From positions 310,001 to 374,000 of the forward strand of contig JAJNDK010000002.1 in assembly GCA_021156365.1 (NCBI GenBank): a stretch of DNA of 64,000 nt. Direction: 5' to 3'. The position numbers were made by a program, and so were the translations under genes. Under the pieces are notes generated by a model that did not search any database, was not told the origin of the DNA, and worked only from the letters and a program-made list of their open reading frames with translations. Origin of the DNA: Bacteroidota bacterium. GTDB lineage: Bacteria; Bacteroidota; Bacteroidia; B-17B0; Aurantibacillaceae. Below, one piece after another: positions 1 through 64,000 of the stretch (its first letter is position 1; each line of letters begins with the position of its first letter).

Positions 1-1
1 A

Positions 2-1510
2 TTAACCAGTTTTACCTGCATTTGTCTTAAGTTTATTGCGTACTAAATTGGGAAGTTCGAATTTGTAAAAAATAAAACAATACACCAGGAAAAGGATATT
101 GTTCAACACCAGTTCTGCTGCCGGATTCAGACGGTCTTTGTACAGGAGTGAAATGAAATACAGGAATACGGCAATAGCAAAGAAGAACAGCATGTTCCGT
201 ACATTGTATTTAACGGGGTAATATTTTTTTCCGAGATAATACGAAAGCACCATCATGATCCCGTATGAAAAGAAAGTAGCCCAGGCCGAAGCAGTGTAAC
301 TGAATTTCGGGATAAAAATAAAATTGATGCCAAGTGTAACCACCGCGCCGATAATGGTGATGAAAGCTCCGTACCGCGTTTGTCCGGTGAGCTTGTACCA
401 GATCGACAAATTAAAATAAACGCCTAAGAATAAATTGGCCAGCAGCAGGATCGGCACCACATGTACACCAACACGATACGGCTCGCTCACAAAGTTCTGT
501 ACCCAGCTCATATTCATCATCGTTCCTAAGAAGATCATAGAACAGCCGATCACAAAATATTTGAGAATAAGTGCATTTGTTTTTTTCGAATCGGCCTGTT
601 GTTCGTTCCCGAAAAAGAACGGCTCTGCTGCATATCGAAAAGCTTGAATAAAAATAGTCATCAGGATCGCGATCTTGTAGCAGGCGCCATAGATACCGAT
701 CTGCTCAAGTCCTTCTCCTTTGGGCAACAAATAGTCCAGAATGATACGGTCAAAAGTCTCATTTACCATACCGGCAAGACCCACGATCAAAAGCGGCAGG
801 GCATACTTTATCATTTTTCTCCACAACTCTTTATCGAAGCGATAGGGAAAACCGGTGAATTCTTTTGCAAGCAATAAGAGGGCAACAAGGTTAGCGACCA
901 GGTTGGCCAGGAAGGCGTAACCAATCCCGATCTCCGGATTGTAAAGAGTAGCGGTGAAAGAAGATACTCCGGTCAGGATGCTTTCGTCGTAAGCATTTTT
1001 GCAGATCACAAAATAAAATACATTCAGGGAAACATTCACCACCACATTCACTATTTTAATAAACGCAAAACGTTTGGCCTGCTGATTGAGACGAAGGCGG
1101 GCAAAAGGAATAGCCATTAAGGCATCCGTTGCAATAATGAGTATGGACCAAACAATATAATTCAAATGGTCCTCAAAATCGGTAAGCGCCGCCAACTTCG
1201 GTGAGAAGACTAATAGCAGCAGCGAAAGAGAAGCAGTACTGACCAGGATGGAAATAAGACCGGTGCTGTAAACAGCATTCTTATTCTCAGATTTGCTTGC
1301 AAAATTGAAAAAGGCCGTTTCCATTCCATATGTGAAAATGATATTGATGAAAGAGATATAGGCGTACATCTTGGTATTGATACCGAAGTCAACAGGTTTC
1401 TGGAAAATATAAGTTAAGAGCGGTGTGAGCAGGTAATTCAAAAAACGTGGAAGTATGGTACTGAGACCATAGATGGCTGTTTGTCCGGCTAATTTTTTTA
1501 ATGCACTCAC
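2..1510 (-). CDS. Polysaccharide/oligosaccharide flippase (MOP superfamily, Wzx-like)
   Basis: A 502-residue, strongly hydrophobic protein with about 12-14 predicted membrane segments. It opens with an amphipathic start (MSALKKLAGQTAIYGLSTIL) and has the NYLLTPLLTYIF first helix typical of Wzx/RfbX-type lipid-linked oligosaccharide flippases. The family moves undecaprenyl-linked sugar units across the inner membrane for capsule, O-antigen or exopolysaccharide assembly. The start is GTG at 1510; no ATG precedes the conserved N-terminus. The gene lies about 100 bp downstream of the PrsW-like gene on the same strand, with no glycosyltransferases visible on this side of the window, so its substrate cannot be inferred. 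The stop codon is at positions 2-4, so the gene is complete. The family call is secure from the hydrophobic pattern and length; the specific substrate is not. Confidence 0.85.
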   Translation of the reverse strand: MSALKKLAGQTAIYGLSTILPRFLNYLLTPLLTYIFQKPVDFGINTKMYAYISFINIIFTYGMETAFFNFASKSENKNAVYSTGLISILVSTASLSLLLLVFSPKLAALTDFEDHLNYIVWSILIIATDALMAIPFARLRLNQQAKRFAFIKIVNVVVNVSLNVFYFVICKNAYDESILTGVSSFTATLYNPEIGIGYAFLANLVANLVALLLLAKEFTGFPYRFDKELWRKMIKYALPLLIVGLAGMVNETFDRIILDYLLPKGEGLEQIGIYGACYKIAILMTIFIQAFRYAAEPFFFGNEQQADSKKTNALILKYFVIGCSMIFLGTMMNMSWVQNFVSEPYRVGVHVVPILLLANLFLGVYFNLSIWYKLTGQTRYGAFITIIGAVVTLGINFIFIPKFSYTASAWATFFSYGIMMVLSYYLGKKYYPVKYNVRNMLFFFAIAVFLYFISLLYKDRLNPAAELVLNNILFLVYCFIFYKFELPNLVRNKLKTNAGKTG

Positions 1511-1612
1511 TTATTGAAATAGAGCCTGAAAGTACGAAGATTTGAAGGATTGGGAAAATGGATTTACGAACAGTTTTGTTGAAAAAGCTTAAAAGAGAAG
1601 GTACTCCTGCCA

Positions 1613-3754
1613 CTATTCATCTCCTGAGAGATGCAGGAAGGCCCAATCGAGCAAAACAAGATCTTTGGCATTAAGCTGGTCCCCTGTCGTTTCCTGGCTT
1701 CTTAGCCCATATACCCCCACAACGTGGCGCTGCCCGTTTTCTATAGGTTCCATCTTGTCTTTGGTGCGGATATAGATGCTGTGATAAAACTTCCCTTGTA
1801 GTACAAGCGGGAATTTCAGTTCGCAGACAAACCAGCCCGTATAGTCGCCGATCTTCAGTCGCCGGGTGATAGTGGTACTGAGCGGCAGTGCCGGAAGCAG
1901 CTTATGTGTATGGCGGCCATAGGGAGCAAGGCGGATCCCGCGGCCAGGCAGTGCGGAATAGCGATGGTTGATGCCTGCAAAGAACACACGCGGATCCACA
2001 AAATTACGCAAGCTGAATCTGTTCCATTCGTGCTGGAAAACATCGATCCGGTTGATGCACACGGTGAAAAAGAACAGCAGGTATCCGTAGTAGATCATCG
2101 CGTAAAAGAAATTCCAGGTCGCGTACTGCCCGCTCACATTCCAGGCACTGTGCACATATACCATCACAATGAGTGTAAACAAACCGCCGGATATAATGAT
2201 CCCGAGATTGCGGGTGTTAAGCCGCACGGAACTATTAAAATGGGGCGAATTATTGAGGCAATTGTTGATGATATGTACAAACCACCACACCTGCAGCATC
2301 AATATGAGAAAAGGAACGAACCAGTTTTTGAACGTTTCGTTCATCAAAAAGAAATCGTAGGTGCCATGTGCCAGGCAGGCGAAAAGAAAGCCGGCAATGA
2401 AATAAAGTACAGTATGCTTTTTGGCACGGTAGCGCGCAATCACCATCGCATAGGCAATAAAAGAAGTGTCTGCAATATGCGATACACTGGTAAAAATTGC
2501 ACGTGAATAGATTGTGGTGATAGCTTCCCTGTTGAAGTACATCACATCTTCCAGCACCGAGAACGTGAGCGCACTGATCCCTGCATAGAACAGGTAATCG
2601 ATAGGTTCGTTCACCGCTTTTGTAAAACGCAGGATAATAAGAAAGGGAAGGATCTTCACTATTTCTTCGATCCCCCCGATACAAAACATGCAATACAGGA
2701 AATCGTTCAGGGCTTCCCCATTCAATTGCACACCCGGTAAATGAAGGATCACTTCGTAAAGCAGCGAGCAGATCGCTAAAGCCAGCACACTCATCCCAAA
2801 AGTAAGCAGGACGTACTTCCGGTTCTCCCGCTCAAACATATCAATACTTTGCAGAAAGAACAGCCAGATAAACAAGACTACCAATGCGCAGAAAAACACA
2901 AAAGCAGTGGTTCCTGCGAAAATACGCTCGAACTCGAAGGCAATAAAATCCAGGAAATGGTGATTTTGAAACGCATAGTCCTGCCTGATGGCGGGCGGCA
3001 CATATTTCAACAGATCGGGATCGTTATAGATCTCTTCGAATCCTTCATAGTCCTGCTCATGATAGCAAAGTGAGCCAAAGAAGCTGGCTGCTTCTTTTTT
3101 ACAACCGTTGCCAAGTGCCATCTCTTTTTTCAGATGCTCCTTTTTTATACGGATATCTTTTGCAACCAGGCCGTATAAACAATGAACAAAAGGCTTGTTC
3201 TTAATGAATAAGTGATCGAGCTGTTGTACTACCTCTTCCGGGTTATTATAATATATTTGCTGTACTACGGCCCCACCGAAATAACCGAGCTCACGTTCCA
3301 TCGTAACCTTTGATTCCGTCATGTCCTCGTATTCCCAGCCTGCAGGTACATTGATCTCATTGAATTCCGGCCAGTGTTCCCGGAAACGCCGGCCTTCCTC
3401 CGAATGTTTGTGAGCGAGGTGAAAGAAATAAACAGATCTGTAATCGTATTTATATTTCTTCAGCTTCTGATCGTATGCCCAGTATTGATGATCATAGAGT
3501 CCCTCCTTTTCCGCATACCGTATCACTTCATCGGGATTTCGTGTAGGATCAAAAGTACCGGTGTTGCATACTACGACAATGCAAACCACCGTGAACAGGT
3601 ATATATAATACATACCATAACTCACGCTGGGCTTTAAGACAAGATCGCGTACCGGGAATTTTTTTCGTTTTAGTTTCTGCAGGAAACCAGGCAGGAAAAT
3701 AAAAGTAAGACCAACGATAAAGAAAATATTCAGCGCTATAAAGCCTGTATTCAT
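1613..3754 (-). CDS. PrsW-family intramembrane metalloprotease, large variant
   Basis: A 713-residue protein. The core (about residues 280-500) is polytopic and carries the PrsW hallmarks: an EEIVK motif near residues 363-367, an ED pair followed by MYF in the next helix, a conserved His in SHIADT, and HGTYDF near the end of the core. PrsW/RsiP-type enzymes perform site-1-like cleavage, classically of the anti-sigma factor RsiW. The protein is unusually long for the family (commonly 200-400 residues). It has an N-terminal helix followed by about 230 charged residues rich in Tyr, Lys and Glu, and a C-terminal tail of about 120 soluble residues after the last helices. The N-terminal region looks like a TPR-free sensory or substrate-binding domain that I do not recognise. 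It sits between a secreted FN3-like gene (37 bp upstream) and a flippase. A substrate is not evident locally, although a sigma/anti-sigma-like pair lies 14 kb away. Confidence 0.8.
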   Translation of the reverse strand: MNTGFIALNIFFIVGLTFIFLPGFLQKLKRKKFPVRDLVLKPSVSYGMYYIYLFTVVCIVVVCNTGTFDPTRNPDEVIRYAEKEGLYDHQYWAYDQKLKKYKYDYRSVYFFHLAHKHSEEGRRFREHWPEFNEINVPAGWEYEDMTESKVTMERELGYFGGAVVQQIYYNNPEEVVQQLDHLFIKNKPFVHCLYGLVAKDIRIKKEHLKKEMALGNGCKKEAASFFGSLCYHEQDYEGFEEIYNDPDLLKYVPPAIRQDYAFQNHHFLDFIAFEFERIFAGTTAFVFFCALVVLFIWLFFLQSIDMFERENRKYVLLTFGMSVLALAICSLLYEVILHLPGVQLNGEALNDFLYCMFCIGGIEEIVKILPFLIILRFTKAVNEPIDYLFYAGISALTFSVLEDVMYFNREAITTIYSRAIFTSVSHIADTSFIAYAMVIARYRAKKHTVLYFIAGFLFACLAHGTYDFFLMNETFKNWFVPFLILMLQVWWFVHIINNCLNNSPHFNSSVRLNTRNLGIIISGGLFTLIVMVYVHSAWNVSGQYATWNFFYAMIYYGYLLFFFTVCINRIDVFQHEWNRFSLRNFVDPRVFFAGINHRYSALPGRGIRLAPYGRHTHKLLPALPLSTTITRRLKIGDYTGWFVCELKFPLVLQGKFYHSIYIRTKDKMEPIENGQRHVVGVYGLRSQETTGDQLNAKDLVLLDWAFLHLSGDE

Positions 3755-3791
3755 GGTATGCTGCCTGCGGGTTAGAAAATTAAAGGTAAGA

Positions 3792-4418
3792 TTAATCCTG
3801 TTTCAAAACAACAAACCTTCCGGGGATAACCGTGCTCCCATCGTTGGGATACAGGCGGAAGAAATAGATCCCCGATCCTTTGAACCAGGATGCATTGATA
3901 ATGATACTGCTTTGATTGATGCCTCCTAAGCGGTACAGAAAAAAGCCTTTGGGATCAGCGATCTCAAGGATCCACTGCTGTCCCTGTTTATAAGCAAAAT
4001 TAAGCCTGGAGTTTCCATCATCCACAATGGGATGTTGCATGATACGGTACTCGCCATATACATCGCCGAGGTTCACTATGATGACAGCAGATTGAGAGCC
4101 ATTCGGGAAAACAACTTTGTAATAATACTTCTTGCTCGGATCCGGGGGATAATCATCATAGGTATAAGTCTGCGGACTGATGCCACCTACCGCTCCGGGA
4201 TAATAATTGACGGAAATAAAACTAAAGGCCGAATCATCGGAGCGCTGAAGATCATAACTGCCGGCAGTAAAAACACTTTCCGAAATGGTGAATTCGAGAT
4301 GTACAGTACCGTTTACCTGTGCTGTGCCTGTGAAATTGGTCACAGACGGATATTGGGGCTGGGCAAAACCAACACCAAAGGACACCAGGAAAAAAATCAA
4401 TAAACTCCGCTTCACCAT
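3792..4418 (-). CDS. Secreted FN3-like protein with a divergent C-terminal sorting-like tail
   Basis: A 208-residue protein with a clear signal peptide (MVKRSLLIFFLVSFGVGFAQ, cleavage after Ala-Gln). Residues about 25-110 have a fibronectin type III-like beta pattern (YDLQRSDDSAF, YYYKVVFPNGSQSA). The last 80 residues resemble a T9SS type A domain in rhythm (WILEIADPKG, then GIYFFRLYPNDG and a final FVVLKQD), but the usual PNP motif is replaced by MQHPIVDDG. It may therefore be a degenerate sorting domain, or an ordinary beta domain. The gene is the first of a minus-strand cluster leading into the PrsW-like gene 37 bp downstream. Function unknown. Confidence 0.7.
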   Translation of the reverse strand: MVKRSLLIFFLVSFGVGFAQPQYPSVTNFTGTAQVNGTVHLEFTISESVFTAGSYDLQRSDDSAFSFISVNYYPGAVGGISPQTYTYDDYPPDPSKKYYYKVVFPNGSQSAVIIVNLGDVYGEYRIMQHPIVDDGNSRLNFAYKQGQQWILEIADPKGFFLYRLGGINQSSIIINASWFKGSGIYFFRLYPNDGSTVIPGRFVVLKQD

Positions 4419-4808
4419 GCTTTTGCCGTCTGATTATAATGTAACTATAAAAGTAACAGAATGTTATTCTCTGTAGCTATTCTATGAGTATACTTATTAA
4501 ACACTTGTTGTTAAAACAAATAAGCCGGGTTTTTATTATTAGGTTTCGGAAGACATCTAAATTGTTAAAGTCTGAGTTTTTACCTCAAATGGGCAGAAAA
4601 ATTTGCTTTTGCATTTTTTTTGTTCTTTATTGTGGCCGGTTTTAAAACCCTGCCTCATGTCTCTGGGATGCTAATTCGTCGACACTAGTCGATTGCTTGT
4701 TTGACAATAAACGTTGTGTGCCGAAAGGCAGACTTTGGACAGATACGGATACTCTATTAATAGGATTGTACACGATTTTTTAAGTAAATTAGATATAACA
4801 AACAATTA
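4419..4808. other. Divergent intergenic region, 390 bp, no gene seen
   Basis: AT-rich spacer between the divergent FN3-like gene (minus) and the subtilisin-like protease (plus). It must carry promoters for both. I see no exact TAnnTTTG element in a convincing position, no ORF with a plausible start and no strong hairpin. A short imperfect palindrome, TCGACACTAGTCGA, lies near 4678-4692. Confidence 0.5.
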
Positions 4809-7800
4809 ATGAAAAGGAAAATTACGCTTGTTCTTGCTGCTGTATTTATTTCTGTTTTTGCTTTTGCGCAGAGTATTCATCCTCATTATGCAGACGGTAA
4901 AATTTACATTCGTGTAAAAACAACTACTATTGTACAGGTCGGGAAAGGTGCCAACTGGAACAACCTGCCGATAGCGTCCTTTCCTTTCCTGAAACAGCTG
5001 GCCTCCGCTTATGGGATCAGCAAAGTAAGCAAGCCTTTTTATGCAGCGAAGGATGATAAAGATCTTCAGCGCACGTATGTCGTATGTTTCACTAATCGTG
5101 CCTCCGTATCCGGTTTGATCGCGGCATTGGAACAGAGCGGGGCGGTTGATTTTGCAGAGCGCGTGCCTCTGATGAAAACTTCTTATGTTCCCAACGATCC
5201 TGCGTATAACGGTGGTACCAGCGGAACAAACAACTGGCACCTCGTAAAGATAGGCGCCGGTGCAGCCTGGGATGTATTCCATGGAGCATCGAATATAACA
5301 GTAGCTGTTGTGGATAATGCGATACAAACCAATCACCCGGATCTTTCGGCTAATATTTATGTGAATGCCGGAGAAATTGCAAGTAACGGGATTGATGATG
5401 ATAACAATGGATTTATTGATGATGTAAGCGGGTACGATGTAGCCAATGACGATGCCAATCCAAATCCTCCTACAAACTCTTACAGCCACGGAACACATTG
5501 TGCAGGCCTCGTGGGAGCGCGGAATGATAATAGTACCGGTATTTCTTCGATCGGTTTCAATGTACGTGTCATCCCTGTTAAATGTACAACGGATACAAGC
5601 TCTCCGACAGCAGTAGATGCGGGTTATGCCGGCATTGTATATGCTGTAAATTCAAAAGCCCGTGTGATCAGCTGTTCATGGGGCGGTGATGGAAGCTCTG
5701 CCACTGATCAGTCTGTAATTAATTATGCCTGGAACCACAATTGTATTGTAGTGGCTGCAGCCGGAAATAACGGATCAACCGTTCAAAATTATCCGGGTGC
5801 ATATAATAACGTATACTGTGTAGCGTCTACCACTACTACTGATGGAAGGTCCGGCTTTTCCAATTACGGAACCTGGGTAGACATTGCAGCTCCCGGAAGC
5901 AACATCTACAGCTGCATTCCGAACCTTGCTTTAACGGGAGGCACCTCCAGCTATTATACATTGCAATCCGGAACCTCTATGGCTACACCTATTGTAGCGG
6001 GTCTCTGCGGTTTAATGCTTTCCAAAAGCCCTTATCTTACACCATCACAGGTATTGACCTGCATCAGCACCACCGCTACCACCATCACTCCAACGGGAAT
6101 GGGAGCAGGCCGCATCAATGCTTTGGCTGCCATGAACTGCGCGGCTTCTGCAACACCACCTGCACCTATTGTAGACTTTAGTGCTAATAAAACACTTACC
6201 TGCCCGGGCACACCGGTGCAATTTACCGACCTTACCTATTATGCACCAACCGGCTGGAGCTGGACCTTCACGGGTGGCACTCCTTCTACTTCCACTTCTC
6301 AGAATCCTTCCGTAACATACGCCGCAGCTGGCACCTACCAGGTTGTGCTGACTGCCAATAATGTGAACGGAAGCGGTACCAAAACAAAAACTTCTTACAT
6401 CACCGTAAGCGGTCCTACCACTTTGCCTTTGATAGAAGGTTTCACGGCCACTACTTTCCCTCCGGCAGGCTGGTCGGAATATGATCTTTTCGGTGATTCG
6501 GTGAAATGGCAAAGGAACCCAAGTTTCGGTGGTTTTGCTGCCACCGGTAAGTGCATGTGGTTTGATAATTATACAGCGGATCTGCATGGTAAAAGCGACC
6601 TGGCAATCACGCCGAAATATGATTTCAGTAATCTTGCTTCGGCCACGATGACTTTTGATGTGGCCTATGCGCGGTACGATGCTGATTACAGTGATTCCCT
6701 TGCGGTATTAGTATCAACCGACTGCGGACTGAGCTATACGCAGGTTTATCTGAGAGGCGGATCGGGGCTTGCTACTGCACCGGATTACACAAACGATGTA
6801 TTTGAGCCTACAGCCGCAGAGTGGCGTACGGAAACGATCAACCTGAATAGTTATGCAGGATCAGGGAACGTATTGGTTGCCTTCAAAAACATAGGCAGAT
6901 ACGGGCAGGCTATTTATGTGGATAATGTAAATATTTCCGGGATCGTGGCAGGCGCTCCGCCAACTGCATTGTTTGCTGCTTCTGCTAACAGCTGCACAGG
7001 GCAAACGATGACATTGACCGATCAGTCAACCAATAATCCTACATCCTGGTCCTGGACTTCGAGCGGCGGTAATCTTTCTTCGTCCACCGATCAAAATCCG
7101 AGCATTACATTCAATACCGGAGGAACGTATACCGTTACACTTACCGCTACCAATGCCTTTGGTAACAGTACGCCTGTATCACAAATCTTTACCATCAATC
7201 AAACACCAACTGCTGTTGCGGTGAACACAGGGCCGTTTTGTGCACAGGGAACCGTAACACTGAGTGGTTCGGGAGGCGGCACCTACAGCTGGGCCGGACC
7301 GGGAAGCTATAGCTCTGCACTACAAAATCCAACACGCACACCTGCTACATTAGGTATGTCGGGAACGTATACTTTAACCGTGACAAATAATGGCTGCTCT
7401 GCAAGTTCTACTACAAGTGTTACGGTGAATTTCAGACCTGTGGCCACTGTTACCGGATCTTCTTCTTTTTGTGCGAATGATAGTTTAACCTTAAGCGCTT
7501 CCACCTCTACCGGTGGCGGGCCTAATACAATTACCGGGTATCAATGGCAATTAGGTGGCGCACCAATAAGCGGCGCTGCTTCGGTTACCTACAATGCAAC
7601 GCAGGCAGGTGTATACAGTGTTATTGTCACCAACTCTGCAAACTGTTCTACCACTTCCGGTAACAAAACATTGACGGTGAATGCGCTTCCGAATGTGGCA
7701 GCAAGCTCCTCGCCCGGCGATACTATTTGTAGCGGCGATGCAGTTACACTTACAGCAACCGGCGCTCCTGCACTTGTGTGGGACAATGGTGTAACGAATG

Positions 7801-8168
7801 GTGTGGCCTTCACTCCTGCCGGCACAGCTACTTATATTGTGGAAGGAACAGATGCAAATAATTGTACCAACAGCGACAGCATCACAGTGGTTGTAAACGG
7901 ATGTGTTGGCCTGAAAGGTATTGATCAACAGGAAGGCATCAGCGTTTACCCGAACCCAAGCAATGGCAATTTTGAGATCCATATTACAGGGCCTTCCGGT
8001 ATTATCTCCCTGAAGATCGTGAATAGTATTGGCCAGGTAATTTACCAACAAAATCTGAATGGATCGGAAAACCGGGTAGCTGTAAAAGGATTCAGCAGCG
8101 GGATCTATTTTGTGGTACTGCAGGAAACAAACGGAACAAACATGACAAAGAAAATAATAGTGGAATAA
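4809..8168 (+). CDS. Secreted subtilisin-like serine protease (S8) with PKD, choice-of-anchor J and T9SS sorting domain
   Basis: An 1119-residue protein. Signal peptide 1-20 (MKRKITLVLAAVFISVFAFA), then an inhibitor-like propeptide to about 130. The S8 catalytic domain spans about 135-445, with Asp169 in AVVDN, His227 in HGTHCAG, the oxyanion Asn320 in AAAGNN and Ser390 in SGTSMATP, so the triad is complete. A PKD domain (about 457-540), a choice-of-anchor J/MAM-like domain (about 543-715, starting IEGFTATTFPPAGW), a second PKD and Ig-like modules follow. The protein ends with a type A T9SS domain (ISVYPNPSNGNFEI to KKIIVE). It is presumably exported by Sec, then by T9SS, and either cell-surface attached or released. 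The next protease starts 46 bp downstream with no terminator between, so the two are probably co-transcribed. The ATG start is fixed by the signal peptide. Confidence 0.92.
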   Translation: MKRKITLVLAAVFISVFAFAQSIHPHYADGKIYIRVKTTTIVQVGKGANWNNLPIASFPFLKQLASAYGISKVSKPFYAAKDDKDLQRTYVVCFTNRASVSGLIAALEQSGAVDFAERVPLMKTSYVPNDPAYNGGTSGTNNWHLVKIGAGAAWDVFHGASNITVAVVDNAIQTNHPDLSANIYVNAGEIASNGIDDDNNGFIDDVSGYDVANDDANPNPPTNSYSHGTHCAGLVGARNDNSTGISSIGFNVRVIPVKCTTDTSSPTAVDAGYAGIVYAVNSKARVISCSWGGDGSSATDQSVINYAWNHNCIVVAAAGNNGSTVQNYPGAYNNVYCVASTTTTDGRSGFSNYGTWVDIAAPGSNIYSCIPNLALTGGTSSYYTLQSGTSMATPIVAGLCGLMLSKSPYLTPSQVLTCISTTATTITPTGMGAGRINALAAMNCAASATPPAPIVDFSANKTLTCPGTPVQFTDLTYYAPTGWSWTFTGGTPSTSTSQNPSVTYAAAGTYQVVLTANNVNGSGTKTKTSYITVSGPTTLPLIEGFTATTFPPAGWSEYDLFGDSVKWQRNPSFGGFAATGKCMWFDNYTADLHGKSDLAITPKYDFSNLASATMTFDVAYARYDADYSDSLAVLVSTDCGLSYTQVYLRGGSGLATAPDYTNDVFEPTAAEWRTETINLNSYAGSGNVLVAFKNIGRYGQAIYVDNVNISGIVAGAPPTALFAASANSCTGQTMTLTDQSTNNPTSWSWTSSGGNLSSSTDQNPSITFNTGGTYTVTLTATNAFGNSTPVSQIFTINQTPTAVAVNTGPFCAQGTVTLSGSGGGTYSWAGPGSYSSALQNPTRTPATLGMSGTYTLTVTNNGCSASSTTSVTVNFRPVATVTGSSSFCANDSLTLSASTSTGGGPNTITGYQWQLGGAPISGAASVTYNATQAGVYSVIVTNSANCSTTSGNKTLTVNALPNVAASSSPGDTICSGDAVTLTATGAPALVWDNGVTNGVAFTPAGTATYIVEGTDANNCTNSDSITVVVNGCVGLKGIDQQEGISVYPNPSNGNFEIHITGPSGIISLKIVNSIGQVIYQQNLNGSENRVAVKGFSSGIYFVVLQETNGTNMTKKIIVE

Positions 8169-8214
8169 CAAACACCCATAGAATAACAAACACATCAATA
8201 AAAAAACAAATCGA

Positions 8215-11200
8215 ATGCAAAAAAGAAGGAACAGCGTGGTAAAGTCACTTATAGCGGGTGCTTTACTTTTAACAGTTAGCTCTGCAACAGCCCAGGAGCA
8301 GCGAGTTGACAACTGGAAGCCTATTTTTGAAAAGGAGGTCAGAACACAGGGACAGAGAGTGATCATTCCTTCCAAGTACAGGATATTTCGTGTAGCGGAC
8401 GATCTCAAAAGCATTTTATTTTCTGCCCCTCACGAGACTACGGTGAGCCTTCAGACTTCTCCCGTGATCATTGATCTTCCAATGCCCGATGGATCCCTGC
8501 AGAAATTCAGGGTCGTTGAAGCGCCAGTGATGGAGGCTGAGTTGGCGAACCAATTCCCCGACATCAAAACATTCAGTGTAGTCGGAGTTGACCAACCCGG
8601 CACATACGGTAAATTAGACTGGACCGAATTCGGATTCCATGGTATGCTTTTCGCTTCCGGCGAAAGAATATTTATCGATCCTTACTGCAGGAACAATACG
8701 GAAGATTATATTTCCTATTATACTTCGGATTTTTCAAAAGATCAATCGCAGCGAATGATTCCTGAGTGCGGCGCTACCGATATCGGTGACGACGCAACAC
8801 AGCGACTCGCTTCTCCACCACCTTCCGTTCTGGCCAATATATGGGCGGGAACTACCCTCCGCACCTACAGGCTGGCAATTGCCTGTACAGGTGAATACGC
8901 ACAGGCAGCAACGGGTCTGCCCAACCCGACAGATCCGCAGATCCTTGCAGTAGTAACTACTTCCATCAACCGTGTAGACGGTGTGTACGAAACGGAAGCC
9001 GCTATCCGCATGGTACTTGTTGCAAACGAGGCTGCTATCCTTTGGGGAACCGGTGCAAGCGATCCTTTCAACGGAAATAACAATGCAGGTACGCTTATCA
9101 CCGAGAGTCAGACGCAGATCACCAATATCATCGGAGCTGCCAATTTCGATATCGGGCATACTTTCAGTACAGGTGGCGGTGGCCTGGCCGGCCTGGGTGT
9201 TGTTTGTACCAACGGACAGAAAGCGAGAGGTATTACCGGAAGTCCGAATCCTGTAGGCGATCCGTACGATATCGATTATGTGGCACACGAGATCGGTCAC
9301 CAGTTCAGCGGTAATCACTCCTATAACCAGTGTACAGGTAATGCAACCCAAAATGCCGGAACCATGGTGGAGCCGGGTGGTGGTGTAACGATCATGGGTT
9401 ATGCAGGTATCTGTGCTGCCGCCGATAACATCGCTATGAACAGTATCGCTTATTTCCATACGATCAGCTTTGATGAGATCATGACCTTCAGTAATACAGG
9501 GAACGGAAATGTGTGCCCGGTGAAACCTTCCACCGGCAATAATATTCCTGTTGTTACCGGATCGGCCAACTATACGATCCCGCGTATGACTCCTTTCACA
9601 CTAACCGGCTCTGCAACGGATGCCGACGGAGATCCGCTCACCTATTCCTGGGAACAATTCGACAACAACAGTACGAACCATGCAGTAGGAACAGCTTCTC
9701 CTTATTTCAGAAGCTTAGTACCAAGCACTTCACCAAGCCGGACCTTTCCAAGAATGACTACTGTATTAACAGGCGCTACCAGCAACCTTGGCGAGTACCT
9801 TCCAAATACAGCTCAAACACTGAACTTCCGCCTCACTGCCCGTGACAACCGTATGGGTGGCGGAGGTGTGCGATATGCCGCCAGCCAGGTGACCATTGCT
9901 GCATCAGGTCCGTTCACTATTGCTACTCCTAATACAACAGGTATTACCTGGGCCAGCAGCAGTACACAAAACGTAACGTGGAACGTGAACTCCACCAACA
10001 CTGCTCCGGTTAGCTGTGCCAACGTAAGACTTTTATTATCGACCGACGGTGGCGCTACCTACCCAACGGTGATCCTTGCCAGCACACCGAACGACGGAAC
10101 ACAATCCATCACCGTTCCTCCGCAGGCAACTACTATCAATACCTGCCGCATCAAAGCAGAGGCTATAGGAAATATTTTCTTCGATGTCAACGATAATAAC
10201 TTTACCATCACTGCTTCGGCTGCACCGATTGCCAGTGTATCTATTGCTCTGACCACCGGAAGCAATCCTATGTGCCCGGGAGCCAATGCAGTATTTACGG
10301 CTACACCTTTCAACGGTGGAACAGCTCCAACCTATCAGTGGCAGGTAAACGGTTCCAACGTAGGAACAGGAGCTACCTATGCAACAACAACATTAACAAA
10401 CGGACAGACAGTTACCTGTATCATGACTTCCAACCTTCCGGGAGTAGTAGGAAGTCCGGCTACTTCCAACATCATTACGATGACGGTGGGAAGTACGGTT
10501 CCTTCGGTAGTTATTGCAGGGCCAAGTGTTCTCTGCGCAGGAGCGACTGCAACATATACAGCCACACCAACAAACGGAGGTTCTTTACCAACTTATCAAT
10601 GGCAGGTGAACGGAACGAATGCAGGAACAGCTGCAACGTTTGCAAGCTCTACATTAACCAATGGTCAAGCCGTAACCTGTATCATGACCTCCAATGCAGG
10701 ATGCCAGGCGACGCCAACAGTTACATCCAACACGATCACTGTAACCGTTAACTCTTCAGCAGCTTTGCCATTCTCTGAAAATTTTGAAGGAGCTACCTTC
10801 CCTCCTACCGGCTGGGTTCTCCAGAATGCGGACAATGGAGCAGTTGCATGGGGTACTGCCGGAGCTAAAACCCTGGTGAGAAGACCGGCTGCCGGTAATG
10901 CCGGAAGCGCTAACGGAAGTGCAGCTATCAATTGTTTTGAATACAATACAGACACAACACAGGTGGACAACCTGCTCTCCGTACCGGTTAACCTGGTAGG
11001 TGCGGGCAATCCACGGATGACCTTCAAAAGGTCCTATAAATATTATAACGAAGCAACAGCCCCAACCAATTTCCACGATGAGCTCAGGGTTTATGTTTCC
11101 ACGGATTGTGGCGCCACCTTCGGTTCGTCGGTGTACTTCAAAAAAGGTGTGCAGCTGGCTACGAACGGAACGATCAATACGACTTTCACACCGGCAGTTG

Positions 11201-14200
11201 CTGCGGACTGGGATACCGACACGATCAGTTTGAATGCTTATGTAGGACAAAGCGTCATTGTGAAATTCGAGGTAACCAACCGATATGGGCAAAATCTGTA
11301 TATTGATGATATCAATATTACATCGACTGCTGCTGCTCCTGTTGCCAACTTTACGTCGGCAGTCACTAAGTGTGCCGGTCAGCCGGTTGCGTTTACAGAT
11401 GCTTCTACCAATACACCTACCAGCTGGAACTGGTCGACTACGCCGGCAACAGGTGTAACGATCACTTCGGCTACTTCACAAAACCCGACCATCACCTTTC
11501 CAACAGCAGGAACCTATACGGTATCTCATACTGCAACCAATGCTGTAGGTACAAGTCCATCGTTCACACAGGCAGTAACAGTAAATGCAACACCTGCTAT
11601 GACAAGCGCCGCCACTGCGAATGTATGTAGCGGAGCGGCAGTTGGTATTGCACTTACCGCCAGCACCGGCTCTAACTACAGCTGGATCGCAACGGCTAAT
11701 GCAAACGTGACAGGTGAAAGCACTACGGCACAAACTACAACGACGATCAATAATACACTTACCATTTCTTCGGGCACCACTCCGCAAACAGTGACGTATT
11801 CGGTTACTCCTACTGCTACAACAGGCGGTTGCGTGGGTACAGCACAAACCGTAACTGTTACCGTAATTCCATTACCAACTGTTACCAATGCAACTACAGC
11901 AAGTGGTTGCAGCGGATCAGCGCTGAACATTCCATTAACGGCGAGTGCAGCCTCTTCTTTCAGCTGGATCGGTAATAACAATGGAAGCACTAATGGTGAG
12001 AGTACAACCGCACAGACAACCAGCACGATCAATAACACCGTGACGATCACTGCAGGAACTACTTCACAGAATATTACCTACTCCATCACACCAACTTCCA
12101 CAACCGGAAGCTGTGTTGGTCCAATGCAAACTATGACGGTTACGATCAACAGGCTGCCGACCATGTCGAGCGCTAATACGGCTACCGTATGTAGCGGGGT
12201 GGCATTGAATATTGCACTTACAAGCACCCTCACATCCACCTACAGCTGGATAGCGGCTGATAATGCCAACACGATCGGTGAAAGTACTACAGCTCAAACA
12301 AGCGCTACGCTCAACAACACGATCAACAGTACAGCCACAACGAATCAAACAGTAAACTACTCTGTTACTCCGACATCAGCAGCCGGTTGCGTAGGTACCG
12401 TACAAACAGTGACAGTAACAGTAAGACCGGCTCCGAATATGACCAGCGCTTCTTCAGCTTCTATTTGCAGCGGAACGGCGGTGAACATTCCATTAACGAG
12501 CAGCATTGCAGCAAACTATAGCTGGATCGCTACCGCTAATGCAAACACATCGGGTGAAAGCACAACCGCACAAACAACCGCGACGATCAATAATACACTA
12601 GCGGTTACTGTCGGAACAGCAGCTCAGACTGTAACGTATTCGGTTACTCCTACTTCTACAGCAGCAGGAAGCTGTGTAGGACCGGTACAGACAATAAATG
12701 TAACGGTAACACCTGCACCGACTATGACAAGTGTTAACACTGCAACCGTATGTAGCGGATCGGCACTTTCGATCCCATTGGCAAGCAGTGTACCTTCTTC
12801 TTATAGCTGGATCGCTGCCAACAATGCAAATACGGCTGGCGAGAGTACCACTGCACAAACTGCAACTACGATCTCCAATACGATCACGATCACTGGTTCA
12901 GGTAATCAAACAGTAACCTATTCGGTAACTCCTACTTCTACTGCAGGAAGCTGCCTGGGTACGCTACAAACTATTACAGTAACGGTGAGGGCATTACCAA
13001 CCGTAACAGCTACTTCGGTTCCTGTAAGTGGTGCCGTATGTACCGGTTCGCAGATCACACTTAGTGGTGGCGGCGCTACTACTTATACCTGGACAGGTGG
13101 TGTTTCTAACGGAACCGCATTTACACCGGCTTCTTCAGTAACATACACTGTAACCGGAACGGATGTAAATGGCTGTATCAATACAGCCACCCAGGTTGTC
13201 ACGCTTAACAGCTTACCAACTGTAACAGCTACTTCGGTTCCTGCAAGTGGTGCCGTATGTGCCGGTTCGCAGATCACACTCAGTGGCGGTGGCGCTACTA
13301 CCTACACATGGACCGGTGGTGTTACCAACGGAACGGCGTTTACACCGGCTTCTTCAGTAACATACACTGTAACGGGAACAGATGGAAATGGTTGTACCAA
13401 TACAGCAACTAAAGTTGTAACTATAAATTCATTACCGAATGTAGGTGTTAACTCTCCGTCGACCTGCTCGGGTTCTCCGGTGGCACTGATCGCAACAGGT
13501 GCAAGCACCTATACATGGAGCACAACGGGTACAGGCTCTTCTATTTCTGTGAGCCCTGTCAGCAATACATCGTATACCGTAACCGGTACTGATGCGAATG
13601 GTTGTGTGAATACGGCTGTATCAAACGTAACGATCACATCCGCACCGAATGTAATAGCTAACTCTGTAACGATCTGTGAAGGCCAGTCCGCTACGATCAC
13701 GGGATCAGGAGCATCTACTTACTCATGGAGCAATGGTGATGCGACTGCATCCTCAACCGTAAGCCCAACTACGACTACGAGTTATACAGTAACTGGTTCC
13801 AACGGACCAGGCTGCTCCAATACAGCAATTGCTATGGTAACCGTGAACTCTTTGCCTGATGCAAGTATCGGAACTCCTTCCACTATAGACTGTATCAATA
13901 CAAGCGTAACGCTTACAGGTTCCAGCACTGCCCCGGGCGCATCTTACCAATGGACTTCAGGACCTGCCACAGCCGCCTACGCTGTTTCGGCAGCAGGATC
14001 CTATACTCTGATAGTAACGGATGCCAATGGATGTTCCGCTTCAGCTACAACCAATGTTACTTCCAATACTGCTCAACCGGATGTAAACATTGCTGCTCCT
14101 GCGCAACTAAGCTGTATAACAACAACAGTTACACTCACAGGATCCAGCTCTACTCCGGGAGCAAGTTACCAATGGACTTCGGGACCTGCCACAGCTACTT

Positions 14201-14994
14201 ATGATGTTTCGGCAGCGGGTTCTTATACACTGACAGTGACAGATCCGGTTAATGGTTGTTCAAGCACAGATATTGCAACTGTTACTACCAACACCACTGT
14301 TGTGAACGTAACAGCCAACAGCTCCACAGCAACTACCGTTTGCGGCGGAACAGCTGTTACACTAACTGCAGGCGGGGCCAACACTTATGTGTGGGACGAC
14401 GCTTCAACCAATGCTATCAATACTGTTTCTCCGACCACCACCACCACTTACAGTGTTACCGGTACGGATGTAAACGGCTGTATCGGGACTGCTTCCGTTA
14501 CCGTAAATGTATTTGCTCCGAATGTGCCAACGGTTTCTCAAACAGGAACAACGCTCACTGCTTCTTCTGCAGTATCGTACCAGTGGTATTTCAACGGAAA
14601 TCCAATGCCGGGTGAAACCAACCAAACGCTTAACGTTACACAGAACGGAACGTATACAGTGGAAACTGTTGATGTAAACGGCTGTACAAACACTTCCACC
14701 GGATTCACTGTTGCCAACATCGGTATCAAAGATGTTACGATGAACGCTTCCATCACCATTTACCCGAACCCGAACAACGGAAGCTTTGAGGTAAAAGGAA
14801 ATGTGGATTCGAAATCGGAATACACGCTGGAACTGAGAAATATGTTAGGCCAGCTGATCCAACTGGAAACGATCAAAAACACTTCTTCTTTCAACAGGGC
14901 TTTCTCTATGGAAACGAATGATGCGGGCGTTTATTTCATCATCATCCGCAACACGGAAGGCGCAAGCTCTGTGCACAGGGTGATAGTGGAATAA
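8215..14994 (+). CDS. Secreted reprolysin-like zinc metalloprotease with a large PKD/Ig repeat stalk and T9SS sorting domain
   Basis: A 2259-residue protein. Signal peptide about 1-26 ending in SATAQ, then a propeptide. The metzincin catalytic domain (about 205-440) has zinc ligands His358, Glu359, His362 and His368 in HEIGHQFSGNH and a Met-turn at Met394 (TIMGYAGIC). The usual Gly at position 8 of the zinc motif is Ser here, with Gly at position 9. A cadherin/PKD-like domain (DADGDPLTYSWEQFD) follows, then Ig-like modules, a choice-of-anchor J domain (about 848-1040), a PKD domain, five PKD-like repeats (about 1126-1592), more Ig-like modules and a type A T9SS domain (ITIYPNPNNGSFEV to HRVIVE). 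It probably acts outside the cell or on its surface. It pairs with the upstream S8 protease, which has the same stalk module types. A strong terminator follows. Confidence 0.92.
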   Translation: MQKRRNSVVKSLIAGALLLTVSSATAQEQRVDNWKPIFEKEVRTQGQRVIIPSKYRIFRVADDLKSILFSAPHETTVSLQTSPVIIDLPMPDGSLQKFRVVEAPVMEAELANQFPDIKTFSVVGVDQPGTYGKLDWTEFGFHGMLFASGERIFIDPYCRNNTEDYISYYTSDFSKDQSQRMIPECGATDIGDDATQRLASPPPSVLANIWAGTTLRTYRLAIACTGEYAQAATGLPNPTDPQILAVVTTSINRVDGVYETEAAIRMVLVANEAAILWGTGASDPFNGNNNAGTLITESQTQITNIIGAANFDIGHTFSTGGGGLAGLGVVCTNGQKARGITGSPNPVGDPYDIDYVAHEIGHQFSGNHSYNQCTGNATQNAGTMVEPGGGVTIMGYAGICAAADNIAMNSIAYFHTISFDEIMTFSNTGNGNVCPVKPSTGNNIPVVTGSANYTIPRMTPFTLTGSATDADGDPLTYSWEQFDNNSTNHAVGTASPYFRSLVPSTSPSRTFPRMTTVLTGATSNLGEYLPNTAQTLNFRLTARDNRMGGGGVRYAASQVTIAASGPFTIATPNTTGITWASSSTQNVTWNVNSTNTAPVSCANVRLLLSTDGGATYPTVILASTPNDGTQSITVPPQATTINTCRIKAEAIGNIFFDVNDNNFTITASAAPIASVSIALTTGSNPMCPGANAVFTATPFNGGTAPTYQWQVNGSNVGTGATYATTTLTNGQTVTCIMTSNLPGVVGSPATSNIITMTVGSTVPSVVIAGPSVLCAGATATYTATPTNGGSLPTYQWQVNGTNAGTAATFASSTLTNGQAVTCIMTSNAGCQATPTVTSNTITVTVNSSAALPFSENFEGATFPPTGWVLQNADNGAVAWGTAGAKTLVRRPAAGNAGSANGSAAINCFEYNTDTTQVDNLLSVPVNLVGAGNPRMTFKRSYKYYNEATAPTNFHDELRVYVSTDCGATFGSSVYFKKGVQLATNGTINTTFTPAVAADWDTDTISLNAYVGQSVIVKFEVTNRYGQNLYIDDINITSTAAAPVANFTSAVTKCAGQPVAFTDASTNTPTSWNWSTTPATGVTITSATSQNPTITFPTAGTYTVSHTATNAVGTSPSFTQAVTVNATPAMTSAATANVCSGAAVGIALTASTGSNYSWIATANANVTGESTTAQTTTTINNTLTISSGTTPQTVTYSVTPTATTGGCVGTAQTVTVTVIPLPTVTNATTASGCSGSALNIPLTASAASSFSWIGNNNGSTNGESTTAQTTSTINNTVTITAGTTSQNITYSITPTSTTGSCVGPMQTMTVTINRLPTMSSANTATVCSGVALNIALTSTLTSTYSWIAADNANTIGESTTAQTSATLNNTINSTATTNQTVNYSVTPTSAAGCVGTVQTVTVTVRPAPNMTSASSASICSGTAVNIPLTSSIAANYSWIATANANTSGESTTAQTTATINNTLAVTVGTAAQTVTYSVTPTSTAAGSCVGPVQTINVTVTPAPTMTSVNTATVCSGSALSIPLASSVPSSYSWIAANNANTAGESTTAQTATTISNTITITGSGNQTVTYSVTPTSTAGSCLGTLQTITVTVRALPTVTATSVPVSGAVCTGSQITLSGGGATTYTWTGGVSNGTAFTPASSVTYTVTGTDVNGCINTATQVVTLNSLPTVTATSVPASGAVCAGSQITLSGGGATTYTWTGGVTNGTAFTPASSVTYTVTGTDGNGCTNTATKVVTINSLPNVGVNSPSTCSGSPVALIATGASTYTWSTTGTGSSISVSPVSNTSYTVTGTDANGCVNTAVSNVTITSAPNVIANSVTICEGQSATITGSGASTYSWSNGDATASSTVSPTTTTSYTVTGSNGPGCSNTAIAMVTVNSLPDASIGTPSTIDCINTSVTLTGSSTAPGASYQWTSGPATAAYAVSAAGSYTLIVTDANGCSASATTNVTSNTAQPDVNIAAPAQLSCITTTVTLTGSSSTPGASYQWTSGPATATYDVSAAGSYTLTVTDPVNGCSSTDIATVTTNTTVVNVTANSSTATTVCGGTAVTLTAGGANTYVWDDASTNAINTVSPTTTTTYSVTGTDVNGCIGTASVTVNVFAPNVPTVSQTGTTLTASSAVSYQWYFNGNPMPGETNQTLNVTQNGTYTVETVDVNGCTNTSTGFTVANIGIKDVTMNASITIYPNPNNGSFEVKGNVDSKSEYTLELRNMLGQLIQLETIKNTSSFNRAFSMETNDAGVYFIIIRNTEGASSVHRVIVE
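11590..12990 (+). repeat. Five tandem PKD-like repeats, about 285-bp period
   Basis: Inside the metalloprotease gene. Each unit begins with a CSG motif (VCSGAAV, GCSGSAL, VCSGVAL, ICSGTAV, VCSGSAL) and contains YSWIA or FSWIG, then GESTTAQT and VTYSVTP. Unit starts fall near 11617, 11900, 12181, 12451 and 12738. The copies have diverged at the DNA level, so the array is old. Confidence 0.85.
13012..13449 (+). repeat. Near-identical 219-bp tandem duplication encoding an Ig-like module
   Basis: Two adjacent 73-residue modules in the metalloprotease stalk share nearly all residues (SGAVC, GSQITLSGGGATTYTWTGG, SSVTYTVTGTD). The starts at 13012 and 13231 give a 219-bp period, which preserves frame. 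The high nucleotide identity points to a recent duplication or gene conversion, unlike the older PKD-like array just upstream. Confidence 0.8.
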
Positions 14995-15015
14995 AACAAT
15001 TGAATTTTATTTAAG

Positions 15016-15047
15016 AAGAGAGCTCCGGTATCGGGGCTCTCTTTTTT
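15016..15047 (+). terminator. Rho-independent terminator after the protease pair
   Basis: A 10-bp stem, AGAGAGCTCC (15017-15026) with GGGGCTCTCT (15033-15042) including one G-T pair, closes a GGTATC loop and runs into a six-T tract. It lies about 20 nt after the metalloprotease stop. Confidence 0.9.
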
Positions 15048-15096
15048 GTTTGTAGTTTTTTATCAGGAAAGGTTGGATTCCGGATTGGCTGTACTT

Positions 15097-15597
15097 TTAA
15101 AAGATCAGATTATTCTTCGAAGCCAGTTCGCTCACTTCTACGAACTGCACATTGATCACGCCTTCCACTGTTCTTAGCTTCTGCTCGGTTTCATAGGCTG
15201 CTGTTGCATCATAGGAATTCCGGACGATAAGCAGGTAATCTGCATTACTCAGCTCGTTTATGAGAAACCCCTTTTGTGCTGCCAGCTCGGGTTCTGTTTC
15301 CCCGAAGAGATCCGCCTGTGCCGAGCGATTGGATTTATTGCTCAATACCGCATTATAGCTTTTATTGGAAAGCAGGTTGTATTCAAGCTGCTCCGCTTCA
15401 TCCGTATAACAATAGAGTGAAAACAACAAATTGTCCTGCTGGTTTTTGTTCTTCAGCTCGATCGGCTCTTCTTTATGCAGGTCGATCCCCAGTACCTGGT
15501 TCAGCTTGAAACAGATCTTATAATCCGGCTCATGTGCCGCAATGGCAAATAACATGAAATCGAAATCAAATTCTATGTCCAGTGTGAACTTTGCCAT
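15097..15597 (-). CDS. IPExxxVDY family protein
   Basis: A 166-residue soluble protein of a family restricted to Bacteroidota. The N-terminus (LDIEFDFDFMLFAIAAHEPDY) and the central segment (KICFKLNQVLGIDL, then LEYNLLSNKS) match family features. The name-giving motif is present in relaxed form as INELSNADY near residue 130, with Pro replaced by Asn and Val by Ala. The biochemical role of the family is not known to me. The gene is probably monocistronic: its promoter is visible at 15627-15659 and it is convergent with the metalloprotease gene. Confidence 0.85.
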   Translation of the reverse strand: MAKFTLDIEFDFDFMLFAIAAHEPDYKICFKLNQVLGIDLHKEEPIELKNKNQQDNLLFSLYCYTDEAEQLEYNLLSNKSYNAVLSNKSNRSAQADLFGETEPELAAQKGFLINELSNADYLLIVRNSYDATAAYETEQKLRTVEGVINVQFVEVSELASKNNLIF

Positions 15598-15626
15598 GTT
15601 TTGTAAAAGAGGAGAAATATCTGTTA

Positions 15627-15659
15627 CAAAGATACTAAAAAGCCCTTGTTGGTGACAAA
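15627..15659 (-). promoter_or_regulatory. Bacteroidota-type promoter for the IPExxxVDY gene
   Basis: On the minus strand, TTTG (15656-15659) is followed after 21 nt by TATCTTTG (15627-15634), an exact TAnnTTTG -7 element. It lies 30 nt upstream of the ATG and overlaps the terminator hairpin of the upstream operon. Confidence 0.75.
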
Positions 15660-15690
15660 CTGCAACAGGCAGTCAATTTCCAACAAGGGC
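15642..15690 (-). terminator. Terminator-like inverted repeat downstream of the YD-like gene
   Basis: A perfect 11-bp inverted repeat, GCCCTTGTTGG (15642-15652) with CCAACAAGGGC (15680-15690), encloses a 27-nt loop that contains its own small stem (ACTGC/GCAGT). Read on the minus strand it runs directly into TTTTT, as a rho-independent terminator would. The motif CTTGTTGGTGACAA inside it recurs at 58319. Confidence 0.7.
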
Positions 15691-15708
15691 CACGAGCGGA
15701 AAGCGGTC

Positions 15709-16605
15709 TTACTTTTTGTAGTACTCGTAGTTTAACTTTAGCTTCCTTACTGCCTGGTTTTCATCTTCGTAATAAACGATCTCCTTCAGCTGTCCCGCCT
15801 CATAAACAAATGACTGTTTATTCACCCATTGATTTCCATATGCATAAATAACATCATATATCCTGCTGTCCTTTGAATTACCGGCATACACGTACGTGAT
15901 GCTCCTGAATAGTACAGACTGCCAGTCATGGATCGTGATCTTTTGCAAACGGTTATATTCATCGTATATATAGCTGATCGCAGTAGTGTAGGTTTGATCG
16001 TTTTCCTTCATTTTGAATACACTGACCAGCTGCCCTAAATCGTTATATACAAAAGAATACCGGGCATCAGGTACCTGTTCTTTCATGCTGGCTTTACTCC
16101 ACCTGGTCATTGTCAAAACCTTACCCAGACTATCATAGGTGAATTCTTCCCTATCAAACAGATGATCAATTGCCTGTACATTCCCCTTATCAGAATAGGT
16201 ATAGGTATTGTCCGAATACCCGGCCTTTTCAAAATATCCGCCAATTTCAGTCAGCCTTTCTCCTTCATACCTGTACACATTTTCATGAGAAGTAAAGGCA
16301 TCCGTATTAAAAAGAGCATATTTCTTTAACATGAGCTTTCCGGACAGATCGTATTCATTCCGGCAATGGATCTTCTGTTTCCTTTTCCCGGATTTCATCC
16401 ATTTTACCGTGCCGGAAACTGATTTTATGTGCTGTGCCTTTACCGAATCCGATGGCAAAACAATTTCGATCGCCTGTCTTTTAAAAATTTCGTCTGCAGT
16501 CAGCAACTGACCGTATGTTATACACGTAAGCAATCCGAAAAAAACGGAAAGACATTTTTTATTCAATAGTAGTTGGTACTTGCAAAGCGATGTGCAGAGG
16601 ATCAT
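15709..16605 (-). CDS. Secreted protein with YD/RHS-like repeats
   Basis: A 298-residue protein. The N-terminus carries a hydrophobic signal-like segment ending in CITYGQ after about 33 residues. The body contains degenerate YD-type repeats of the kind found in RHS-like proteins: YSDKGNVQAIDH, YDSLGKVLTMTRW, YNDLGQLVSVFKM and YDEYNRLQKITI, spaced 30-40 residues apart. It is far shorter than true RHS toxins and has no recognisable toxin tip, so I read it as a small periplasmic or surface beta-repeat protein. The start ATG overlaps the stop of the upstream MazG-like gene (ATGA), indicating translational coupling. An in-frame TTG closer to the signal core is an alternative start. Function unknown. 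Confidence 0.65.
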   Translation of the reverse strand: MILCTSLCKYQLLLNKKCLSVFFGLLTCITYGQLLTADEIFKRQAIEIVLPSDSVKAQHIKSVSGTVKWMKSGKRKQKIHCRNEYDLSGKLMLKKYALFNTDAFTSHENVYRYEGERLTEIGGYFEKAGYSDNTYTYSDKGNVQAIDHLFDREEFTYDSLGKVLTMTRWSKASMKEQVPDARYSFVYNDLGQLVSVFKMKENDQTYTTAISYIYDEYNRLQKITIHDWQSVLFRSITYVYAGNSKDSRIYDVIYAYGNQWVNKQSFVYEAGQLKEIVYYEDENQAVRKLKLNYEYYKK

Positions 16606-16931
16606 GGATTCAACTTTTCATTATTGATATGCCGGTCCTTGTCCCTGCCGGTTTTCTTATCCATATTCTTTTCGAAGGCTTCGGTCAGGTTCACTCCCGT
16701 TTGGTTGGCAAGGCAGATCAGCACCCAAAGTACATCTGCCATTTCATCAGCCATGTCTTTTTGCTTATCGCTTTCCTTGAAAGATTGCTCACCGTATTTA
16801 CGGGCCATGATACGGGCCAGCTCGCCCACTTCTTCCATCAGGATAGCCGTATTGGTGAGCTCATTGAAATAACGAACGCCGTATTTTTTGATCCATTCGT
16901 CTACCTGTTGCTGGGCCTGTTCTATTGTCAT
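16602..16931 (-). CDS. MazG-like nucleotide pyrophosphohydrolase
   Basis: A 109-residue all-alpha protein of the MazG/dCTPase-like superfamily. The metal-binding signature is present: EEVGELARIM (about 32-41), then DEMADVLWVLICLAN (about 61-75) with the paired Glu/Asp residues that bind Mg. Family members hydrolyse non-canonical or excess NTPs or dNTPs to monophosphate and pyrophosphate. The protein is single-domain length. Its stop overlaps the start of the YD-like gene by 4 bp. The substrate cannot be predicted from sequence. Confidence 0.9.
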   Translation of the reverse strand: MTIEQAQQQVDEWIKKYGVRYFNELTNTAILMEEVGELARIMARKYGEQSFKESDKQKDMADEMADVLWVLICLANQTGVNLTEAFEKNMDKKTGRDKDRHINNEKLNP

Positions 16932-16962
16932 AGTTCTTATTTAGAATCAAAAATAAGAAATA

Positions 16963-17124
16963 CTACGATGATCTGCCACTATTCTTTGGTTTACCGGCAA
17001 GCTGACGGATTTCATGTTTTCTGCGTTTTTTCCCGTTGTCCCCCGTTCCGTTCAATGCAGCGGCTTGTGCAGACAATAAGGTTTCTATACCAATCGATAT
17101 GGTAAATAACAGGATCGTTCTCAT
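16963..17124 (-). CDS. Possible small secreted basic protein (53 aa)
   Basis: An ATG at 17124 opens a 53-residue frame with a short hydrophobic, signal-like N-terminus (MRTILLFTISIGIETLLSA) and a Lys/Arg-rich tail (GKKRRKHEIRQLAGKPKNSG). The longer frame starting at 17196 adds unlikely residues. It lies 31 bp upstream of the MazG-like gene on the same strand. There is no homology I recognise; it could be a chance ORF. Confidence 0.35.
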   Translation of the reverse strand: MRTILLFTISIGIETLLSAQAAALNGTGDNGKKRRKHEIRQLAGKPKNSGRSS

Positions 17125-17245
17125 TGTTTCAGATTTTGTTTCCCCAAGTCTATCGGGATCAGTTTTAAGTTTGTCAATTCGGGTGCCCCCACACACCAGG
17201 GACGGACCAGGAACATTCGCAACGCCTACGAATTGTTCCCGATCC

Positions 17246-17276
17246 GTTCGGAAGTTTGTACCAGAAACTTCCGAAC
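17246..17276. repeat. Perfect 12-bp inverted repeat
   Basis: GTTCGGAAGTTT (17246-17257) and its exact reverse complement (17265-17276) flank a 7-nt loop. It lies 27 bp beyond the stop of the FGE-like gene. No T-tract follows on either strand, so it is not a classical terminator; it may stabilise the 3' end or be a dispersed repeat. Confidence 0.7.
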
Positions 17277-17303
17277 ACCCGAACTGACATAAATGACAGT
17301 TGA

Positions 17304-18920
17304 CTATTTTTTACCTTGCGGCACTTCCATTACGATCACCGGCCGAAAACCGATATATGGAGAGGGCTGCAGACTTCCATTGAATTCATCTTCCGCCTCC
17401 ACCTTCAGGAAATCGGCCGTGCTGTTCCAGTTGCCGCCAATACTCCGGTATTTCGTGCTTTTCGCATCCACAGAATATGTTACCACCTCTGAAACATTCC
17501 CGCTCATATTGTACACATCATTCATCACAGAAGGATACGTTTTTGCATACGCTGTAAACTGATTCTTCGTTACTCTTCTCACTGCATTCGGACCATCTTT
17601 CTTTTTACCGGTATCTTCCACCGCCAATGAATCATCGTTGGCAACAAACTTGCCCTGTGTCTCGATAAAATTTGCCGTCCAGTTTTTGCCTAATCCAAGC
17701 CACCAATGCTCTTTCAGTTTTCCATTCGCCGTTCCGTACTTGTGTGTCCTGCGTCCCTCCGTTGCTACATATTTCCATTGGTCAATTTGCGGGAGGTTTA
17801 CGGATATTTTGAATTTCTCGTTGCTCCGTTTGTAATAATTCTCAATCTTCCCTTCCAGCCATTTGCAATACATTTCCATTCCTTCGGGCGAGATGCATAC
17901 TACGGGGTAGTTTTCGAACTTAGGTTTTTTGAAATACATTTCGAGGAAAGCACGGTTGGTTTTGTCTTTCGGGTCCTTCCAGATATTATCCAGCTTCGGT
18001 TTCGCTATTTCATATTCGCTTGCTTTTCCATTTGCGAGAAGGTCGGTCAGGAATAATTTATATTCCTTTATTGTTACTTCCGTTTTTTTCAGGAAAAACC
18101 CGTTCTGTAATGCAGATCTTTTAGCATCCACGGTGATCTTTGAATAGTCGGACAACTTCATTCCTGTAAAACTATCGTCCTCCATTTTTTGCATGTCCTT
18201 TTTATGCTTCTCCATCTCCTCAGCTGAGAGCAGCGGCCTTGCTTTTACTTCCTCCTTATTCTCAACAGTCTTTTCCAGTGTATCGGTACCGATGATCTTT
18301 GGAATCGGGTTCGCTGCATCAGGTGTGACTTCCAGGGTTATGTTGTTTTTTAAGGTATGGTTATTTATAGCAGAGTTGTCGTTCGGGTTGTTCGTGATCG
18401 TCTTATCTGCAGTATTCTCTACCCGAAGATCCCCGGGAAGAAGCTTAGGTACATTTCCCCGGGATACGTACTGTTTTTTTGGCAATGCAATGTTCCCGTT
18501 TTTCTTCACAGCAAGCGTGTTGTTGTTTTCAGAAGTAACCTCAGCTTTGTTTTCCGCAAGAGTTACAATAGCCTGTTCTTCGTGCTTGCTGAAAGGAGTT
18601 GCAGTTTCTGCTTTTGTTTCTGACAGCGCTTTATCAGGTGTATCGTTATTAAAAAGTATAAACGCTGCAATCGTGAGTCCTGATAAAGCAGCAACACCCG
18701 ATAAGATCCAGATCCATGTTTTGCCGGCAGAAACAGACGTTTTGCTTTTCGCATTCTTCGACTGATCGCCCGCAAGAGGCCAGTCTTTACTCAACACCTG
18801 CGCAGCCATTTCATCCATCAACCTACTGTCTTCGGTTTTGGACATATCCAGGTCGAGGAAGGCCTGCTTCAACAGTTCATCCATTCCTTCCGGATTGTTT
18901 ATGTTATCGGTTGGTTGCAT
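17304..18920 (-). CDS. Transmembrane protein with FGE/sulfatase-modifying-factor-like ectodomain, candidate anti-sigma partner
   Basis: A 538-residue protein. Residues 1-65 are charged and soluble, followed by one membrane helix (about 69-90, WIWILSGVAALSGLTIAAFILF), a low-complexity linker rich in Thr, Asn and Lys, then an FGE-like (SUMF1/GldK-like) domain (about 250-535). Fold signatures include FFLKKTEVTIKEYKLFL, PVVCISPEGMEMYCKWLEG, VYNMSGNVSEVV, SIGGNW and IGFRPV. The paired catalytic Cys residues of true formylglycine-generating enzymes are absent from the GGNW-GFRP segment, so catalysis is unlikely. The gene starts inside the 3' end of an ECF-type sigma gene (17-bp overlap). A cytoplasmic head, one helix and an extracytoplasmic sensor is the layout of an anti-sigma factor; that role is inference. 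Relation to the T9SS lipoproteins GldK/GldJ is by fold only. Confidence 0.75.
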   Translation of the reverse strand: MQPTDNINNPEGMDELLKQAFLDLDMSKTEDSRLMDEMAAQVLSKDWPLAGDQSKNAKSKTSVSAGKTWIWILSGVAALSGLTIAAFILFNNDTPDKALSETKAETATPFSKHEEQAIVTLAENKAEVTSENNNTLAVKKNGNIALPKKQYVSRGNVPKLLPGDLRVENTADKTITNNPNDNSAINNHTLKNNITLEVTPDAANPIPKIIGTDTLEKTVENKEEVKARPLLSAEEMEKHKKDMQKMEDDSFTGMKLSDYSKITVDAKRSALQNGFFLKKTEVTIKEYKLFLTDLLANGKASEYEIAKPKLDNIWKDPKDKTNRAFLEMYFKKPKFENYPVVCISPEGMEMYCKWLEGKIENYYKRSNEKFKISVNLPQIDQWKYVATEGRRTHKYGTANGKLKEHWWLGLGKNWTANFIETQGKFVANDDSLAVEDTGKKKDGPNAVRRVTKNQFTAYAKTYPSVMNDVYNMSGNVSEVVTYSVDAKSTKYRSIGGNWNSTADFLKVEAEDEFNGSLQPSPYIGFRPVIVMEVPQGKK

Positions 18921-19485
18921 TTTTCAATTCTTCTTCGGTTTTTAGTTTCTCCTGCAGCGTTTCTGCGAGACGGTTCTTCAATCGTTGATAATACACTTTC
19001 AGTTGTCCTTCCGGTTTGTTCACAAATTTGGCGATCTCTGCATAGGAAGAACCCTGGCTGTGCATCAGTAAAAGTATCCGTTGCCAGCCCTCCAGCTTAT
19101 CGAGCTCTGCTTTCAGAAGCCGCATCCGCATATTGCCCGGACCATCTCCTCCTTTGTTTGCAAAATCCCTTTTGCTGTCTTCGATGGAAATAATAACAGC
19201 TCCTCCTGTCCTCGTTTTTTCGTCACGCAGGTGGTTCTTCAGGTAATTGACAAACGTACGAAACATGAAGCCACCCAGTTTTTGCTCATTTTCAAATTCA
19301 TGATCCACTACCACTTCCAGCATTTTGTAGATCGTTTTATACACAAGGTCCCAGCCGGCATCTTCGCTGATGTTATACACATTCACGGAATAACCAACGA
19401 GCTTGTGGCCGTAGTTTTGATACAGCCACTCCGCTCCCTGCTTATGATCCTTTAATATGCTTCTGATCTTTTCCACCGGATACAA
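18904..19485 (-). CDS. ECF-type RNA polymerase sigma factor
   Basis: A 193-residue sigma-70 family protein with region 2 (about 20-95, ending GFMFRTFVNYLKNHLRDEK) and region 4 (about 125-180, LEGWQRILLLMHSQGSSYAEIAK followed by LKVYYQRLKNRL). There is no region 1.1 or 3, as expected for extracytoplasmic-function sigmas. The predicted start is TTG (19485), 2 bp after the stop of the upstream gene; the next in-frame option is a GTG three codons on. Its 3' end overlaps the start of the FGE-like membrane protein gene by 17 bp, so the two should be made in fixed ratio. This supports a sigma/anti-sigma pair. Confidence 0.88.
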   Translation of the reverse strand: MYPVEKIRSILKDHKQGAEWLYQNYGHKLVGYSVNVYNISEDAGWDLVYKTIYKMLEVVVDHEFENEQKLGGFMFRTFVNYLKNHLRDEKTRTGGAVIISIEDSKRDFANKGGDGPGNMRMRLLKAELDKLEGWQRILLLMHSQGSSYAEIAKFVNKPEGQLKVYYQRLKNRLAETLQEKLKTEEELKNATNR

Positions 19486-19487
19486 AA

Positions 19488-20795
19488 TTACAACGAATTA
19501 TTTATTTGCTGTTTCACCTGTTCGGCAGCCATTAGTTGCGGAACCATTTTTACTGTCATATTATCTCCAATCGTTACTTTTTCCAATGTAAAGTATTGTT
19601 GGCCGTTTTTGTAGGCGCTTACCATCATTACTGCTTTTTCACCTACGGGCAGCATTCCCGACATAAAAGAGAAGCTACCGTCTGTTCTTTGATAGGCATG
19701 AAGGTAAACTCTTTTTGATCTGAACAACATGGAAACACTTACCTGGTCAAATTCCCCATTATTCTCTACTTCTGCATCAAAAGCAACAGGCCTGGATCTC
19801 GGATCGCTGTATAGCTTATCAATATTGCCCCAGCCAAGACGGCTTGTACTCAGCACATACGAGGTCAACTGAGCATCCTGCTGAAATTTACCATAATCCG
19901 GATAATAGTTCGCCAATACTCCCTCACCCTTTTGCAGCCAACCAAGACTGTCTTTACTTATAGTATTCACCTTACCCGGCTTTGATTTCGAAATGGTATT
20001 CAGGCCCGGTTTAATATTGAACTGTATGGCCGCATCTGCTGATGCCGCAGTTAACAGCTGCTCCTCTTTATTCATTGCCATCGGATTTGCCCAATCAAGG
20101 CCCGACCTGGTCTGTTTGCCTTCATATAATTCCATTCCTTTCTCTTTTGTTGGCGATGGTACTTCTATCGCCAGTGTCTTCTCTTTGGCCACCGCAAGAT
20201 CTTCCTTATTACATACTGCATTGATGTAATACATACCACCACTCTCCAATAGCTCTTCCCCTTTTTTAGTAACCAGATCCGCCATCACAATATCCTCCGG
20301 AGTGAATGCCTCTTTCAATTGAATGGTGACCTTTTCTTCGACCTCCTTACCGTTCTTATACGTAAAAGCCTTCGCAGGGATACTTACTTTCATCCCGCCT
20401 GCTGCCAGTAATTGTGTATCGCGTTTCGTGTCGATCGTAAATTCCTGCATTTTTAAATAATCGAGTGAGAAAAGCTTATTGTCAGGTTTTACAGGAGCTG
20501 CCGCTACGATCGTTTTTGGTTTTTCAGGCAAGGCACTGCTTCTTTTGGCTTTTGTGCGTTGTTTTAATTTCGTCGGCTTTGTCACTTTAGTATACTTAAC
20601 AAGAGGTTTCTTCGTTGATGCGATCGCCGGTTTCGCCTCTTGTCGGTATACTATCTGATCGGGAGTAGATCCCTTAGGCCTTCGGTTAGTGTTTAAGATT
20701 GCTGCCTTATCAGTTCGGGTGAATGCCAGGTAAGAAACCGTAGTTATAACAACTACCATTGTTCCTCCTATCCATGCTATATTTTTGAGTTTCAT
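19488..20795 (-). CDS. Membrane-anchored protein of the sigma operon, ZU5-like beta domain
   Basis: A 435-residue protein with an N-terminal membrane helix (about 7-26, IAWIGGTMVVVITTVSYLAF) and a basic Pro/Thr/Lys linker to about 110. A domain resembling ZU5/carboxypeptidase-regulatory-like modules follows (AAGGMKVSIPAKAFTYKNG, then VTIQLKEAFTPEDIVMADL and LESGGMYYINA). The C-terminal third is a predicted beta domain (SRPVAFDAEVENNGEFDQV, then FFMS-like strands). The stop is 2 bp from the sigma-factor start, so it is the first gene of a three-gene operon. It may be the extracytoplasmic sensor or effector of the system. No enzymatic motif is visible. Confidence 0.6.
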   Translation of the reverse strand: MKLKNIAWIGGTMVVVITTVSYLAFTRTDKAAILNTNRRPKGSTPDQIVYRQEAKPAIASTKKPLVKYTKVTKPTKLKQRTKAKRSSALPEKPKTIVAAAPVKPDNKLFSLDYLKMQEFTIDTKRDTQLLAAGGMKVSIPAKAFTYKNGKEVEEKVTIQLKEAFTPEDIVMADLVTKKGEELLESGGMYYINAVCNKEDLAVAKEKTLAIEVPSPTKEKGMELYEGKQTRSGLDWANPMAMNKEEQLLTAASADAAIQFNIKPGLNTISKSKPGKVNTISKDSLGWLQKGEGVLANYYPDYGKFQQDAQLTSYVLSTSRLGWGNIDKLYSDPRSRPVAFDAEVENNGEFDQVSVSMLFRSKRVYLHAYQRTDGSFSFMSGMLPVGEKAVMMVSAYKNGQQYFTLEKVTIGDNMTVKMVPQLMAAEQVKQQINNSL

Positions 20796-20823
20796 TAGTT
20801 CCGTTTTTAGTGTTTTGTTTGCA

Positions 20824-20892
20824 TCCCGGTCGCGAGGTAGCGAAGCCTCGCTACGCGACGGCTTTCTTTTCCTGATCCCGTCGCGACCGGGA
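20824..20892. repeat. Nested palindromic element (REP-like) upstream of the sigma operon
   Basis: Outer arms TCCCGGTCGCGA (20824-20835) and TCGCGACCGGGA (20881-20892) are perfect complements. An inner hairpin, GTCGCG plus TAGCGA pairing with TCGCTA plus CGCGAC (20829-20859, 3-nt bulge), shares the left arm, so the two folds are mutually exclusive. The element lies 28 bp upstream of the first gene of the operon. Confidence 0.75.
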
Positions 20893-20922
20893 AACTGAAG
20901 AAGAAGCCTTTACATATAATAA

Positions 20923-20947
20923 CACCAAACGGTAACAGCTTTTGGTG
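20923..20947. repeat. 7-bp inverted repeat between dtd and the sigma operon
   Basis: CACCAAA (20923-20929) and TTTGGTG (20941-20947) flank 11 nt. The position suits either a weak 3' hairpin for dtd or an operator for the sigma operon; there is no T-tract. Confidence 0.4.
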
Positions 20948-20979
20948 CAAAATTTCGTAAATCACTAAAAAACAGGGAA

Positions 20980-21432
20980 TTATTCTTTGTTTTTGGAGTC
21001 AATAATGATCGTAACGGGTCCATCGTTCACCAGGGAAACCTGCATATCTGCCCCGAATTCGCCCGTGGAAATGGTTTTTCCGAGGTTGATCTCCAGTTCT
21101 TTTACAAACTGTTCATACAAGGGGATAGCCTGTTCGGGGCGTGCTGCTTTGATATAAGAAGGACGGTTGCCTTTTTTTGTTTGGGCATGAAGTGTAAATT
21201 GGGAGACGACCAGTATATCCCCGTTCACTTCTTTTATATCCAGGTTCATTTTGCCCTCTGCATCCGAAAAAATGCGGAGACTCACGATCTTTTTGCAGAG
21301 CCATTCAATGTCTTCATTCGTATCAGCTTCCTCTATCCCAAGGAGGATCAGGAAACCTTTCCGGATCGACGATACCGCCGTGTCATTAATGGTAACGGAA
21401 GCATAAGTAACACGCTGGATAACTACTTTCAT
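20980..21432 (-). CDS. dtd: D-aminoacyl-tRNA deacylase
   Basis: A 150-residue protein of full family length. It begins MKVVIQRVTYASVTI and contains the signature SQFTLHAQTKKGNRPSYIKAA segment (about 79-100) and the C-terminal NDGPVTIIID motif. The enzyme removes D-amino acids and misacylated glycine from tRNA as a dimer, through cross-subunit Gly-Pro-type motifs in the cytoplasm. It appears to be transcribed alone: 184 bp separate it from the sigma operon and a divergent spacer precedes it. Confidence 0.95.
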   Translation of the reverse strand: MKVVIQRVTYASVTINDTAVSSIRKGFLILLGIEEADTNEDIEWLCKKIVSLRIFSDAEGKMNLDIKEVNGDILVVSQFTLHAQTKKGNRPSYIKAARPEQAIPLYEQFVKELEINLGKTISTGEFGADMQVSLVNDGPVTIIIDSKNKE

Positions 21433-21491
21433 TTATTGGATTTATGAGGGTGAATTTACGATTTTGATCGTATTGCTATCTTCTGTAAATC

Positions 21492-21522
21492 AAAAAAGCG
21501 CAAACCGTGAGGAATGCGCCTT
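21492..21522 (-). terminator. Rho-independent terminator of the propeller/T9SS gene
   Basis: On the minus strand, AAGGCGCA (21515-21522) pairs with TGCGCTTT (21495-21502) with one G-T pair, followed by a T run. It starts 23 nt after the stop codon. Confidence 0.8.
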
Positions 21523-21545
21523 TTCTTTCTGAACCAAACAAAGCA

Positions 21546-24191
21546 CTACTCCTTCACCAGTTTGAAGGTCTTCTGGCCTTTTTTGCTTTTTACAGTAACA
21601 AAGTAGATACCGGAGTGAAGCTGTTCCACGCTCAGGGTTTCGGTTTTAGCCGCCATTCGTTTTTTGAGGATAGTTTTACCTAACACATCAATAATTTCTA
21701 TAGAAGCGCTATTTTCATCTTCTGTTTCTATCGTTATCATTGTGCTTGCCGGGTTCGGATACATGTTGGCGGCGAGCTCATTCCTTGTAGAAGTTTTAAT
21801 GCTTACTGTTGACAGATCGAGGCAGCTCGGGAAGCTATTGGTAGCATACCAGTTTTTGATCCTTTTTACGTCCTGCTCATTCTGTGAAAAAGCCGCAAAA
21901 TTATTGGAACTTCCCACCCGGGTAAATACCATAGCGTACACCATTTTAGCTGTATCTTTTGCTGCGAGATGAAAAGGGCCGGATCCCATCAAAAATCTTC
22001 TGTCGCCCGGCATATTGCCTGCTGTAATCTCTGACCATGCCGGCGCTGCAACAGGGTTTCCGGGATTGCCTCCCAGACCATATCCGATAGGATCAGAAAC
22101 CCCCGGATAATGATAAGTAGTTGTTTGCGTTCCCGTTACGCCATCTCCTCCATACTTCATCGTGCTTCCGTTTTTCCAGATGCCTTTCAGATAATTATAG
22201 TAATGCTGCTGCTGTGAAGGATTTCCTGAAACAGCATCCCCGTTATTCCTATAATACATGAAGGATGACATCCCCAACTGTTCTCCCGGTTCATCCGTAA
22301 TGCCATTATGGTTGTTGTCCTCTCCGTCATTTACATCTGCGAGTGGTGCCTGCATGATCGCCGTGCTGAAAAAAGGAAGATCACTGTGATAGCCTATCAC
22401 TCCCTGGTTATCGTCATCGTAATTGTCTCCATTGTATACATACCCATAATTTTCTGTCACGTTGCAACCCACATAATCATCAATGTAATTCCCAAGATCC
22501 ACATCGTTCCAATAACCAATATACATACTATCGATACTGTTACTACTCCTGTTAATGATCTCGAATTCATAGAAAGTGGTATAGTTCAGAGCCTTCAAAC
22601 TATCCGCAATTCCCGGACAGGTATAAGCATATGATTTTTGACGGATCTCCACTCCCATCGCGGCCATTGTTCCATGCGTTTCCAGATGCAGATCACTGGC
22701 ATCATTGTATACATGATACAACATCTGATCGCCTTTGATATCCGGGTAATCTCCACCTGTTAAAGGATCGTAGGCGCCATTTTGATTTACATCTACGAAA
22801 GGGGCTTTGCTTCTGGAAAAATTGCCGGTATCATGTGCCGGCCAGTGCATAATTCCCCATGAAGGCGTAAACGCACCGGATTGCACATTTCCATTATTGA
22901 AATTATAGATGAAGTTTTCAATGTCGAAGCGGTTTACTTTTATCACCGGGCCTAAAGCCTGGGTTGGTTGATTGGAAGCAGTAACTGTATCCAATGATCC
23001 CGGCCAGAAATCATGCCCGTTCTGGCGATAGGTCTGACAAGCGGTCCGCAATTGTCCATTCACCTTTCCACCCAGCCATAAGCTTCCCGCAAAAGTAGCC
23101 ATAGAGCCACTGCCTTTCGGAACTTCATATTTAGGATTGCTGTTTATATCCCAAAACATATCGGCCCGATCAAGTACCATCGCGTTCACCTCATTTACAT
23201 CCAGGTTTTGACGCGCGCAATCACTGTAATAATTATTTATGGGGCTTTGGAGTGGGTTCAGCTGAACAGCATCTACTTTAAGTATGGATTTCACGCCACC
23301 TATCATCGCCAAAGCATAATAATAGTTTCCCTTGTGATATATTCTGGCGGCAGCAGGCACTAAAATCTGGCTTATCGTTCCATTCGTATAATTCACAAGT
23401 CCCTGACTGCCTGCCATCGTCACGCCTCCATTCACTCCTGATATCATAGGCCTTCCATAGAGCGGTCCGCCCAGATCAACAGTAATGCATACATCAGTAG
23501 GCGTGATTGGAACATACGCGCCATTTACGAACTGATAAATACCGGACACATTTCTCAGCCAGATCTCTGTTCCACTAACAACAATTTCACTTAGGTTTTG
23601 TAAAGCAGCATAATTCTGGATTCCCAATGTGTTCAGCACAGACAATCCGAAATTAGTTCCAATGTACAGGTCGCTTCCTGAAAATGCAAGACTCAAAACT
23701 AAGTTTGAATTAAGGGTCGAATTTGTTGTATTGTAATGCGTCCAGTTACTACCATCAAAAAGGCTTACACCATTGGGTGTACCGATCCATAGATCATTGT
23801 TATTACCCACAGCAAGACAGGTAATGTTATTTGTGCTCAAACCGGAATTAGACGTGTTGTACACCGCCCAGTTGGTTCCATCGAAGCTGACAAGTCCATT
23901 GGAGGTACCGAACCAGTATAGTCCGGCATTATCCTGGGCAATCGCATTGATAGTATTGGATGGAAGACCTGAATTAGTTGTTTGGTAGAATGCCCAGGTA
24001 GTACCGTCATATTTCCGTAACCCCTGACTTGCGCCGACATGGGAAAACCAGATGTTGTCAGCATTGTCCACCATCAATGTTTTCACTGCACCTACAGACC
24101 AGCTGTTAGGTGCCGGAATAACCAGGGTATCAATCTGCGCATTCAGTTTTGTTGCAAAACAAATAATGCTGAGGAGTAAAAATCTTTTCAT
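21546..24191 (-). CDS. Secreted two-component-regulator-propeller-like protein with T9SS sorting domain
   Basis: An 881-residue protein starting at the ATG at 24191, which gives a clean signal peptide (MKRFLLLSIICFATKLNAQ); the upstream in-frame extension lacks one. Residues about 30-240 hold beta-propeller repeats of the regulator-propeller type (WFSHVGASQGLRKYDGTTW, then YWFGTSNGLVSFDGTNW, LWIGTPNGVSLFDGSNW). The middle carries acidic Ca-binding-like stretches (DVNQNGAYDPLTGGDYPD, DVNDGEDNNHNGITDE). The tail is a type A T9SS domain (NMYPNPASTMITI to TFKLVKE). Propellers of this kind normally sit on hybrid histidine kinases; here the module is in a secreted protein with no kinase. It is a surface or secreted protein of unknown ligand. 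Confidence 0.85.
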   Translation of the reverse strand: MKRFLLLSIICFATKLNAQIDTLVIPAPNSWSVGAVKTLMVDNADNIWFSHVGASQGLRKYDGTTWAFYQTTNSGLPSNTINAIAQDNAGLYWFGTSNGLVSFDGTNWAVYNTSNSGLSTNNITCLAVGNNNDLWIGTPNGVSLFDGSNWTHYNTTNSTLNSNLVLSLAFSGSDLYIGTNFGLSVLNTLGIQNYAALQNLSEIVVSGTEIWLRNVSGIYQFVNGAYVPITPTDVCITVDLGGPLYGRPMISGVNGGVTMAGSQGLVNYTNGTISQILVPAAARIYHKGNYYYALAMIGGVKSILKVDAVQLNPLQSPINNYYSDCARQNLDVNEVNAMVLDRADMFWDINSNPKYEVPKGSGSMATFAGSLWLGGKVNGQLRTACQTYRQNGHDFWPGSLDTVTASNQPTQALGPVIKVNRFDIENFIYNFNNGNVQSGAFTPSWGIMHWPAHDTGNFSRSKAPFVDVNQNGAYDPLTGGDYPDIKGDQMLYHVYNDASDLHLETHGTMAAMGVEIRQKSYAYTCPGIADSLKALNYTTFYEFEIINRSSNSIDSMYIGYWNDVDLGNYIDDYVGCNVTENYGYVYNGDNYDDDNQGVIGYHSDLPFFSTAIMQAPLADVNDGEDNNHNGITDEPGEQLGMSSFMYYRNNGDAVSGNPSQQQHYYNYLKGIWKNGSTMKYGGDGVTGTQTTTYHYPGVSDPIGYGLGGNPGNPVAAPAWSEITAGNMPGDRRFLMGSGPFHLAAKDTAKMVYAMVFTRVGSSNNFAAFSQNEQDVKRIKNWYATNSFPSCLDLSTVSIKTSTRNELAANMYPNPASTMITIETEDENSASIEIIDVLGKTILKKRMAAKTETLSVEQLHSGIYFVTVKSKKGQKTFKLVKE

Positions 24192-24285
24192 AATATTCGT
24201 ATTTGTCCCAAATGTAGTTGCTCCCCTGCTCTGAAATGTATATGAATTAGTAAGTGGTGGCTTTGACTTGATAAGTGGTAAAAGC

Positions 24286-24317
24286 AAAAAAGCGCAGATC
24301 TTTCGAAATGCGCTTTT
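24286..24317 (-). terminator. Orphan rho-independent terminator
   Basis: On the minus strand, AAAAGCGCA (24309-24317) pairs perfectly with TGCGCTTTT (24288-24296) and runs into further Ts. It lies 23 nt beyond the stop of the T9SS-tail remnant, which suggests it once ended that gene. Confidence 0.8.
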
Positions 24318-24340
24318 ATTGCCTGGTTTTAGTTGTGTGT

Positions 24341-24478
24341 TTATTGTTGTTTTATCCACCTGATCACCTTAGCGGTATTATCCGTGCCGATCTGTAAAAA
24401 GTAAACGCCGTCGGCTTCGTCAGGGAGGCTTAAACTGTGCTGCGAAGAGCCGCAAGTGAAAAGCGGATCGCTGCTGTT
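24341..24478 (-). pseudogene. Remnant of a T9SS type A sorting domain
   Basis: The minus strand encodes SLSLPDEADGVYFLQIG, then TDNTAKVIRWIKQQ and TAA at 24341-24343, a typical end of a type A sorting domain. No gene body precedes it: going upstream the frame enters the 63-bp repeat region and meets a stop near 24608. The orphan terminator follows directly. I read it as the 3' end of a former secreted-protein gene whose body was lost or replaced. Confidence 0.7.
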
Positions 24479-24805
24479 CTCTCTCTTCCTTCGGAAAATA
24501 AAGAGCGAATAGCAGAAAGTAATAAGCGGATAGCAGTTATTTGCTTGTCTATTTCTGAAAACACAAAACGAATTGCAGAAAACAATGAGCGGAAAGCAGC
24601 GATTCGCTTATCCATTGCGGAAAACACAAAACGGATTGCGGAAAACAATAAGCGGAAAGCAGCGATTCGCTTATCTATTGCGGAAAACACAAACCGAATT
24701 GCAGAAAACAATGAGCGGAAAGCGGCTGTTATTTTCTTTCGGGCGGCAATTGCAAAGCGTCTTTTGAAGACCCGCTCCACTTATTCAGCCATTCCTTCCA
24801 TTTAA
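24437..24805 (+). CDS. Heptad-repeat ORF (122 aa), possibly a truncated coiled-coil protein
   Basis: GTG-start frame. It contains four 21-residue units built from heptads of the form IAENTKR, IAENNER and KAAIRLS, with regular Ile/Ala and alternating charge, suggesting a helical coiled coil. Between copies 3 and 4, five of six nucleotide differences fall at third codon positions of this plus frame and four of those are synonymous, which supports coding here rather than on the opposite strand (also open, 24430-24780). There is no ATG, and a stop lies one codon upstream, so the true 5' end may be lost. It overlaps the T9SS remnant on the other strand. Function unknown. Confidence 0.45.
   Translation: MLRRAASEKRIAAVLSLPSENKERIAESNKRIAVICLSISENTKRIAENNERKAAIRLSIAENTKRIAENNKRKAAIRLSIAENTNRIAENNERKAAVIFFRAAIAKRLLKTRSTYSAIPSI
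24473..24724 (+). repeat. 63-bp tandem repeat, four copies
   Basis: Unit starts lie at 24473, 24536, 24599 and 24662, exactly 63 bp apart. Each unit has an internal 21-bp sub-period (ATTGCGGAAAACACAAAACG-like blocks). Copies 3 and 4 are most similar; copy 1 is the most diverged. Confidence 0.85.
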
Positions 24806-24960
24806 AACGTTTCAGCCAACCACCTGCAAAATTGCTGTAACTTTTCGAAACGCTCTATCGTTATATCCTTCAAAAGCTACCCCGCATATCAGTAAAGGGC
24901 CGTAGCGATAAAACAAAAAAAAGGAGTTACGCATGAGTATATTTTTAGTTTCTTTTCTTC

Positions 24961-25055
24961 CTGTCCTGTAGAATGCGGGTAGACAAAGTGGAGCAGGTTA
25001 CCTGCAGGACAGTTGGATCTTTTCGGAGGCTTTTAGCGAAAAAAGCCGGGCTCCG
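24961..25055 (+). promoter_or_regulatory. Structured leader candidate upstream of the frameshifted gene
   Basis: CTGTCCTG (24961-24968) pairs with CAGGACAG (25005-25012); the 13-nt palindrome GCAGGTTACCTGC (24993-25005) lies inside. A second hairpin (GGCTTTT with AAAAGCC, flanked by CGGA/TCCG) follows near 25027-25055. A 12-codon ORF (24933-24971, MSIFLVSFLPVL) preceded by AAGGAG ends inside the first arm. It could be a regulatory leader or a repeat relic. Confidence 0.3.
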
Positions 25056-25076
25056 CATCAACTAAAAATTTACAAA

Positions 25077-25678
25077 ATGAACATACCAAAAATAAGGGTA
25101 GCCTTATACATGCACAGCATGTCGGTACCCAACAAGATCATTAAAGCAAAAACCATACGCGCAGCCCTGCAGGCAAATGCAACTGTATTCCCCGGAGCCG
25201 CTGCACTCATCACCAGCCTCACTGCTGCTATCACCGCTCTGGAAACTTCCTGGACCAACGCCGAGGATGGTGGAAAAAGCCTGAAAGCCATGATGCGTCA
25301 ACGCGAGCGCGAGTTCGACCAGGTGATGCAATTAGTGGCCAACTATGTAGAGAGCACCGCCAACGGCAACCCGGCTATCATCATCCTCTCTACCCTCGAT
25401 GTGGCGCAGGCAAATCCGGGGACGCAAACCCAGTCTTTTAAAGTGAAACAGGGCGAAAGCGGCACGGTGCTGCTACGCACCAAATCGGAAAAAGGCGCGG
25501 CTTATACCTGGGAGTATAGCGTGGATAACATTAACTGGATCCATGCAGGCTCCGGCATCAAAAGCAGCCTGCTCGCGGAAAACCTGGTACCCGGCCCCGC
25601 TACTGGTTCCGCGTAGCTCTCATCGACAAAGAAGGACGGCACCCTTTTTCGGAAGCGATCAGCCTGATCGTAGTGTAG
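25077..25678 (+). pseudogene. FN3-containing hypothetical protein with a single-base frameshift
   Basis: The open frame gives 179 residues and stops at 25614-25616 after VPGPATGSA. Shifting frame at 25596-25598 continues the fibronectin type III signature as RYWFRVALIDKEGRHPFSEA to a stop at 25676-25678 (26 more residues). Restoring one base in GGCCCCGC would give the classic L-V-P-G-T-R-Y-W-F-R-V. The N-terminal 110 residues (MNIPKIRVALYMHSMSVPNK, later YVESTANGNPAIIILS) form a helical domain found in other small Bacteroidota proteins of this kind. A good terminator follows the restored stop, so the gene was once intact. Either a recent mutation or a sequencing error explains the shift. Confidence 0.75.
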
Positions 25679-25701
25679 TCTGCTGAGATGCTTAAGGTTC
25701 T

Positions 25702-25737
25702 AACCCCTGCTCTTGCTAAAGAAGAGCGGGGGTTTTT
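25702..25737 (+). terminator. Rho-independent terminator after the frameshifted FN3 gene
   Basis: A 13-bp stem (25702-25714 with 25722-25734, one T-G pair) closes a GCTAAAG loop and runs into TTTTT (25733-25737). It sits 24 nt after the restored stop. Confidence 0.9.
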
Positions 25738-25755
25738 GGGTTAAGTGGGTGGGTT

Positions 25756-25807
25756 GGGATTATAAATCCCGTGACTTATTTATTCCGCAGGATTGCAAAT
25801 CCTGCGG
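25756..25807. repeat. Paired REP-like palindromes
   Basis: Two perfect palindromes 14 bp apart: GGGATT-ATA-AATCCC (25756-25770) and CCGCAGGATT-GCA-AATCCTGCGG (25785-25807). Paired hairpins of this form are typical of dispersed REP/REPIN elements. The rest of the 330-bp spacer up to 26006 shows no gene. Confidence 0.7.
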
Positions 25808-26005
25808 AGCGGTACTGGGGGGAAGAAAAGCTATATTCTTCATCACTCACCGAACGGCTCCTGTACGGATTATTTTTCAGCTTCCCGAATTTTGTAGTTA
25901 AGCACATTACAAAACTCAGCTCTTTCGAATGCGTCTTTTTCAGGTTGATGAGTTGTAACCTGTTTTTGTTTTATCCACCGGATCCGGTCAGATTCGATCT
26001 GCCGA

Positions 26006-26047
26006 AAATAAAAGGCCGCCAGGATACTTAGGATCCGGACGGCCTTT
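26006..26047 (-). terminator. Rho-independent terminator of the giant SprB-repeat gene
   Basis: On the minus strand AAAGGCCG (26040-26047) pairs with CGGCCTTT (26011-26018), enclosing a GGATCC/GTATCC-containing loop, and is followed by TATTTT. It starts 21 nt after the stop. Confidence 0.85.
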
Positions 26048-26068
26048 AGCGTTGTTCAAAATTAACCT

Positions 26069-29000
26069 CTAATCTGTCACAACGATTTTGTTCCTGGTAG
26101 AATTGTCTTTCCCGATCAGGTAGTATACACCTGCACCCAGGTTATCGATACGAACTGAATAATTATTGTCTGTATTCAATCCGATAGTTTTAATCTGCTG
26201 ACCCAGTTCATTTATAAGATAATAAGTGCCTTCAGGCGCTTTTACAGTGAATGTCCCGGTATTCGGGTTCGGCATGATGAGTATTTCGGATCTGTCCGCT
26301 TTCAGCGATCTGATGCCGATGGTAGTTATACTCATACAGGCGCTTGTATCGGAGCAACCATTGATCATAACTATCACGGCGTAATTTCCGTTGGCCGTTG
26401 CTGTAAATGATTGATTGGTCTCATTCAGAACCGGAGTATTACCGTTATCGCAATCAAGCCATTGGTATCCAGCGCCTGTTGCCGTAGCAGTAATTGTTTC
26501 TGCAACAGTAGAAGTTGTTACATCAATCGCAGTTTCTACAATAACATTTGTAGTAATGGTACTATCGCAACCGTTTACTGCCGTCAACACATCTGAATAA
26601 ATTCCAGTGGCAGTATATGTGTTCGGCCCGACTGTTATGGATTGTCCTGCACACAGTGTAAATGTCTGTGAATGGGTGACAGCTGTGTTAAGGGTCAGGT
26701 TTAAAGTGAGCATACTGTCGCAGCCTGCAATGTTCATCAGCGTTTGTGTATAGGTGCCGCTTGAAGTGTAAGTGGTTCCATTCAGCGTGAAGCTACCGCA
26801 AGCTGTTTCATTCAGAGTGGAAGTACTTGGCTGGTTCACTGTTAAGTTCAGTGTAAGCGTACTGTCACAACCTGCTGCATTTGTGAAGTTTTGCGTATAG
26901 ACCCCGCTTGTAGTATAAGTTGTGCCGTTCAATGTGTAGCTGCTGCATGCCGTGGCATTCACAGTAGAAGCAGTCGGCTGGCTCACTGTTAAGTTCAGTG
27001 TAAGTGTACTGTCGCAACCTGCTGCATTTGTGAAGTTTTGCGTATAGACTCCGCTTATAGTATAAGTAGTGCCGTTCAATGTGTAACTGCTGCATGCCGT
27101 GGCATTCACAGTAGAAGCAGTCGGCTGGTTCACTGTTAAGTTCAGTGTAAGTGTACTGTCACAACCTGCTGCATTTGTGAAGTTTTGTGTATAGACTCCG
27201 CTTGTAGTATAAGTAGTGCCGTTCAATGTGTAGCTGCTACATGCCACGGCGTTCATAGTAGAAGCAGTCGGCTGGTTCACCGTTAAGTTCAGTGTAAGTG
27301 TACTGTCGCAACCTGCTGCATTTGTGAAGCTTTGTGTATAGACTCCGCTTGTATTGTACGTTGCTCCATTCAGCGTATAACTGTCGCATGCTATTGCGCT
27401 CAGTGCGGAGGCAGTTGATTGCAGGATCGTCAGGTTCAGTGTGATCGTGCTGTCGCAACCTGTAGAACTTGCTCCTGTGAGCACCTGGGTATAGATTCCA
27501 TTTGCAGTATAAGTAGTCGCGTTCAATGTATATGCATCACATTCCGTTACAGTCAGTGTGGAAGTAATAGCAGACGGTTCAGTAATGGTGAAGTTTATAG
27601 ATTCAGAACAAGCGTTTACATCTGTTGCAGTTACCGTCCACGTTCCTGCAGTTAATCCGCTGACAGAAGTTGTTCCGTCACCTGTTGGATTGCCGGGTGT
27701 CCAGTCGTAAGTGAATGCGCCGGTTCCACCTACTGCTGCATTAACTTCAAACGCTCCGTTACTTCCGCCAAAACAGGAAACGTTTGTTTGTGAAGCAGCG
27801 GTGAAAGAAATTTGAGAAGGTTCTGTAATGGTAAAGTTTATAGATGCAGAACAAGCGTTTACATCTGTTGCAGTTACCGTCCACGTTCCTGCAGTTAATC
27901 CGCTGACAGAAGTTGTTCCGTCACCTGTTGGGTTGCCGGGTGACCAGTCGTAAATGAATCCACCTGTTCCGCCTACTGCTGCATTAACTTCAAACGCACC
28001 GGTATTTCCGCCAAAACAGGAAACGTTTGTCTGTGAAGCAGCGGTGAAAGAAATTTGAGATGGTTCTGTAATGGTGAAGTTTATAGATGCAGAACAAGCG
28101 TTTGCATCCGTTGCCGTTACTGTCCATGTTCCTGCAGTTAATCCGCTGACAGAAGTTGTTCCGTCACCTGTTGGATTGCCCGGTGCCCAGTCGTAAATGA
28201 ATCCGCCTGTTCCGCCCGTTGCTGCATTAACTTGAAACGCTCCGTTACTTCCGCCAAAACAGGAAACGTTTGTCTGTGAAGCAGCAGTGAAAGAAATTGC
28301 CGGTGGTTGGTTTACTGTTGGAGTAACTGTTGCCACACATCCGTTTATATCCGTAATTTGCACCGAATAGGTTCCTGCTACAAGTCCTGTGCGATCTTCT
28401 GTTGTCGGACCGGATGGCAGCCAGTTAAATGTGTATGATCCGCTTCCACCTGATGGTGTTAAGTTGATTGCTCCGTTTGATCCGCCAAAGCAGGATATAT
28501 TTGTAACAACAGTAGTTCCCGAAACAGGCGTTGTTGGTTGAGTAACTGAAGCTGCCACAGTTGCGACACAACCATTTAAATCGGTGATCTGCACCGAATA
28601 TGTTCCCGCAATTAATCCCGTTCTGTCTTCTGTTGTCGGACCGGATGGAAGCCAGGTAAATGTGTATGATCCGCTTCCACCTGATGGTGTTAAGTTGATT
28701 GCTCCGTTTGATCCGCCAAAACAAGAAACGTTTGTAACTACTGTACTCCCTGAAACAGGTGTTGTTGGTTGAGTTACTGTTGCTGTTACTGTTCCAACGC
28801 AACCATTAATATCTGTAATTTGCACCGAATAGGTTCCTGCTACAAGTCCTGTGCGATCTTCTGTAGTCGGACCGGATGGTAACCAGTTAAAGGTGTATGA
28901 TCCACTTCCGCCTGTTGGTGTTAAGTTGATTGCTCCATTCGATCCGCCGAAGCAAGATACATTTGTAACAACAGTAGTTCCCGAAACAGGCGTTGTTGGT

Positions 29001-32000
29001 TGAGTAACTGAAGCTGTCACAGTTGCGACACAACCATTTAAATCGGTGATCTGAACTGAATAGGTTCCCGCAACAAGTCCTGTACGATCTTCTGTAGTCG
29101 GACCGGAAGGAAGCCAGTTAAATGTGTATGATCCACTTCCACCTGATGGTGTTAAGTTGATTGCTCCGTTTGATCCGCCGAAGCAGGACACGTTGCTTAC
29201 AACAGTTGTTCCCGACACAGGCATTGTTGGTTGAGTAACTGAAGCTGTCACAGTTGCGACACAACCATTTAAATCGGTGATCTGAACTGAATAGGTTCCT
29301 GCTACAAGTCCGGTCCGGTCTTCTGTTGCCGGACCTGATGGCAACCAGTTAAAAGTATATGGAAATGTTCCTCCTGTCGGTGTTAGATTGATTGCGCCAT
29401 TCGATCCGCCGAAGCATGAAACATTGGTTACAACTGTTGTTCCTGATACCGGTGAGGTTGGTTGAGTAACGCTGGCAGTAACTGTAGAAACACATCCATT
29501 CACATCGATGACCTGAACAGTATATATTCCTGCAACCAATCCTGTTCTGTCTTCTGTTGTTGGGCCTGAAGGTAGCCAGTTGAAAGTATAAGGTCCGGTT
29601 CCACCGGTTGGAGTTAAGTTGATGGCACCGTTTGATCCACCAAAGCATGAAACATTGGTTACAACTGTGGTTCCTGAAACAGGAGCTATTGGTTGGTTTA
29701 CTGTTGCAGTAACTGTTGCAACGCAACCATTAATGTCAATAACTTGTACTGAATAAGTTCCTGCAACTAATCCTGTACGATCTTCTGTATTCGGGCCTGA
29801 TGGTAACCAGTTAAATGTATAAGGCCCTGTTCCTCCGTTTGGAGTTAAGTTGATAGCGCCGTTTGATCCACCAAAGCATGAAACATTGGTTACAACTGTG
29901 GTTCCTGAAACAGGAGCTGTTGGTTGGTTTACTGTTGCAGTAACAGTTGCAACGCAACCATTAATGTCAATTATCTGCACTGAATAGGTTCCTGCAACTA
30001 ATCCTGTTCTGTCTTCTGTAGTAGGACCTGATGGTAACCAGTTAAATGTATAAGGACCTGTTCCGCCTGCTGGAGTTAAGTTGATTGCACCGTTTGAGCC
30101 GCCAAAACAACTCACAGATGTTTCAACGGTTGTACCCGATACAGGACTTGCAGGTTCAGTTATTGTTTCAGTCACTGTTTCTGTACAGCCACTCGCATCG
30201 GTAATAATAACGGTGTAGGTTCCCGCTGCCAATCCTGTTCTGTCTTCGGTTGTAATTCCACTTCCCCAATTAAATGTATACGGACCCGTTCCGTCTGCCG
30301 GGGTTAAATTAATAGCACCGTTAGAGCCACCGAAACAGCTTGCGTTTGTTACAACCGTTGTTCCTGATAAAGGCGCTGACGGCTCCGTTATAGTTGCGCT
30401 AAGCGTTGCAGTACAGTTATATGTATCCAAAATGGTTACATTATATGTGCCTGGTGTAAGCCCGGAGCGGTCTTCTGTTGATGTTCCAGAGTATAAACCA
30501 GGATTAAATCCTGTTGGAACAGAAGTAAAAGCAGTTTGTCCGAAATTACTGGTTATATTAATATTTAAATTAGCGGAAGCGGAAGCATCATAGATATACG
30601 GCTTATAGGTGCCGGCCGGTAATGTAAAAGCGAGCCCCATTGAAACACCATTTTTGTAGAAGGTAAGCTGGTTGCCGGTCAGGTCTAATGCCACACCTAT
30701 TATATCACCTGTGGTGGAAAGAATGGAATAAGATGAGGGGGTGAGATTTGTGTATTTTAGCCCTGTATTCGTATAATAAGTATACCGGGTTCCGGTGCCT
30801 GTATTTATTACGCCCATCATAGTAGCATGGTTTCCTCCGGCATCAAGCGTGTTTTCCCAATACCATTTTCCGCTGTTAACTCCTATAGTACCCCGAACAT
30901 TCTGGGTGTTTCCCGATGTTGTTGCAGCATGAAGATTTCCTGCCGAGAGCGTTAGTGCACCAACAATGGTAGTAGGATCCCAGGTAGCATACGTTGTAAG
31001 ATCTTCCCACATTACTGTATAACCTGGTGTTCCACCGGCAGGAGTTAAATTAATTGCTCCGTTCGATGTACCAAAGCAGGCATTCGTTATTACTGTTGTT
31101 CCGGATACCGGAGCTGCCGGTTGAGTTACTGTAGCAGTTACTGTTCCTGTGCAGCTGTTTCCATCTGTAATAATTACGGTGTATGTTCCGGCTGTGAGGC
31201 CAGAGCGGTCTTCCGTTATAATAGAGCTTCCCCAGTTAAAAGTATAAGGAGTTGTTCCGCCTGATGGTGTTAAGTTAAGAATACCTGTGGACCCACCAAA
31301 GCAGGCTATGTTTGTAACGACTGTGGTTCCGGATACCGGAGCTGCTGGTTGAGTTACGGTAGCAGTTACAGTTCCTGTACAGCTGTTTGCATCCGTAATA
31401 GTTACGGTGTAGGTTCCCTGTGCAGCTGTTCTGTCTTCGGTTGTTATACCACCGCCCCAGTTAAAGCTATAAGGAGCTGTTCCGCCTGAGGGTGTTAAAT
31501 TAATAACACCGTTTGACCCACCGAAACAGCTTACGGCTGTGACAACAGTTGCTCCTGAAACCAGATCAGGAGTGGTGTATCCTGACACTACAGCCCCCGG
31601 TGCCACCCAGTTGGAAACCGTTCCGCTTAATGCGAAACCGGTTAGCGATCCTGTATTCGAATTGCCGGAAACATCACTTAATGTAGTATTGGTTGGATTT
31701 GCTGTAGTAGCCGCCCCCTGGTTGAAATGATAATTCGCTATCAGGCCGGTAGCGGTTGAAGCTATTTCGCAATTTTTATAGGTATTGATCTCGCATGAGG
31801 TACGTGCCGTATTCCAGATTCTTACTTCGTCTATGGTTCCTGTAAAATTTTCGTTTGGAAAGGAAACATCATTTACAGATCCTATACATACAGGTATACC
31901 CGTAAAAGAAGTAACAATACCTGCGTTCACTGATCCTGCTAAAATTCCGTTGAGATAAAATGTAGTGTTGCCCGGTGTCATAACACATGCCAGGTGATAC

Positions 32001-33697
32001 CAGGTATTAGGATTAATTGCGCCTGCAGGAACACTCAGGTAAGTTACACCATTATATATACCTACTTCATTCGTGCTTTCGTTCACATGAATGCTCCACC
32101 GCGTATTGGAAACGGCAGTCCGCATACAGGCTACTGATTCATTATCTGCTGAACCAGCAGAATTAAACCAGCACTCTACGGTTCCGGTTGTAAAATTAAA
32201 TGCTGTATTAGCTGGTACGGTTACTTTATCATCAGCTCCGTCAAAGTTTAAAGCGGCTCCGGGAGGAAAGCCTATTTTTTGAATATACATATCGCCGGCG
32301 CCTCCTAAGGAGGTTAAATTAGTTATGCCCGATCCATCATCAAAATCCACCGTTCCGTTAAAAGTACCGGTAACATATACATTCTGCGAAGCATCTGTAG
32401 TGATTCCGTAGCCGTAATCTGCGGATGTAGAGCCCTGTTGTTTAGCCCATACCAAATCTCCGGCTGCAGTGAAGCTTACAATAAATATATCATTATTACC
32501 AGCAGCCGTTAAGTTGACTGTTCCGGCACCCGGGTCAAAATCAATAGTACCCGAAAAGTAGCCCGTAATATATACATTGCCTGTAAGATCTACAGCCACA
32601 TCGTGCGAAGGATAAAAACTTGTGCCGCCTATGTTTTTTGCCCATACAAAAATACCGGCAGCATCTAATTTGGAAAGAAATATATCTCCGGCGCCAGCAG
32701 CAGTTAAATTAACTGTGGCTGCTCCCGGATCAAAATCTACGGTGGCTGCAAAATAACCCGTTGTGTATATATTACCCGAAGCATCCAGTGCCAGACCCTG
32801 AGTTTCACCACTGCCTCCATTGCCTGTATTTCTGGCCCAAACAAAAGTTCCCGCAGTATTCAGCTTGTAAACAAACAAGCCCTGACCGCTAGCGGTTAGA
32901 TTAACTGTTCCCGCACCCGGATCAAAATCAACCGTACCATTGAAGGAGCCTCCCATATATACATTGGCCGATGCATCAACTGCTATAGCCATAGCCTGGT
33001 CGTTGCCCGTGCTGCCGTTTCTTCTAGCCCATACGAAATTGCCGTCGAAATCCAGTTTGGAAACAAATATATCCTTATTGCCGGCGGATGTTAAATTAGC
33101 TAGTCCTGCACCCGGATCAAAATCAACCGTGGCACCGAAACTACCTGTACTGTATACATTAGCCGAAGCGTCCAAAGTAATTGATTGACCAGTATCATCT
33201 CCTGTTCCTCCCATGGCTTTGGCCCATACAAAACTACCTGCTGCATCCAGCTTAACAACCATTATGTCAGTACCACCTGCAGAGCTTAAAGGAAAGCTTC
33301 CCGCGCCCGGGTCAAAATCTACGGTAGCCTGAAAATAGCCCGAAACATATACATTGCCCGAAGCATCCACTGCAATGTCATTACCCTGGTCGTATCCGGT
33401 ACTTCCCATAGCTACAGCCCATACAAAATTACCGGAGGCATCCAGCTTGGAAACATACATGTCTATGTTGCCACCGGCCGTTAAAGGGAAGCTTCCTGCA
33501 CCCGGATCAAAATCAACAGTGCCTGTAAAATAGCCTGTTGTGTACACATTGCCTGAAACATCAACAGCAACGGAGAGTCCTATGTCAGTTCCTGCTGAGC
33601 TGCCCACCGATTTTGCCCACAGAAGGGCATTGTTCTGGGCATTAACAGTAAAACCTGTAATACAGGTGAGTAGTAATAAGAGTATTGTTTTTTTCAT
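26069..33697 (-). CDS. Giant SBBP-propeller/LamG/SprB-repeat surface protein with T9SS sorting domain
   Basis: A 2542-residue protein starting at the ATG at 33697, which gives the signal peptide MKKTILLLLLTCITGFTVNAQ; the longer frame adds seven residues. Domains in order: about ten SBBP-type beta-propeller repeats (25-485, repeating VDFDPGAG and NVYVTG-like motifs); a LamG-like domain (about 490-660, LNFDGADDKVTVP); fifteen SprB-type repeats (about 712-2042, VSCFGGSNGAINLTP and TEDRTGLVAGTY), the third split by a SPRY-like domain; seven 49-residue repeats (about 2046-2350, SSYTLNGTTY and GCDSTLTLNLTV); and a type A T9SS domain (ILIMPNPNTGTFTV to KIVVTD). SprB itself is the mobile adhesin of Flavobacterium gliding, so an adhesin or surface-layer role is plausible. 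The gene is monocistronic. Confidence 0.9.
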   Translation of the reverse strand: MKKTILLLLLTCITGFTVNAQNNALLWAKSVGSSAGTDIGLSVAVDVSGNVYTTGYFTGTVDFDPGAGSFPLTAGGNIDMYVSKLDASGNFVWAVAMGSTGYDQGNDIAVDASGNVYVSGYFQATVDFDPGAGSFPLSSAGGTDIMVVKLDAAGSFVWAKAMGGTGDDTGQSITLDASANVYSTGSFGATVDFDPGAGLANLTSAGNKDIFVSKLDFDGNFVWARRNGSTGNDQAMAIAVDASANVYMGGSFNGTVDFDPGAGTVNLTASGQGLFVYKLNTAGTFVWARNTGNGGSGETQGLALDASGNIYTTGYFAATVDFDPGAATVNLTAAGAGDIFLSKLDAAGIFVWAKNIGGTSFYPSHDVAVDLTGNVYITGYFSGTIDFDPGAGTVNLTAAGNNDIFIVSFTAAGDLVWAKQQGSTSADYGYGITTDASQNVYVTGTFNGTVDFDDGSGITNLTSLGGAGDMYIQKIGFPPGAALNFDGADDKVTVPANTAFNFTTGTVECWFNSAGSADNESVACMRTAVSNTRWSIHVNESTNEVGIYNGVTYLSVPAGAINPNTWYHLACVMTPGNTTFYLNGILAGSVNAGIVTSFTGIPVCIGSVNDVSFPNENFTGTIDEVRIWNTARTSCEINTYKNCEIASTATGLIANYHFNQGAATTANPTNTTLSDVSGNSNTGSLTGFALSGTVSNWVAPGAVVSGYTTPDLVSGATVVTAVSCFGGSNGVINLTPSGGTAPYSFNWGGGITTEDRTAAQGTYTVTITDANSCTGTVTATVTQPAAPVSGTTVVTNIACFGGSTGILNLTPSGGTTPYTFNWGSSIITEDRSGLTAGTYTVIITDGNSCTGTVTATVTQPAAPVSGTTVITNACFGTSNGAINLTPAGGTPGYTVMWEDLTTYATWDPTTIVGALTLSAGNLHAATTSGNTQNVRGTIGVNSGKWYWENTLDAGGNHATMMGVINTGTGTRYTYYTNTGLKYTNLTPSSYSILSTTGDIIGVALDLTGNQLTFYKNGVSMGLAFTLPAGTYKPYIYDASASANLNINITSNFGQTAFTSVPTGFNPGLYSGTSTEDRSGLTPGTYNVTILDTYNCTATLSATITEPSAPLSGTTVVTNASCFGGSNGAINLTPADGTGPYTFNWGSGITTEDRTGLAAGTYTVIITDASGCTETVTETITEPASPVSGTTVETSVSCFGGSNGAINLTPAGGTGPYTFNWLPSGPTTEDRTGLVAGTYSVQIIDINGCVATVTATVNQPTAPVSGTTVVTNVSCFGGSNGAINLTPNGGTGPYTFNWLPSGPNTEDRTGLVAGTYSVQVIDINGCVATVTATVNQPIAPVSGTTVVTNVSCFGGSNGAINLTPTGGTGPYTFNWLPSGPTTEDRTGLVAGIYTVQVIDVNGCVSTVTASVTQPTSPVSGTTVVTNVSCFGGSNGAINLTPTGGTFPYTFNWLPSGPATEDRTGLVAGTYSVQITDLNGCVATVTASVTQPTMPVSGTTVVSNVSCFGGSNGAINLTPSGGSGSYTFNWLPSGPTTEDRTGLVAGTYSVQITDLNGCVATVTASVTQPTTPVSGTTVVTNVSCFGGSNGAINLTPTGGSGSYTFNWLPSGPTTEDRTGLVAGTYSVQITDINGCVGTVTATVTQPTTPVSGSTVVTNVSCFGGSNGAINLTPSGGSGSYTFTWLPSGPTTEDRTGLIAGTYSVQITDLNGCVATVAASVTQPTTPVSGTTVVTNISCFGGSNGAINLTPSGGSGSYTFNWLPSGPTTEDRTGLVAGTYSVQITDINGCVATVTPTVNQPPAISFTAASQTNVSCFGGSNGAFQVNAATGGTGGFIYDWAPGNPTGDGTTSVSGLTAGTWTVTATDANACSASINFTITEPSQISFTAASQTNVSCFGGNTGAFEVNAAVGGTGGFIYDWSPGNPTGDGTTSVSGLTAGTWTVTATDVNACSASINFTITEPSQISFTAASQTNVSCFGGSNGAFEVNAAVGGTGAFTYDWTPGNPTGDGTTSVSGLTAGTWTVTATDVNACSESINFTITEPSAITSTLTVTECDAYTLNATTYTANGIYTQVLTGASSTGCDSTITLNLTILQSTASALSAIACDSYTLNGATYNTSGVYTQSFTNAAGCDSTLTLNLTVNQPTASTMNAVACSSYTLNGTTYTTSGVYTQNFTNAAGCDSTLTLNLTVNQPTASTVNATACSSYTLNGTTYTISGVYTQNFTNAAGCDSTLTLNLTVSQPTASTVNATACSSYTLNGTTYTTSGVYTQNFTNAAGCDSTLTLNLTVNQPSTSTLNETACGSFTLNGTTYTSSGTYTQTLMNIAGCDSMLTLNLTLNTAVTHSQTFTLCAGQSITVGPNTYTATGIYSDVLTAVNGCDSTITTNVIVETAIDVTTSTVAETITATATGAGYQWLDCDNGNTPVLNETNQSFTATANGNYAVIVMINGCSDTSACMSITTIGIRSLKADRSEILIMPNPNTGTFTVKAPEGTYYLINELGQQIKTIGLNTDNNYSVRIDNLGAGVYYLIGKDNSTRNKIVVTD
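26690..27560 (-). repeat. 147-bp tandem repeats encoding 49-residue CxxYTLNG modules
   Basis: Equivalent positions recur at 26874, 27021, 27168 and 27315, exactly 147 bp apart, with high nucleotide identity in the central copies and more diverged copies at each edge. Each encodes a Cys-Ser-Ser-Tyr and a Gly-Cys-Asp-Ser motif, so each module carries two Cys. Confidence 0.88.
27570..31560 (-). repeat. Fifteen SprB-type repeats, 231-bp core period
   Basis: Repeats 5-12 are 77 residues (231 bp) and nearly identical; repeats 1-4 lack the LPSG insertion; repeats 13-15 form a second subfamily beginning FTAASQTNVSCFGG. Repeat 3 is interrupted by about 520 bp encoding a SPRY-like domain. Confidence 0.9.
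30490..31015 (-). other. SPRY/B30.2-like domain inserted inside SprB repeat 3
   Basis: Within the giant protein (about residues 896-1069). SPRY signatures: NVRGTIGVNSGKWYWEN, then GDIIGVALDLTGNQLTFYKNG and YKPYIYDASAS. The SprB repeat reads GGTPGYTVMW before the insert and resumes STEDRSGLTPGTY after it, so the domain interrupts one beta unit rather than separating two repeats. Confidence 0.75.
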
Positions 33698-34005
33698 TTT
33701 AATAGATTCATTGGGCATGCATCAAAACCAGGAGACCGAAAGTAGCTTATTGGAATGTGTCCGAAAAAAATAAGGGCCGAACGACGAAACAAAGTATTTG
33801 AATTGCATGCAGAGGTTAATTTTGCCCTGCAAAAGTGGCGAAAGCAAGCTTGCCGGGAAATAGGGGCCTGCCCTCATATGTATACCCGGAATTAAAAAGC
33901 AAAACCCCGGTACGGCGATGTATATTCCCGGGCTGCCAGGTTAGCTCAATATATGATCGCGGATAGGCTTGTCATTTGGTAACTATAAGTTTGGATAAGT
34001 AAACA
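33698..34005. other. Intergenic spacer, no gene seen
   Basis: Upstream region of the giant surface-protein gene. It contains a TACTTTCG sequence on the minus strand (near 33738-33745) that differs by one base from TAnnTTTG, but no clear -33 partner. No ORF or RNA gene is recognisable. Confidence 0.5.
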
Positions 34006-34042
34006 TTAAAAAAAAACGGGATGCCTGAAAAAGCATCCCGTT
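34006..34042 (-). terminator. Rho-independent terminator of the slyD transcript
   Basis: On the minus strand AACGGGATGC (34033-34042) pairs perfectly with GCATCCCGTT (34015-34024) and runs into a long T tract. Confidence 0.92.
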
Positions 34043-34062
34043 CAGAATTTCATTGAATTCTA

Positions 34063-34575
34063 TTAATGATGATGTCCGTGCTCACCGTGTACATGCCCGT
34101 GAGAAATTTCCTCCGCACTTGCATCGCGTACTTCCAGTACTTCACCCACAAAATGCAGATCGTGGCCTGCAAGCGGATGGTTAAAATCCATTGCAACATA
34201 GGTATCGGCTACTTCTAACACTATACCGTACATCTGGTTGCCTTCCGCGTCCATCATCGGAACTTCTTTGCCTAAAGAGATCTGATCTTCATCAAATTTC
34301 CCTTCGATCAGGAATGCTTCTTTCGGGATCTCCGCTACATACTCTTCATTGTACATGCCGTAACCCTCAGCTGCAGCCACACGGAAATCAAATTTATCTC
34401 CGGCTTTTTTTCCTTTCAGCTCGTTCTCAAATGTAGGAATGATGCCACCTGATCCGTATAGGAATACAAAGGGACGTTCAACACTGGTTTGCTCTACTAA
34501 CTCTTCAGGATCGTTTTCGAATTTAGAACTTAAGTGGTAGTTTACAGAAACTACTTTGTTTTTATCAATTGTCAT
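34063..34575 (-). CDS. slyD: FKBP-type peptidyl-prolyl isomerase, SlyD-like
   Basis: A 170-residue cytoplasmic protein. An FKBP-like core (about 1-70 and 125-150) is split by the insert-in-flap chaperone domain (about 70-125, ISLGKEVPMMDAEGNQMYGI), as in SlyD. The diagnostic DFNHPLAGHDLHFVGEVLEV is present, followed by a His-rich tail (SHGHVHGEHGHHH) that can bind nickel or other metals. The family acts as folding helper and metallochaperone. It starts 45 bp after the aldehyde dehydrogenase stop and is followed by a strong terminator, so it is likely the last gene of a two-gene transcript. The symbol follows the E. coli homologue. Confidence 0.92.
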   Translation of the reverse strand: MTIDKNKVVSVNYHLSSKFENDPEELVEQTSVERPFVFLYGSGGIIPTFENELKGKKAGDKFDFRVAAAEGYGMYNEEYVAEIPKEAFLIEGKFDEDQISLGKEVPMMDAEGNQMYGIVLEVADTYVAMDFNHPLAGHDLHFVGEVLEVRDASAEEISHGHVHGEHGHHH

Positions 34576-34620
34576 ACTGGTTGTTTTAGGATCCTTCTGC
34601 AGAATCGTTTGTTGGTTTAA

Positions 34621-36171
34621 TTATAATTCAAATTTGATGCCTTGTGCCAATGGAAGCTTGGTTCCGTAGTTGATCGTGTTGGTCTGACGACGCATGTAAA
34701 TTTTCCAGGAATCGGAACCCGACTCGCGGCCACCGCCTGTTTCTTTATCACCGCCAAATGCGCCACCGATCTCCGCACCGGAAGTACCGATGTTCACGTT
34801 CGCAATACCACAATCAGATCCTGCCACCGACAGGAATTTTTCTGCCTCGCGCATGTTCAGTGTCATGATAGAGCTGGATAAACCCTGTGGCACATCGTTT
34901 TGCATAGCGATCGCTTCTTCGATGGTTTTGTATTTCATTAAATATAAGATCGGTGCAAATGTTTCGTGCTTCACAATATCATACTGGGCATGTGCTTCCG
35001 CAATAGCAGGTTTCACATAACATCCGCTTTCGTAGCCTTCGCCTTCCAGCACACCGCCTTCTGCCAGCATGTTTCCACCCTGTTGTTTTAATTTTTCGAT
35101 CGCAGCCAGATAATCTTTCACTGCGTCTTTATCGATCAGTGGTCCCACGTGATTGTTTTGATCCAATGGATTACCGATGCGCAATTGTTTGAATGCATTT
35201 ACCAGTTTATCTTTCAATGCAGTGTAAATGCTTTCGTGGATGATCAAACGGCGTGTAGTAGTGCAACGCTGTCCTGCTGTTCCCACTGCACCGAAAACGA
35301 TGGCAGGGATCGCATTGGTAATGTCTGCTTCCGGTGTAACAATGATCGCATTGTTTCCGCCCAGTTCCAGCAAACCACGTCCGAAACGCTCTGCTAATTT
35401 GATCCCCACCTCTTTACCCATACGGGTAGAGCCGGTAGCAGAAACCAATGGAATACGTTTGTCTGTTGTGATGAATTCGCCGATGCCTTTTCCGTTCACT
35501 AAACAGGAAATGCCTTCGGGTAAGTTATTTTCTTTGGCAACCTCTGCCCAGATCTTTTGAGAAGCGATCGAGCACAAGGGCGTTTTCGGAGAAGATTTCC
35601 AGATACACACATCGCCGCATACCCATGCCAGCGCTGTATTCCAGCTCCATACGGCAACCGGGAAATTGAATGAGCTGATGATCCCTACAATCCCGAGCGG
35701 ATGATATTGCTCATACATACGGTGATCAGCACGTTCGCTGTGCATAGTGAGACCATATAACTGACGGGAAAGACCAACTGCAAAATCGCAGATGTCGATC
35801 ATTTCCTGTACTTCGCCCAAACCTTCCTGCAGTGATTTCCCCATTTCGTAAGAAACCAGCATACCTAATTCCTGCTTTTTCTCACGCAGCTTATTACCGA
35901 ACTGGCGAACGATCTCTCCGCGCTTCGGGGCCGGAAGATGTCTCCACTCCATGAATGCAGCCTCTGCCGCTTTCATTGCTTTTTCGTAATCGTCTTTGGT
36001 AGCTGTTTTTACAGAAGCGATAAGCTTACCGTCAACCGGGCTGTATGATTCGATCACCTCGCCGGAAGCGAAGAAAGAAGATCCTGTGGAACAACCTTCG
36101 TTCAGTTCTTTCAGGCCAAGCGCTGCTAAAACAGGCTTAATGTCTGTTGTTTGCTTTACTAATGTTTCCAT
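34621..36171 (-). CDS. Aldehyde dehydrogenase, ALDH7/antiquitin type (alpha-aminoadipic semialdehyde dehydrogenase-like)
   Basis: A 516-residue NAD-dependent dehydrogenase. The catalytic Cys lies in GTAGQRCTTTRR, the general-base Glu in ELGGNNA, and the N-terminal half has the IISSFNFPVAVWSWN segment. The C-terminus (IGTSGAEIGGAFGGDKETGG, then MRRQTNTINYGTKLPLAQGI) is the antiquitin hallmark. ALDH7 proteins oxidise alpha-aminoadipic semialdehyde/P6C in lysine catabolism and also other aldehydes. No lysine-catabolic neighbours are present. A TATCTTTG -7 box lies 26 nt upstream; slyD follows 45 bp downstream. Confidence 0.93.
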   Translation of the reverse strand: METLVKQTTDIKPVLAALGLKELNEGCSTGSSFFASGEVIESYSPVDGKLIASVKTATKDDYEKAMKAAEAAFMEWRHLPAPKRGEIVRQFGNKLREKKQELGMLVSYEMGKSLQEGLGEVQEMIDICDFAVGLSRQLYGLTMHSERADHRMYEQYHPLGIVGIISSFNFPVAVWSWNTALAWVCGDVCIWKSSPKTPLCSIASQKIWAEVAKENNLPEGISCLVNGKGIGEFITTDKRIPLVSATGSTRMGKEVGIKLAERFGRGLLELGGNNAIIVTPEADITNAIPAIVFGAVGTAGQRCTTTRRLIIHESIYTALKDKLVNAFKQLRIGNPLDQNNHVGPLIDKDAVKDYLAAIEKLKQQGGNMLAEGGVLEGEGYESGCYVKPAIAEAHAQYDIVKHETFAPILYLMKYKTIEEAIAMQNDVPQGLSSSIMTLNMREAEKFLSVAGSDCGIANVNIGTSGAEIGGAFGGDKETGGGRESGSDSWKIYMRRQTNTINYGTKLPLAQGIKFEL

Positions 36172-36196
36172 GTGTATGGGATTTAAAAATGAGCGT

Positions 36197-36204
36197 CAAA
36201 GATA
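36197..36204 (-). promoter_or_regulatory. -7 promoter element of the aldehyde dehydrogenase gene
   Basis: Exact TATCTTTG on the minus strand, 26 nt upstream of the ATG. No clear TTG-type -33 partner is visible. Confidence 0.6.
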
Positions 36205-36444
36205 GGAATTTAAGATAGATTCCCTGCTTATTTAGGCTTTTTTGATGTTTTAGTCAATTGATTAATTAACAGGCATTTAACTGCCTTAACAATTACTTTA
36301 TTTCCGCCCTGGCCGGCTGTGGTTTTCCCACCTTCACTTTTGTAAATACATCGAAATAGTCCGGGATGCCATTAACCGATTTTTCCCGGATCCTTCAAAA
36401 GAGAAAAGCCTGCACTTTCAGAAAAGGGATAAATTAAAAATTGT

Positions 36445-36452
36445 TATATTTG
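36445..36452 (+). promoter_or_regulatory. -7 promoter element abutting the prfB start
   Basis: TATATTTG matches TAnnTTTG exactly and ends only 4 nt before the prfB ATG at 36457. If used, the transcript would begin at or next to the start codon. Confidence 0.55.
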
Positions 36453-36456
36453 CAGC

Positions 36457-37549
36457 ATGTTTACAACAGACCAACTAAAAGATGTGTTGGAACGCACGAG
36501 TGCGTTGAGGGGGCATCTTTGACTACGATAGTAAGTTAAAAGAAATAGAAGAAGAGGAAGAAAAAACCCACGATCCCAACTTTTGGAACGACGCTAAGCG
36601 CGCGGAAGAGATCCTGAAAAAAATCCAGCAGAAAAAAGCCTGGACGTCTGCCTTTGCACAACTGCAATCCGGCGCCGATGACCTGAACACCCTTTATGAG
36701 TTTTTCAAAGAAGGCGAAGCTACCGAAGAGGAAGTGAATGCTGCATTTGATGATACATTCAAAGCGCTGGAAGATCTTGAGCTGCGCAACATGCTTCGCG
36801 GCAAGGAAGATGCGCTCAGCTGCGTACTGGAGATCAATGCCGGAGCAGGTGGCACCGAAAGCTGCGACTGGGCCAGCATGCTGATGCGTATGTACATCAT
36901 GTATGCCGAGAAAAAAGGATACAAGGTAACGGAGCTCGACATACAGGATGGCGACGTGGCGGGGATCAAATCCTGCTCCCTGCAGATCGACGGAGATTTT
37001 GCTTACGGGTACCTGAAAGCGGAAAACGGCGTTCATCGCCTGGTCCGTATCAGTCCTTTTGATTCCAATGCCAAACGACATACTTCTTTTGCCTCGGTTT
37101 ATGTATACCCGGTGATAGACGATACCATCGAGATCAATATCAACCCCGGTGATGTGGAAATGCATACATCCCGTTCGGGCGGTGCCGGCGGACAGAATGT
37201 GAACAAGGTAGAGACCAAAGTACAGCTCACCCATAAACCGACCGGTATAATCGTTGTTTGCCAGATCGAGCGTTCGCAGCTAGGCAATCGTGAGCGTGCC
37301 ATGCAGATGCTGAAATCACAATTGTATGAGCTGGAGATGCGGAAACGTACTGCGATGAAGGATGCAGTGGAAGAAGGCAAAATGAAGATCGAGTGGGGTT
37401 CGCAGATCCGGAGCTATGTATTGCATCCATACAAAATGGTGAACGATGTGCGCTCAGAGCTGAAAATCACTGATGCGGAAGGCGTACTGAACGGTAATTT
37501 GGATGAATTGATAAAGGCCTACCTGATGACATCGGCGAGAAAAGGATAA
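36457..37549 (+). CDS. prfB: Peptide chain release factor 2, made by programmed +1 frameshift
   Basis: The first 21 codons ([21 protein letters not shown]) end at an in-frame TGA (36520-36522). The site reads AGGGGG-CAT-CTT-TGA-C, the classical RF2 autoregulatory frameshift signal with a Shine-Dalgarno-like block 3 nt before CTT. Slipping to GAC at 36521 continues in the +1 frame for 342 codons to the stop at 37547-37549, giving about 363 residues. The product has the GGQ peptidyl-hydrolase motif ([14 protein letters not shown]). RF2 terminates translation at UGA and UAA; low RF2 lets ribosomes pause at UGA and shift, which restores RF2. The interruption is therefore regulatory, not a mutation. 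Confidence 0.97.
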
Positions 37550-37615
37550 AATCAATGCAATAATAACCGGTCTTTTTCGTAAATTAGTACATATAGCTTT
37601 TTCGATCTATCCCTT

Positions 37616-39163
37616 ATGCAGAAAAAAGTAAGCGTTTTCTATGTACTACTAACTACTTTGCTTTTCTCGGGTGTTTTGCCCTGTTTTTCCCAAACCGACA
37701 GCAATACGGTTATTACTTTTAATTTTAATGACCACACGTTCAATGAGCGCAATAATCTGTTGCAGGCCAGGGCTTCCGATGTATACCTGACGGAAGACCG
37801 TTTCGGGAATGAACGTTCAGCCGCTTTCATCCAGGGCTCTTTACATAGTTACCTGAACCTGGGTACATCACCTCTGCTGAAAGCAAAAAACACAACGATC
37901 TCTATATGGGCAAACCTCTCGCGAAGGGTGTATCTTGGCAAGGGCTACGACTGCAATCCGATCTACGTGACAAGGAACTGCCGGGGCTGGGACTTTGATG
38001 TTGCCTACTACATAGGTTTTGATGGGTATAATAAACGGTTCACGGCTAACTCTACAAAAGATTCTACAGAGGAAACAGCTATTCTCTCTATTAAGGAAGC
38101 GGAATTCGATAAATGGTATCATTTTGTTCTAACCAGCGACAATACTCATTTTGCCTTTTACATTAATGGCGAATTGCAGGGGAGGATCCCAAAAGGATTT
38201 GAAACCCGGTTCCTTGAAGGTGATTCGGTAACGATCGGGCACAGTGCAAGCCTAAAGAACGAGCGCTTTGCACAGGGAGCTTTTGATGATATACAGATCT
38301 TTCACCGGGTGTTATCGGAAAAAGAGATCCTGGATCTGTACAATGCGCCCAATCCAAACAAGACTGCAAAGACTATTCATACTATACTCATTGCAGTTGC
38401 TATTGGGGGCGGGATCCTTGTAATTGCTTTATTGCTGCTCTGGCAAAGGCGAAGAGCGCTCAAACGGGAGCAGCAACGGCTGGCTATTTTAAGTAAAATG
38501 CATGAAATGGAGATCCGTACGCTAAAGGCCCAGATGAATCCCCATTTTATTTTTAACTCGCTCAATTCCATTCAGCATTTTATACTGCTGAATGATAACG
38601 AGAATGCACTGACCTATCTCGGTAAATTTTCCAAACTGATCCGGCAGCTCCTCGAAAGCAACGCAAATGAGATCCTGACGCTCGAAGAAGAGGTCGGGAT
38701 CCTCAAAGGGTATCTTGAGATCGAATCCCTGCGTTTCCAGCTTTTGTTCGGGTACACCATTACGATCGATGAAAAACTTTTTCCGGCTGACATCAGCATT
38801 CCACATCTGATGATACAGCCTTTTATAGAAAATGCGATCTGGCATGGATTGCTTCCGAAAAAAGGAGAACGGGAAATTATTGTTTGTTTTGAGTATATAG
38901 ATACTAAAGTGATCAAATGCAGCGTTGATGACAATGGTGTGGGACGGGAAGAAAGCAGAAAAAGGGAGAATACCTTCAAGAGAAAATCGCTCGCCCTCAG
39001 CTATGTAAAGCAGCGACTGGAGCTGATGAATAAATCCCTTCAGGTGGAGTGCGGTATCACCATTATCGACAAAAAAGATACAGAAGGCAACAGCACAGGA
39101 ACAAGAGTAGAATTAATTTTACCCATTATAAAAAGCGAATATGTTGAGAGCGGTGATCATTGA
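37616..39163 (+). CDS. LytS/His_kinase-type sensor kinase with a LamG-like extracytoplasmic domain
   Basis: A 515-residue protein. A signal peptide (1-25, ending PCFSQ) precedes a LamG/concanavalin-like domain (about 30-245: KAKNTTISIWANLS, then KWYHFVLTSDNTHFAFYINGELQGR and FDDIQIFHRVLSEKEI). One membrane helix (about 254-277) and a short coiled coil follow. The PF06580-type kinase has the phospho-acceptor His310 in QMNPHFIFNSLNS and an ATPase region (IENAIWHGL, then DDNGVG). Kinases of this class usually pair with LytTR regulators. The gene overlaps the downstream receiver gene by 23 bp, a clear two-component pair. A LamG ectodomain suggests sensing of a glycan or protein ligand, which is inference. 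Confidence 0.87.
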   Translation: MQKKVSVFYVLLTTLLFSGVLPCFSQTDSNTVITFNFNDHTFNERNNLLQARASDVYLTEDRFGNERSAAFIQGSLHSYLNLGTSPLLKAKNTTISIWANLSRRVYLGKGYDCNPIYVTRNCRGWDFDVAYYIGFDGYNKRFTANSTKDSTEETAILSIKEAEFDKWYHFVLTSDNTHFAFYINGELQGRIPKGFETRFLEGDSVTIGHSASLKNERFAQGAFDDIQIFHRVLSEKEILDLYNAPNPNKTAKTIHTILIAVAIGGGILVIALLLLWQRRRALKREQQRLAILSKMHEMEIRTLKAQMNPHFIFNSLNSIQHFILLNDNENALTYLGKFSKLIRQLLESNANEILTLEEEVGILKGYLEIESLRFQLLFGYTITIDEKLFPADISIPHLMIQPFIENAIWHGLLPKKGEREIIVCFEYIDTKVIKCSVDDNGVGREESRKRENTFKRKSLALSYVKQRLELMNKSLQVECGITIIDKKDTEGNSTGTRVELILPIIKSEYVESGDH

Positions 39164-39518
39164 TGATGAATATGCGGGAGTGGGAACACTGGAACTGATG
39201 TTAAAAAAACATGTTCCTTATGTAGAAGTAATCGCTACTTCCAATGATGAGGAAGAAGGGATACGATTGATCGAGCTTCACCGGCCGGATATTGTATTCC
39301 TGGATATCAGCATGCCTGTTATGAATGGCTTTCAATTACTGGAGCAGCTCCGGTTCCGCGATTTTCACCTGGTATTTATAACTGCACATCGTGATTATGT
39401 GGTGAAAGCAGGAAAGATCAACGCCTTTGATTATCTCCTCAAACCAATAGATGCCGACGACCTTAAGATGACAGCCGATAAAATACTAAAAGCAAGAAAC
39501 GGGAAAGGGGAAAACTGA
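39141..39518 (+). CDS. Receiver-only response regulator
   Basis: A 125-residue single-domain receiver with Asp8/Asp9, phospho-acceptor Asp55 (IVFLDISMP), Thr81 and Lys101 (DYLLKPID), so all key residues are present. It starts inside the 3' end of the LamG histidine kinase gene. Regulators paired with this kinase class normally have a C-terminal LytTR DNA-binding domain; here the protein ends 24 residues after the conserved Lys and no LytTR sequence follows in any frame before the convergent gene. Output is therefore probably protein-protein or phosphorelay. Confidence 0.88.
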   Translation: MLRAVIIDDEYAGVGTLELMLKKHVPYVEVIATSNDEEEGIRLIELHRPDIVFLDISMPVMNGFQLLEQLRFRDFHLVFITAHRDYVVKAGKINAFDYLLKPIDADDLKMTADKILKARNGKGEN

Positions 39519-39565
39519 CACAAGCCAGGGCATTTTCAATTACCTGTCGTTTGTCCGGCATTTCG

Positions 39566-40189
39566 CTATTTCACTGGCTCCCTCAAAATCGTTTTCAATT
39601 TCTCAGGCACCGTTTTTCTGAAATCCGATAAATAAATTTCGTGGTGCAATCCGTTTTGCTGAAAACCGTTCGAGCTTATGAATCCATTCATTATTTCAAG
39701 TGTTTCCGGCTCCCTGTCAAAAGGCCCAACATGCAGCATTTGTACACATTTACCCTCCTGCATCCTGTGTATCTCCACTTTCCGGATGTGCTCTGATTTT
39801 TTCTTTGCGAAAGCGGTTTTGATCCCCTGCTCTGTTTCGTTTTTACCTACATAGTCGGGAAGGCGTATCAACAGGCGGTATTTCCATTCGCTCCTCGGGA
39901 CCTTCACCGGCGCTTCCGACATCGACAGATCGCTGTACTTCTTTTCATCGAACCACCAGAGACCTTCCAGCGCCGGAACTACGAAATCCTTTTCCCGGGC
40001 TTTGAACATAAATTTGATGGTGTAGGCCGTTCCGTACAGCGCCTCCACACAGGCAGCAAAGTCCGGCCCGGAAGGATCGCCTTTGCCGGTTATAGACAAA
40101 AACTGAGCGCTTTCGATCTCTACCAGCTCCGGTTTTGTTTTTGCCGAATAATAGCTTTTGTATTGTTTTGCAAGATTGAGCTTTTCCAT
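39566..40189 (-). CDS. GyrI-like small-molecule-binding domain protein
   Basis: A 207-residue cytoplasmic protein, start taken at the ATG at 40189 (MEKLNLAKQYKSYYSAK); the upstream extension to 40234 is unlike the family. It contains the GyrI-like/SOUL-type fold pattern: FLSITGKGDPSGPDFAACVEALYG, a Trp-rich segment (GLWWFDE) and a C-terminal QMLHVGPFDREPETLEIM then HHEIYLSD. Members bind small hydrophobic compounds, usually alone or fused to AraC/MerR regulators; no DNA-binding domain is present here. It is convergent with the two-component pair. Confidence 0.85.
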   Translation of the reverse strand: MEKLNLAKQYKSYYSAKTKPELVEIESAQFLSITGKGDPSGPDFAACVEALYGTAYTIKFMFKAREKDFVVPALEGLWWFDEKKYSDLSMSEAPVKVPRSEWKYRLLIRLPDYVGKNETEQGIKTAFAKKKSEHIRKVEIHRMQEGKCVQMLHVGPFDREPETLEIMNGFISSNGFQQNGLHHEIYLSDFRKTVPEKLKTILREPVK

Positions 40190-40269
40190 TTGTAGTGTTT
40201 TGATGTATACAAAGGAACAGGATGGAAGTGACAAGGGTATGTCAGGAGGGTTTAAAGCTTCCTAAAAAT

Positions 40270-40740
40270 TTAGAAATTTTCTATCTTCTGCAGGTATCCG
40301 TTTTCATCAAATATTTTCCAGTCGCCCGATTTCCTGCCTGATTTGAATTGTCCTATTGTCTTTATTCTCCCATTCTCATAATAATAAGTGACCGTTCCAT
40401 CGATTTCACCCTTTTCATTAAGCATAATTTTCCCTTTCAATTGTCCATTCGCATAATATTCACCGACAAATGTCTTAATTCCATCTTTGAATTTTTGAAT
40501 CACCGAAACTGTAAAACCCTGCTTGTGAATAATTGTGTGCTCTCGTTTATAATATATATGAATTGAAGTATCGCCATCCGGTTGAGGAACGGACACAAGT
40601 GAATCTGCTGTCGAAAACAATGAAGTTATATCTTTTGCCTGATCCAGCTTAATCAACTCAATTTCGGATCGTTCGTGTGAGCAGGAAGCAATCACTAATA
40701 CTGATGTCAGGAAGATTAGTATTTTGATTGTTTTTCTCAT
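40270..40740 (-). CDS. Lipoprotein with MORN-type repeats
   Basis: A 156-residue protein. A type II signal peptide ends in VIASC (Cys at about residue 20), predicting lipidation. The C-terminal half has MORN-2-like repeats: GEYYANGQLKGKIMLN, GTVTYYYENGRIKTIGQF and GDWKIFDENGYLQKIENF. Such repeats occur in YwqK-type proteins. It is the last gene of the hemL-arsC cluster, 9 bp downstream of the ArsC-like gene. Function unknown. Confidence 0.7.
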   Translation of the reverse strand: MRKTIKILIFLTSVLVIASCSHERSEIELIKLDQAKDITSLFSTADSLVSVPQPDGDTSIHIYYKREHTIIHKQGFTVSVIQKFKDGIKTFVGEYYANGQLKGKIMLNEKGEIDGTVTYYYENGRIKTIGQFKSGRKSGDWKIFDENGYLQKIENF

Positions 40741-40749
40741 GTTTGCTTT

Positions 40750-41118
40750 TTACTTCTTCTTCCGCGCCAAAAAATCTTCCAATACATCCTCAGGCCTTGC
40801 AATAATGGCTTTATACCCGTCCACTACGATCGGGCGCTGGATCAAAATCGGATGCTCGATCAGGATCTGTAACCATTCTGCATCCGTGAATTTTTTGCCT
40901 TTGAATTTTTTGATGAAGAGCTCTTCGTTCTGCCTTACAATATCAAAAGGCTTCATGTCGAGCCTGGCCAGCAGCTCTTTCAGCTCCTTTTTGGTGGGAA
41001 TTTCTTTCAGGTACTGGCGTACTTCCGTTTCATATCCTTTTTCCTTCAGCCAGTCAAGGGCACACCTGCTTTTGGAGCACATGGTATTGTGATAAATGAC
41101 GATCTTACTTTTTGCCAT
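40750..41118 (-). CDS. ArsC/Spx-family thioredoxin-fold protein (arsenate reductase-like)
   Basis: A 122-residue protein with the ArsC fold. The N-terminal IYHNTMCSKSRCALDWL holds Cys14 and Cys19 (a CX4C arrangement rather than the CX2C of Spx), followed by RQYLKEIPTKKELKELL and the conserved RPIVVDGYKAIIARPED near the C-terminus. ArsC members reduce arsenate with glutaredoxin or glutathione. Homologues are common in Bacteroidota without ars operons, as here, so a general thiol-redox role is possible. The start overlaps the upstream gene by 14 bp. Confidence 0.85.
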   Translation of the reverse strand: MAKSKIVIYHNTMCSKSRCALDWLKEKGYETEVRQYLKEIPTKKELKELLARLDMKPFDIVRQNEELFIKKFKGKKFTDAEWLQILIEHPILIQRPIVVDGYKAIIARPEDVLEDFLARKKK

Positions 41119-41689
41119 TTTTGAAAACGCTTAAAGCAGAAGAAAGCACTATTTTTTCCGTCACACAGAATTGTTCCGAGATCTTTTTTCCATTAATGAT
41201 CAGCTGCGGGCTGTTATCTTCCAGCACCCTGAAATCATACTCGGTAATAGAGCGCAGTTTTGTTTCATAAGCCGCCAGTCGTAATACATCTTCTTCCGGC
41301 AGGATGGTATCCAGCTTTAGCTTGAATTCCCAATAGGGTTTTTCGGTAAGCTTCAGATAGGCATATTTTTTATTCGGGTACCAGGTGGTCGGCGAATCGA
41401 AATACTGCAGGCGATACACGGTGCCTGTTTTATACAATTTGAATTTTTCGGTAATGGTCACAAATTGTTTTTTCGCCTTCATCTCTATTTTTTTTCCGTC
41501 TTCCGTATAGAGATCCTGGGCTTTTACTGATTCCGTGCGGCATTGGTAATACACCAGCGAATCGGTTTCTTTCAGTTTTGCAATTTGCGTGTTCTTTAAA
41601 TGCTCCGGGAAAAGTGTAGCATTGATAAATGAAAAAGACAGCAGTGCTGTTGCCGCCAATAAAAAAATAAATATGCCTGTCCTTTTCAT
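41105..41689 (-). CDS. Secreted or membrane-anchored hypothetical protein
   Basis: A 194-residue protein with an N-terminal hydrophobic segment (MKRTGIFIFLLAATALLSFSF), then a soluble, Lys-rich domain with many Tyr and Trp residues (YFDSPTTWYPNKKYAYLKLTE). I recognise no family. It begins 10 bp after hemL ends and overlaps the ArsC-like gene by 14 bp, so it belongs to the hemL transcript. Confidence 0.6.
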   Translation of the reverse strand: MKRTGIFIFLLAATALLSFSFINATLFPEHLKNTQIAKLKETDSLVYYQCRTESVKAQDLYTEDGKKIEMKAKKQFVTITEKFKLYKTGTVYRLQYFDSPTTWYPNKKYAYLKLTEKPYWEFKLKLDTILPEEDVLRLAAYETKLRSITEYDFRVLEDNSPQLIINGKKISEQFCVTEKIVLSSALSVFKNGKK

Positions 41690-41698
41690 TTTTCGTTT

Positions 41699-42988
41699 TT
41701 AATTTAATTGCTCAAATGCTTTTGCAAAAGCCGCGATCGTTGCCTCGATATCCGCATCCGTATGTGCTTCTCCCATAAAACCCACTTCGTATCCCGATGG
41801 TCCCAGGTAAACACCCTGCTCCAGCAGTGTAGCATGCAATTGCCGGAAGTACTTCATACTGTCCGCATCTATCGCTTCCGCCGATTGGATCTTTTCATCG
41901 CTGCTGAATGCGATCCAGAAAATGGAACCGATGGAAAAGATCTTAAAAGGAATAGAGGGATGTTTGAATGCTTTTTCGATCCCGCTTACCAGTTTTTTTG
42001 TTTTTGTTTCCAGCTGCTCATAAAAACCCGGCTTCAGGCATTCGCTCAATTGTGCAATACCTGCAGCCATGGCAACAGGATTTCCGCTCAGTGTTCCTGC
42101 CTGGTAAACAGCTCCGTCCGGCGAAATGCAGGCCATGATCTCTTTACTTGCTCCATAAGCTCCGACAGGAAAACCACCACCGATTATTTTTCCATAGGTA
42201 ATTATATCAGGAGCAATTCCATAATGCCCTGCGGCACCCGTAAATCCTAAGCGGAAACCGGAGATCACCTCATCAAAGATCAGTACGGAATTATGTTGTT
42301 TGGTAATGTCTCTCAGAAATTGCAGGTATTCTTTATCCTGCAGCAAGAGGCCATTGTTGGCCGGAACAGGCTCAATGATCACACAGGCGATCTCTTTCCC
42401 GAATTGCTCAAATGCTTTCTGTACCGCTTCTTTGTTATGTAATGAAACAACGATCGTATCGCTCACTACACTCTCCGGCACACCGGCCGACGAGCTGTTC
42501 CCGAATGTCACCAGGCCCGATCCGGCTTTCACCAGCAAGGCATCACTATGTCCGTGGTAACAGCCTTCGAATTTCAGGATCTTTGTTTTGCCGGTATAGC
42601 CACGGGCCAACCGAATGGCGCTCATGACTGCTTCCGTGCCACTGCTCACAAAACGGATCTTTTGGATGTATGGATTGTTACTGATGATCAGGCGCGCCAA
42701 TTCATTTTCCAGCTCGGTAGGCGCCCCGAAAGAAGTACCATTCTGCATGGTTGCCTGCACACTGTTCAATACTTTTTCATTTGCATGCCCGAGGATGAGC
42801 GGACCCCAGCTTGCACAATAATCAATGAATTCATTGCCATCGGCATCCCAGATCTTCGCGCCTTTTCCTTTCTTAATGAATAAAGGTGTTCCTCCCACGC
42901 TTCTGAATGCGCGCACCGGTGAATTTACTCCACCCGGAAAAAACTGTACTGCTTCTTCGTATAATTGTTTGGATCTTTCTCTTTGCAT
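41699..42988 (-). CDS. hemL: Glutamate-1-semialdehyde 2,1-aminomutase
   Basis: A 429-residue PLP enzyme. The start is taken at the ATG at 42988 (MQRERSKQLYEEAVQFFPGG), which matches family length; the frame extends 19 residues further but without family similarity. Motifs: NSPVRAF near the N-terminus, FVSSGTEAVMSAIRLAR, FDEVISGFR and the PLP lysine in ITYGKIIGGGFPVGAYG. It converts glutamate-1-semialdehyde to 5-aminolevulinate in the C5 haem pathway. It appears to head an operon with a membrane-anchored hypothetical, an ArsC-like protein and a MORN lipoprotein. Confidence 0.96.
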   Translation of the reverse strand: MQRERSKQLYEEAVQFFPGGVNSPVRAFRSVGGTPLFIKKGKGAKIWDADGNEFIDYCASWGPLILGHANEKVLNSVQATMQNGTSFGAPTELENELARLIISNNPYIQKIRFVSSGTEAVMSAIRLARGYTGKTKILKFEGCYHGHSDALLVKAGSGLVTFGNSSSAGVPESVVSDTIVVSLHNKEAVQKAFEQFGKEIACVIIEPVPANNGLLLQDKEYLQFLRDITKQHNSVLIFDEVISGFRLGFTGAAGHYGIAPDIITYGKIIGGGFPVGAYGASKEIMACISPDGAVYQAGTLSGNPVAMAAGIAQLSECLKPGFYEQLETKTKKLVSGIEKAFKHPSIPFKIFSIGSIFWIAFSSDEKIQSAEAIDADSMKYFRQLHATLLEQGVYLGPSGYEVGFMGEAHTDADIEATIAAFAKAFEQLN

Positions 42989-43004
42989 AAAAAAAATTTC
43001 GTGG

Positions 43005-43012
43005 CAAAGATA
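43005..43012 (-). promoter_or_regulatory. -7 promoter element of hemL
   Basis: Exact TATCTTTG on the minus strand, 17 nt upstream of the chosen hemL ATG. Its position inside the longer frame supports the shorter start. Confidence 0.65.
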
Positions 43013-43070
43013 CGTTTTGTAGAGGTAATCACATAGAAAAGCCACTCATGGCAGAGCAATTTCAGCCGCT

Positions 43071-46000
43071 TTATTCCATCAACACAAAAGCAGCCCAATA
43101 ATACGGATCATATTTGCCCAGCATTGTTTTCCGGGCAGCAGCGAATGATGCCCGGATCTCTTTCAACTTTAGCAGGTTGATATAGAAGAGTTCCATGAAT
43201 TCCGATGTTTCCTTGTCGGGGACCTGCCACATACTCATGATCACATAACGGGCACCTGCCATTTTAAAGGAACGCTGAAGACCGAAAACTCCCTCGCTTC
43301 CTTTGATGTCGCCCAGGCCTGTTTCGCAGGCAGAAAGAACAACCAGTTTGGTCTTTTGCAGATCAAGTGTCGATACTTCCTGGGCAGTCAGCACACCGTC
43401 TTCTCCATCCGTCATGGCGTGCCTGTTCCATACGTCATTGGCTCCGGCCAATACAAGCCCGGAGCGCATTAACGGGTTTTTATTTTTGACAAAGCTCAGT
43501 TCGGCATAATGGGCCTCCCCTCTGAATTTAAGCTTTTCGGTGTTTTCTGCTTTCGGTTCCTGCTTTATAAGTTCCCTGTCGGGATAAAAAAAGCCATGAG
43601 TGGAAATATGCACTATTCCGGAGTTATTTGCATATTGTTTAAAATTTGATTCGCTTGCCGCCTCCCGGGAAAAATACTTCGCTTTAATATCCTTTTCTTC
43701 CAGGATCGATGCGATATGCTGCGTTTCAATGAGCGTTCCCGGGAGATATGACCATACTTCGGTTTTGGTGGAGTCGGAATTATACTGAACACCTCCCATC
43801 AACATAATAAGCTCCTTTCCGTCGAAAAGGCCATCCGATGGATGCGCTAAGGTTCCGGTGCTGCCCAGCTGGTTCAGTTTATAGGTAGTGCAGAGATACT
43901 CCCCCGTCTTTTTACTCAGGCCGGCGAAAGAAACTTTATGTAACAATCCTACAGGCGAGTAATAAACCGTTTTAATCCCTGCCAGCTGCCCTTCTAATGG
44001 CTGCCATACTTTATTATAGAGTGCGGTTTGAGTTTGTTGTCCCGTGCCATATACTTCATTCACAAAACTGATATTGTTTCCGCGAAACGATCCGAGGATC
44101 CGCTGCAGCTCCGATTCCGTGCAGAGTCTGACAACTTCCGGATGTTTACTGTCTCTCTTTATCAATAAAGCTATATACGAAGTGGTCTTTGCCGTATCAA
44201 GCGTGTTTTTGTACTGAATAAACTCAATGGCGGCTTCCCCTTTTTTGAGGCCCGCCTGTACCTGCTGCCAACTCAGGTTTCTTACCTTATCCACATCACC
44301 AAACAACTGCGATGTTCTTATCAGTTCTTTCTCCAGGCTATCTGCTTTCGATTCAAAGCCTTTGATGTCCTTGCCCGATTCGTAAAGCTTCGCTATACTT
44401 TTTTTCAGTGAAATCCAGCTTTCATACCGGTGAATAAGTATACTGTCCCCGCTCCGTGTTATGGATTGCCGCATGGCAGCAGAAGATTTCAGAGCCATTC
44501 CTTTATTACGGAGCGCTATGTTATATGCCGTATCTCTGAGGCCGGGAAACAATTGTATATGATCAGCCATGAACTCGTAATACAAACCATAACTATTTTC
44601 CATAGCTGCATAATAATTCTCCTTCTCTTTTTCTGAAAGGGAAAAATAATTGGTGGCAAGGTCCTTATCCAGCGATTTTTTCAACAGCGCCAGGCAAACA
44701 GATGCGGAATCGGGCTGCTCAAGAACTGTACAGACTTTTACCAGCGCCTGCGCAGCGCCTTTTATTTCATTCTGCGAGCCAGCCAGCTGCGCAACATCCA
44801 GGCCGCGGAGGAACCATTTTTTTCCCTCCCCGTAATTTTTCATTTCCACATGTGTGTGACCTATTGCATTGCAGGAGGATGCAATACCCGTTTTATTTGC
44901 GATTTCTTCGCGGATCTTTAAACTTTCGTGGTAGTGATCCAGTGCCTGCCGGTAATTCCCCTGCCTATCGTATACTATTCCTATGTTGTGCAAAGCAAGT
45001 GATTTTCCGTATTTATGGCCGAGGACATCCCATATTTTTTGGCTTTCTGTATAATAGTTCAAGGCCTGTGTCTGATCTCCGAGTTCCATGTATTGAGCTC
45101 CGATATTATTCAGAGCCAATCCAATTCCTTGTTTGTAATTACTTTCCTGGTGTAATTTTAAGCTTTGCTTATAGTACTCCAATCCCTTTTCTCTGTCGCC
45201 GCTCGTTGAAAATATTCTTCCCATATTATTCAGTACTTCGGCTATCCCTTGTTTGTACCCGATTTCCTGGCGTATTTTCAATGCTCTTTTATAATATTCG
45301 AAGGCTTTAGGTTTATCATCAAGGTTGAAATAGGCAAACCCCACACCCACCAGCGAAGTACCAATGGCTTGTTTGTCCCCGATCTCTTCCTGCATCTTTA
45401 GCGCTTTGAGGCAATATTCCAACGAGAGGGAAAGATCGCCCTTATCTGCATACAGTATTCCAATACTGTTAAACGTATGTGCAACTCCTTTTTTATCGCC
45501 AACAGCTTCTTTTAGTTCGATACTTTTTAAATAACAAGCCAGGGCTTCCTGTTTATCGCCCTGGCCGGAGTGTAAAATCCCGATATTATTATATACACGG
45601 GCCATTCCTTTTTTGTCGCCGAGCTCCTGTCGCAGATCCAGACTCATTTTATAATATTCCACGGCCTTTGTGAGATCACCGCCCAGGTAATAGATTTCGC
45701 CCGCTTTGAACAAGCTATGTGCACGCTGCTCTTTATACGTCGTCCCTTCTGACAAGGCAAGACCTTTCAGGTAGTTTTCCAGTGCCTTTTGCTTATCACC
45801 GATGAATGCAAATGTATTACCCATACTGTTCAGGGTAGAGAGCACGTTCTGTGTATCGCCAACGGTTTCCCATATGCTTAATCCTTTCTGAAGATACTCG
45901 ATCGTTTTTTCATTATTATTCTTATTATCATACTGATCAGCCATAGTGGTAAAAGCCGTAGCAAGGTGCTTCCTGTACCGGATCAATTCCTCTTTGGTCA

Positions 46001-46223
46001 TTTTTGCTTTTGCTGCTTTTTCACACAGCTGCAGCACCTGCGATGTATATCTCAATGCTACCGCTGTATCGGTTTCCAATTTAATCATCGCATTTAGTAT
46101 CCTACAGCGGATGGTATCGTGCTTTGCATTCTTAAGCGCGGTAGTGATCGAATCGGTGATGGCACCCTGAGCGCATATAGTTGTGGATATCACTAAAGCA
46201 GAAAGGAAAATCAGATATTTCAT
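43071..46223 (-). CDS. Secreted TPR-CHAT protein (caspase-like)
   Basis: A 1050-residue protein. A signal peptide (MKYLIFLSALVISTTICAQ) is followed by about ten to twelve TPR repeats (about 110-500; each with GNIYN/NNIG-type and GDKQ-type turns, 40-residue period), a helical linker, and a C-terminal CHAT domain (about 740-1050). The caspase-like dyad is intact: His876 in HISTHGFF and Cys966 in VVLSACETGLGD. The ending FKMAGARYVIMSMWQVPD and LFYINLL is typical. CHAT proteases cleave partners in signalling or defence, for example in gasdermin and type III-E CRISPR systems. The signal peptide places this one outside the cytoplasm, and neither gasdermin-like nor CRISPR genes lie nearby. Monocistronic with its own promoter. 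Confidence 0.88.
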   Translation of the reverse strand: MKYLIFLSALVISTTICAQGAITDSITTALKNAKHDTIRCRILNAMIKLETDTAVALRYTSQVLQLCEKAAKAKMTKEELIRYRKHLATAFTTMADQYDNKNNNEKTIEYLQKGLSIWETVGDTQNVLSTLNSMGNTFAFIGDKQKALENYLKGLALSEGTTYKEQRAHSLFKAGEIYYLGGDLTKAVEYYKMSLDLRQELGDKKGMARVYNNIGILHSGQGDKQEALACYLKSIELKEAVGDKKGVAHTFNSIGILYADKGDLSLSLEYCLKALKMQEEIGDKQAIGTSLVGVGFAYFNLDDKPKAFEYYKRALKIRQEIGYKQGIAEVLNNMGRIFSTSGDREKGLEYYKQSLKLHQESNYKQGIGLALNNIGAQYMELGDQTQALNYYTESQKIWDVLGHKYGKSLALHNIGIVYDRQGNYRQALDHYHESLKIREEIANKTGIASSCNAIGHTHVEMKNYGEGKKWFLRGLDVAQLAGSQNEIKGAAQALVKVCTVLEQPDSASVCLALLKKSLDKDLATNYFSLSEKEKENYYAAMENSYGLYYEFMADHIQLFPGLRDTAYNIALRNKGMALKSSAAMRQSITRSGDSILIHRYESWISLKKSIAKLYESGKDIKGFESKADSLEKELIRTSQLFGDVDKVRNLSWQQVQAGLKKGEAAIEFIQYKNTLDTAKTTSYIALLIKRDSKHPEVVRLCTESELQRILGSFRGNNISFVNEVYGTGQQTQTALYNKVWQPLEGQLAGIKTVYYSPVGLLHKVSFAGLSKKTGEYLCTTYKLNQLGSTGTLAHPSDGLFDGKELIMLMGGVQYNSDSTKTEVWSYLPGTLIETQHIASILEEKDIKAKYFSREAASESNFKQYANNSGIVHISTHGFFYPDRELIKQEPKAENTEKLKFRGEAHYAELSFVKNKNPLMRSGLVLAGANDVWNRHAMTDGEDGVLTAQEVSTLDLQKTKLVVLSACETGLGDIKGSEGVFGLQRSFKMAGARYVIMSMWQVPDKETSEFMELFYINLLKLKEIRASFAAARKTMLGKYDPYYWAAFVLME

Positions 46224-46251
46224 AACTTCTCCAATAGGTTTTTCTTTTTTT

Positions 46252-46259
46252 CAAAGATA
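46252..46259 (-). promoter_or_regulatory. -7 promoter element of the TPR-CHAT gene
   Basis: Exact TATCTTTG on the minus strand, 28 nt upstream of the ATG. A GGAG lies about 6 nt before the start codon, one of few Shine-Dalgarno-like sequences in the window. Confidence 0.6.
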
Positions 46260-46309
46260 CCGTTGTTTCTCAGAATCGGGTCGGGTTGCCCGCAATTTTC
46301 CGGGTATCT

Positions 46310-47059
46310 CTATTTCACTCTTAATCCGATCAGCGCTATCATCCGGCCTGTCTGCCCCTTTTCCTTCCGGAAAGAAAAATACTCGTCGTTATTCAGTACC
46401 GTACATTTTACGGAAATGCCCACCCGGTTTTCCGGGATGTCAAAACTGAGCAGTTGCTGCAGGTTGGCCCGTTTCAGATCAACAAAATATTTTCGCTTCT
46501 CCTTATCAAAATGTGTAAATTCTTTATCAAATTGTTCGGCTACCTCTGCCCCCACTTCAAAAGCCTGGTACGATATGCAGGTGCCGATATACGCATAACA
46601 ATCCCTGCCTTCGGTCCCGAATTGTTCCTGCATTTTTTTTAATGTGTTGGATACGATATTCCCTGCAGTCCCTCTCCACCCGGCATGAATAGCAGCTACG
46701 GCTTTGTTTTTCGCATCGTAGATCAGAACAGGCGTGCAATCGGCCACCGTAACTCCTGCAAAGATCCCCGGCTTATTCGTGATCACGGCATCGTAGCCAT
46801 TTGCCCGTCCCGGCTCATTGGCAACCCATACTTCATTGCCATGTACCTGGTGCGAAGAAGCGATCTGTCCTTCAGGAATTCCGGCAGCAGTGAAAAAAAG
46901 ATGGCGGTTCTCTTTGATCGCTTCCGTAACGTCTTCTGTAGAAAGCCCGAGATTCAGCGAATCGAACGGAGCTATACTCACTCCACCCCTGCGTTTACTC
47001 TGCACAGCAATAACATCGGTAAAAGGCTGAAATATTTCCGGTTTATCGAAAAGCTGCAT
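46310..47059 (-). CDS. pgeF: Peptidoglycan editing factor / polyphenol oxidase family (YfiH, DUF152)
   Basis: A 249-residue protein of full family length. It has the metal-site motifs HQVHGNEV (about 69-76), GVTVADCTPVLIYD and AAIHAGWRGT (His and Cys ligands), and the C-terminal SGIS/CTLNNDEYFSFRKEKGQTGR segment. PgeF prevents misincorporation of L-Ser for L-Ala in peptidoglycan precursors; related proteins act as purine nucleosidases or laccases. Its ATG overlaps the stop of the upstream alpha/beta hydrolase (TAATG), so the pair is coupled. Confidence 0.92.
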   Translation of the reverse strand: MQLFDKPEIFQPFTDVIAVQSKRRGGVSIAPFDSLNLGLSTEDVTEAIKENRHLFFTAAGIPEGQIASSHQVHGNEVWVANEPGRANGYDAVITNKPGIFAGVTVADCTPVLIYDAKNKAVAAIHAGWRGTAGNIVSNTLKKMQEQFGTEGRDCYAYIGTCISYQAFEVGAEVAEQFDKEFTHFDKEKRKYFVDLKRANLQQLLSFDIPENRVGISVKCTVLNNDEYFSFRKEKGQTGRMIALIGLRVK

Positions 47060-47856
47060 TACACTATAAACTGCTTAATTCGGGTTACGGCTTGCGGCAC
47101 TCCTTCGAGGTTGAGTGTATGCCCTGCCAAAGGGATAATATGTAACTGGGATCCGGGCAGGTTTTTGTGGATCTCTTCTGCAAAAGAAACGGGTAATAAT
47201 AAATCTTTTTCCCCATGTATGATAAGAGTGGGGACTTTTATCCCCGAAAGTTTCGGGCGGAAATCTTCTCTCGTCTCCGTTGCTTTCATCAGCTTAACCA
47301 ATGCTGTCGGATCGATACCCGATTGCAGCCGTGCGTCCTTCATTATTTCCAGCGGAATAAGCGGATTCCTGAAATATCCCTCACTCAGCACGGTTGGCAG
47401 CATCACATCCAGCATCAGGGAATAGCCACCGACTTCCAAAGCCCGCCACCAGGCATGCCCGATCGCATCAAAATAGGGGGTTTTGTGAGAAAGACTGGAC
47501 ATCAGTACCAGTTTTTGTAATGCTTCCGGATAGAGAACGGCATAGTGCTGTGCGATCATACTTCCATACGAAAGACCAATGACCACCGGCTTTTCGATCT
47601 TCAGTTCGTCTATGAGTCCCTTCAGATCCCGTGCGTGCGTGTCGAAGGACCGCCAGTCTGAGCTTTTATCGGATTTTCCCTGCAGAACAGCGTCCATAAG
47701 CACGATCTGGTAGTCGCCTGCAAAATAAGGCGTCACCAGCCCCCATGAAATCGTGGATTGCGTAAGGCCGTTCAGAAAAATTATTGTTGTTTTTGCATCC
47801 TTTTTCCCGGTTACTTCGTAATATAGTTGAAAACCGTCGTCAGTTGTGTGTATCAT
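47059..47856 (-). CDS. Alpha/beta hydrolase
   Basis: A 265-residue protein with the start taken at the ATG at 47856 (MIHTTDDGFQLYYEVTG). Motifs: FLNGLTQSTISWG (oxyanion region), nucleophile Ser in VIGLSYGSMIAQHY, the acid in IIHGEKDLLLP, and His in PLAGHTLNLE, so the catalytic triad is complete. The fold matches esterases or haloperoxidase-like hydrolases; the substrate is unknown. It shares one base with the pgeF start and lies divergent to the Lon-substrate-domain gene. Confidence 0.85.
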   Translation of the reverse strand: MIHTTDDGFQLYYEVTGKKDAKTTIIFLNGLTQSTISWGLVTPYFAGDYQIVLMDAVLQGKSDKSSDWRSFDTHARDLKGLIDELKIEKPVVIGLSYGSMIAQHYAVLYPEALQKLVLMSSLSHKTPYFDAIGHAWWRALEVGGYSLMLDVMLPTVLSEGYFRNPLIPLEIMKDARLQSGIDPTALVKLMKATETREDFRPKLSGIKVPTLIIHGEKDLLLPVSFAEEIHKNLPGSQLHIIPLAGHTLNLEGVPQAVTRIKQFIV

Positions 47857-47940
47857 ACAGGCAAGGTAGCGAAATTTCACAGGTTTTGTTAATTTTTCGA
47901 CTTTCCAACCTGTTAAATTTCAACAATCTATAGTTGAAAC

Positions 47941-47972
47941 TTGCTTTTTAGTCAAATTTAGTTTTACATTTG
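47941..47972 (+). promoter_or_regulatory. Bacteroidota-type promoter of the Lon-substrate-domain gene
   Basis: TTG at 47941-47943, a 21-nt spacer, then TACATTTG (47965-47972), an exact TAnnTTTG. It is about 75 nt upstream of the ATG. A 7-bp inverted repeat (ACAGGTT/AACCTGT, 47880-47920) lies just upstream in the divergent spacer. Confidence 0.7.
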
Positions 47973-48047
47973 CCACAAGACGAAATGCGGAAAATAAACC
48001 TTTTGGTTTAATATTTGCGTAACAGGTAAAGTCACATTAAATTGAAA

Positions 48048-48650
48048 ATGGAACCTAAAATATTAACGATACCAATGTTTCCTCTTAACACTGTGGTGCT
48101 ACCGGGTGAGACGAAGGTATTGCATATCTTCGAAGAAAGGTACCAGGAGCTGATCGTGGACTGCCTGAAGAATATGGCTAATTTCGGTATTCCTTATATC
48201 AAGAATAATGTGATCTCCGAATACGGAATGGAAGTGAAGATCAAACGTATCGTAAAGACCTACGAAAACGGTGAGCTTGACATTGAAGTTACAGGAGTTG
48301 CTCCTTTCAAAATATTACAGTTCAAAAAGATCTTAAAGCCTAAATTGTACGGTGCGGCAAGCATCCAGGAGTATGAAGATGATATGACGTCTATTCGTTA
48401 CAAGATGTTCCGTTCCCTGAAAAAATACATCAAGGCAGCCAAGCAAAAAGAAATTCCCGTAGAAACGTTCACCAATGTTTCGGTTTATAATGTAGCCATC
48501 CTGTTGGATCTTACCAATGAAGAGAAGTTACAGCTGATCGCATTCCCCGAGCTGAAACAAAAAGAAGATTTCCTGATCGCCAAGCTGAAACTTTTCATGC
48601 ACATGCTCAAATCCGAGCAGCAATTGAAAGGTAAGTTCTGGATGAACTAA
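48048..48650 (+). CDS. Lon protease N-terminal (substrate-binding) domain protein
   Basis: A 200-residue stand-alone LON N-terminal domain protein. It starts MEPKILTIPMFPLNTVVLPGE (ATG at 48048; a TTG two codons earlier is less likely) and includes LHIFEERYQELIVDCL and a Gly/Ile-rich beta region (GELDIEVTGVAPFKI). The C-terminal half is helical. No ATPase or Ser-Lys protease domain follows, so it binds proteins but does not degrade them itself. It is convergent with recX; the two stop codons overlap by 4 bp. Confidence 0.88.
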   Translation: MEPKILTIPMFPLNTVVLPGETKVLHIFEERYQELIVDCLKNMANFGIPYIKNNVISEYGMEVKIKRIVKTYENGELDIEVTGVAPFKILQFKKILKPKLYGAASIQEYEDDMTSIRYKMFRSLKKYIKAAKQKEIPVETFTNVSVYNVAILLDLTNEEKLQLIAFPELKQKEDFLIAKLKLFMHMLKSEQQLKGKFWMN

Positions 48651-49138
48651 TCTTCCTCCTTTATTCCCATTTTTTTCAAAACATCCTGTACAAGATCATT
48701 CTCATATCCTCTTGATACTGCGTATTGAATAAGCTTATATCTTTTGTGGAACTCATTTTTCTCTTTGGATTGTCCTGCCTTTTTTTCGAGGAGCTCTTCA
48801 AGGGTTTTTATATAATCGTCTCCGTCTATTTCCTGCAGGGCTTTTTTAATGCAATACTCCGAAATACGTTTTTGCTTCAGGGCAATTTTTATTTTGATCC
48901 TTCCCCACTTTTTTATCCTGAACTTTCCACCAGCATAAGCTTTTGCAAAACGCTCTTCGTTGATGAAATTGTTTGTGATCAGGTCCGCAATGATGTTCTC
49001 TATGGCTTCCGGCCACAAGCCCCACTCATATAATTTATCGCGCACCTCCTGCTGGCAGCGCTCCTGGTAGGCACAGTAACTTTCTGCTTTCAACGATGCT
49101 TCTTCCACAGATAACTTCTTCCGGCCTTTTTCTTCCAT
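48647..49138 (-). CDS. recX: Regulatory protein RecX
   Basis: A 163-residue helical protein, start taken at the ATG at 49138 (MEEKGRKKLSVEEASLKAES), which gives family length; the frame runs on to 49366 without similarity. RecX repeats are visible: CAYQERCQQEVRDKLYEWG, INEERFAKAYAGGKFRIKKWGRIKI and ISEYCIKKALQEI. RecX binds RecA filaments and limits recombination and SOS induction. recA is not nearby. It is divergent from the photolyase gene with 57 bp between, so two DNA-repair genes share an upstream region. Confidence 0.92.
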   Translation of the reverse strand: MEEKGRKKLSVEEASLKAESYCAYQERCQQEVRDKLYEWGLWPEAIENIIADLITNNFINEERFAKAYAGGKFRIKKWGRIKIKIALKQKRISEYCIKKALQEIDGDDYIKTLEELLEKKAGQSKEKNEFHKRYKLIQYAVSRGYENDLVQDVLKKMGIKEED

Positions 49139-49195
49139 TAATTGGTATGATGAACGTACTAATTTCGCAACAATAAATATCTTTACAAAAAAAAG

Positions 49196-50506
49196 ATGTC
49201 CATTGCACTCTTCTGGTTCCGACGGGATCTGCGTCTCGACGACAATGCGGGATTTTACCGTGCACTGAAAGAAGAGAAAAATGTTCAGCCTCTTTTTATT
49301 TTTGATACGGATATCCTTGATAAGCTGGAAGACAAAAAGGACCCGCGTGTCGACTTCATTCATCAAACGATACTGAAATTACAGGAGGAGCTGACCGGAC
49401 TTGGATCTTCTTTCCTCGTAAAAACGGGAAAACCAGTAGATGTATTCAAACAGCTTGCGGAAGAATACACGATCAAACAGGTGTACACTAATCATGATTA
49501 TGAACCGGCAGCTATCGAACGCGACGCAGCGGTAGAACAATTCCTGCAATCCCGGAACATAACTTTCCATAGCTTCAAAGACCAATGCATTTTCGAAAAG
49601 AACGAGGTACTCAAGGATGATGGAAGTCCCTATACGATCTTCACTCCATACAGCAAAAAATGGAAAAAAAAATTACAGGCATTTCATTATACATCCTATC
49701 CCTGCAAAAAATATTACGGGAACCTGAATGCGGGTAAACCATTGCCTGTACCTTCGCTGAAACAATTGGGATTTGAAGCCACATCCATTAAAACAGAACT
49801 GCCAAAAGCAGATAAAAATCTCATCAAACAGTATAAAGAAACACGCGACTTCCCTGCCCTTCAAGGGACTTCACGTCTCAGCATGCACCTGCGTTTCGGA
49901 ACGATCAGTATCCGTAAATTACTGGCCTGGTCGCTTCCGTTGAATGAAACTTATGTAAACGAGCTTATCTGGCGTGATTTCTATATGATGATCCTCTTTC
50001 ATTTTCCGCAGGTAGAACATAGTTGTTTTAAACGCGATTACGAGCATATCAAATGGCGTAACAACGAAAAAGAATTTGAAGCCTGGAGCAAGGGACAAAC
50101 CGGCTACCCGATCGTGGATGCCGGTATGCGGGAACTGAATGCAACAGGTTTTATGCACAACCGGGTTCGCATGATCGTTGCCAGCTTCCTGACCAAACAT
50201 TTACTGATCGACTACAGATGGGGAGAAGCTTATTTTGCACAGAAGCTGAATGATTTTGATCTTTCTGCCAATTCTGGTGGCTGGCAGTGGGCAGCAGGAT
50301 GCGGATGTGATGCGGCCCCTTATTTCCGGGTGTTCAATCCTTATGAGCAAACGAAAAAGTTCGATCCGGAATTTAAATATATACGTAAATGGGTGCCGGA
50401 ATATGAAGACTTCGGATATCCGCAGCCGATCGTTGAACATAAATTTGCAAGAGAACGTGCATTGAAAGTGTACAAAGAAGGGCTTGAGTATGCGAGAGGG
50501 AAATAA
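49196..50506 (+). CDS. phr: Deoxyribodipyrimidine photolyase (class I cryptochrome/photolyase family)
   Basis: A 436-residue protein. The N-terminal Rossmann domain begins ALFWFRRDLRLDDNAGFYRAL; the C-terminal FAD-binding domain contains LSMHLRFGTISIR, ELIWRDFYMMI, PIVDAGMRELNATGFMHNR and WQWAAGCGCDAAPYFRVFNP. These match CPD photolyases, which split pyrimidine dimers using blue light and FADH. The conserved tryptophan-rich FAD pocket is present. DASH cryptochromes are an alternative subclass, but the WAAGCGCDAAPYFR form favours photolyase. The stop lies 1 bp from the convergent beta-barrel gene. Confidence 0.93.
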   Translation: MSIALFWFRRDLRLDDNAGFYRALKEEKNVQPLFIFDTDILDKLEDKKDPRVDFIHQTILKLQEELTGLGSSFLVKTGKPVDVFKQLAEEYTIKQVYTNHDYEPAAIERDAAVEQFLQSRNITFHSFKDQCIFEKNEVLKDDGSPYTIFTPYSKKWKKKLQAFHYTSYPCKKYYGNLNAGKPLPVPSLKQLGFEATSIKTELPKADKNLIKQYKETRDFPALQGTSRLSMHLRFGTISIRKLLAWSLPLNETYVNELIWRDFYMMILFHFPQVEHSCFKRDYEHIKWRNNEKEFEAWSKGQTGYPIVDAGMRELNATGFMHNRVRMIVASFLTKHLLIDYRWGEAYFAQKLNDFDLSANSGGWQWAAGCGCDAAPYFRVFNPYEQTKKFDPEFKYIRKWVPEYEDFGYPQPIVEHKFARERALKVYKEGLEYARGK

Positions 50507-50507
50507 T

Positions 50508-51119
50508 TTAATCTTCGTGCAGGATGCTGTTCTCATTCTCGCCCCGGCGATATCCTAAGAATGCGCTGGAGAAATACAATTCCAGGCGGATACCATACAC
50601 ACTTTGATATTTATTGATGTCACTGAACAGCGCGACACCGATACCTACATCATACTTGAATTTATACGTGAATTGTACAGTTGCATGCAGCCCAAGGGGT
50701 TTTAAGGTGCGTGATCTGTATTCATTATAGGTAGAATCAAAAAAAGGCCGGTTGATCGTAGCAGCTGATCCGCCAAGGTATCCTGCCATATTGAACTTTT
50801 TCATTTCAAAACGTTTCCCGATAGCTAAATGTAGCTGTGCATGATTCCAATTCCCGAAACGATCGCCTGCAAGGAAAATACCTGTTTGAAAATAGATCGC
50901 CTGAATGTGAAAATTAAAGTCGCCGCCAAGATTCAGCTGGGTTCCTTCTGTATATGTGTTGTATTCAGTTCCCGCACCGATCGTAAGGTAATTGTTGAAT
51001 ACACTGTATCGTTTGCCATCATAGGTGATTTCCTTTTTTCTGCTGAACTCTCCCTTTGGCTGGGAAATACCGCACAAAACACACAACAACAGGATCAATA
51101 TATAGAAACTCCTCATCAT
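50508..51119 (-). CDS. Outer-membrane beta-barrel-like protein
   Basis: A 203-residue protein, start at the ATG at 51119. A signal peptide (MMRSFYILILLLCVLCGIS) precedes alternating amphipathic beta strands with aromatic ends (YLTIGAGTEYNTY, FNFHIQAIYFQTGIFLAG, YDVGIGVALFSDIN, YGIRLELYFSSAFLGY). This fits an 8-stranded barrel. No specific family. Convergent with phr and divergent from the next barrel gene. Confidence 0.6.
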   Translation of the reverse strand: MMRSFYILILLLCVLCGISQPKGEFSRKKEITYDGKRYSVFNNYLTIGAGTEYNTYTEGTQLNLGGDFNFHIQAIYFQTGIFLAGDRFGNWNHAQLHLAIGKRFEMKKFNMAGYLGGSAATINRPFFDSTYNEYRSRTLKPLGLHATVQFTYKFKYDVGIGVALFSDINKYQSVYGIRLELYFSSAFLGYRRGENENSILHED

Positions 51120-51238
51120 ACCGAACACGAAAATACTACAAATACCTTAAAAACGGGAAAAATCGGCTTAAATTGCCCTTCCGGCAGGTTTTTGCTATCG
51201 CCGGAATACTAATTTATTTATATCTTCGTTTTTACTAT

Positions 51239-51874
51239 ATGAAAACTCTGTTAATTGCATTTGTATTCCTGGTGATAGATATTTCCGGATCGCGGCTTTC
51301 CGCCCAGGAAGCTAAAGCCGTGAAAGAAAGCGGCCAGTTCTCCATAGGGGTACGTAATACGAACAGCCTGTTTACCGATGCGGGCTCTCCCGGAACCGGG
51401 TTTGGCGGGCAATTCAGGATCCGGATGGGTAAGCGGATCAATACCGATTGGTTCGCCGATTATATCACAACCGATCTGCAGGGTATCGGATTCAGAAGAG
51501 ATGCGCATATCGGATGGTCGGTGCTTTTTTATATGACGAAAAACCCGCTGCAGGAAAAAAAATTATCCCCCTTCATTTTAGCCGGGCATTGTTTTGATTA
51601 TACCAAAGTGTATGCACTGGAGTCGGGCGCATCGGACGACCGCTGGAGCAGCGCTGTTCAGATGGGACTCGGAAGCCACTACAACTTTAGCGATCGTTTT
51701 GATGTGACACTGATGGCACAATATATGAACCACCTTGGCAGCGATCTCCATGCACATATCCACAATGAGAATGGCGTGAAACACCTTGAGATCGAAAAAC
51801 ATTCGGGGATCGGGCTCGAAGGGCATGTGCTTGTTACGCTGAGCTTAAACTACAGACTGGGAAATTTATGGTAA
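51239..51874 (+). CDS. Outer-membrane beta-barrel-like protein
   Basis: A 211-residue protein with the start taken at the ATG at 51239, which gives a signal peptide (MKTLLIAFVFLVIDISGSRLSAQ); the frame upstream to 51056 has none. Beta strands alternate through the body (GFGGQFRIRMGKRINTDWFADYI, VTLMAQYMNHLGSDLHAHIH, VLVTLSLNYRLGNLW) and it ends in an aromatic residue typical of barrels. The 7-bp overlap with the next gene indicates translational coupling of two small barrels. Confidence 0.65.
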   Translation: MKTLLIAFVFLVIDISGSRLSAQEAKAVKESGQFSIGVRNTNSLFTDAGSPGTGFGGQFRIRMGKRINTDWFADYITTDLQGIGFRRDAHIGWSVLFYMTKNPLQEKKLSPFILAGHCFDYTKVYALESGASDDRWSSAVQMGLGSHYNFSDRFDVTLMAQYMNHLGSDLHAHIHNENGVKHLEIEKHSGIGLEGHVLVTLSLNYRLGNLW

Positions 51875-52455
51875 AGTGTAAGCTTCACATATTGTTTGTT
51901 CTGTTCTTCTTCATGTCTTTGTCATTGTTGTCACAAAACAAAGAAGACGATGCATCTGCTTTCAAACGCAAAGGTATTTTCCGTACCACACTTACTTTCG
52001 CTACCGGCTATATGCCGGCGAACAATCTCAACAACCTGTATCTGACGGGGAATATTGAATATTATACCGACAGCAGGATCTCCCTGCGCGGCGACGGAAT
52101 GTATTTTTTTAATTCCATGAACCAGGATAAAACGCTGAAGATGAATCACAGCATTTACAGTGGAGCTGCTTATCATTTCGGGCAGGGACAATTCGATCCT
52201 TTCGTTGGTTTGCAAACCGGGCTGGCCTATACACAGTGTGGGATCATTCAACAAGGCATGAGTGAAAGAAGTAAATCATTCAGTCCACTGATATCGCCTC
52301 TTGCCGGGTTTAACTATTATGCCCACAAATGGTTTCACCTCTTCATCAATATTCGTTATTCGTATGGCCGGCTTCTTTCGAATGAGGCCATCCTTCCGCT
52401 CAACGAATGGAATGTATCATTCGGATTGGGCTTTAACGTTGGCGGACGCAAATAA
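51868..52455 (+). CDS. Outer-membrane beta-barrel protein
   Basis: A 195-residue protein with a signal peptide (MVKCKLHILFVLFFFMSLSLLSQ) and porin-like strands (FRTTLTFATGYMPANNLN, YFNSMNQDK, HFGQGQFDPFVGLQTGLAYTQ, FHLFINIRYSYGRLL, NVSFGLGFNVGGRK). The start overlaps the previous barrel gene by 7 bp. Function unknown; perhaps a subunit of the same envelope complex. Confidence 0.65.
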   Translation: MVKCKLHILFVLFFFMSLSLLSQNKEDDASAFKRKGIFRTTLTFATGYMPANNLNNLYLTGNIEYYTDSRISLRGDGMYFFNSMNQDKTLKMNHSIYSGAAYHFGQGQFDPFVGLQTGLAYTQCGIIQQGMSERSKSFSPLISPLAGFNYYAHKWFHLFINIRYSYGRLLSNEAILPLNEWNVSFGLGFNVGGRK

Positions 52456-52520
52456 CGGTCGTTATTTACATACTACCTAAAAACTACTACATCACATTTA
52501 GGGCGGGATAAATAAGACAG

Positions 52521-52886
52521 TTACTGAACGATCGCATAGAACGCATCCGGAATATGCTCCACCACTACGAGCTGCCCTTCGGCTAAAACAGAAACAATAT
52601 CGAATCGGATCTCGTTCTCCAGTTTTTTCTGAACCACATATTCATTGATGGCTTTGATCAGCTGCCGTTGTTTCTTTTTGGTAACAAACATTTCGGGAGC
52701 GCCATACTCATCGTTCCTGCGTGTCTTCACTTCCACAACTACCAGCATCTCACCATCCCTGGCAACAATATCGATCTCGAATTTTTTGTATTGCCAATTG
52801 CAATCCAGGATCACATAACCCAATTTTTTCAGGAAAGCGATCGCCTGTTCTTCACCGAATTTTCCTTTTTCGTTGTGTTCTGCCAT
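52521..52886 (-). CDS. YraN family (UPF0102) endonuclease-like protein
   Basis: A 121-residue protein with a restriction-endonuclease-like fold. It begins KGKFGEEQAIAFLKKLGYVILD and carries the PD-(D/E)XK-type core EIDIVARDGEMLVVVEVKTR (about 37-56), with Asp39 and the Glu-Val-Lys present. YraN proteins are small conserved nuclease-fold proteins of uncertain role. The start lies 18 bp after the stop of the M1 aminopeptidase gene on the same strand, so co-transcription is likely. Confidence 0.92.
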   Translation of the reverse strand: MAEHNEKGKFGEEQAIAFLKKLGYVILDCNWQYKKFEIDIVARDGEMLVVVEVKTRRNDEYGAPEMFVTKKKQRQLIKAINEYVVQKKLENEIRFDIVSVLAEGQLVVVEHIPDAFYAIVQ

Positions 52887-52904
52887 GGCCCGAACCTCCT
52901 CTTT

Positions 52905-55532
52905 TTATTTGGATGAATCGTAGATCTCCTGAAGTTTTGTTTTAGTCGTTTGCACCTTGTCCATCAGTTGCTGGGTAGGGATCGGATCGCCGCTTCCCTT
53001 TTTTATTTCTTCCAGCTTCATGCTCAGCTCATCTTCCTTGTCCTGGTAGCGGTTCACCTGGCCTTTGATGGCCTTCTGCGCAAAGAATTTCACATAGGCA
53101 TTTGCATCGTTCTTTGCAAAATCCCTGAACACATTCGCACCTGAGATAACTGTTTCGTCCGAGCAGCGTTTCAGGAAAGAGCTGTAAAGATTGAGGAAAC
53201 CAAAACTTTCAAATCCGGCGAAATTGGTTTTCTGCTTCATGAAATATTCATTGTTAGCATCATCACCGTAGTTCGCATACAGGTCCATGATCGCATAACG
53301 CATGTTATCGCTTTTTTCGTTCTCCATGGCTTTTGCTTTCGCCAATGCTGCAGCAGGATCCGATTTGGCAATAGCTGATAATGCAGAACCTACAACGAGG
53401 GAGGATTTGTCTTCCAATCTTGCTTTATACAATTTGTTGAGATCATCTCCTGAATAAAATTTCACCAGGAAATCTAATGCTTCCGCCCGTACAGAAGATT
53501 TTTCATCATTGGCTGCCAGACCCATCAGGATCGGTTTCAATTCTGCTTCTTTCTGAACGGCAAATTCTTCCAGCAGGTTGATAGCCATAGAACGATGTCC
53601 GTTCCATTTATCATTCAGGGCCAGCTTCACGGCATCGTATACGCCCGGCTCGGCAAGATTTCCTTTGAATGCCTGCAATGCTTCCAGCCTGTCCATGAAC
53701 AAAGGAGCATTCTTATACTGATAGATATAATCATCCAGTGTTTTGTTCTCTGTCCGTTTGCACAGCAATTGCTTTTCCGCATCAAAATTCACCAGGTTCG
53801 GTTTGCTGTCCATATCGAAACTAAATTCCTGCGAGGATTTGTTGATGGTGATCTTTTCCCTTCTTACTTTTTTCGAAGCTCCTTCGCCAAAATAAAAGTC
53901 TACACACAATGGCAGTTTGTACACCGGTGTCGTGCTGAAATCCTGCTGCTGCTTCACCGTCAGCTTCAGTTTTTTAGCAGACTCGTCATAGGTGGATTTA
54001 ATATTCAGATCCGGATGTCCTTTTGCAAGGAACCACTGGTTGAAGAACCAGTTCATATCCTCTCCCGTCACTTCCTCAAAAGCAAGACGCAGGTTGTGGA
54101 TCTCTACCGAAGTGAACTTATTTTTCTCCAGATACAATTTCAAAGAAGCGAAGAAGGCATCCTCACCTACATATTTACGAAGCATGTGGAGTATCTGTCC
54201 GCCTTTGTTGTAACTGTGCCCGTCGAACATATCTTCGCGGTTCACCACATCAAAACGGATCATATCTTTTTGCGACTGGGTAGCTTCTGCAAAATATCCC
54301 ATACGACTGTCATAGCTATGATCGTCTGCAGCATCCCGGCCGTATTTGTATTCTTCCCACAGGTATTCACCGTAGGTTGCAAACGATTCGTTCAGCGGCA
54401 GGTTGCTCCAGCTCTCGCAGGTTACCAGGTCACCAAACCATTGGTGGAAGAGCTCGTGCGAGATCACATCTTCTCCCCTGCTTCCGTCAATGATCTCTTT
54501 ATCCGTCTGGTAGACAAAATCTCCGTGAAGCGTTGCACTGGTATTTTCCATAGCACCCGACACATAATCACGCGCCACGATCTGTGCGTATTTCGGCCAG
54601 GCATAGGGAACGCCTAATTTGGTGGAGAAAAATTCGATCATTTCCGGTGTGTTACCAAAAATAGCTTTTGCATGCGGTTCGAATTCTTTCTCTACATAAT
54701 AACTTACTTCTTTTCCGTTCCAGGGTTTGTCCGTTACTTTTTTGAATTCCCCCACACCCATCATCACCAGGTAAGGTGCGTGCGGCAGATCCATTTTCCA
54801 ATGATCGGTTCGTGTTCCGTCCGAATTTTTGGTTTGTGCCACTAAAGATCCGTTGGAAAGCGTAGTGTATTTATTATCTACGGTCATATAGATCTCCTCG
54901 GTCATACGCTCGTTCGGGCTGTCGACTGTAGGGAACCATACGGAATTACTTTGCGTTTCACCCTGTGTCCAGATCTGTGGCATCTTGTTCGGGTCCTCTC
55001 CTTTCGGGTTGATGAAATACAAACCTTTATCGCTGTTGATAGCTCTGCTGCCTCCTGCTTTCAAGTCATTGGGTTTGGATTTGTATTCGATAAATACGGT
55101 ATATTTTTCAAAACGTGCATACGGCTTATCGAGCGTGATGGTGATCGAATCATTCTCGTAGGTGTATTTCAGATCGATATAATTATTGTCCATCACTAGC
55201 TGAACTTTATACAATTCCATTCCGCGGGCATTGAGATGCAACTTATTGGTTGTATAGAAATAAGGTTTTGCTTCGATCGTTGCTTTACCAAACAGCCAGG
55301 AGTTCTGCCAGTCGAAGCGTACTTCCAGCTTTGTATGAAGGATGTCGGTTTCCCGGGTATTGGAATAGCGGTATACCTTTTCTTCCGGAGCTTTGGCTGG
55401 TTTCACTTCCAGTGTATCTAACAGGATCACCGGCTCATTGCTAACAACGGTTTCTGAATTCGGGTTCTTTTTTGCTTTACATCCGAAAATGAGTGCCGAA
55501 AGCAGTACGGCAGAAAACACAAGTTTTTGCAT
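52905..55532 (-). CDS. M1-family metallo-aminopeptidase lipoprotein
   Basis: An 875-residue protein. The lipobox LIFGC (Cys about 18) predicts a lipoprotein. The M1 domain has the exopeptidase motif GAMENTSAT and the zinc site HELFHQWFGDLV (His359, Glu360, His363) with the third ligand Glu in NESFATYGEYLWEE. The C-terminal part (about 600-840) is helical with HEAT-like repeats. It cleaves N-terminal residues from peptides; a periplasmic or surface location fits peptide scavenging alongside the two large secreted proteases. A near -7 box (CACATTTG) lies upstream near 55552-55559. yraN follows 18 bp downstream. Confidence 0.92.
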   Translation of the reverse strand: MQKLVFSAVLLSALIFGCKAKKNPNSETVVSNEPVILLDTLEVKPAKAPEEKVYRYSNTRETDILHTKLEVRFDWQNSWLFGKATIEAKPYFYTTNKLHLNARGMELYKVQLVMDNNYIDLKYTYENDSITITLDKPYARFEKYTVFIEYKSKPNDLKAGGSRAINSDKGLYFINPKGEDPNKMPQIWTQGETQSNSVWFPTVDSPNERMTEEIYMTVDNKYTTLSNGSLVAQTKNSDGTRTDHWKMDLPHAPYLVMMGVGEFKKVTDKPWNGKEVSYYVEKEFEPHAKAIFGNTPEMIEFFSTKLGVPYAWPKYAQIVARDYVSGAMENTSATLHGDFVYQTDKEIIDGSRGEDVISHELFHQWFGDLVTCESWSNLPLNESFATYGEYLWEEYKYGRDAADDHSYDSRMGYFAEATQSQKDMIRFDVVNREDMFDGHSYNKGGQILHMLRKYVGEDAFFASLKLYLEKNKFTSVEIHNLRLAFEEVTGEDMNWFFNQWFLAKGHPDLNIKSTYDESAKKLKLTVKQQQDFSTTPVYKLPLCVDFYFGEGASKKVRREKITINKSSQEFSFDMDSKPNLVNFDAEKQLLCKRTENKTLDDYIYQYKNAPLFMDRLEALQAFKGNLAEPGVYDAVKLALNDKWNGHRSMAINLLEEFAVQKEAELKPILMGLAANDEKSSVRAEALDFLVKFYSGDDLNKLYKARLEDKSSLVVGSALSAIAKSDPAAALAKAKAMENEKSDNMRYAIMDLYANYGDDANNEYFMKQKTNFAGFESFGFLNLYSSFLKRCSDETVISGANVFRDFAKNDANAYVKFFAQKAIKGQVNRYQDKEDELSMKLEEIKKGSGDPIPTQQLMDKVQTTKTKLQEIYDSSK

Positions 55533-55674
55533 ATTAGGTGATTGTGGTATACAAATGTGCGATTTTTTATCGAAAACTTAACAAAAATGGTACAATCGGT
55601 TAATTTCCTAACGATTTTGGCTGTTTGGGCATAGTTTATGTCGGGGAGGTTTGGTATTTTTATAAACTCATACC

Positions 55675-57903
55675 ATGTTGCCTAAGCTATTTATATACAG
55701 TCTCTTTCTAAGCTTATCCGGCATTCCCGCTTTTGCACAGTTAAGTGTGAGCCCGACTTCAAATGCCAATACGCTTGTAAACAACATTGTTGGTTCGGGA
55801 GTTATTGTTACCAATATTACGCTGAATTGCCACGGGCAGGCATCCGGCGTTTTTATAAGCAGTGGTACCAATATCGGCCTTTCATCAGGGATCATTTTAT
55901 CAACAGGACAGGTTACCGATGCTGTTGGGCCTAATAATTCACAAGGCGGTCCTGTTTTTGGCCCAAATTGCTTTGATAATGATGCGAGCTTTTTTGATCC
56001 CAATATCTTAGCCATAGAACCAGAGGCCACTTTTGATGGATGCGCGCTCGAATTTGATATTAAGCCTGTTTGTAACATACTGCAGATCGATTATGTGTTT
56101 GCTTCGGAAGAATATCCGGAATGGGTAGGACAAAATAATGATGCATTCGGTTTTTTTATCTCAGGCCCCAATCCGGCCGGTGGTAATTACTCCGGCACCA
56201 ATATCGCCACCCTGCCCGGAAGCTCCATTCCGATCGCCATCAACAATGTGAATGCAAATACCAACTCTCAGTATTTCGTGAACAATGGAGGAGGAAGCAC
56301 TATAGAGTACGACGGCTTTACTGTGCCACTTACAGCTACTGCCGATGTGATGCAGTGCGCCACCTATCACCTAAAACTGGCTATTGCAGACGCAAAAGAT
56401 TGTGATTATTCCTCCGCTGTATTTCTTGCCAATAAAGGGATTACCTGCCCCGCTTCCCAAATACCCCAGCTCGCAGCAAGCAGCACGCCTCTCAATTGTG
56501 GCGACGATGGCACGGCTACAGTAAATGTTACAAACGGGCAGGGACCCATTACCTACAACTGGCAACCCGGGGGGCAAACATCGGCTACTGCTACAGGCCT
56601 CGCAGCCGGGGTTTATACCTGCACCGTTGGTTACACATTGCCTTGCCCTTACACACAAACGATCAGCATAAACGTAACGGGCACCAATGTATTAACGCTT
56701 AGTACTTCATCGGAGAATGCTTATTGCAACAATAATTCCGGCTCTGCCACTGTAAGCATAAGCGGAGGGATCACACCCTATTCTGTTCCGCAATGGAGTA
56801 CCGGACAAACCGGAGCCACTGCTACCGGGCTGGTTCCGGGAACTTATACTGTAAACGTAACGGATGCAAGCGGTTGTGCCGTTTCAAAAACAGTAGCTGT
56901 TGGCAACACCACGCCTACCATCAATGCTCCTCTTCTTTCCGCAACGCAGTCTACCTGTGGTTCTGCAAACGGAAGTATATTGCTTAACGCTGTTTCAGGT
57001 GGAACCGCTCCCTATACATACAGCTGGAATACGACTCCGCCTGCCACCACATCCGATCTGATCAATGTAATTGCCGGCACCTATTCGCTCACCATTACCG
57101 ATGCACAGAACTGTACGGCTGTGAAAGAATTTATTATAACGAACTCCGATCACGTATTGGTCGACATGTCCTTTCTTAATGAATACTGTGATCAGCACAA
57201 CGGAGAAATACATGTACCAGTGCTGAACGGGATTCCTCCGTATACCTGGGTCTGGAGCCACTCTGCCGCCTTGAATGATTCGGTGGCAACCAACCTTGCA
57301 GCAGGTACTTATTCCTATACGGTAACGGATAATGCAGGTTGTACCGCAACAGGAAGCGTGATACTTATAGACATCCGGGACGATTTTGACGGCAGTCTTT
57401 ATACCCGTCCGGCAGATCCTACAGTAAACGTCGCTTTTACACTTGGCATCGATCTGCCTGTAAGCTGGACACTTGATTACATAGAGCTCGATGATGGTAC
57501 TGTGCGTTCGGGAGCCACAGAAACCACTTTATCTTATCCGCAATACGGCTTGTATGATGTGAATTTTTTCGTTGAGAGCGGGAACGGCTGTAAAGACACC
57601 TTGCCTTACAGCATTTTTGTAAAAGATTTTATGACCATTTACATACCGAATGCCTTCACACCCAACAACGATAAGAAAAACAAAGTCTGGTATGTATACG
57701 GAACGCTGGTACAAACCATCACTATTTATGTATACGATCGCTGGGGAGAAAAAATGTTTGAGACCAATGACATGGAGCAGGGATGGGATGGCACATTCAA
57801 AGGCAAGCTCTGCGAAGGAGGTGTATATGGATACAAGGTGGAAGCTACCGATTTCTTTAACGAAGAATTCAAATATGCCGGACATGTTTTTTTAATCCGC
57901 TGA
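55675..57903 (+). CDS. Choice-of-anchor L protein with SprB-like repeats and T9SS type B (CHU_C) domain
   Basis: A 742-residue protein. Signal peptide (MLPKLFIYSLFLSLSGIPAFAQ); choice-of-anchor L domain (about 25-260: ANTLVNNIVGSGVIVTNITL, then GIILSTGQVTDAVG and QIDYVFASEEYPEW); four SprB/PKD-like repeats (about 265-565, with GTATVNVTNGQGPITYNW and GTYTVNVTDASGC); and a gliding-motility-associated CHU_C domain (about 650-742, IYIPNAFTPNNDKKNKVW, then VYDRWGEKMFET and YAGHVFLIR). Type B substrates stay on the surface and may be targeted by PorP/SprF-like partners; none is adjacent. It ends 1 nt before the next gene. Confidence 0.9.
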   Translation: MLPKLFIYSLFLSLSGIPAFAQLSVSPTSNANTLVNNIVGSGVIVTNITLNCHGQASGVFISSGTNIGLSSGIILSTGQVTDAVGPNNSQGGPVFGPNCFDNDASFFDPNILAIEPEATFDGCALEFDIKPVCNILQIDYVFASEEYPEWVGQNNDAFGFFISGPNPAGGNYSGTNIATLPGSSIPIAINNVNANTNSQYFVNNGGGSTIEYDGFTVPLTATADVMQCATYHLKLAIADAKDCDYSSAVFLANKGITCPASQIPQLAASSTPLNCGDDGTATVNVTNGQGPITYNWQPGGQTSATATGLAAGVYTCTVGYTLPCPYTQTISINVTGTNVLTLSTSSENAYCNNNSGSATVSISGGITPYSVPQWSTGQTGATATGLVPGTYTVNVTDASGCAVSKTVAVGNTTPTINAPLLSATQSTCGSANGSILLNAVSGGTAPYTYSWNTTPPATTSDLINVIAGTYSLTITDAQNCTAVKEFIITNSDHVLVDMSFLNEYCDQHNGEIHVPVLNGIPPYTWVWSHSAALNDSVATNLAAGTYSYTVTDNAGCTATGSVILIDIRDDFDGSLYTRPADPTVNVAFTLGIDLPVSWTLDYIELDDGTVRSGATETTLSYPQYGLYDVNFFVESGNGCKDTLPYSIFVKDFMTIYIPNAFTPNNDKKNKVWYVYGTLVQTITIYVYDRWGEKMFETNDMEQGWDGTFKGKLCEGGVYGYKVEATDFFNEEFKYAGHVFLIR

Positions 57904-57904
57904 C

Positions 57905-58312
57905 ATGAATATAGAAGAACTACGCGAATATTGCATACGTAAAGAAGATGTGGAAGAGACGTTTCCATTCGATAATGTAACCCTCGTTTTTAAAGTGAAA
58001 GGGAAAATGTTTTTACTGTGCGGACTGGAACATGATCCATTGAGCTTTAATGTAAAGTGCGATCCGGAAAAGGCGATCAGTTTGCGCGAGCAATATCCAT
58101 GTGTGCAGCCGGGTTATCACATGAGCAAAGTACACTGGAATACTATCGTAGTGGATGGAAGTGTATCTGACAAATTACTGAGGGAATGGATCGATGAGTC
58201 CTATGACCTGATCGTGAAATCGGCTCCAAAGAAGAAAGCACCAGCGAAAAAAGTCGAAAAATCAGATACGCCAAAAAGAAAATTCGGGGATAAAAAACCA
58301 AAGAAGAAATAA
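57905..58312 (+). CDS. MmcQ/YjbR family protein with Lys-rich tail
   Basis: A 135-residue protein. The core (1-110) is the YjbR fold: VEETFPFDNVTLVFKVKGKMF, SFNVKCDPEKAISLREQY and PGYHMSKVHWNTIVVDG. The last 30 residues are almost all Lys, Pro and Ala (APKKKAPAKKVEKS), a basic tail compatible with nucleic-acid binding. The family is annotated as DNA-binding by structure; its role is unclear. It begins 1 nt after the T9SS type B gene, so the two share a transcript despite unrelated functions. Confidence 0.88.
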   Translation: MNIEELREYCIRKEDVEETFPFDNVTLVFKVKGKMFLLCGLEHDPLSFNVKCDPEKAISLREQYPCVQPGYHMSKVHWNTIVVDGSVSDKLLREWIDESYDLIVKSAPKKKAPAKKVEKSDTPKRKFGDKKPKKK

Positions 58313-58318
58313 TTTCAT

Positions 58319-58355
58319 CTTGTTGGTGACAATTGCGAGACTTCGCAACAACAAG
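58319..58355. repeat. Imperfect inverted repeat related to the 15642 element
   Basis: CTTGTTG (58319-58325) pairs with CAACAAG (58349-58355); an inner stem TGCGA/TCGCA (58334-58347) lies within. It shares CTTGTTGGTGACAA and CAACAAGGG with the element at 15642-15690, 43 kb away. Confidence 0.65.
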
Positions 58356-58461
58356 GGTCTTAAATAGTTGTATAGCTGACCAGACGCGGATTACGCAGAT
58401 ATTAGATTCCATGCAAATTGCACAGATACTTCATAGCCGAAATAAAATATTGTATTTAAAA

Positions 58462-59085
58462 TCAGGCTGCCTCGCTGATCACTTCTTTCACATCTTCCGG
58501 CAACAAACGTTTCAGTAATGCTTCAATTCCTGCTTTGAGCGTCATCGTACTGCTCGGGCAACCACTGCAGGCGCCTTTCATCTGCACGGTCACAACACCT
58601 TCTTTGAACGATTTAAAAACGATCAGTCCGCCATCCTGCTCCACGGCAGGGCGAATGTACTGCTCAAGGATCTCCACGATCTTATTCTCTACGTCGTTTG
58701 AAGGCGCTGCGTGTTCTGTGAAAACAGTCTGGGTTTCTTTGAATGAAGAATCGGCTGCTACTTCTTTGCTCGGAAGCTCGGTTATGATCAGGCCGCCCTT
58801 GTTCAGGTAATCGGTAATAAAAAGACGCAGTTCCAACATCACATCATCCCAGGAAACCGCATCGGTTTTGGTAATGGTGATGTAGTTCTGTGAAACAAAG
58901 AGCTGTTTCACGAAAGGAAACTCGAACAGTTTTTTTATCAGGGGTGCTTTTTCGGCTTCTTTCGCAGTGTTGTATCCGGCAGTAGCACCATTTTCGATCA
59001 GCAGGTGATTGGCTACAAATTTCATAGAAGCCGGGTTAGGCGTGCTTTCGAGGTAAAAGGTATAAAATTTATCTTGCGTACTCAT
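58462..59085 (-). CDS. Nfu-type Fe-S cluster scaffold/carrier
   Basis: A 207-residue protein. An N-terminal Nfu_N domain (about 8-95, YLESTPNPASMKFV, then FVKQLFVSQNYITITK) is joined to a NifU C-terminal domain (about 125-205) with the CxxC motif Cys173 and Cys176 in GACSGCPSS. It carries and transfers 4Fe-4S clusters to apoproteins in the cytoplasm. nadB, the start of NAD synthesis whose partner NadA needs a 4Fe-4S cluster, lies divergently 128 bp away. The link is plausible but not proven. Confidence 0.92.
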   Translation of the reverse strand: MSTQDKFYTFYLESTPNPASMKFVANHLLIENGATAGYNTAKEAEKAPLIKKLFEFPFVKQLFVSQNYITITKTDAVSWDDVMLELRLFITDYLNKGGLIITELPSKEVAADSSFKETQTVFTEHAAPSNDVENKIVEILEQYIRPAVEQDGGLIVFKSFKEGVVTVQMKGACSGCPSSTMTLKAGIEALLKRLLPEDVKEVISEAA

Positions 59086-59212
59086 TGTTTCAGTGTTTCG
59101 ATCATTGTTAACATAAGGAAGTATCCCGAAGCCCCGGGACCCGGGAAGAGCAAAAGCTTTTTTTATTTAGAACTTATTTGGCTTACTTTGCAGTACAAAA
59201 GTACGCATAATC

Positions 59213-60772
59213 ATGAAACAACGTACAGATTTTCTGGTAATCGGTTCAGGAATTGCCGGCCTTAGTTTCGCGCTCAAAGTGGCCGAACATGGCACCGTTA
59301 CGATCATTACCAAATCGAACGAGGAGGAATCCAACACCAAATATGCGCAGGGAGGAATAGCGGCCGTACTGTACGAAGGAGATTCGCATGAAAAACACGT
59401 GGAGGATACACTCATTGCCGGGGCGGGGCTTTGTGATGAGCACATCGTTCGGATAGTGGTGGAAGAAGGGACGGAACGGGTGAAAGAGCTGATCGCGCTG
59501 GGAGCCAATTTTGATAAAAAACCCGGGGGAGAATACGACCTCGCACGGGAAGGAGGGCATTCTGAGAACAGGATCCTGCACTACAAAGACACAACGGGCT
59601 ATGAAATTGAACGGGCTCTGCTGGCAAAAGTCCATAACCACAAGAACATCACTGTTTACGATCATTACTTTTCCATCGATATTATCACACAGCATCACCT
59701 CGGGCAGGTAGTTACCTCTCAAACTCCTAATATTGCCTGCTATGGCGCCTATGTGCTCAATACCAGGACCGGAAAAATAGAAACGATACTGGCCAAAACA
59801 ACCGTGATGGCTACAGGCGGAGCCGGCCACGTATACGCCACTACCACCAATCCGGTGATAGCTACGGGCGATGGTATTGCCATGGTTTACCGTGCCAAGG
59901 GCCATGTGCGCGATATGGAATTCATGCAGTTCCATCCCACTTCGCTCTACAATCCGAATGAGCACCCGAGCTTCCTCATTTCAGAAGCCGTGAGAGGCTT
60001 CGGTGCTGTATTGCGCACCATCGACGGGAAAGAATTCATGAGCAATTATGATAAGCGGGAAAGCCTTGCTCCACGTGATATTGTGGCACGCGCCATCGAC
60101 ACCGAAATGAAAATACGCGGAGAAGATTTTGTGTATCTCGACTGCCGCCACCTCGACCGGAAAGGTTTTATCGAGCATTTCCCCAACATCTACAACAAGT
60201 GCATGAGTGTGGGTATTGATCCCTTTAAAAGTATGATCCCGGTTGTTCCTGCTGCCCATTACCTATGTGGCGGAATTGTGACGGATGAAAATGCCAACAC
60301 CACCATCCAGCATTTATATGCAGTAGGAGAATGCGCAGGAACAGGCCTTCACGGAGCCAACCGACTGGCCAGTAACTCGCTTTTGGAAGCAGTTGTTTTT
60401 GCACACCGCGCTGCTATTGCTGCCATTGAAAACAACAGGCAAAGCGGTTTCAACGAAGAGATCCCCGACTGGAATGCAGAAGGCACGGATTACCCGGAAG
60501 AAATGATCCTGATCACACAAAGCAAAAAAGAAGTGCAGCAGATCATGAGTAATTATGTAGGGATCGTACGTTCCGAGCTGCGTCTGAAAAAAGCATTCGA
60601 CCGCCTGGAGATCCTGTACAACGAGAACGAGGCCTTGTATGAAAAAACAACCATATCGCCCAGGCTGTGTGAATTACGTAACCTGATCTGTATCGGCTAC
60701 CTGATCATCAAACATGCCATGCGCAGGAAAGAAAGTGTAGGACTTCACTACATGGCGAAATTCGGAAAATGA
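59213..60772 (+). CDS. nadB: L-aspartate oxidase
   Basis: A 519-residue FAD flavoprotein. It begins with the dinucleotide motif DFLVIGSGIAGLSFALK and has KYAQGGIAAVL, the FMQFHPTSLY segment, the active-site-like REGGHSENRI and GLHGANRLASNSLLEAVVF near the C-terminal third. It oxidises aspartate to iminoaspartate for quinolinate synthesis with NadA, which is not in the window. No clear TAnnTTTG lies upstream; a GTAC-AAAA-GTAC palindrome is 10-20 nt before the start. panD follows 113 bp downstream, so two aspartate-consuming cofactor genes are adjacent. Confidence 0.96.
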   Translation: MKQRTDFLVIGSGIAGLSFALKVAEHGTVTIITKSNEEESNTKYAQGGIAAVLYEGDSHEKHVEDTLIAGAGLCDEHIVRIVVEEGTERVKELIALGANFDKKPGGEYDLAREGGHSENRILHYKDTTGYEIERALLAKVHNHKNITVYDHYFSIDIITQHHLGQVVTSQTPNIACYGAYVLNTRTGKIETILAKTTVMATGGAGHVYATTTNPVIATGDGIAMVYRAKGHVRDMEFMQFHPTSLYNPNEHPSFLISEAVRGFGAVLRTIDGKEFMSNYDKRESLAPRDIVARAIDTEMKIRGEDFVYLDCRHLDRKGFIEHFPNIYNKCMSVGIDPFKSMIPVVPAAHYLCGGIVTDENANTTIQHLYAVGECAGTGLHGANRLASNSLLEAVVFAHRAAIAAIENNRQSGFNEEIPDWNAEGTDYPEEMILITQSKKEVQQIMSNYVGIVRSELRLKKAFDRLEILYNENEALYEKTTISPRLCELRNLICIGYLIIKHAMRRKESVGLHYMAKFGK

Positions 60773-60870
60773 TCCCCTGAACAGCTTCGGTTTTAGTCGA
60801 AGGCTATCTGCCTTACAACACACGTTTTTGGTATTTTGTTTTGTAATATGGTCAGTTGACATATTTAATG

Positions 60871-60878
60871 TAATTTTG
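60871..60878 (+). promoter_or_regulatory. -7 promoter element abutting panD
   Basis: TAATTTTG matches TAnnTTTG and ends 7 nt before the panD ATG, implying a near-leaderless transcript. No convincing -33 partner. Confidence 0.5.
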
Positions 60879-60885
60879 CACCGCT

Positions 60886-61236
60886 ATGCAAATACAGGTG
60901 TTAAAATCAAAGCTGCACTGCGTGAGTGTTACCCAGGCAGAGTTGGATTATATAGGCAGCATCACCATCGATGAAGATCTGATGGATGCCGCCAGTCTCA
61001 TAGAAAATGAGCAGGTACATGTGCTGAATAAAAGGAACGGTGAACGACTGATCACCTATGTCATAAAAGGCGAAAGAGGTTCGGGCGTTATCTGCCTGAA
61101 CGGACCGGCTGCTTTAAAGGTATCGGTAGGGGATGTGGTCATCGTTATTTCATACGCTGCTATGGAAACGGAGGAAGCAAAGCATTACAAGCCTATTGTT
61201 ATTTTCCCCGATACACTGACCAACAAACTGAAATAA
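60886..61236 (+). CDS. panD: Aspartate 1-decarboxylase proenzyme
   Basis: A 116-residue protein of full family length. The self-cleavage site Gly24-Ser25 is in DYIGSITID, giving the pyruvoyl-bearing alpha chain; Lys9, Tyr22 and the [20 protein letters not shown] segment match the family. It makes beta-alanine for pantothenate/CoA. It is followed after 1 nt by a membrane-protein gene and then rfaE2 in an apparent operon. Confidence 0.96.
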
Positions 61237-61237
61237 A

Positions 61238-62257
61238 ATGCCCTTAAGCAAAAAAGCCAAGACCCTTATCCAGTATGTTGTATTTCTGGCAGTGGGTATA
61301 CTGCTGATTTGGCTTGTTTCGCGGCAGGTAGCTGATAAAAAAGAGGAGATCCTCAAAGCATTTAAAAGCGCCGATTATTTCTGGGTGGCCATATCGGCAC
61401 TAACTGCCATATTAGGGCATTTCCTGAGAGCCTATCGCTGGAATTATTTACTGGAACCATTGGGACACAAAGCGAAGCTGGTGAATGCCACCGGTGCTGT
61501 TTTCATCGGTTACCTGGCCAATTATGGGCTGCCCCGGGTGGGAGAATTGACCCGCTGTACGATCGTTGCACGTTACGACAATATCCCGTTTGAAAAAGCG
61601 CTGGGTACTGTGATCACTGAACGAATCGTTGACTTTTTCTTATTACTGCTTGTTTTCGGGCTTACCCTGCTTTTTCAATTTTCCGAACTGTTCGGCCTTG
61701 TGAACGAACATATCGTCAGCCCACTGAAATCAAAGCTCCACATATTCATTGAAAAGCCTGTGCTTGGATACATTGCCATTGCAGTGATCGTAGCAGGTAT
61801 TCTCGGGCTCTGGATGTTGCGTAAAAAAATAGGCAGGATGCTAACGGGGAAATTCGGCTCTATCATTAAAGGTTTCGGTGAAGGTCTCACTTCAGTGAAA
61901 ACATCCAGGCATAAAGGAATGTTTACCCTGCTAAGTTTGGGTATCTGGACAACCTATCTGCTGGGTATCTACTTCTGCTTTTTTGCTTTTGCCGAAACTG
62001 CTCATCTGGGTCTGAAAGAAGGACTTGTATTATTATTATTCGGCACATTTGGAGTGATCTTCGCGCCCAGCGGCGGTCTTGGAGCTTATCAAAGCATTCT
62101 GTTTGTTGTGCTCGTTTTTTATTCAGTGTCCGAGGTCACAAGCTTTGCATTGCCATGGGTCATCTGGTCTACTCAGCTCCTGGTAACAGTTCTTATCGGG
62201 TGCATCAGCCTGATCGTATTACCGATCTATAATAAAAACAAAAATGTCGCTCAATAA
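61238..62257 (+). CDS. LPG-synthase-type integral membrane protein (UPF0104/AglD2-like)
   Basis: A 339-residue protein with about eight membrane helices. Characteristic motifs of the lysylphosphatidylglycerol-synthase membrane domain are present: NYGLPRVGELTRCTIVARYDNIPFEKALGT (conserved helix-turn), ERIVDFFLLLLVF and SGGLGAYQSILFVVL. It lacks the soluble GNAT domain of MprF, so it is the flippase/transport half only. It probably handles a lipid or lipid-linked sugar. It overlaps rfaE2 by 14 bp. Confidence 0.88.
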   Translation: MPLSKKAKTLIQYVVFLAVGILLIWLVSRQVADKKEEILKAFKSADYFWVAISALTAILGHFLRAYRWNYLLEPLGHKAKLVNATGAVFIGYLANYGLPRVGELTRCTIVARYDNIPFEKALGTVITERIVDFFLLLLVFGLTLLFQFSELFGLVNEHIVSPLKSKLHIFIEKPVLGYIAIAVIVAGILGLWMLRKKIGRMLTGKFGSIIKGFGEGLTSVKTSRHKGMFTLLSLGIWTTYLLGIYFCFFAFAETAHLGLKEGLVLLLFGTFGVIFAPSGGLGAYQSILFVVLVFYSVSEVTSFALPWVIWSTQLLVTVLIGCISLIVLPIYNKNKNVAQ

Positions 62258-62738
62258 AAAAGTATACGCCAAGCTTACTACCGTTGATGAATTGAAACAA
62301 CGACTTGCTGTCGTAAATTTTTTCGGAAGGAAAATTGTTTTCACCAATGGTGTATTCGACATCCTTCACACCGGCCATGTGGATTACCTCAGCAAAGCAC
62401 GTGATCTCGGCGACTTCCTGGTTGTTGGCCTGAATACCGACAGCTCTGTAAAACGCCTGAACAAAGGCCCGGAACGTCCGATCAATAACGAACAGGCACG
62501 GGCAACTGTATTGGGGGCACTGGAATGTGTAAATGCGGTTATCTTCTTCGATGAAGACACTCCTTATGAACTGATCAAAGCATTGCAACCGGACGTATTG
62601 GTAAAAGGCAGTGATTATAAACCGGAAGATATTATGGGCTCCGATATTGTAAAAGCGAAAGGCGGGGAAGTAAAAACGATCGAGCTGTCGCAGGGTTTTT
62701 CAACTACGAATATCATTAAGAAAATTTCAGGGAGCTGA
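62244..62738 (+). CDS. rfaE2: D-glycero-beta-D-manno-heptose 1-phosphate adenylyltransferase
   Basis: A 164-residue stand-alone nucleotidyltransferase. The HxGH motif lies in TNGVFDILHTGHVDYL and the ISTTS-type signature appears as GFSTTNIIKK near the C-terminus. It activates heptose-1-P with ATP for LPS core synthesis; the kinase half (HldA) is not in the window. Overlap with the upstream membrane protein suggests envelope-related co-expression. Confidence 0.93.
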   Translation: MSLNKKVYAKLTTVDELKQRLAVVNFFGRKIVFTNGVFDILHTGHVDYLSKARDLGDFLVVGLNTDSSVKRLNKGPERPINNEQARATVLGALECVNAVIFFDEDTPYELIKALQPDVLVKGSDYKPEDIMGSDIVKAKGGEVKTIELSQGFSTTNIIKKISGS

Positions 62739-62842
62739 GAGATAGCAGAGCCAGGACTGTTAGGCGCAAGATGCAGGATATATTTCGGAAAATAATGTGG
62801 CTGATCTCAAAAGGGATTAACAACCAGAAACCCGGAACCCGA

Positions 62843-62860
62843 TCCCGATAACTATCGGGA
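62843..62860. repeat. Short dispersed palindrome (TCCCGATA-AC-TATCGGGA)
   Basis: Perfect 8-bp arms with a 2-nt loop in the convergent rfaE2/gmk spacer. The half-site TATCGGGATC recurs at 17152-17161, and another imperfect TCCCG/CGGGA palindrome is at 59124-59139. Confidence 0.6.
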
Positions 62861-63436
62861 CTAACACTTATCCAGGAATTCTTTCACGATACGTTCTGCA
62901 TCTTCAAATGCTATGTCAAGGTGTTCATTCAGGATAAAACGATCAAAGAGACTTGCTGTTTTTAATTCTTTTTCAGCTTTGTCGAGGCGGCGGGCAATGC
63001 TTTCCTGGTTGTCAGTACTGCGGCTGCGCAGGCGTTCTTCGAGGATCTTGATAGAAGGAGGCATCACAAAAATAGCCAGTGCATTATCTTTGAACTGGTT
63101 TTTCAGGTTCAATCCACCTTCCACATCGATATCAAAGATCACATGCTTGCCTTTTGCCCAGATACGCTCCACTTCTTCCCGCAGTGTACCGTAGCAGGTG
63201 CCTGAATACACTTCTTCCCATTCGAGGAATTCGCCCTTGTCTACTTTCTGTTTGAACTCTTCAGGCGTGAGGTAATAATAATCTTTCCCGTTTTGCTCCA
63301 CACCACGTTGATCGCGGCTGGTAGCAGAGATAGAAAATTCGATCTGATCCGGAAAGGTTTTGAGCAGGTGTCTTACAATCGTCGTTTTCCCTGATCCGGA
63401 TGGCGCTGAAAAGATAATGAGTTTACCATTTCCCAT
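62861..63436 (-). CDS. gmk: Guanylate kinase
   Basis: A 191-residue protein with the P-loop SAPSGSGKTTIVRHLL near the N-terminus, the GMP-binding SATSRDQRGVEQNGKDYYYL, VIFDIDVEGGLNLK and the lid RLRSRSTDNQESI. It converts GMP to GDP with ATP. The ATG at 63436 is preferred; a TTG two codons earlier is the only upstream option. The promoter is immediately upstream. Confidence 0.96.
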   Translation of the reverse strand: MGNGKLIIFSAPSGSGKTTIVRHLLKTFPDQIEFSISATSRDQRGVEQNGKDYYYLTPEEFKQKVDKGEFLEWEEVYSGTCYGTLREEVERIWAKGKHVIFDIDVEGGLNLKNQFKDNALAIFVMPPSIKILEERLRSRSTDNQESIARRLDKAEKELKTASLFDRFILNEHLDIAFEDAERIVKEFLDKC

Positions 63437-63439
63437 GCG

Positions 63440-63469
63440 CAAAGATAGGAAGTATATTGTTTTGGCAAA
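63440..63469 (-). promoter_or_regulatory. Bacteroidota-type promoter of gmk, nearly leaderless
   Basis: On the minus strand TTTG (63466-63469), an 18-nt spacer and TATCTTTG (63440-63447). The -7 box ends 3 nt before the ATG. Confidence 0.75.
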
Positions 63470-63478
63470 ATCATTCGC

Positions 63479-64000
63479 TTACAGGGCGATCACTTCACCT
63501 TTATGCGGAATGACCACTTCGCCAAAACCGGCATCCAGCAATGTAGTACGCCATACTTCTTTGGTATCCGTTTCTCCATGCACCAAAAACACTTTCTTTA
63601 CAAGGGATTTATCCTGGCAGTCGAGGAAGCGCAGCATCTCCTCATAATCACCATGAGCGCTGTAGGATGCAATACTTTCCACTTCCGCACGCACTTCCAG
63701 TTCCTGCCCGAAGATCCGGACCTGTTTATCACCCCGCAGGATCTTCCCTCCCAATGAATTAGGGGAGCAATAGCCCACTGCCAGTATCGTATTGCGCGGA
63801 TCGGAAATATTGTGTGCAATGTGATGTTTTACCCTGCCCGCTTCCATCATACCCGAAGCCGAAATAATGATGCAGGGTTGTTTGTATTCGTTCAGGCGCA
63901 TGGAATCTTCTTTCTTCTGTATATACACCAACCCCTGGAAACCGAAAGGATCCGGATCTTTTTTGATGTATTCCTGCAGGCTGTCGTTCAGGCTGTATAC
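63479..64000 (-). CDS. MBL-fold RNA/DNA-processing hydrolase (beta-CASP type), C-terminal part
   Basis: The 3' 174 codons are inside the window; the frame stays open through the right edge, so the gene is truncated. It has beta-CASP/RMMBL motifs: CIIISASGMMEAGRVKHHI, TILAVGYCSPNSLGG, SIASYSAHGDYEEMLRFL and VFLVHGETD. These match CPSF73-like exonuclease/endonuclease metallo-hydrolases. The zinc-binding HxHxDH half lies beyond the window. It is upstream of and co-directional with gmk (42 bp). Confidence 0.85.
   Translation of the reverse strand, partial: VYSLNDSLQEYIKKDPDPFGFQGLVYIQKKEDSMRLNEYKQPCIIISASGMMEAGRVKHHIAHNISDPRNTILAVGYCSPNSLGGKILRGDKQVRIFGQELEVRAEVESIASYSAHGDYEEMLRFLDCQDKSLVKKVFLVHGETDTKEVWRTTLLDAGFGEVVIPHKGEVIAL

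Follow-up and report, generated by a model that had tools for sequence, protein, structure and literature searches.

The window, that is, the whole stretch of 64,000 nucleotides analysed here, carries on its minus strand the gene for a large repeat-rich protein whose features are collected in Table 1. The SprB repeat profile (PF13573) scores 438.7 bits on the whole 2549-residue protein, which bears out the motif-based naming of the repeats in the first-pass annotation, and 15 stretches pass individually. The C-terminal domain matches TIGR04183 above its cut-off; PF18962 reaches 23.9 bits on the protein, below its cut-off of 27, and a CHU_C match is absent among the families reported for it. 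The T9SS translocon protein SprA (TIGR04189; 2397 bits, G000:C22) is present in the same genome. Judged by its sorting signal, the protein is a type A cargo of the type IX secretion system (T9SS).

Table 1 Features of the 2549-residue protein and of its interrupted repeat. Residues are those of the protein and positions those of the window.
Feature	Residues	Window positions	Strand	Remarks
Large T9SS-secreted surface protein, 2549 aa		26069-33718	minus	12 type A and 3 type B SprB repeats
Hydrophobic N-terminal segment				signal-peptide-like by eye
SBBP beta-propeller				N-terminal part
LamG-like domain	493-645
SprB repeats type A, n=12	720-1808
SprB repeats type B, n=3	1815-2051
CDSTLTLNLTV repeat run				between type B SprB repeats and sorting domain
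T9SS type A sorting domain	2481-2547	26075-26278	minus	TIGR04183 26.7 bits, cut-off 23
Intact SprB repeats 1 and 2		31109-31561	minus	upstream of split repeat
SprB repeat 3, N-terminal half	871-904	31007-31108	minus	ends PGYTVMW
SPRY block, first-pass boundaries	905-1079	30482-31006	minus
SPRY block, strict	905-1074	30497-31006	minus	by alignment
Core Pfam SPRY match (PF00622)	951-1043	30590-30868	minus
SprB repeat 3, C-terminal half	1080-1116	30371-30481	minus	starts STEDRSGLTPGTY
Intact SprB repeats 4-12		28295-30370	minus	after split repeat

Like SprB of Flavobacterium johnsoniae, the protein is large, highly repetitive, exported by T9SS and built with SprB-type repeats (PF13573). However, its sorting domain is of type A (TIGR04183), whereas that of SprB is of type B (PMC9143113), and it carries an SBBP propeller and a LamG domain at its N-terminus. 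Because of the type A tail, the protein is SprB only by its repeat and, on its sequence, is not an orthologue of the gliding adhesin. The description of a giant T9SS surface protein in the first-pass annotation stands as to size and sorting signal, and the name SprB applies to the repeat only. No RTX family is matched by the protein in the Pfam scan and, by its domain content, it is not an RTX adhesin.

A SPRY domain within the third SprB repeat

SprB repeat 3 comprises 246 residues (871–1116); the other 11 of the 12 type A repeats comprise 75–77. As first read from the sequence, repeat 3 stops after PGYTVMW (residues 898–904) and resumes at STEDRSGLTPGTY (from residue 1080). The two peptides share one open frame and are exactly 175 residues apart. 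The first-pass annotation had placed the intervening block at 30490–31015, with about 174 residues; we find 30482–31006 and 175 residues, and the offset is immaterial. When repeats 2–4 are aligned with seven uninterrupted three-repeat runs of the same protein by MAFFT, the SPRY block appears as one long gap in the middle repeat, after W904, and forms a single clean alignment block. In the same alignment, LYSGTSTEDR is paired with LPSGPTTEDR of the intact repeats, which gives a strict insert of residues 905–1074.

The two invariant cysteines of the repeats (C87 and C308 in model numbering) are both present in repeat 3. The first half alone scores 27.2 bits against PF13573, just below the cut-off of 28, and the two halves score 40.3 and 40.6 bits against an HMM built from the other repeats of the same protein. 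At the insert junctions, no flanking direct repeats of a mobile element are found. These data support a SPRY domain nested within a single SprB repeat of this large T9SS protein; as in a split-domain architecture, the stalk module reads, in sequence, as continuing past a whole nested domain.

The assignment of the block to SPRY, previously made by motif, is borne out by HMM search: PF00622 scores 48.7 bits (E 9.6e-13) on the insert and 42.3 bits within the whole protein, the curated cut-off being 26.3. Solved SPRY domains matched by the insert sequence in the PDB are those of DDX1, Ash2L, and TRIM, DDX1 being the best (E 6e-8). The insert retains all invariant core columns of 40 relatives and is free of frameshifts. 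We modelled repeats 2–4 using AlphaFold2, supplying 36 aligned SPRY sequences of viral contigs together with the seven intact-repeat runs. The SPRY part is mostly predicted with pLDDT >90 (a single-sequence prediction of the same segment, with pLDDT 37.6, is of no use), and Foldseek matches it to the SPRY domain of Ash2L with E 7.7e-12 and TM 0.82. The inserted block is a SPRY domain, with a predicted beta-sandwich fold.

The first-pass annotation further supposed that the SprB strands before and after the insert belong to one module. In the model, intact repeat 2 has four strands (18–24, 31–35, 50–57, and 63–70), as has intact repeat 4 (341–346, 353–356, 372–379, and 385–392). Split repeat 3 has the same four strands, two before the SPRY domain (93–99 and 106–110) and two after it (296–303 and 309–316). 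The strands are thus recovered, but the model is of low confidence over all SprB parts (pLDDT about 36–80, and about 36–70 in repeat 3), and packing of the two halves as one module is only suggested.

Phage relatives and sporadic occurrence of the inserted domain

By sequence, the closest relatives of the inserted SPRY domain are phage virion and tail-fibre proteins. SPRY domains had been described as best known from eukaryotes and some phages; the phage part of this statement stands, and the source can be named more specifically, the closest relatives found being phage structural proteins. The insert can be aligned over its full length with the closest phage SPRY proteins (PHROG 10080, 37978, and 19943), from a Y(A/C)T.(N/D)P start to an FG..F...P.G(F/Y) end, at 36–46% identity. 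The PHROG families matched are virion proteins, and the best identities to relatives are 43–46%. Unlike phage SPRY domains, which are located at the end of or between the domains of tail proteins, the insert is nested in a repeat of a secreted bacterial protein. Eukaryotic SPRY/B30.2 domains (Ash2L, DDX1, RanBP9/10, and TRIM) have the same fold (TM about 0.8 to Ash2L) and weak sequence similarity; they are intracellular peptide-binding modules and are far more distant from the insert than the phage relatives.

Six peptide patterns retrieve 289 confirmed relatives from 2.9 million viral contigs and 2 from 84,980 species genomes (257 billion bases). One of the latter (L039) comes from a contig of 31,626 bases, apparently the same as an IMG/VR record (L082). 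The SPRY relatives were collected from the viral set, so the tree is biased, and the two collection scans with equal patterns give the fairer comparison. At one viral locus (L040), the gene for the SPRY protein adjoins phage structural genes, and its product itself matches a tail-fibre family. Named phages with relatives include Methylophilales phage MEP301 and Acidovorax phage ACP17, and the domain finds its top viral fold match in a tail fibre protein of Burkholderia phage AH2. In a survey of jumbo phages, SPRY is described as a concanavalin-fold lectin domain tied to tail fibres and other virion parts (PMC7824862). One viral-contig protein in our set (L041; IMGVR_UViG_3300028902_000070) is made up of four tandem SPRY domains.

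Several phage relatives (L043, L079, L109, and L064) end with GYN(A/S)GLY, at most three residues from the protein C-terminus, and the insert ends with GFNPGLY. Since the end of the insert matches the C-terminal end of these relatives, a whole domain unit was inserted, and it was probably acquired from the phage virion-protein pool. The trees place the insert next to no phage donor; a clade of the insert and the SPRY domains of a second Bacteroidota protein (G215, described below) is not rejected, the constrained tree scoring above the free one, which speaks for neither a common nor an independent origin. The codon usage score of the insert is −1.207, against −1.135 (sd 0.077) for background windows, with nothing unusual. 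Because the tree gives no donor and the codon usage is ordinary for the window, the case for a phage origin is drawn from kinship and distribution. No SprB repeats are found in the viral contigs.

SprB repeats are present in 347 of the 395 sampled genomes of the class. SPRY domains are present in five of the 395, in three of them above the cut-off. Across the whole order (87 genomes), the phage-type SPRY profile has a strong match in the genome of the window only, and two weak ones. The insertion is carried by one sequence only and is absent from the sibling species. In a species of the same genus (L158, G002:C26; aldehyde dehydrogenase 94% identical), an FKBP-type gene is directly followed by the homologue of the window gene at 21546–24359, and this locus lacks the large gene (compared with window 24360–34062). 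The closest protein in the genome of the window (G000:C10) is 51% identical over the N-terminal 690 residues and has SprB repeats without a SPRY domain. On this distribution, both the large gene and the insertion appear to be lineage-specific.

Two SPRY domains of the same phage type occur in a 1039-residue T9SS protein of another Bacteroidota genome (L133, G215:C37:70000-82000). By eye, each is located within a short GG..DGF...CTPP repeat unit, as the insert is within its SprB repeat. However, these repeats are of a family unrelated to SprB, and the genome belongs to another bacterial family. SPRY is absent in six species of the same genus as this genome.

Split repeats and the proposed presentation of a binding head

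To place the insertion among SprB proteins at large, we took a census of 99 SprB open frames with 2303 repeat matches, searching for N and C halves set 30–450 residues apart. Eight split repeats are found among the 2303 matches, in four proteins including the present one, the other three being surface proteins of the same bacterial class. The rate is rough, since the sample was non-random, being made up of large frames with strong SprB hits, and the limits of the inserts were set automatically. The inserts seem to be of four or five kinds and occupy two loops. A 2492-residue frame (L179, G084:C117:1-14000) has four split repeats, with inserts of 124–137 residues that resemble F5/8 type C below the cut-off (best E 6e-4). 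A second protein (L174, G072:C65) has one split repeat, with an insert of about 159 residues without a Pfam match. A third (L208, G306:C84) has two: one insert looks by eye like the domain of the second protein, and the other differs, being of a TTFTQGGWG type. The insertion site is the loop before the YTYxW strand in these seven cases, and after that strand in the protein of the window.

Two further pairings (L188 and L162) were judged to be chance and dropped out at the second census pass. A protein considered as a second case of a nested SPRY domain (L199, G006:C32) has, on reading of the sequence, the domain between repeats. In another of the same family (L200, G020:C17), as in L199, SPRY- or lectin-like domains and SprB-like repeats follow one another in alternation, the domains standing between units.

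The architecture resembles that of the RTX adhesins MpIBP, FrhA, and AhLap, large repeat-rich surface adhesins in which a beta-sandwich stalk module is split by an entire binding domain, the two ends of which come out next to each other (PMC12077191, PMC10865825). In these adhesins, the projection of ligand-binding domains by Ig-like split domains is established (PMC12077191, PMC10865825). The present protein differs in being a cargo of the type IX and not the type I system, in that the module split is a SprB repeat and the head is SPRY, and in carrying the head in the middle of the array, whereas the ligand-binding region of RTX adhesins is C-terminal.

By this analogy, we consider it on balance probable that SprB repeat 3 acts as a split domain and carries a ligand-binding head away from the stalk. 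In this view, a complete SPRY beta-sandwich of phage type would be set into the beta-sandwich of the repeat, in the loop that follows the conserved Trp and joins strands two and three. The type IX system would export and anchor the protein, and the repeat array would form the stalk. The split repeat would keep the SPRY head off the stalk and leave its far face free for a putative ligand, which may be a glycan or a surface protein, carried by another cell, a particle, or a matrix. The presented binding head proposed in the first-pass annotation is supported by the RTX analogy and by the three additional SprB proteins with split repeats.

A rather unlikely alternative is that the SPRY domain is a tolerated passenger of little effect that landed in one of 12 redundant repeats, at a permissive loop, the work being done by other domains. 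This would agree with an insert found in one species, with no other strong match among the 87 genomes of the order, and with the absence of the whole gene at the locus in the nearest sibling. It would also agree with the divergence of repeat 3 beyond its neighbours (over the N half no other of the 12 is as diverged, and over the C half it ranks among the most diverged), which is what decay would also give. However, the SPRY core columns are all kept, the frame is intact, and the insert ends at natural domain boundaries. In addition, other species have unrelated domains nested in SprB repeats, one protein having four, and use is therefore favoured over accident.

Considerably less probable is a role as a decoy or mask, in which a head of phage-tail type binds the surface glycan or phage receptor of its own cell and hides it from phages. 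The nearest relatives are indeed phage virion and tail-fibre proteins, likely receptor binders, and SPRY has been reported as a lectin-type domain on jumbo-phage tail fibres (PMC7824862), but a matching SPRY domain is found in no phage of this host, and the identity between the insert and its phage relatives does not exceed about 46%, so that a common specificity is not to be assumed. An artefact of assembly or gene modelling, joining two loci inside the repeat array, is very improbable: although the gene is repetitive, the draft genome is in 23 contigs, and the junction is seen in no second genome, both junctions are read through in one open frame, the block sits exactly between complementary repeat halves, its composition and codon usage match (43% G+C against 45%), and the insert is the only SPRY domain of the genome, so that there is no second copy to mis-join.

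SprB repeats are usually read as plain stalk. Among the papers searched, none joined a SprB repeat with a SPRY domain; the use of a SprB repeat as split module for a SPRY head of phage type appears to be new, nested heads as such being already known in RTX adhesins. A wider proposal can be made tentatively: SprB repeats may be a general T9SS split-domain scaffold across Bacteroidota, displaying at two alternative loops interchangeable beta-sandwich heads of unrelated families, some of them from phage tails, as an evolutionary parallel to the RTX split domains. The present protein further suggests an exchange of binding modules between phage tails and the surface proteins of bacteria. If some SprB repeats are split domains, interrupted repeats would offer a simple route to the binding heads of very large T9SS surface proteins, for most of which no ligand is known, and the same rule already works in RTX adhesins (PMC12077191).

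The window encodes other T9SS proteins on its plus strand. A 742-residue protein (55675–57903) has SprB repeats and a CHU_C type B signal and is nearer to SprB in type than the 2549-residue protein. At 4809–14994, two T9SS proteins adjoin each other, a subtilase with PKD domains and a 2259-residue reprolysin-like protein with five PKD_5 domains.
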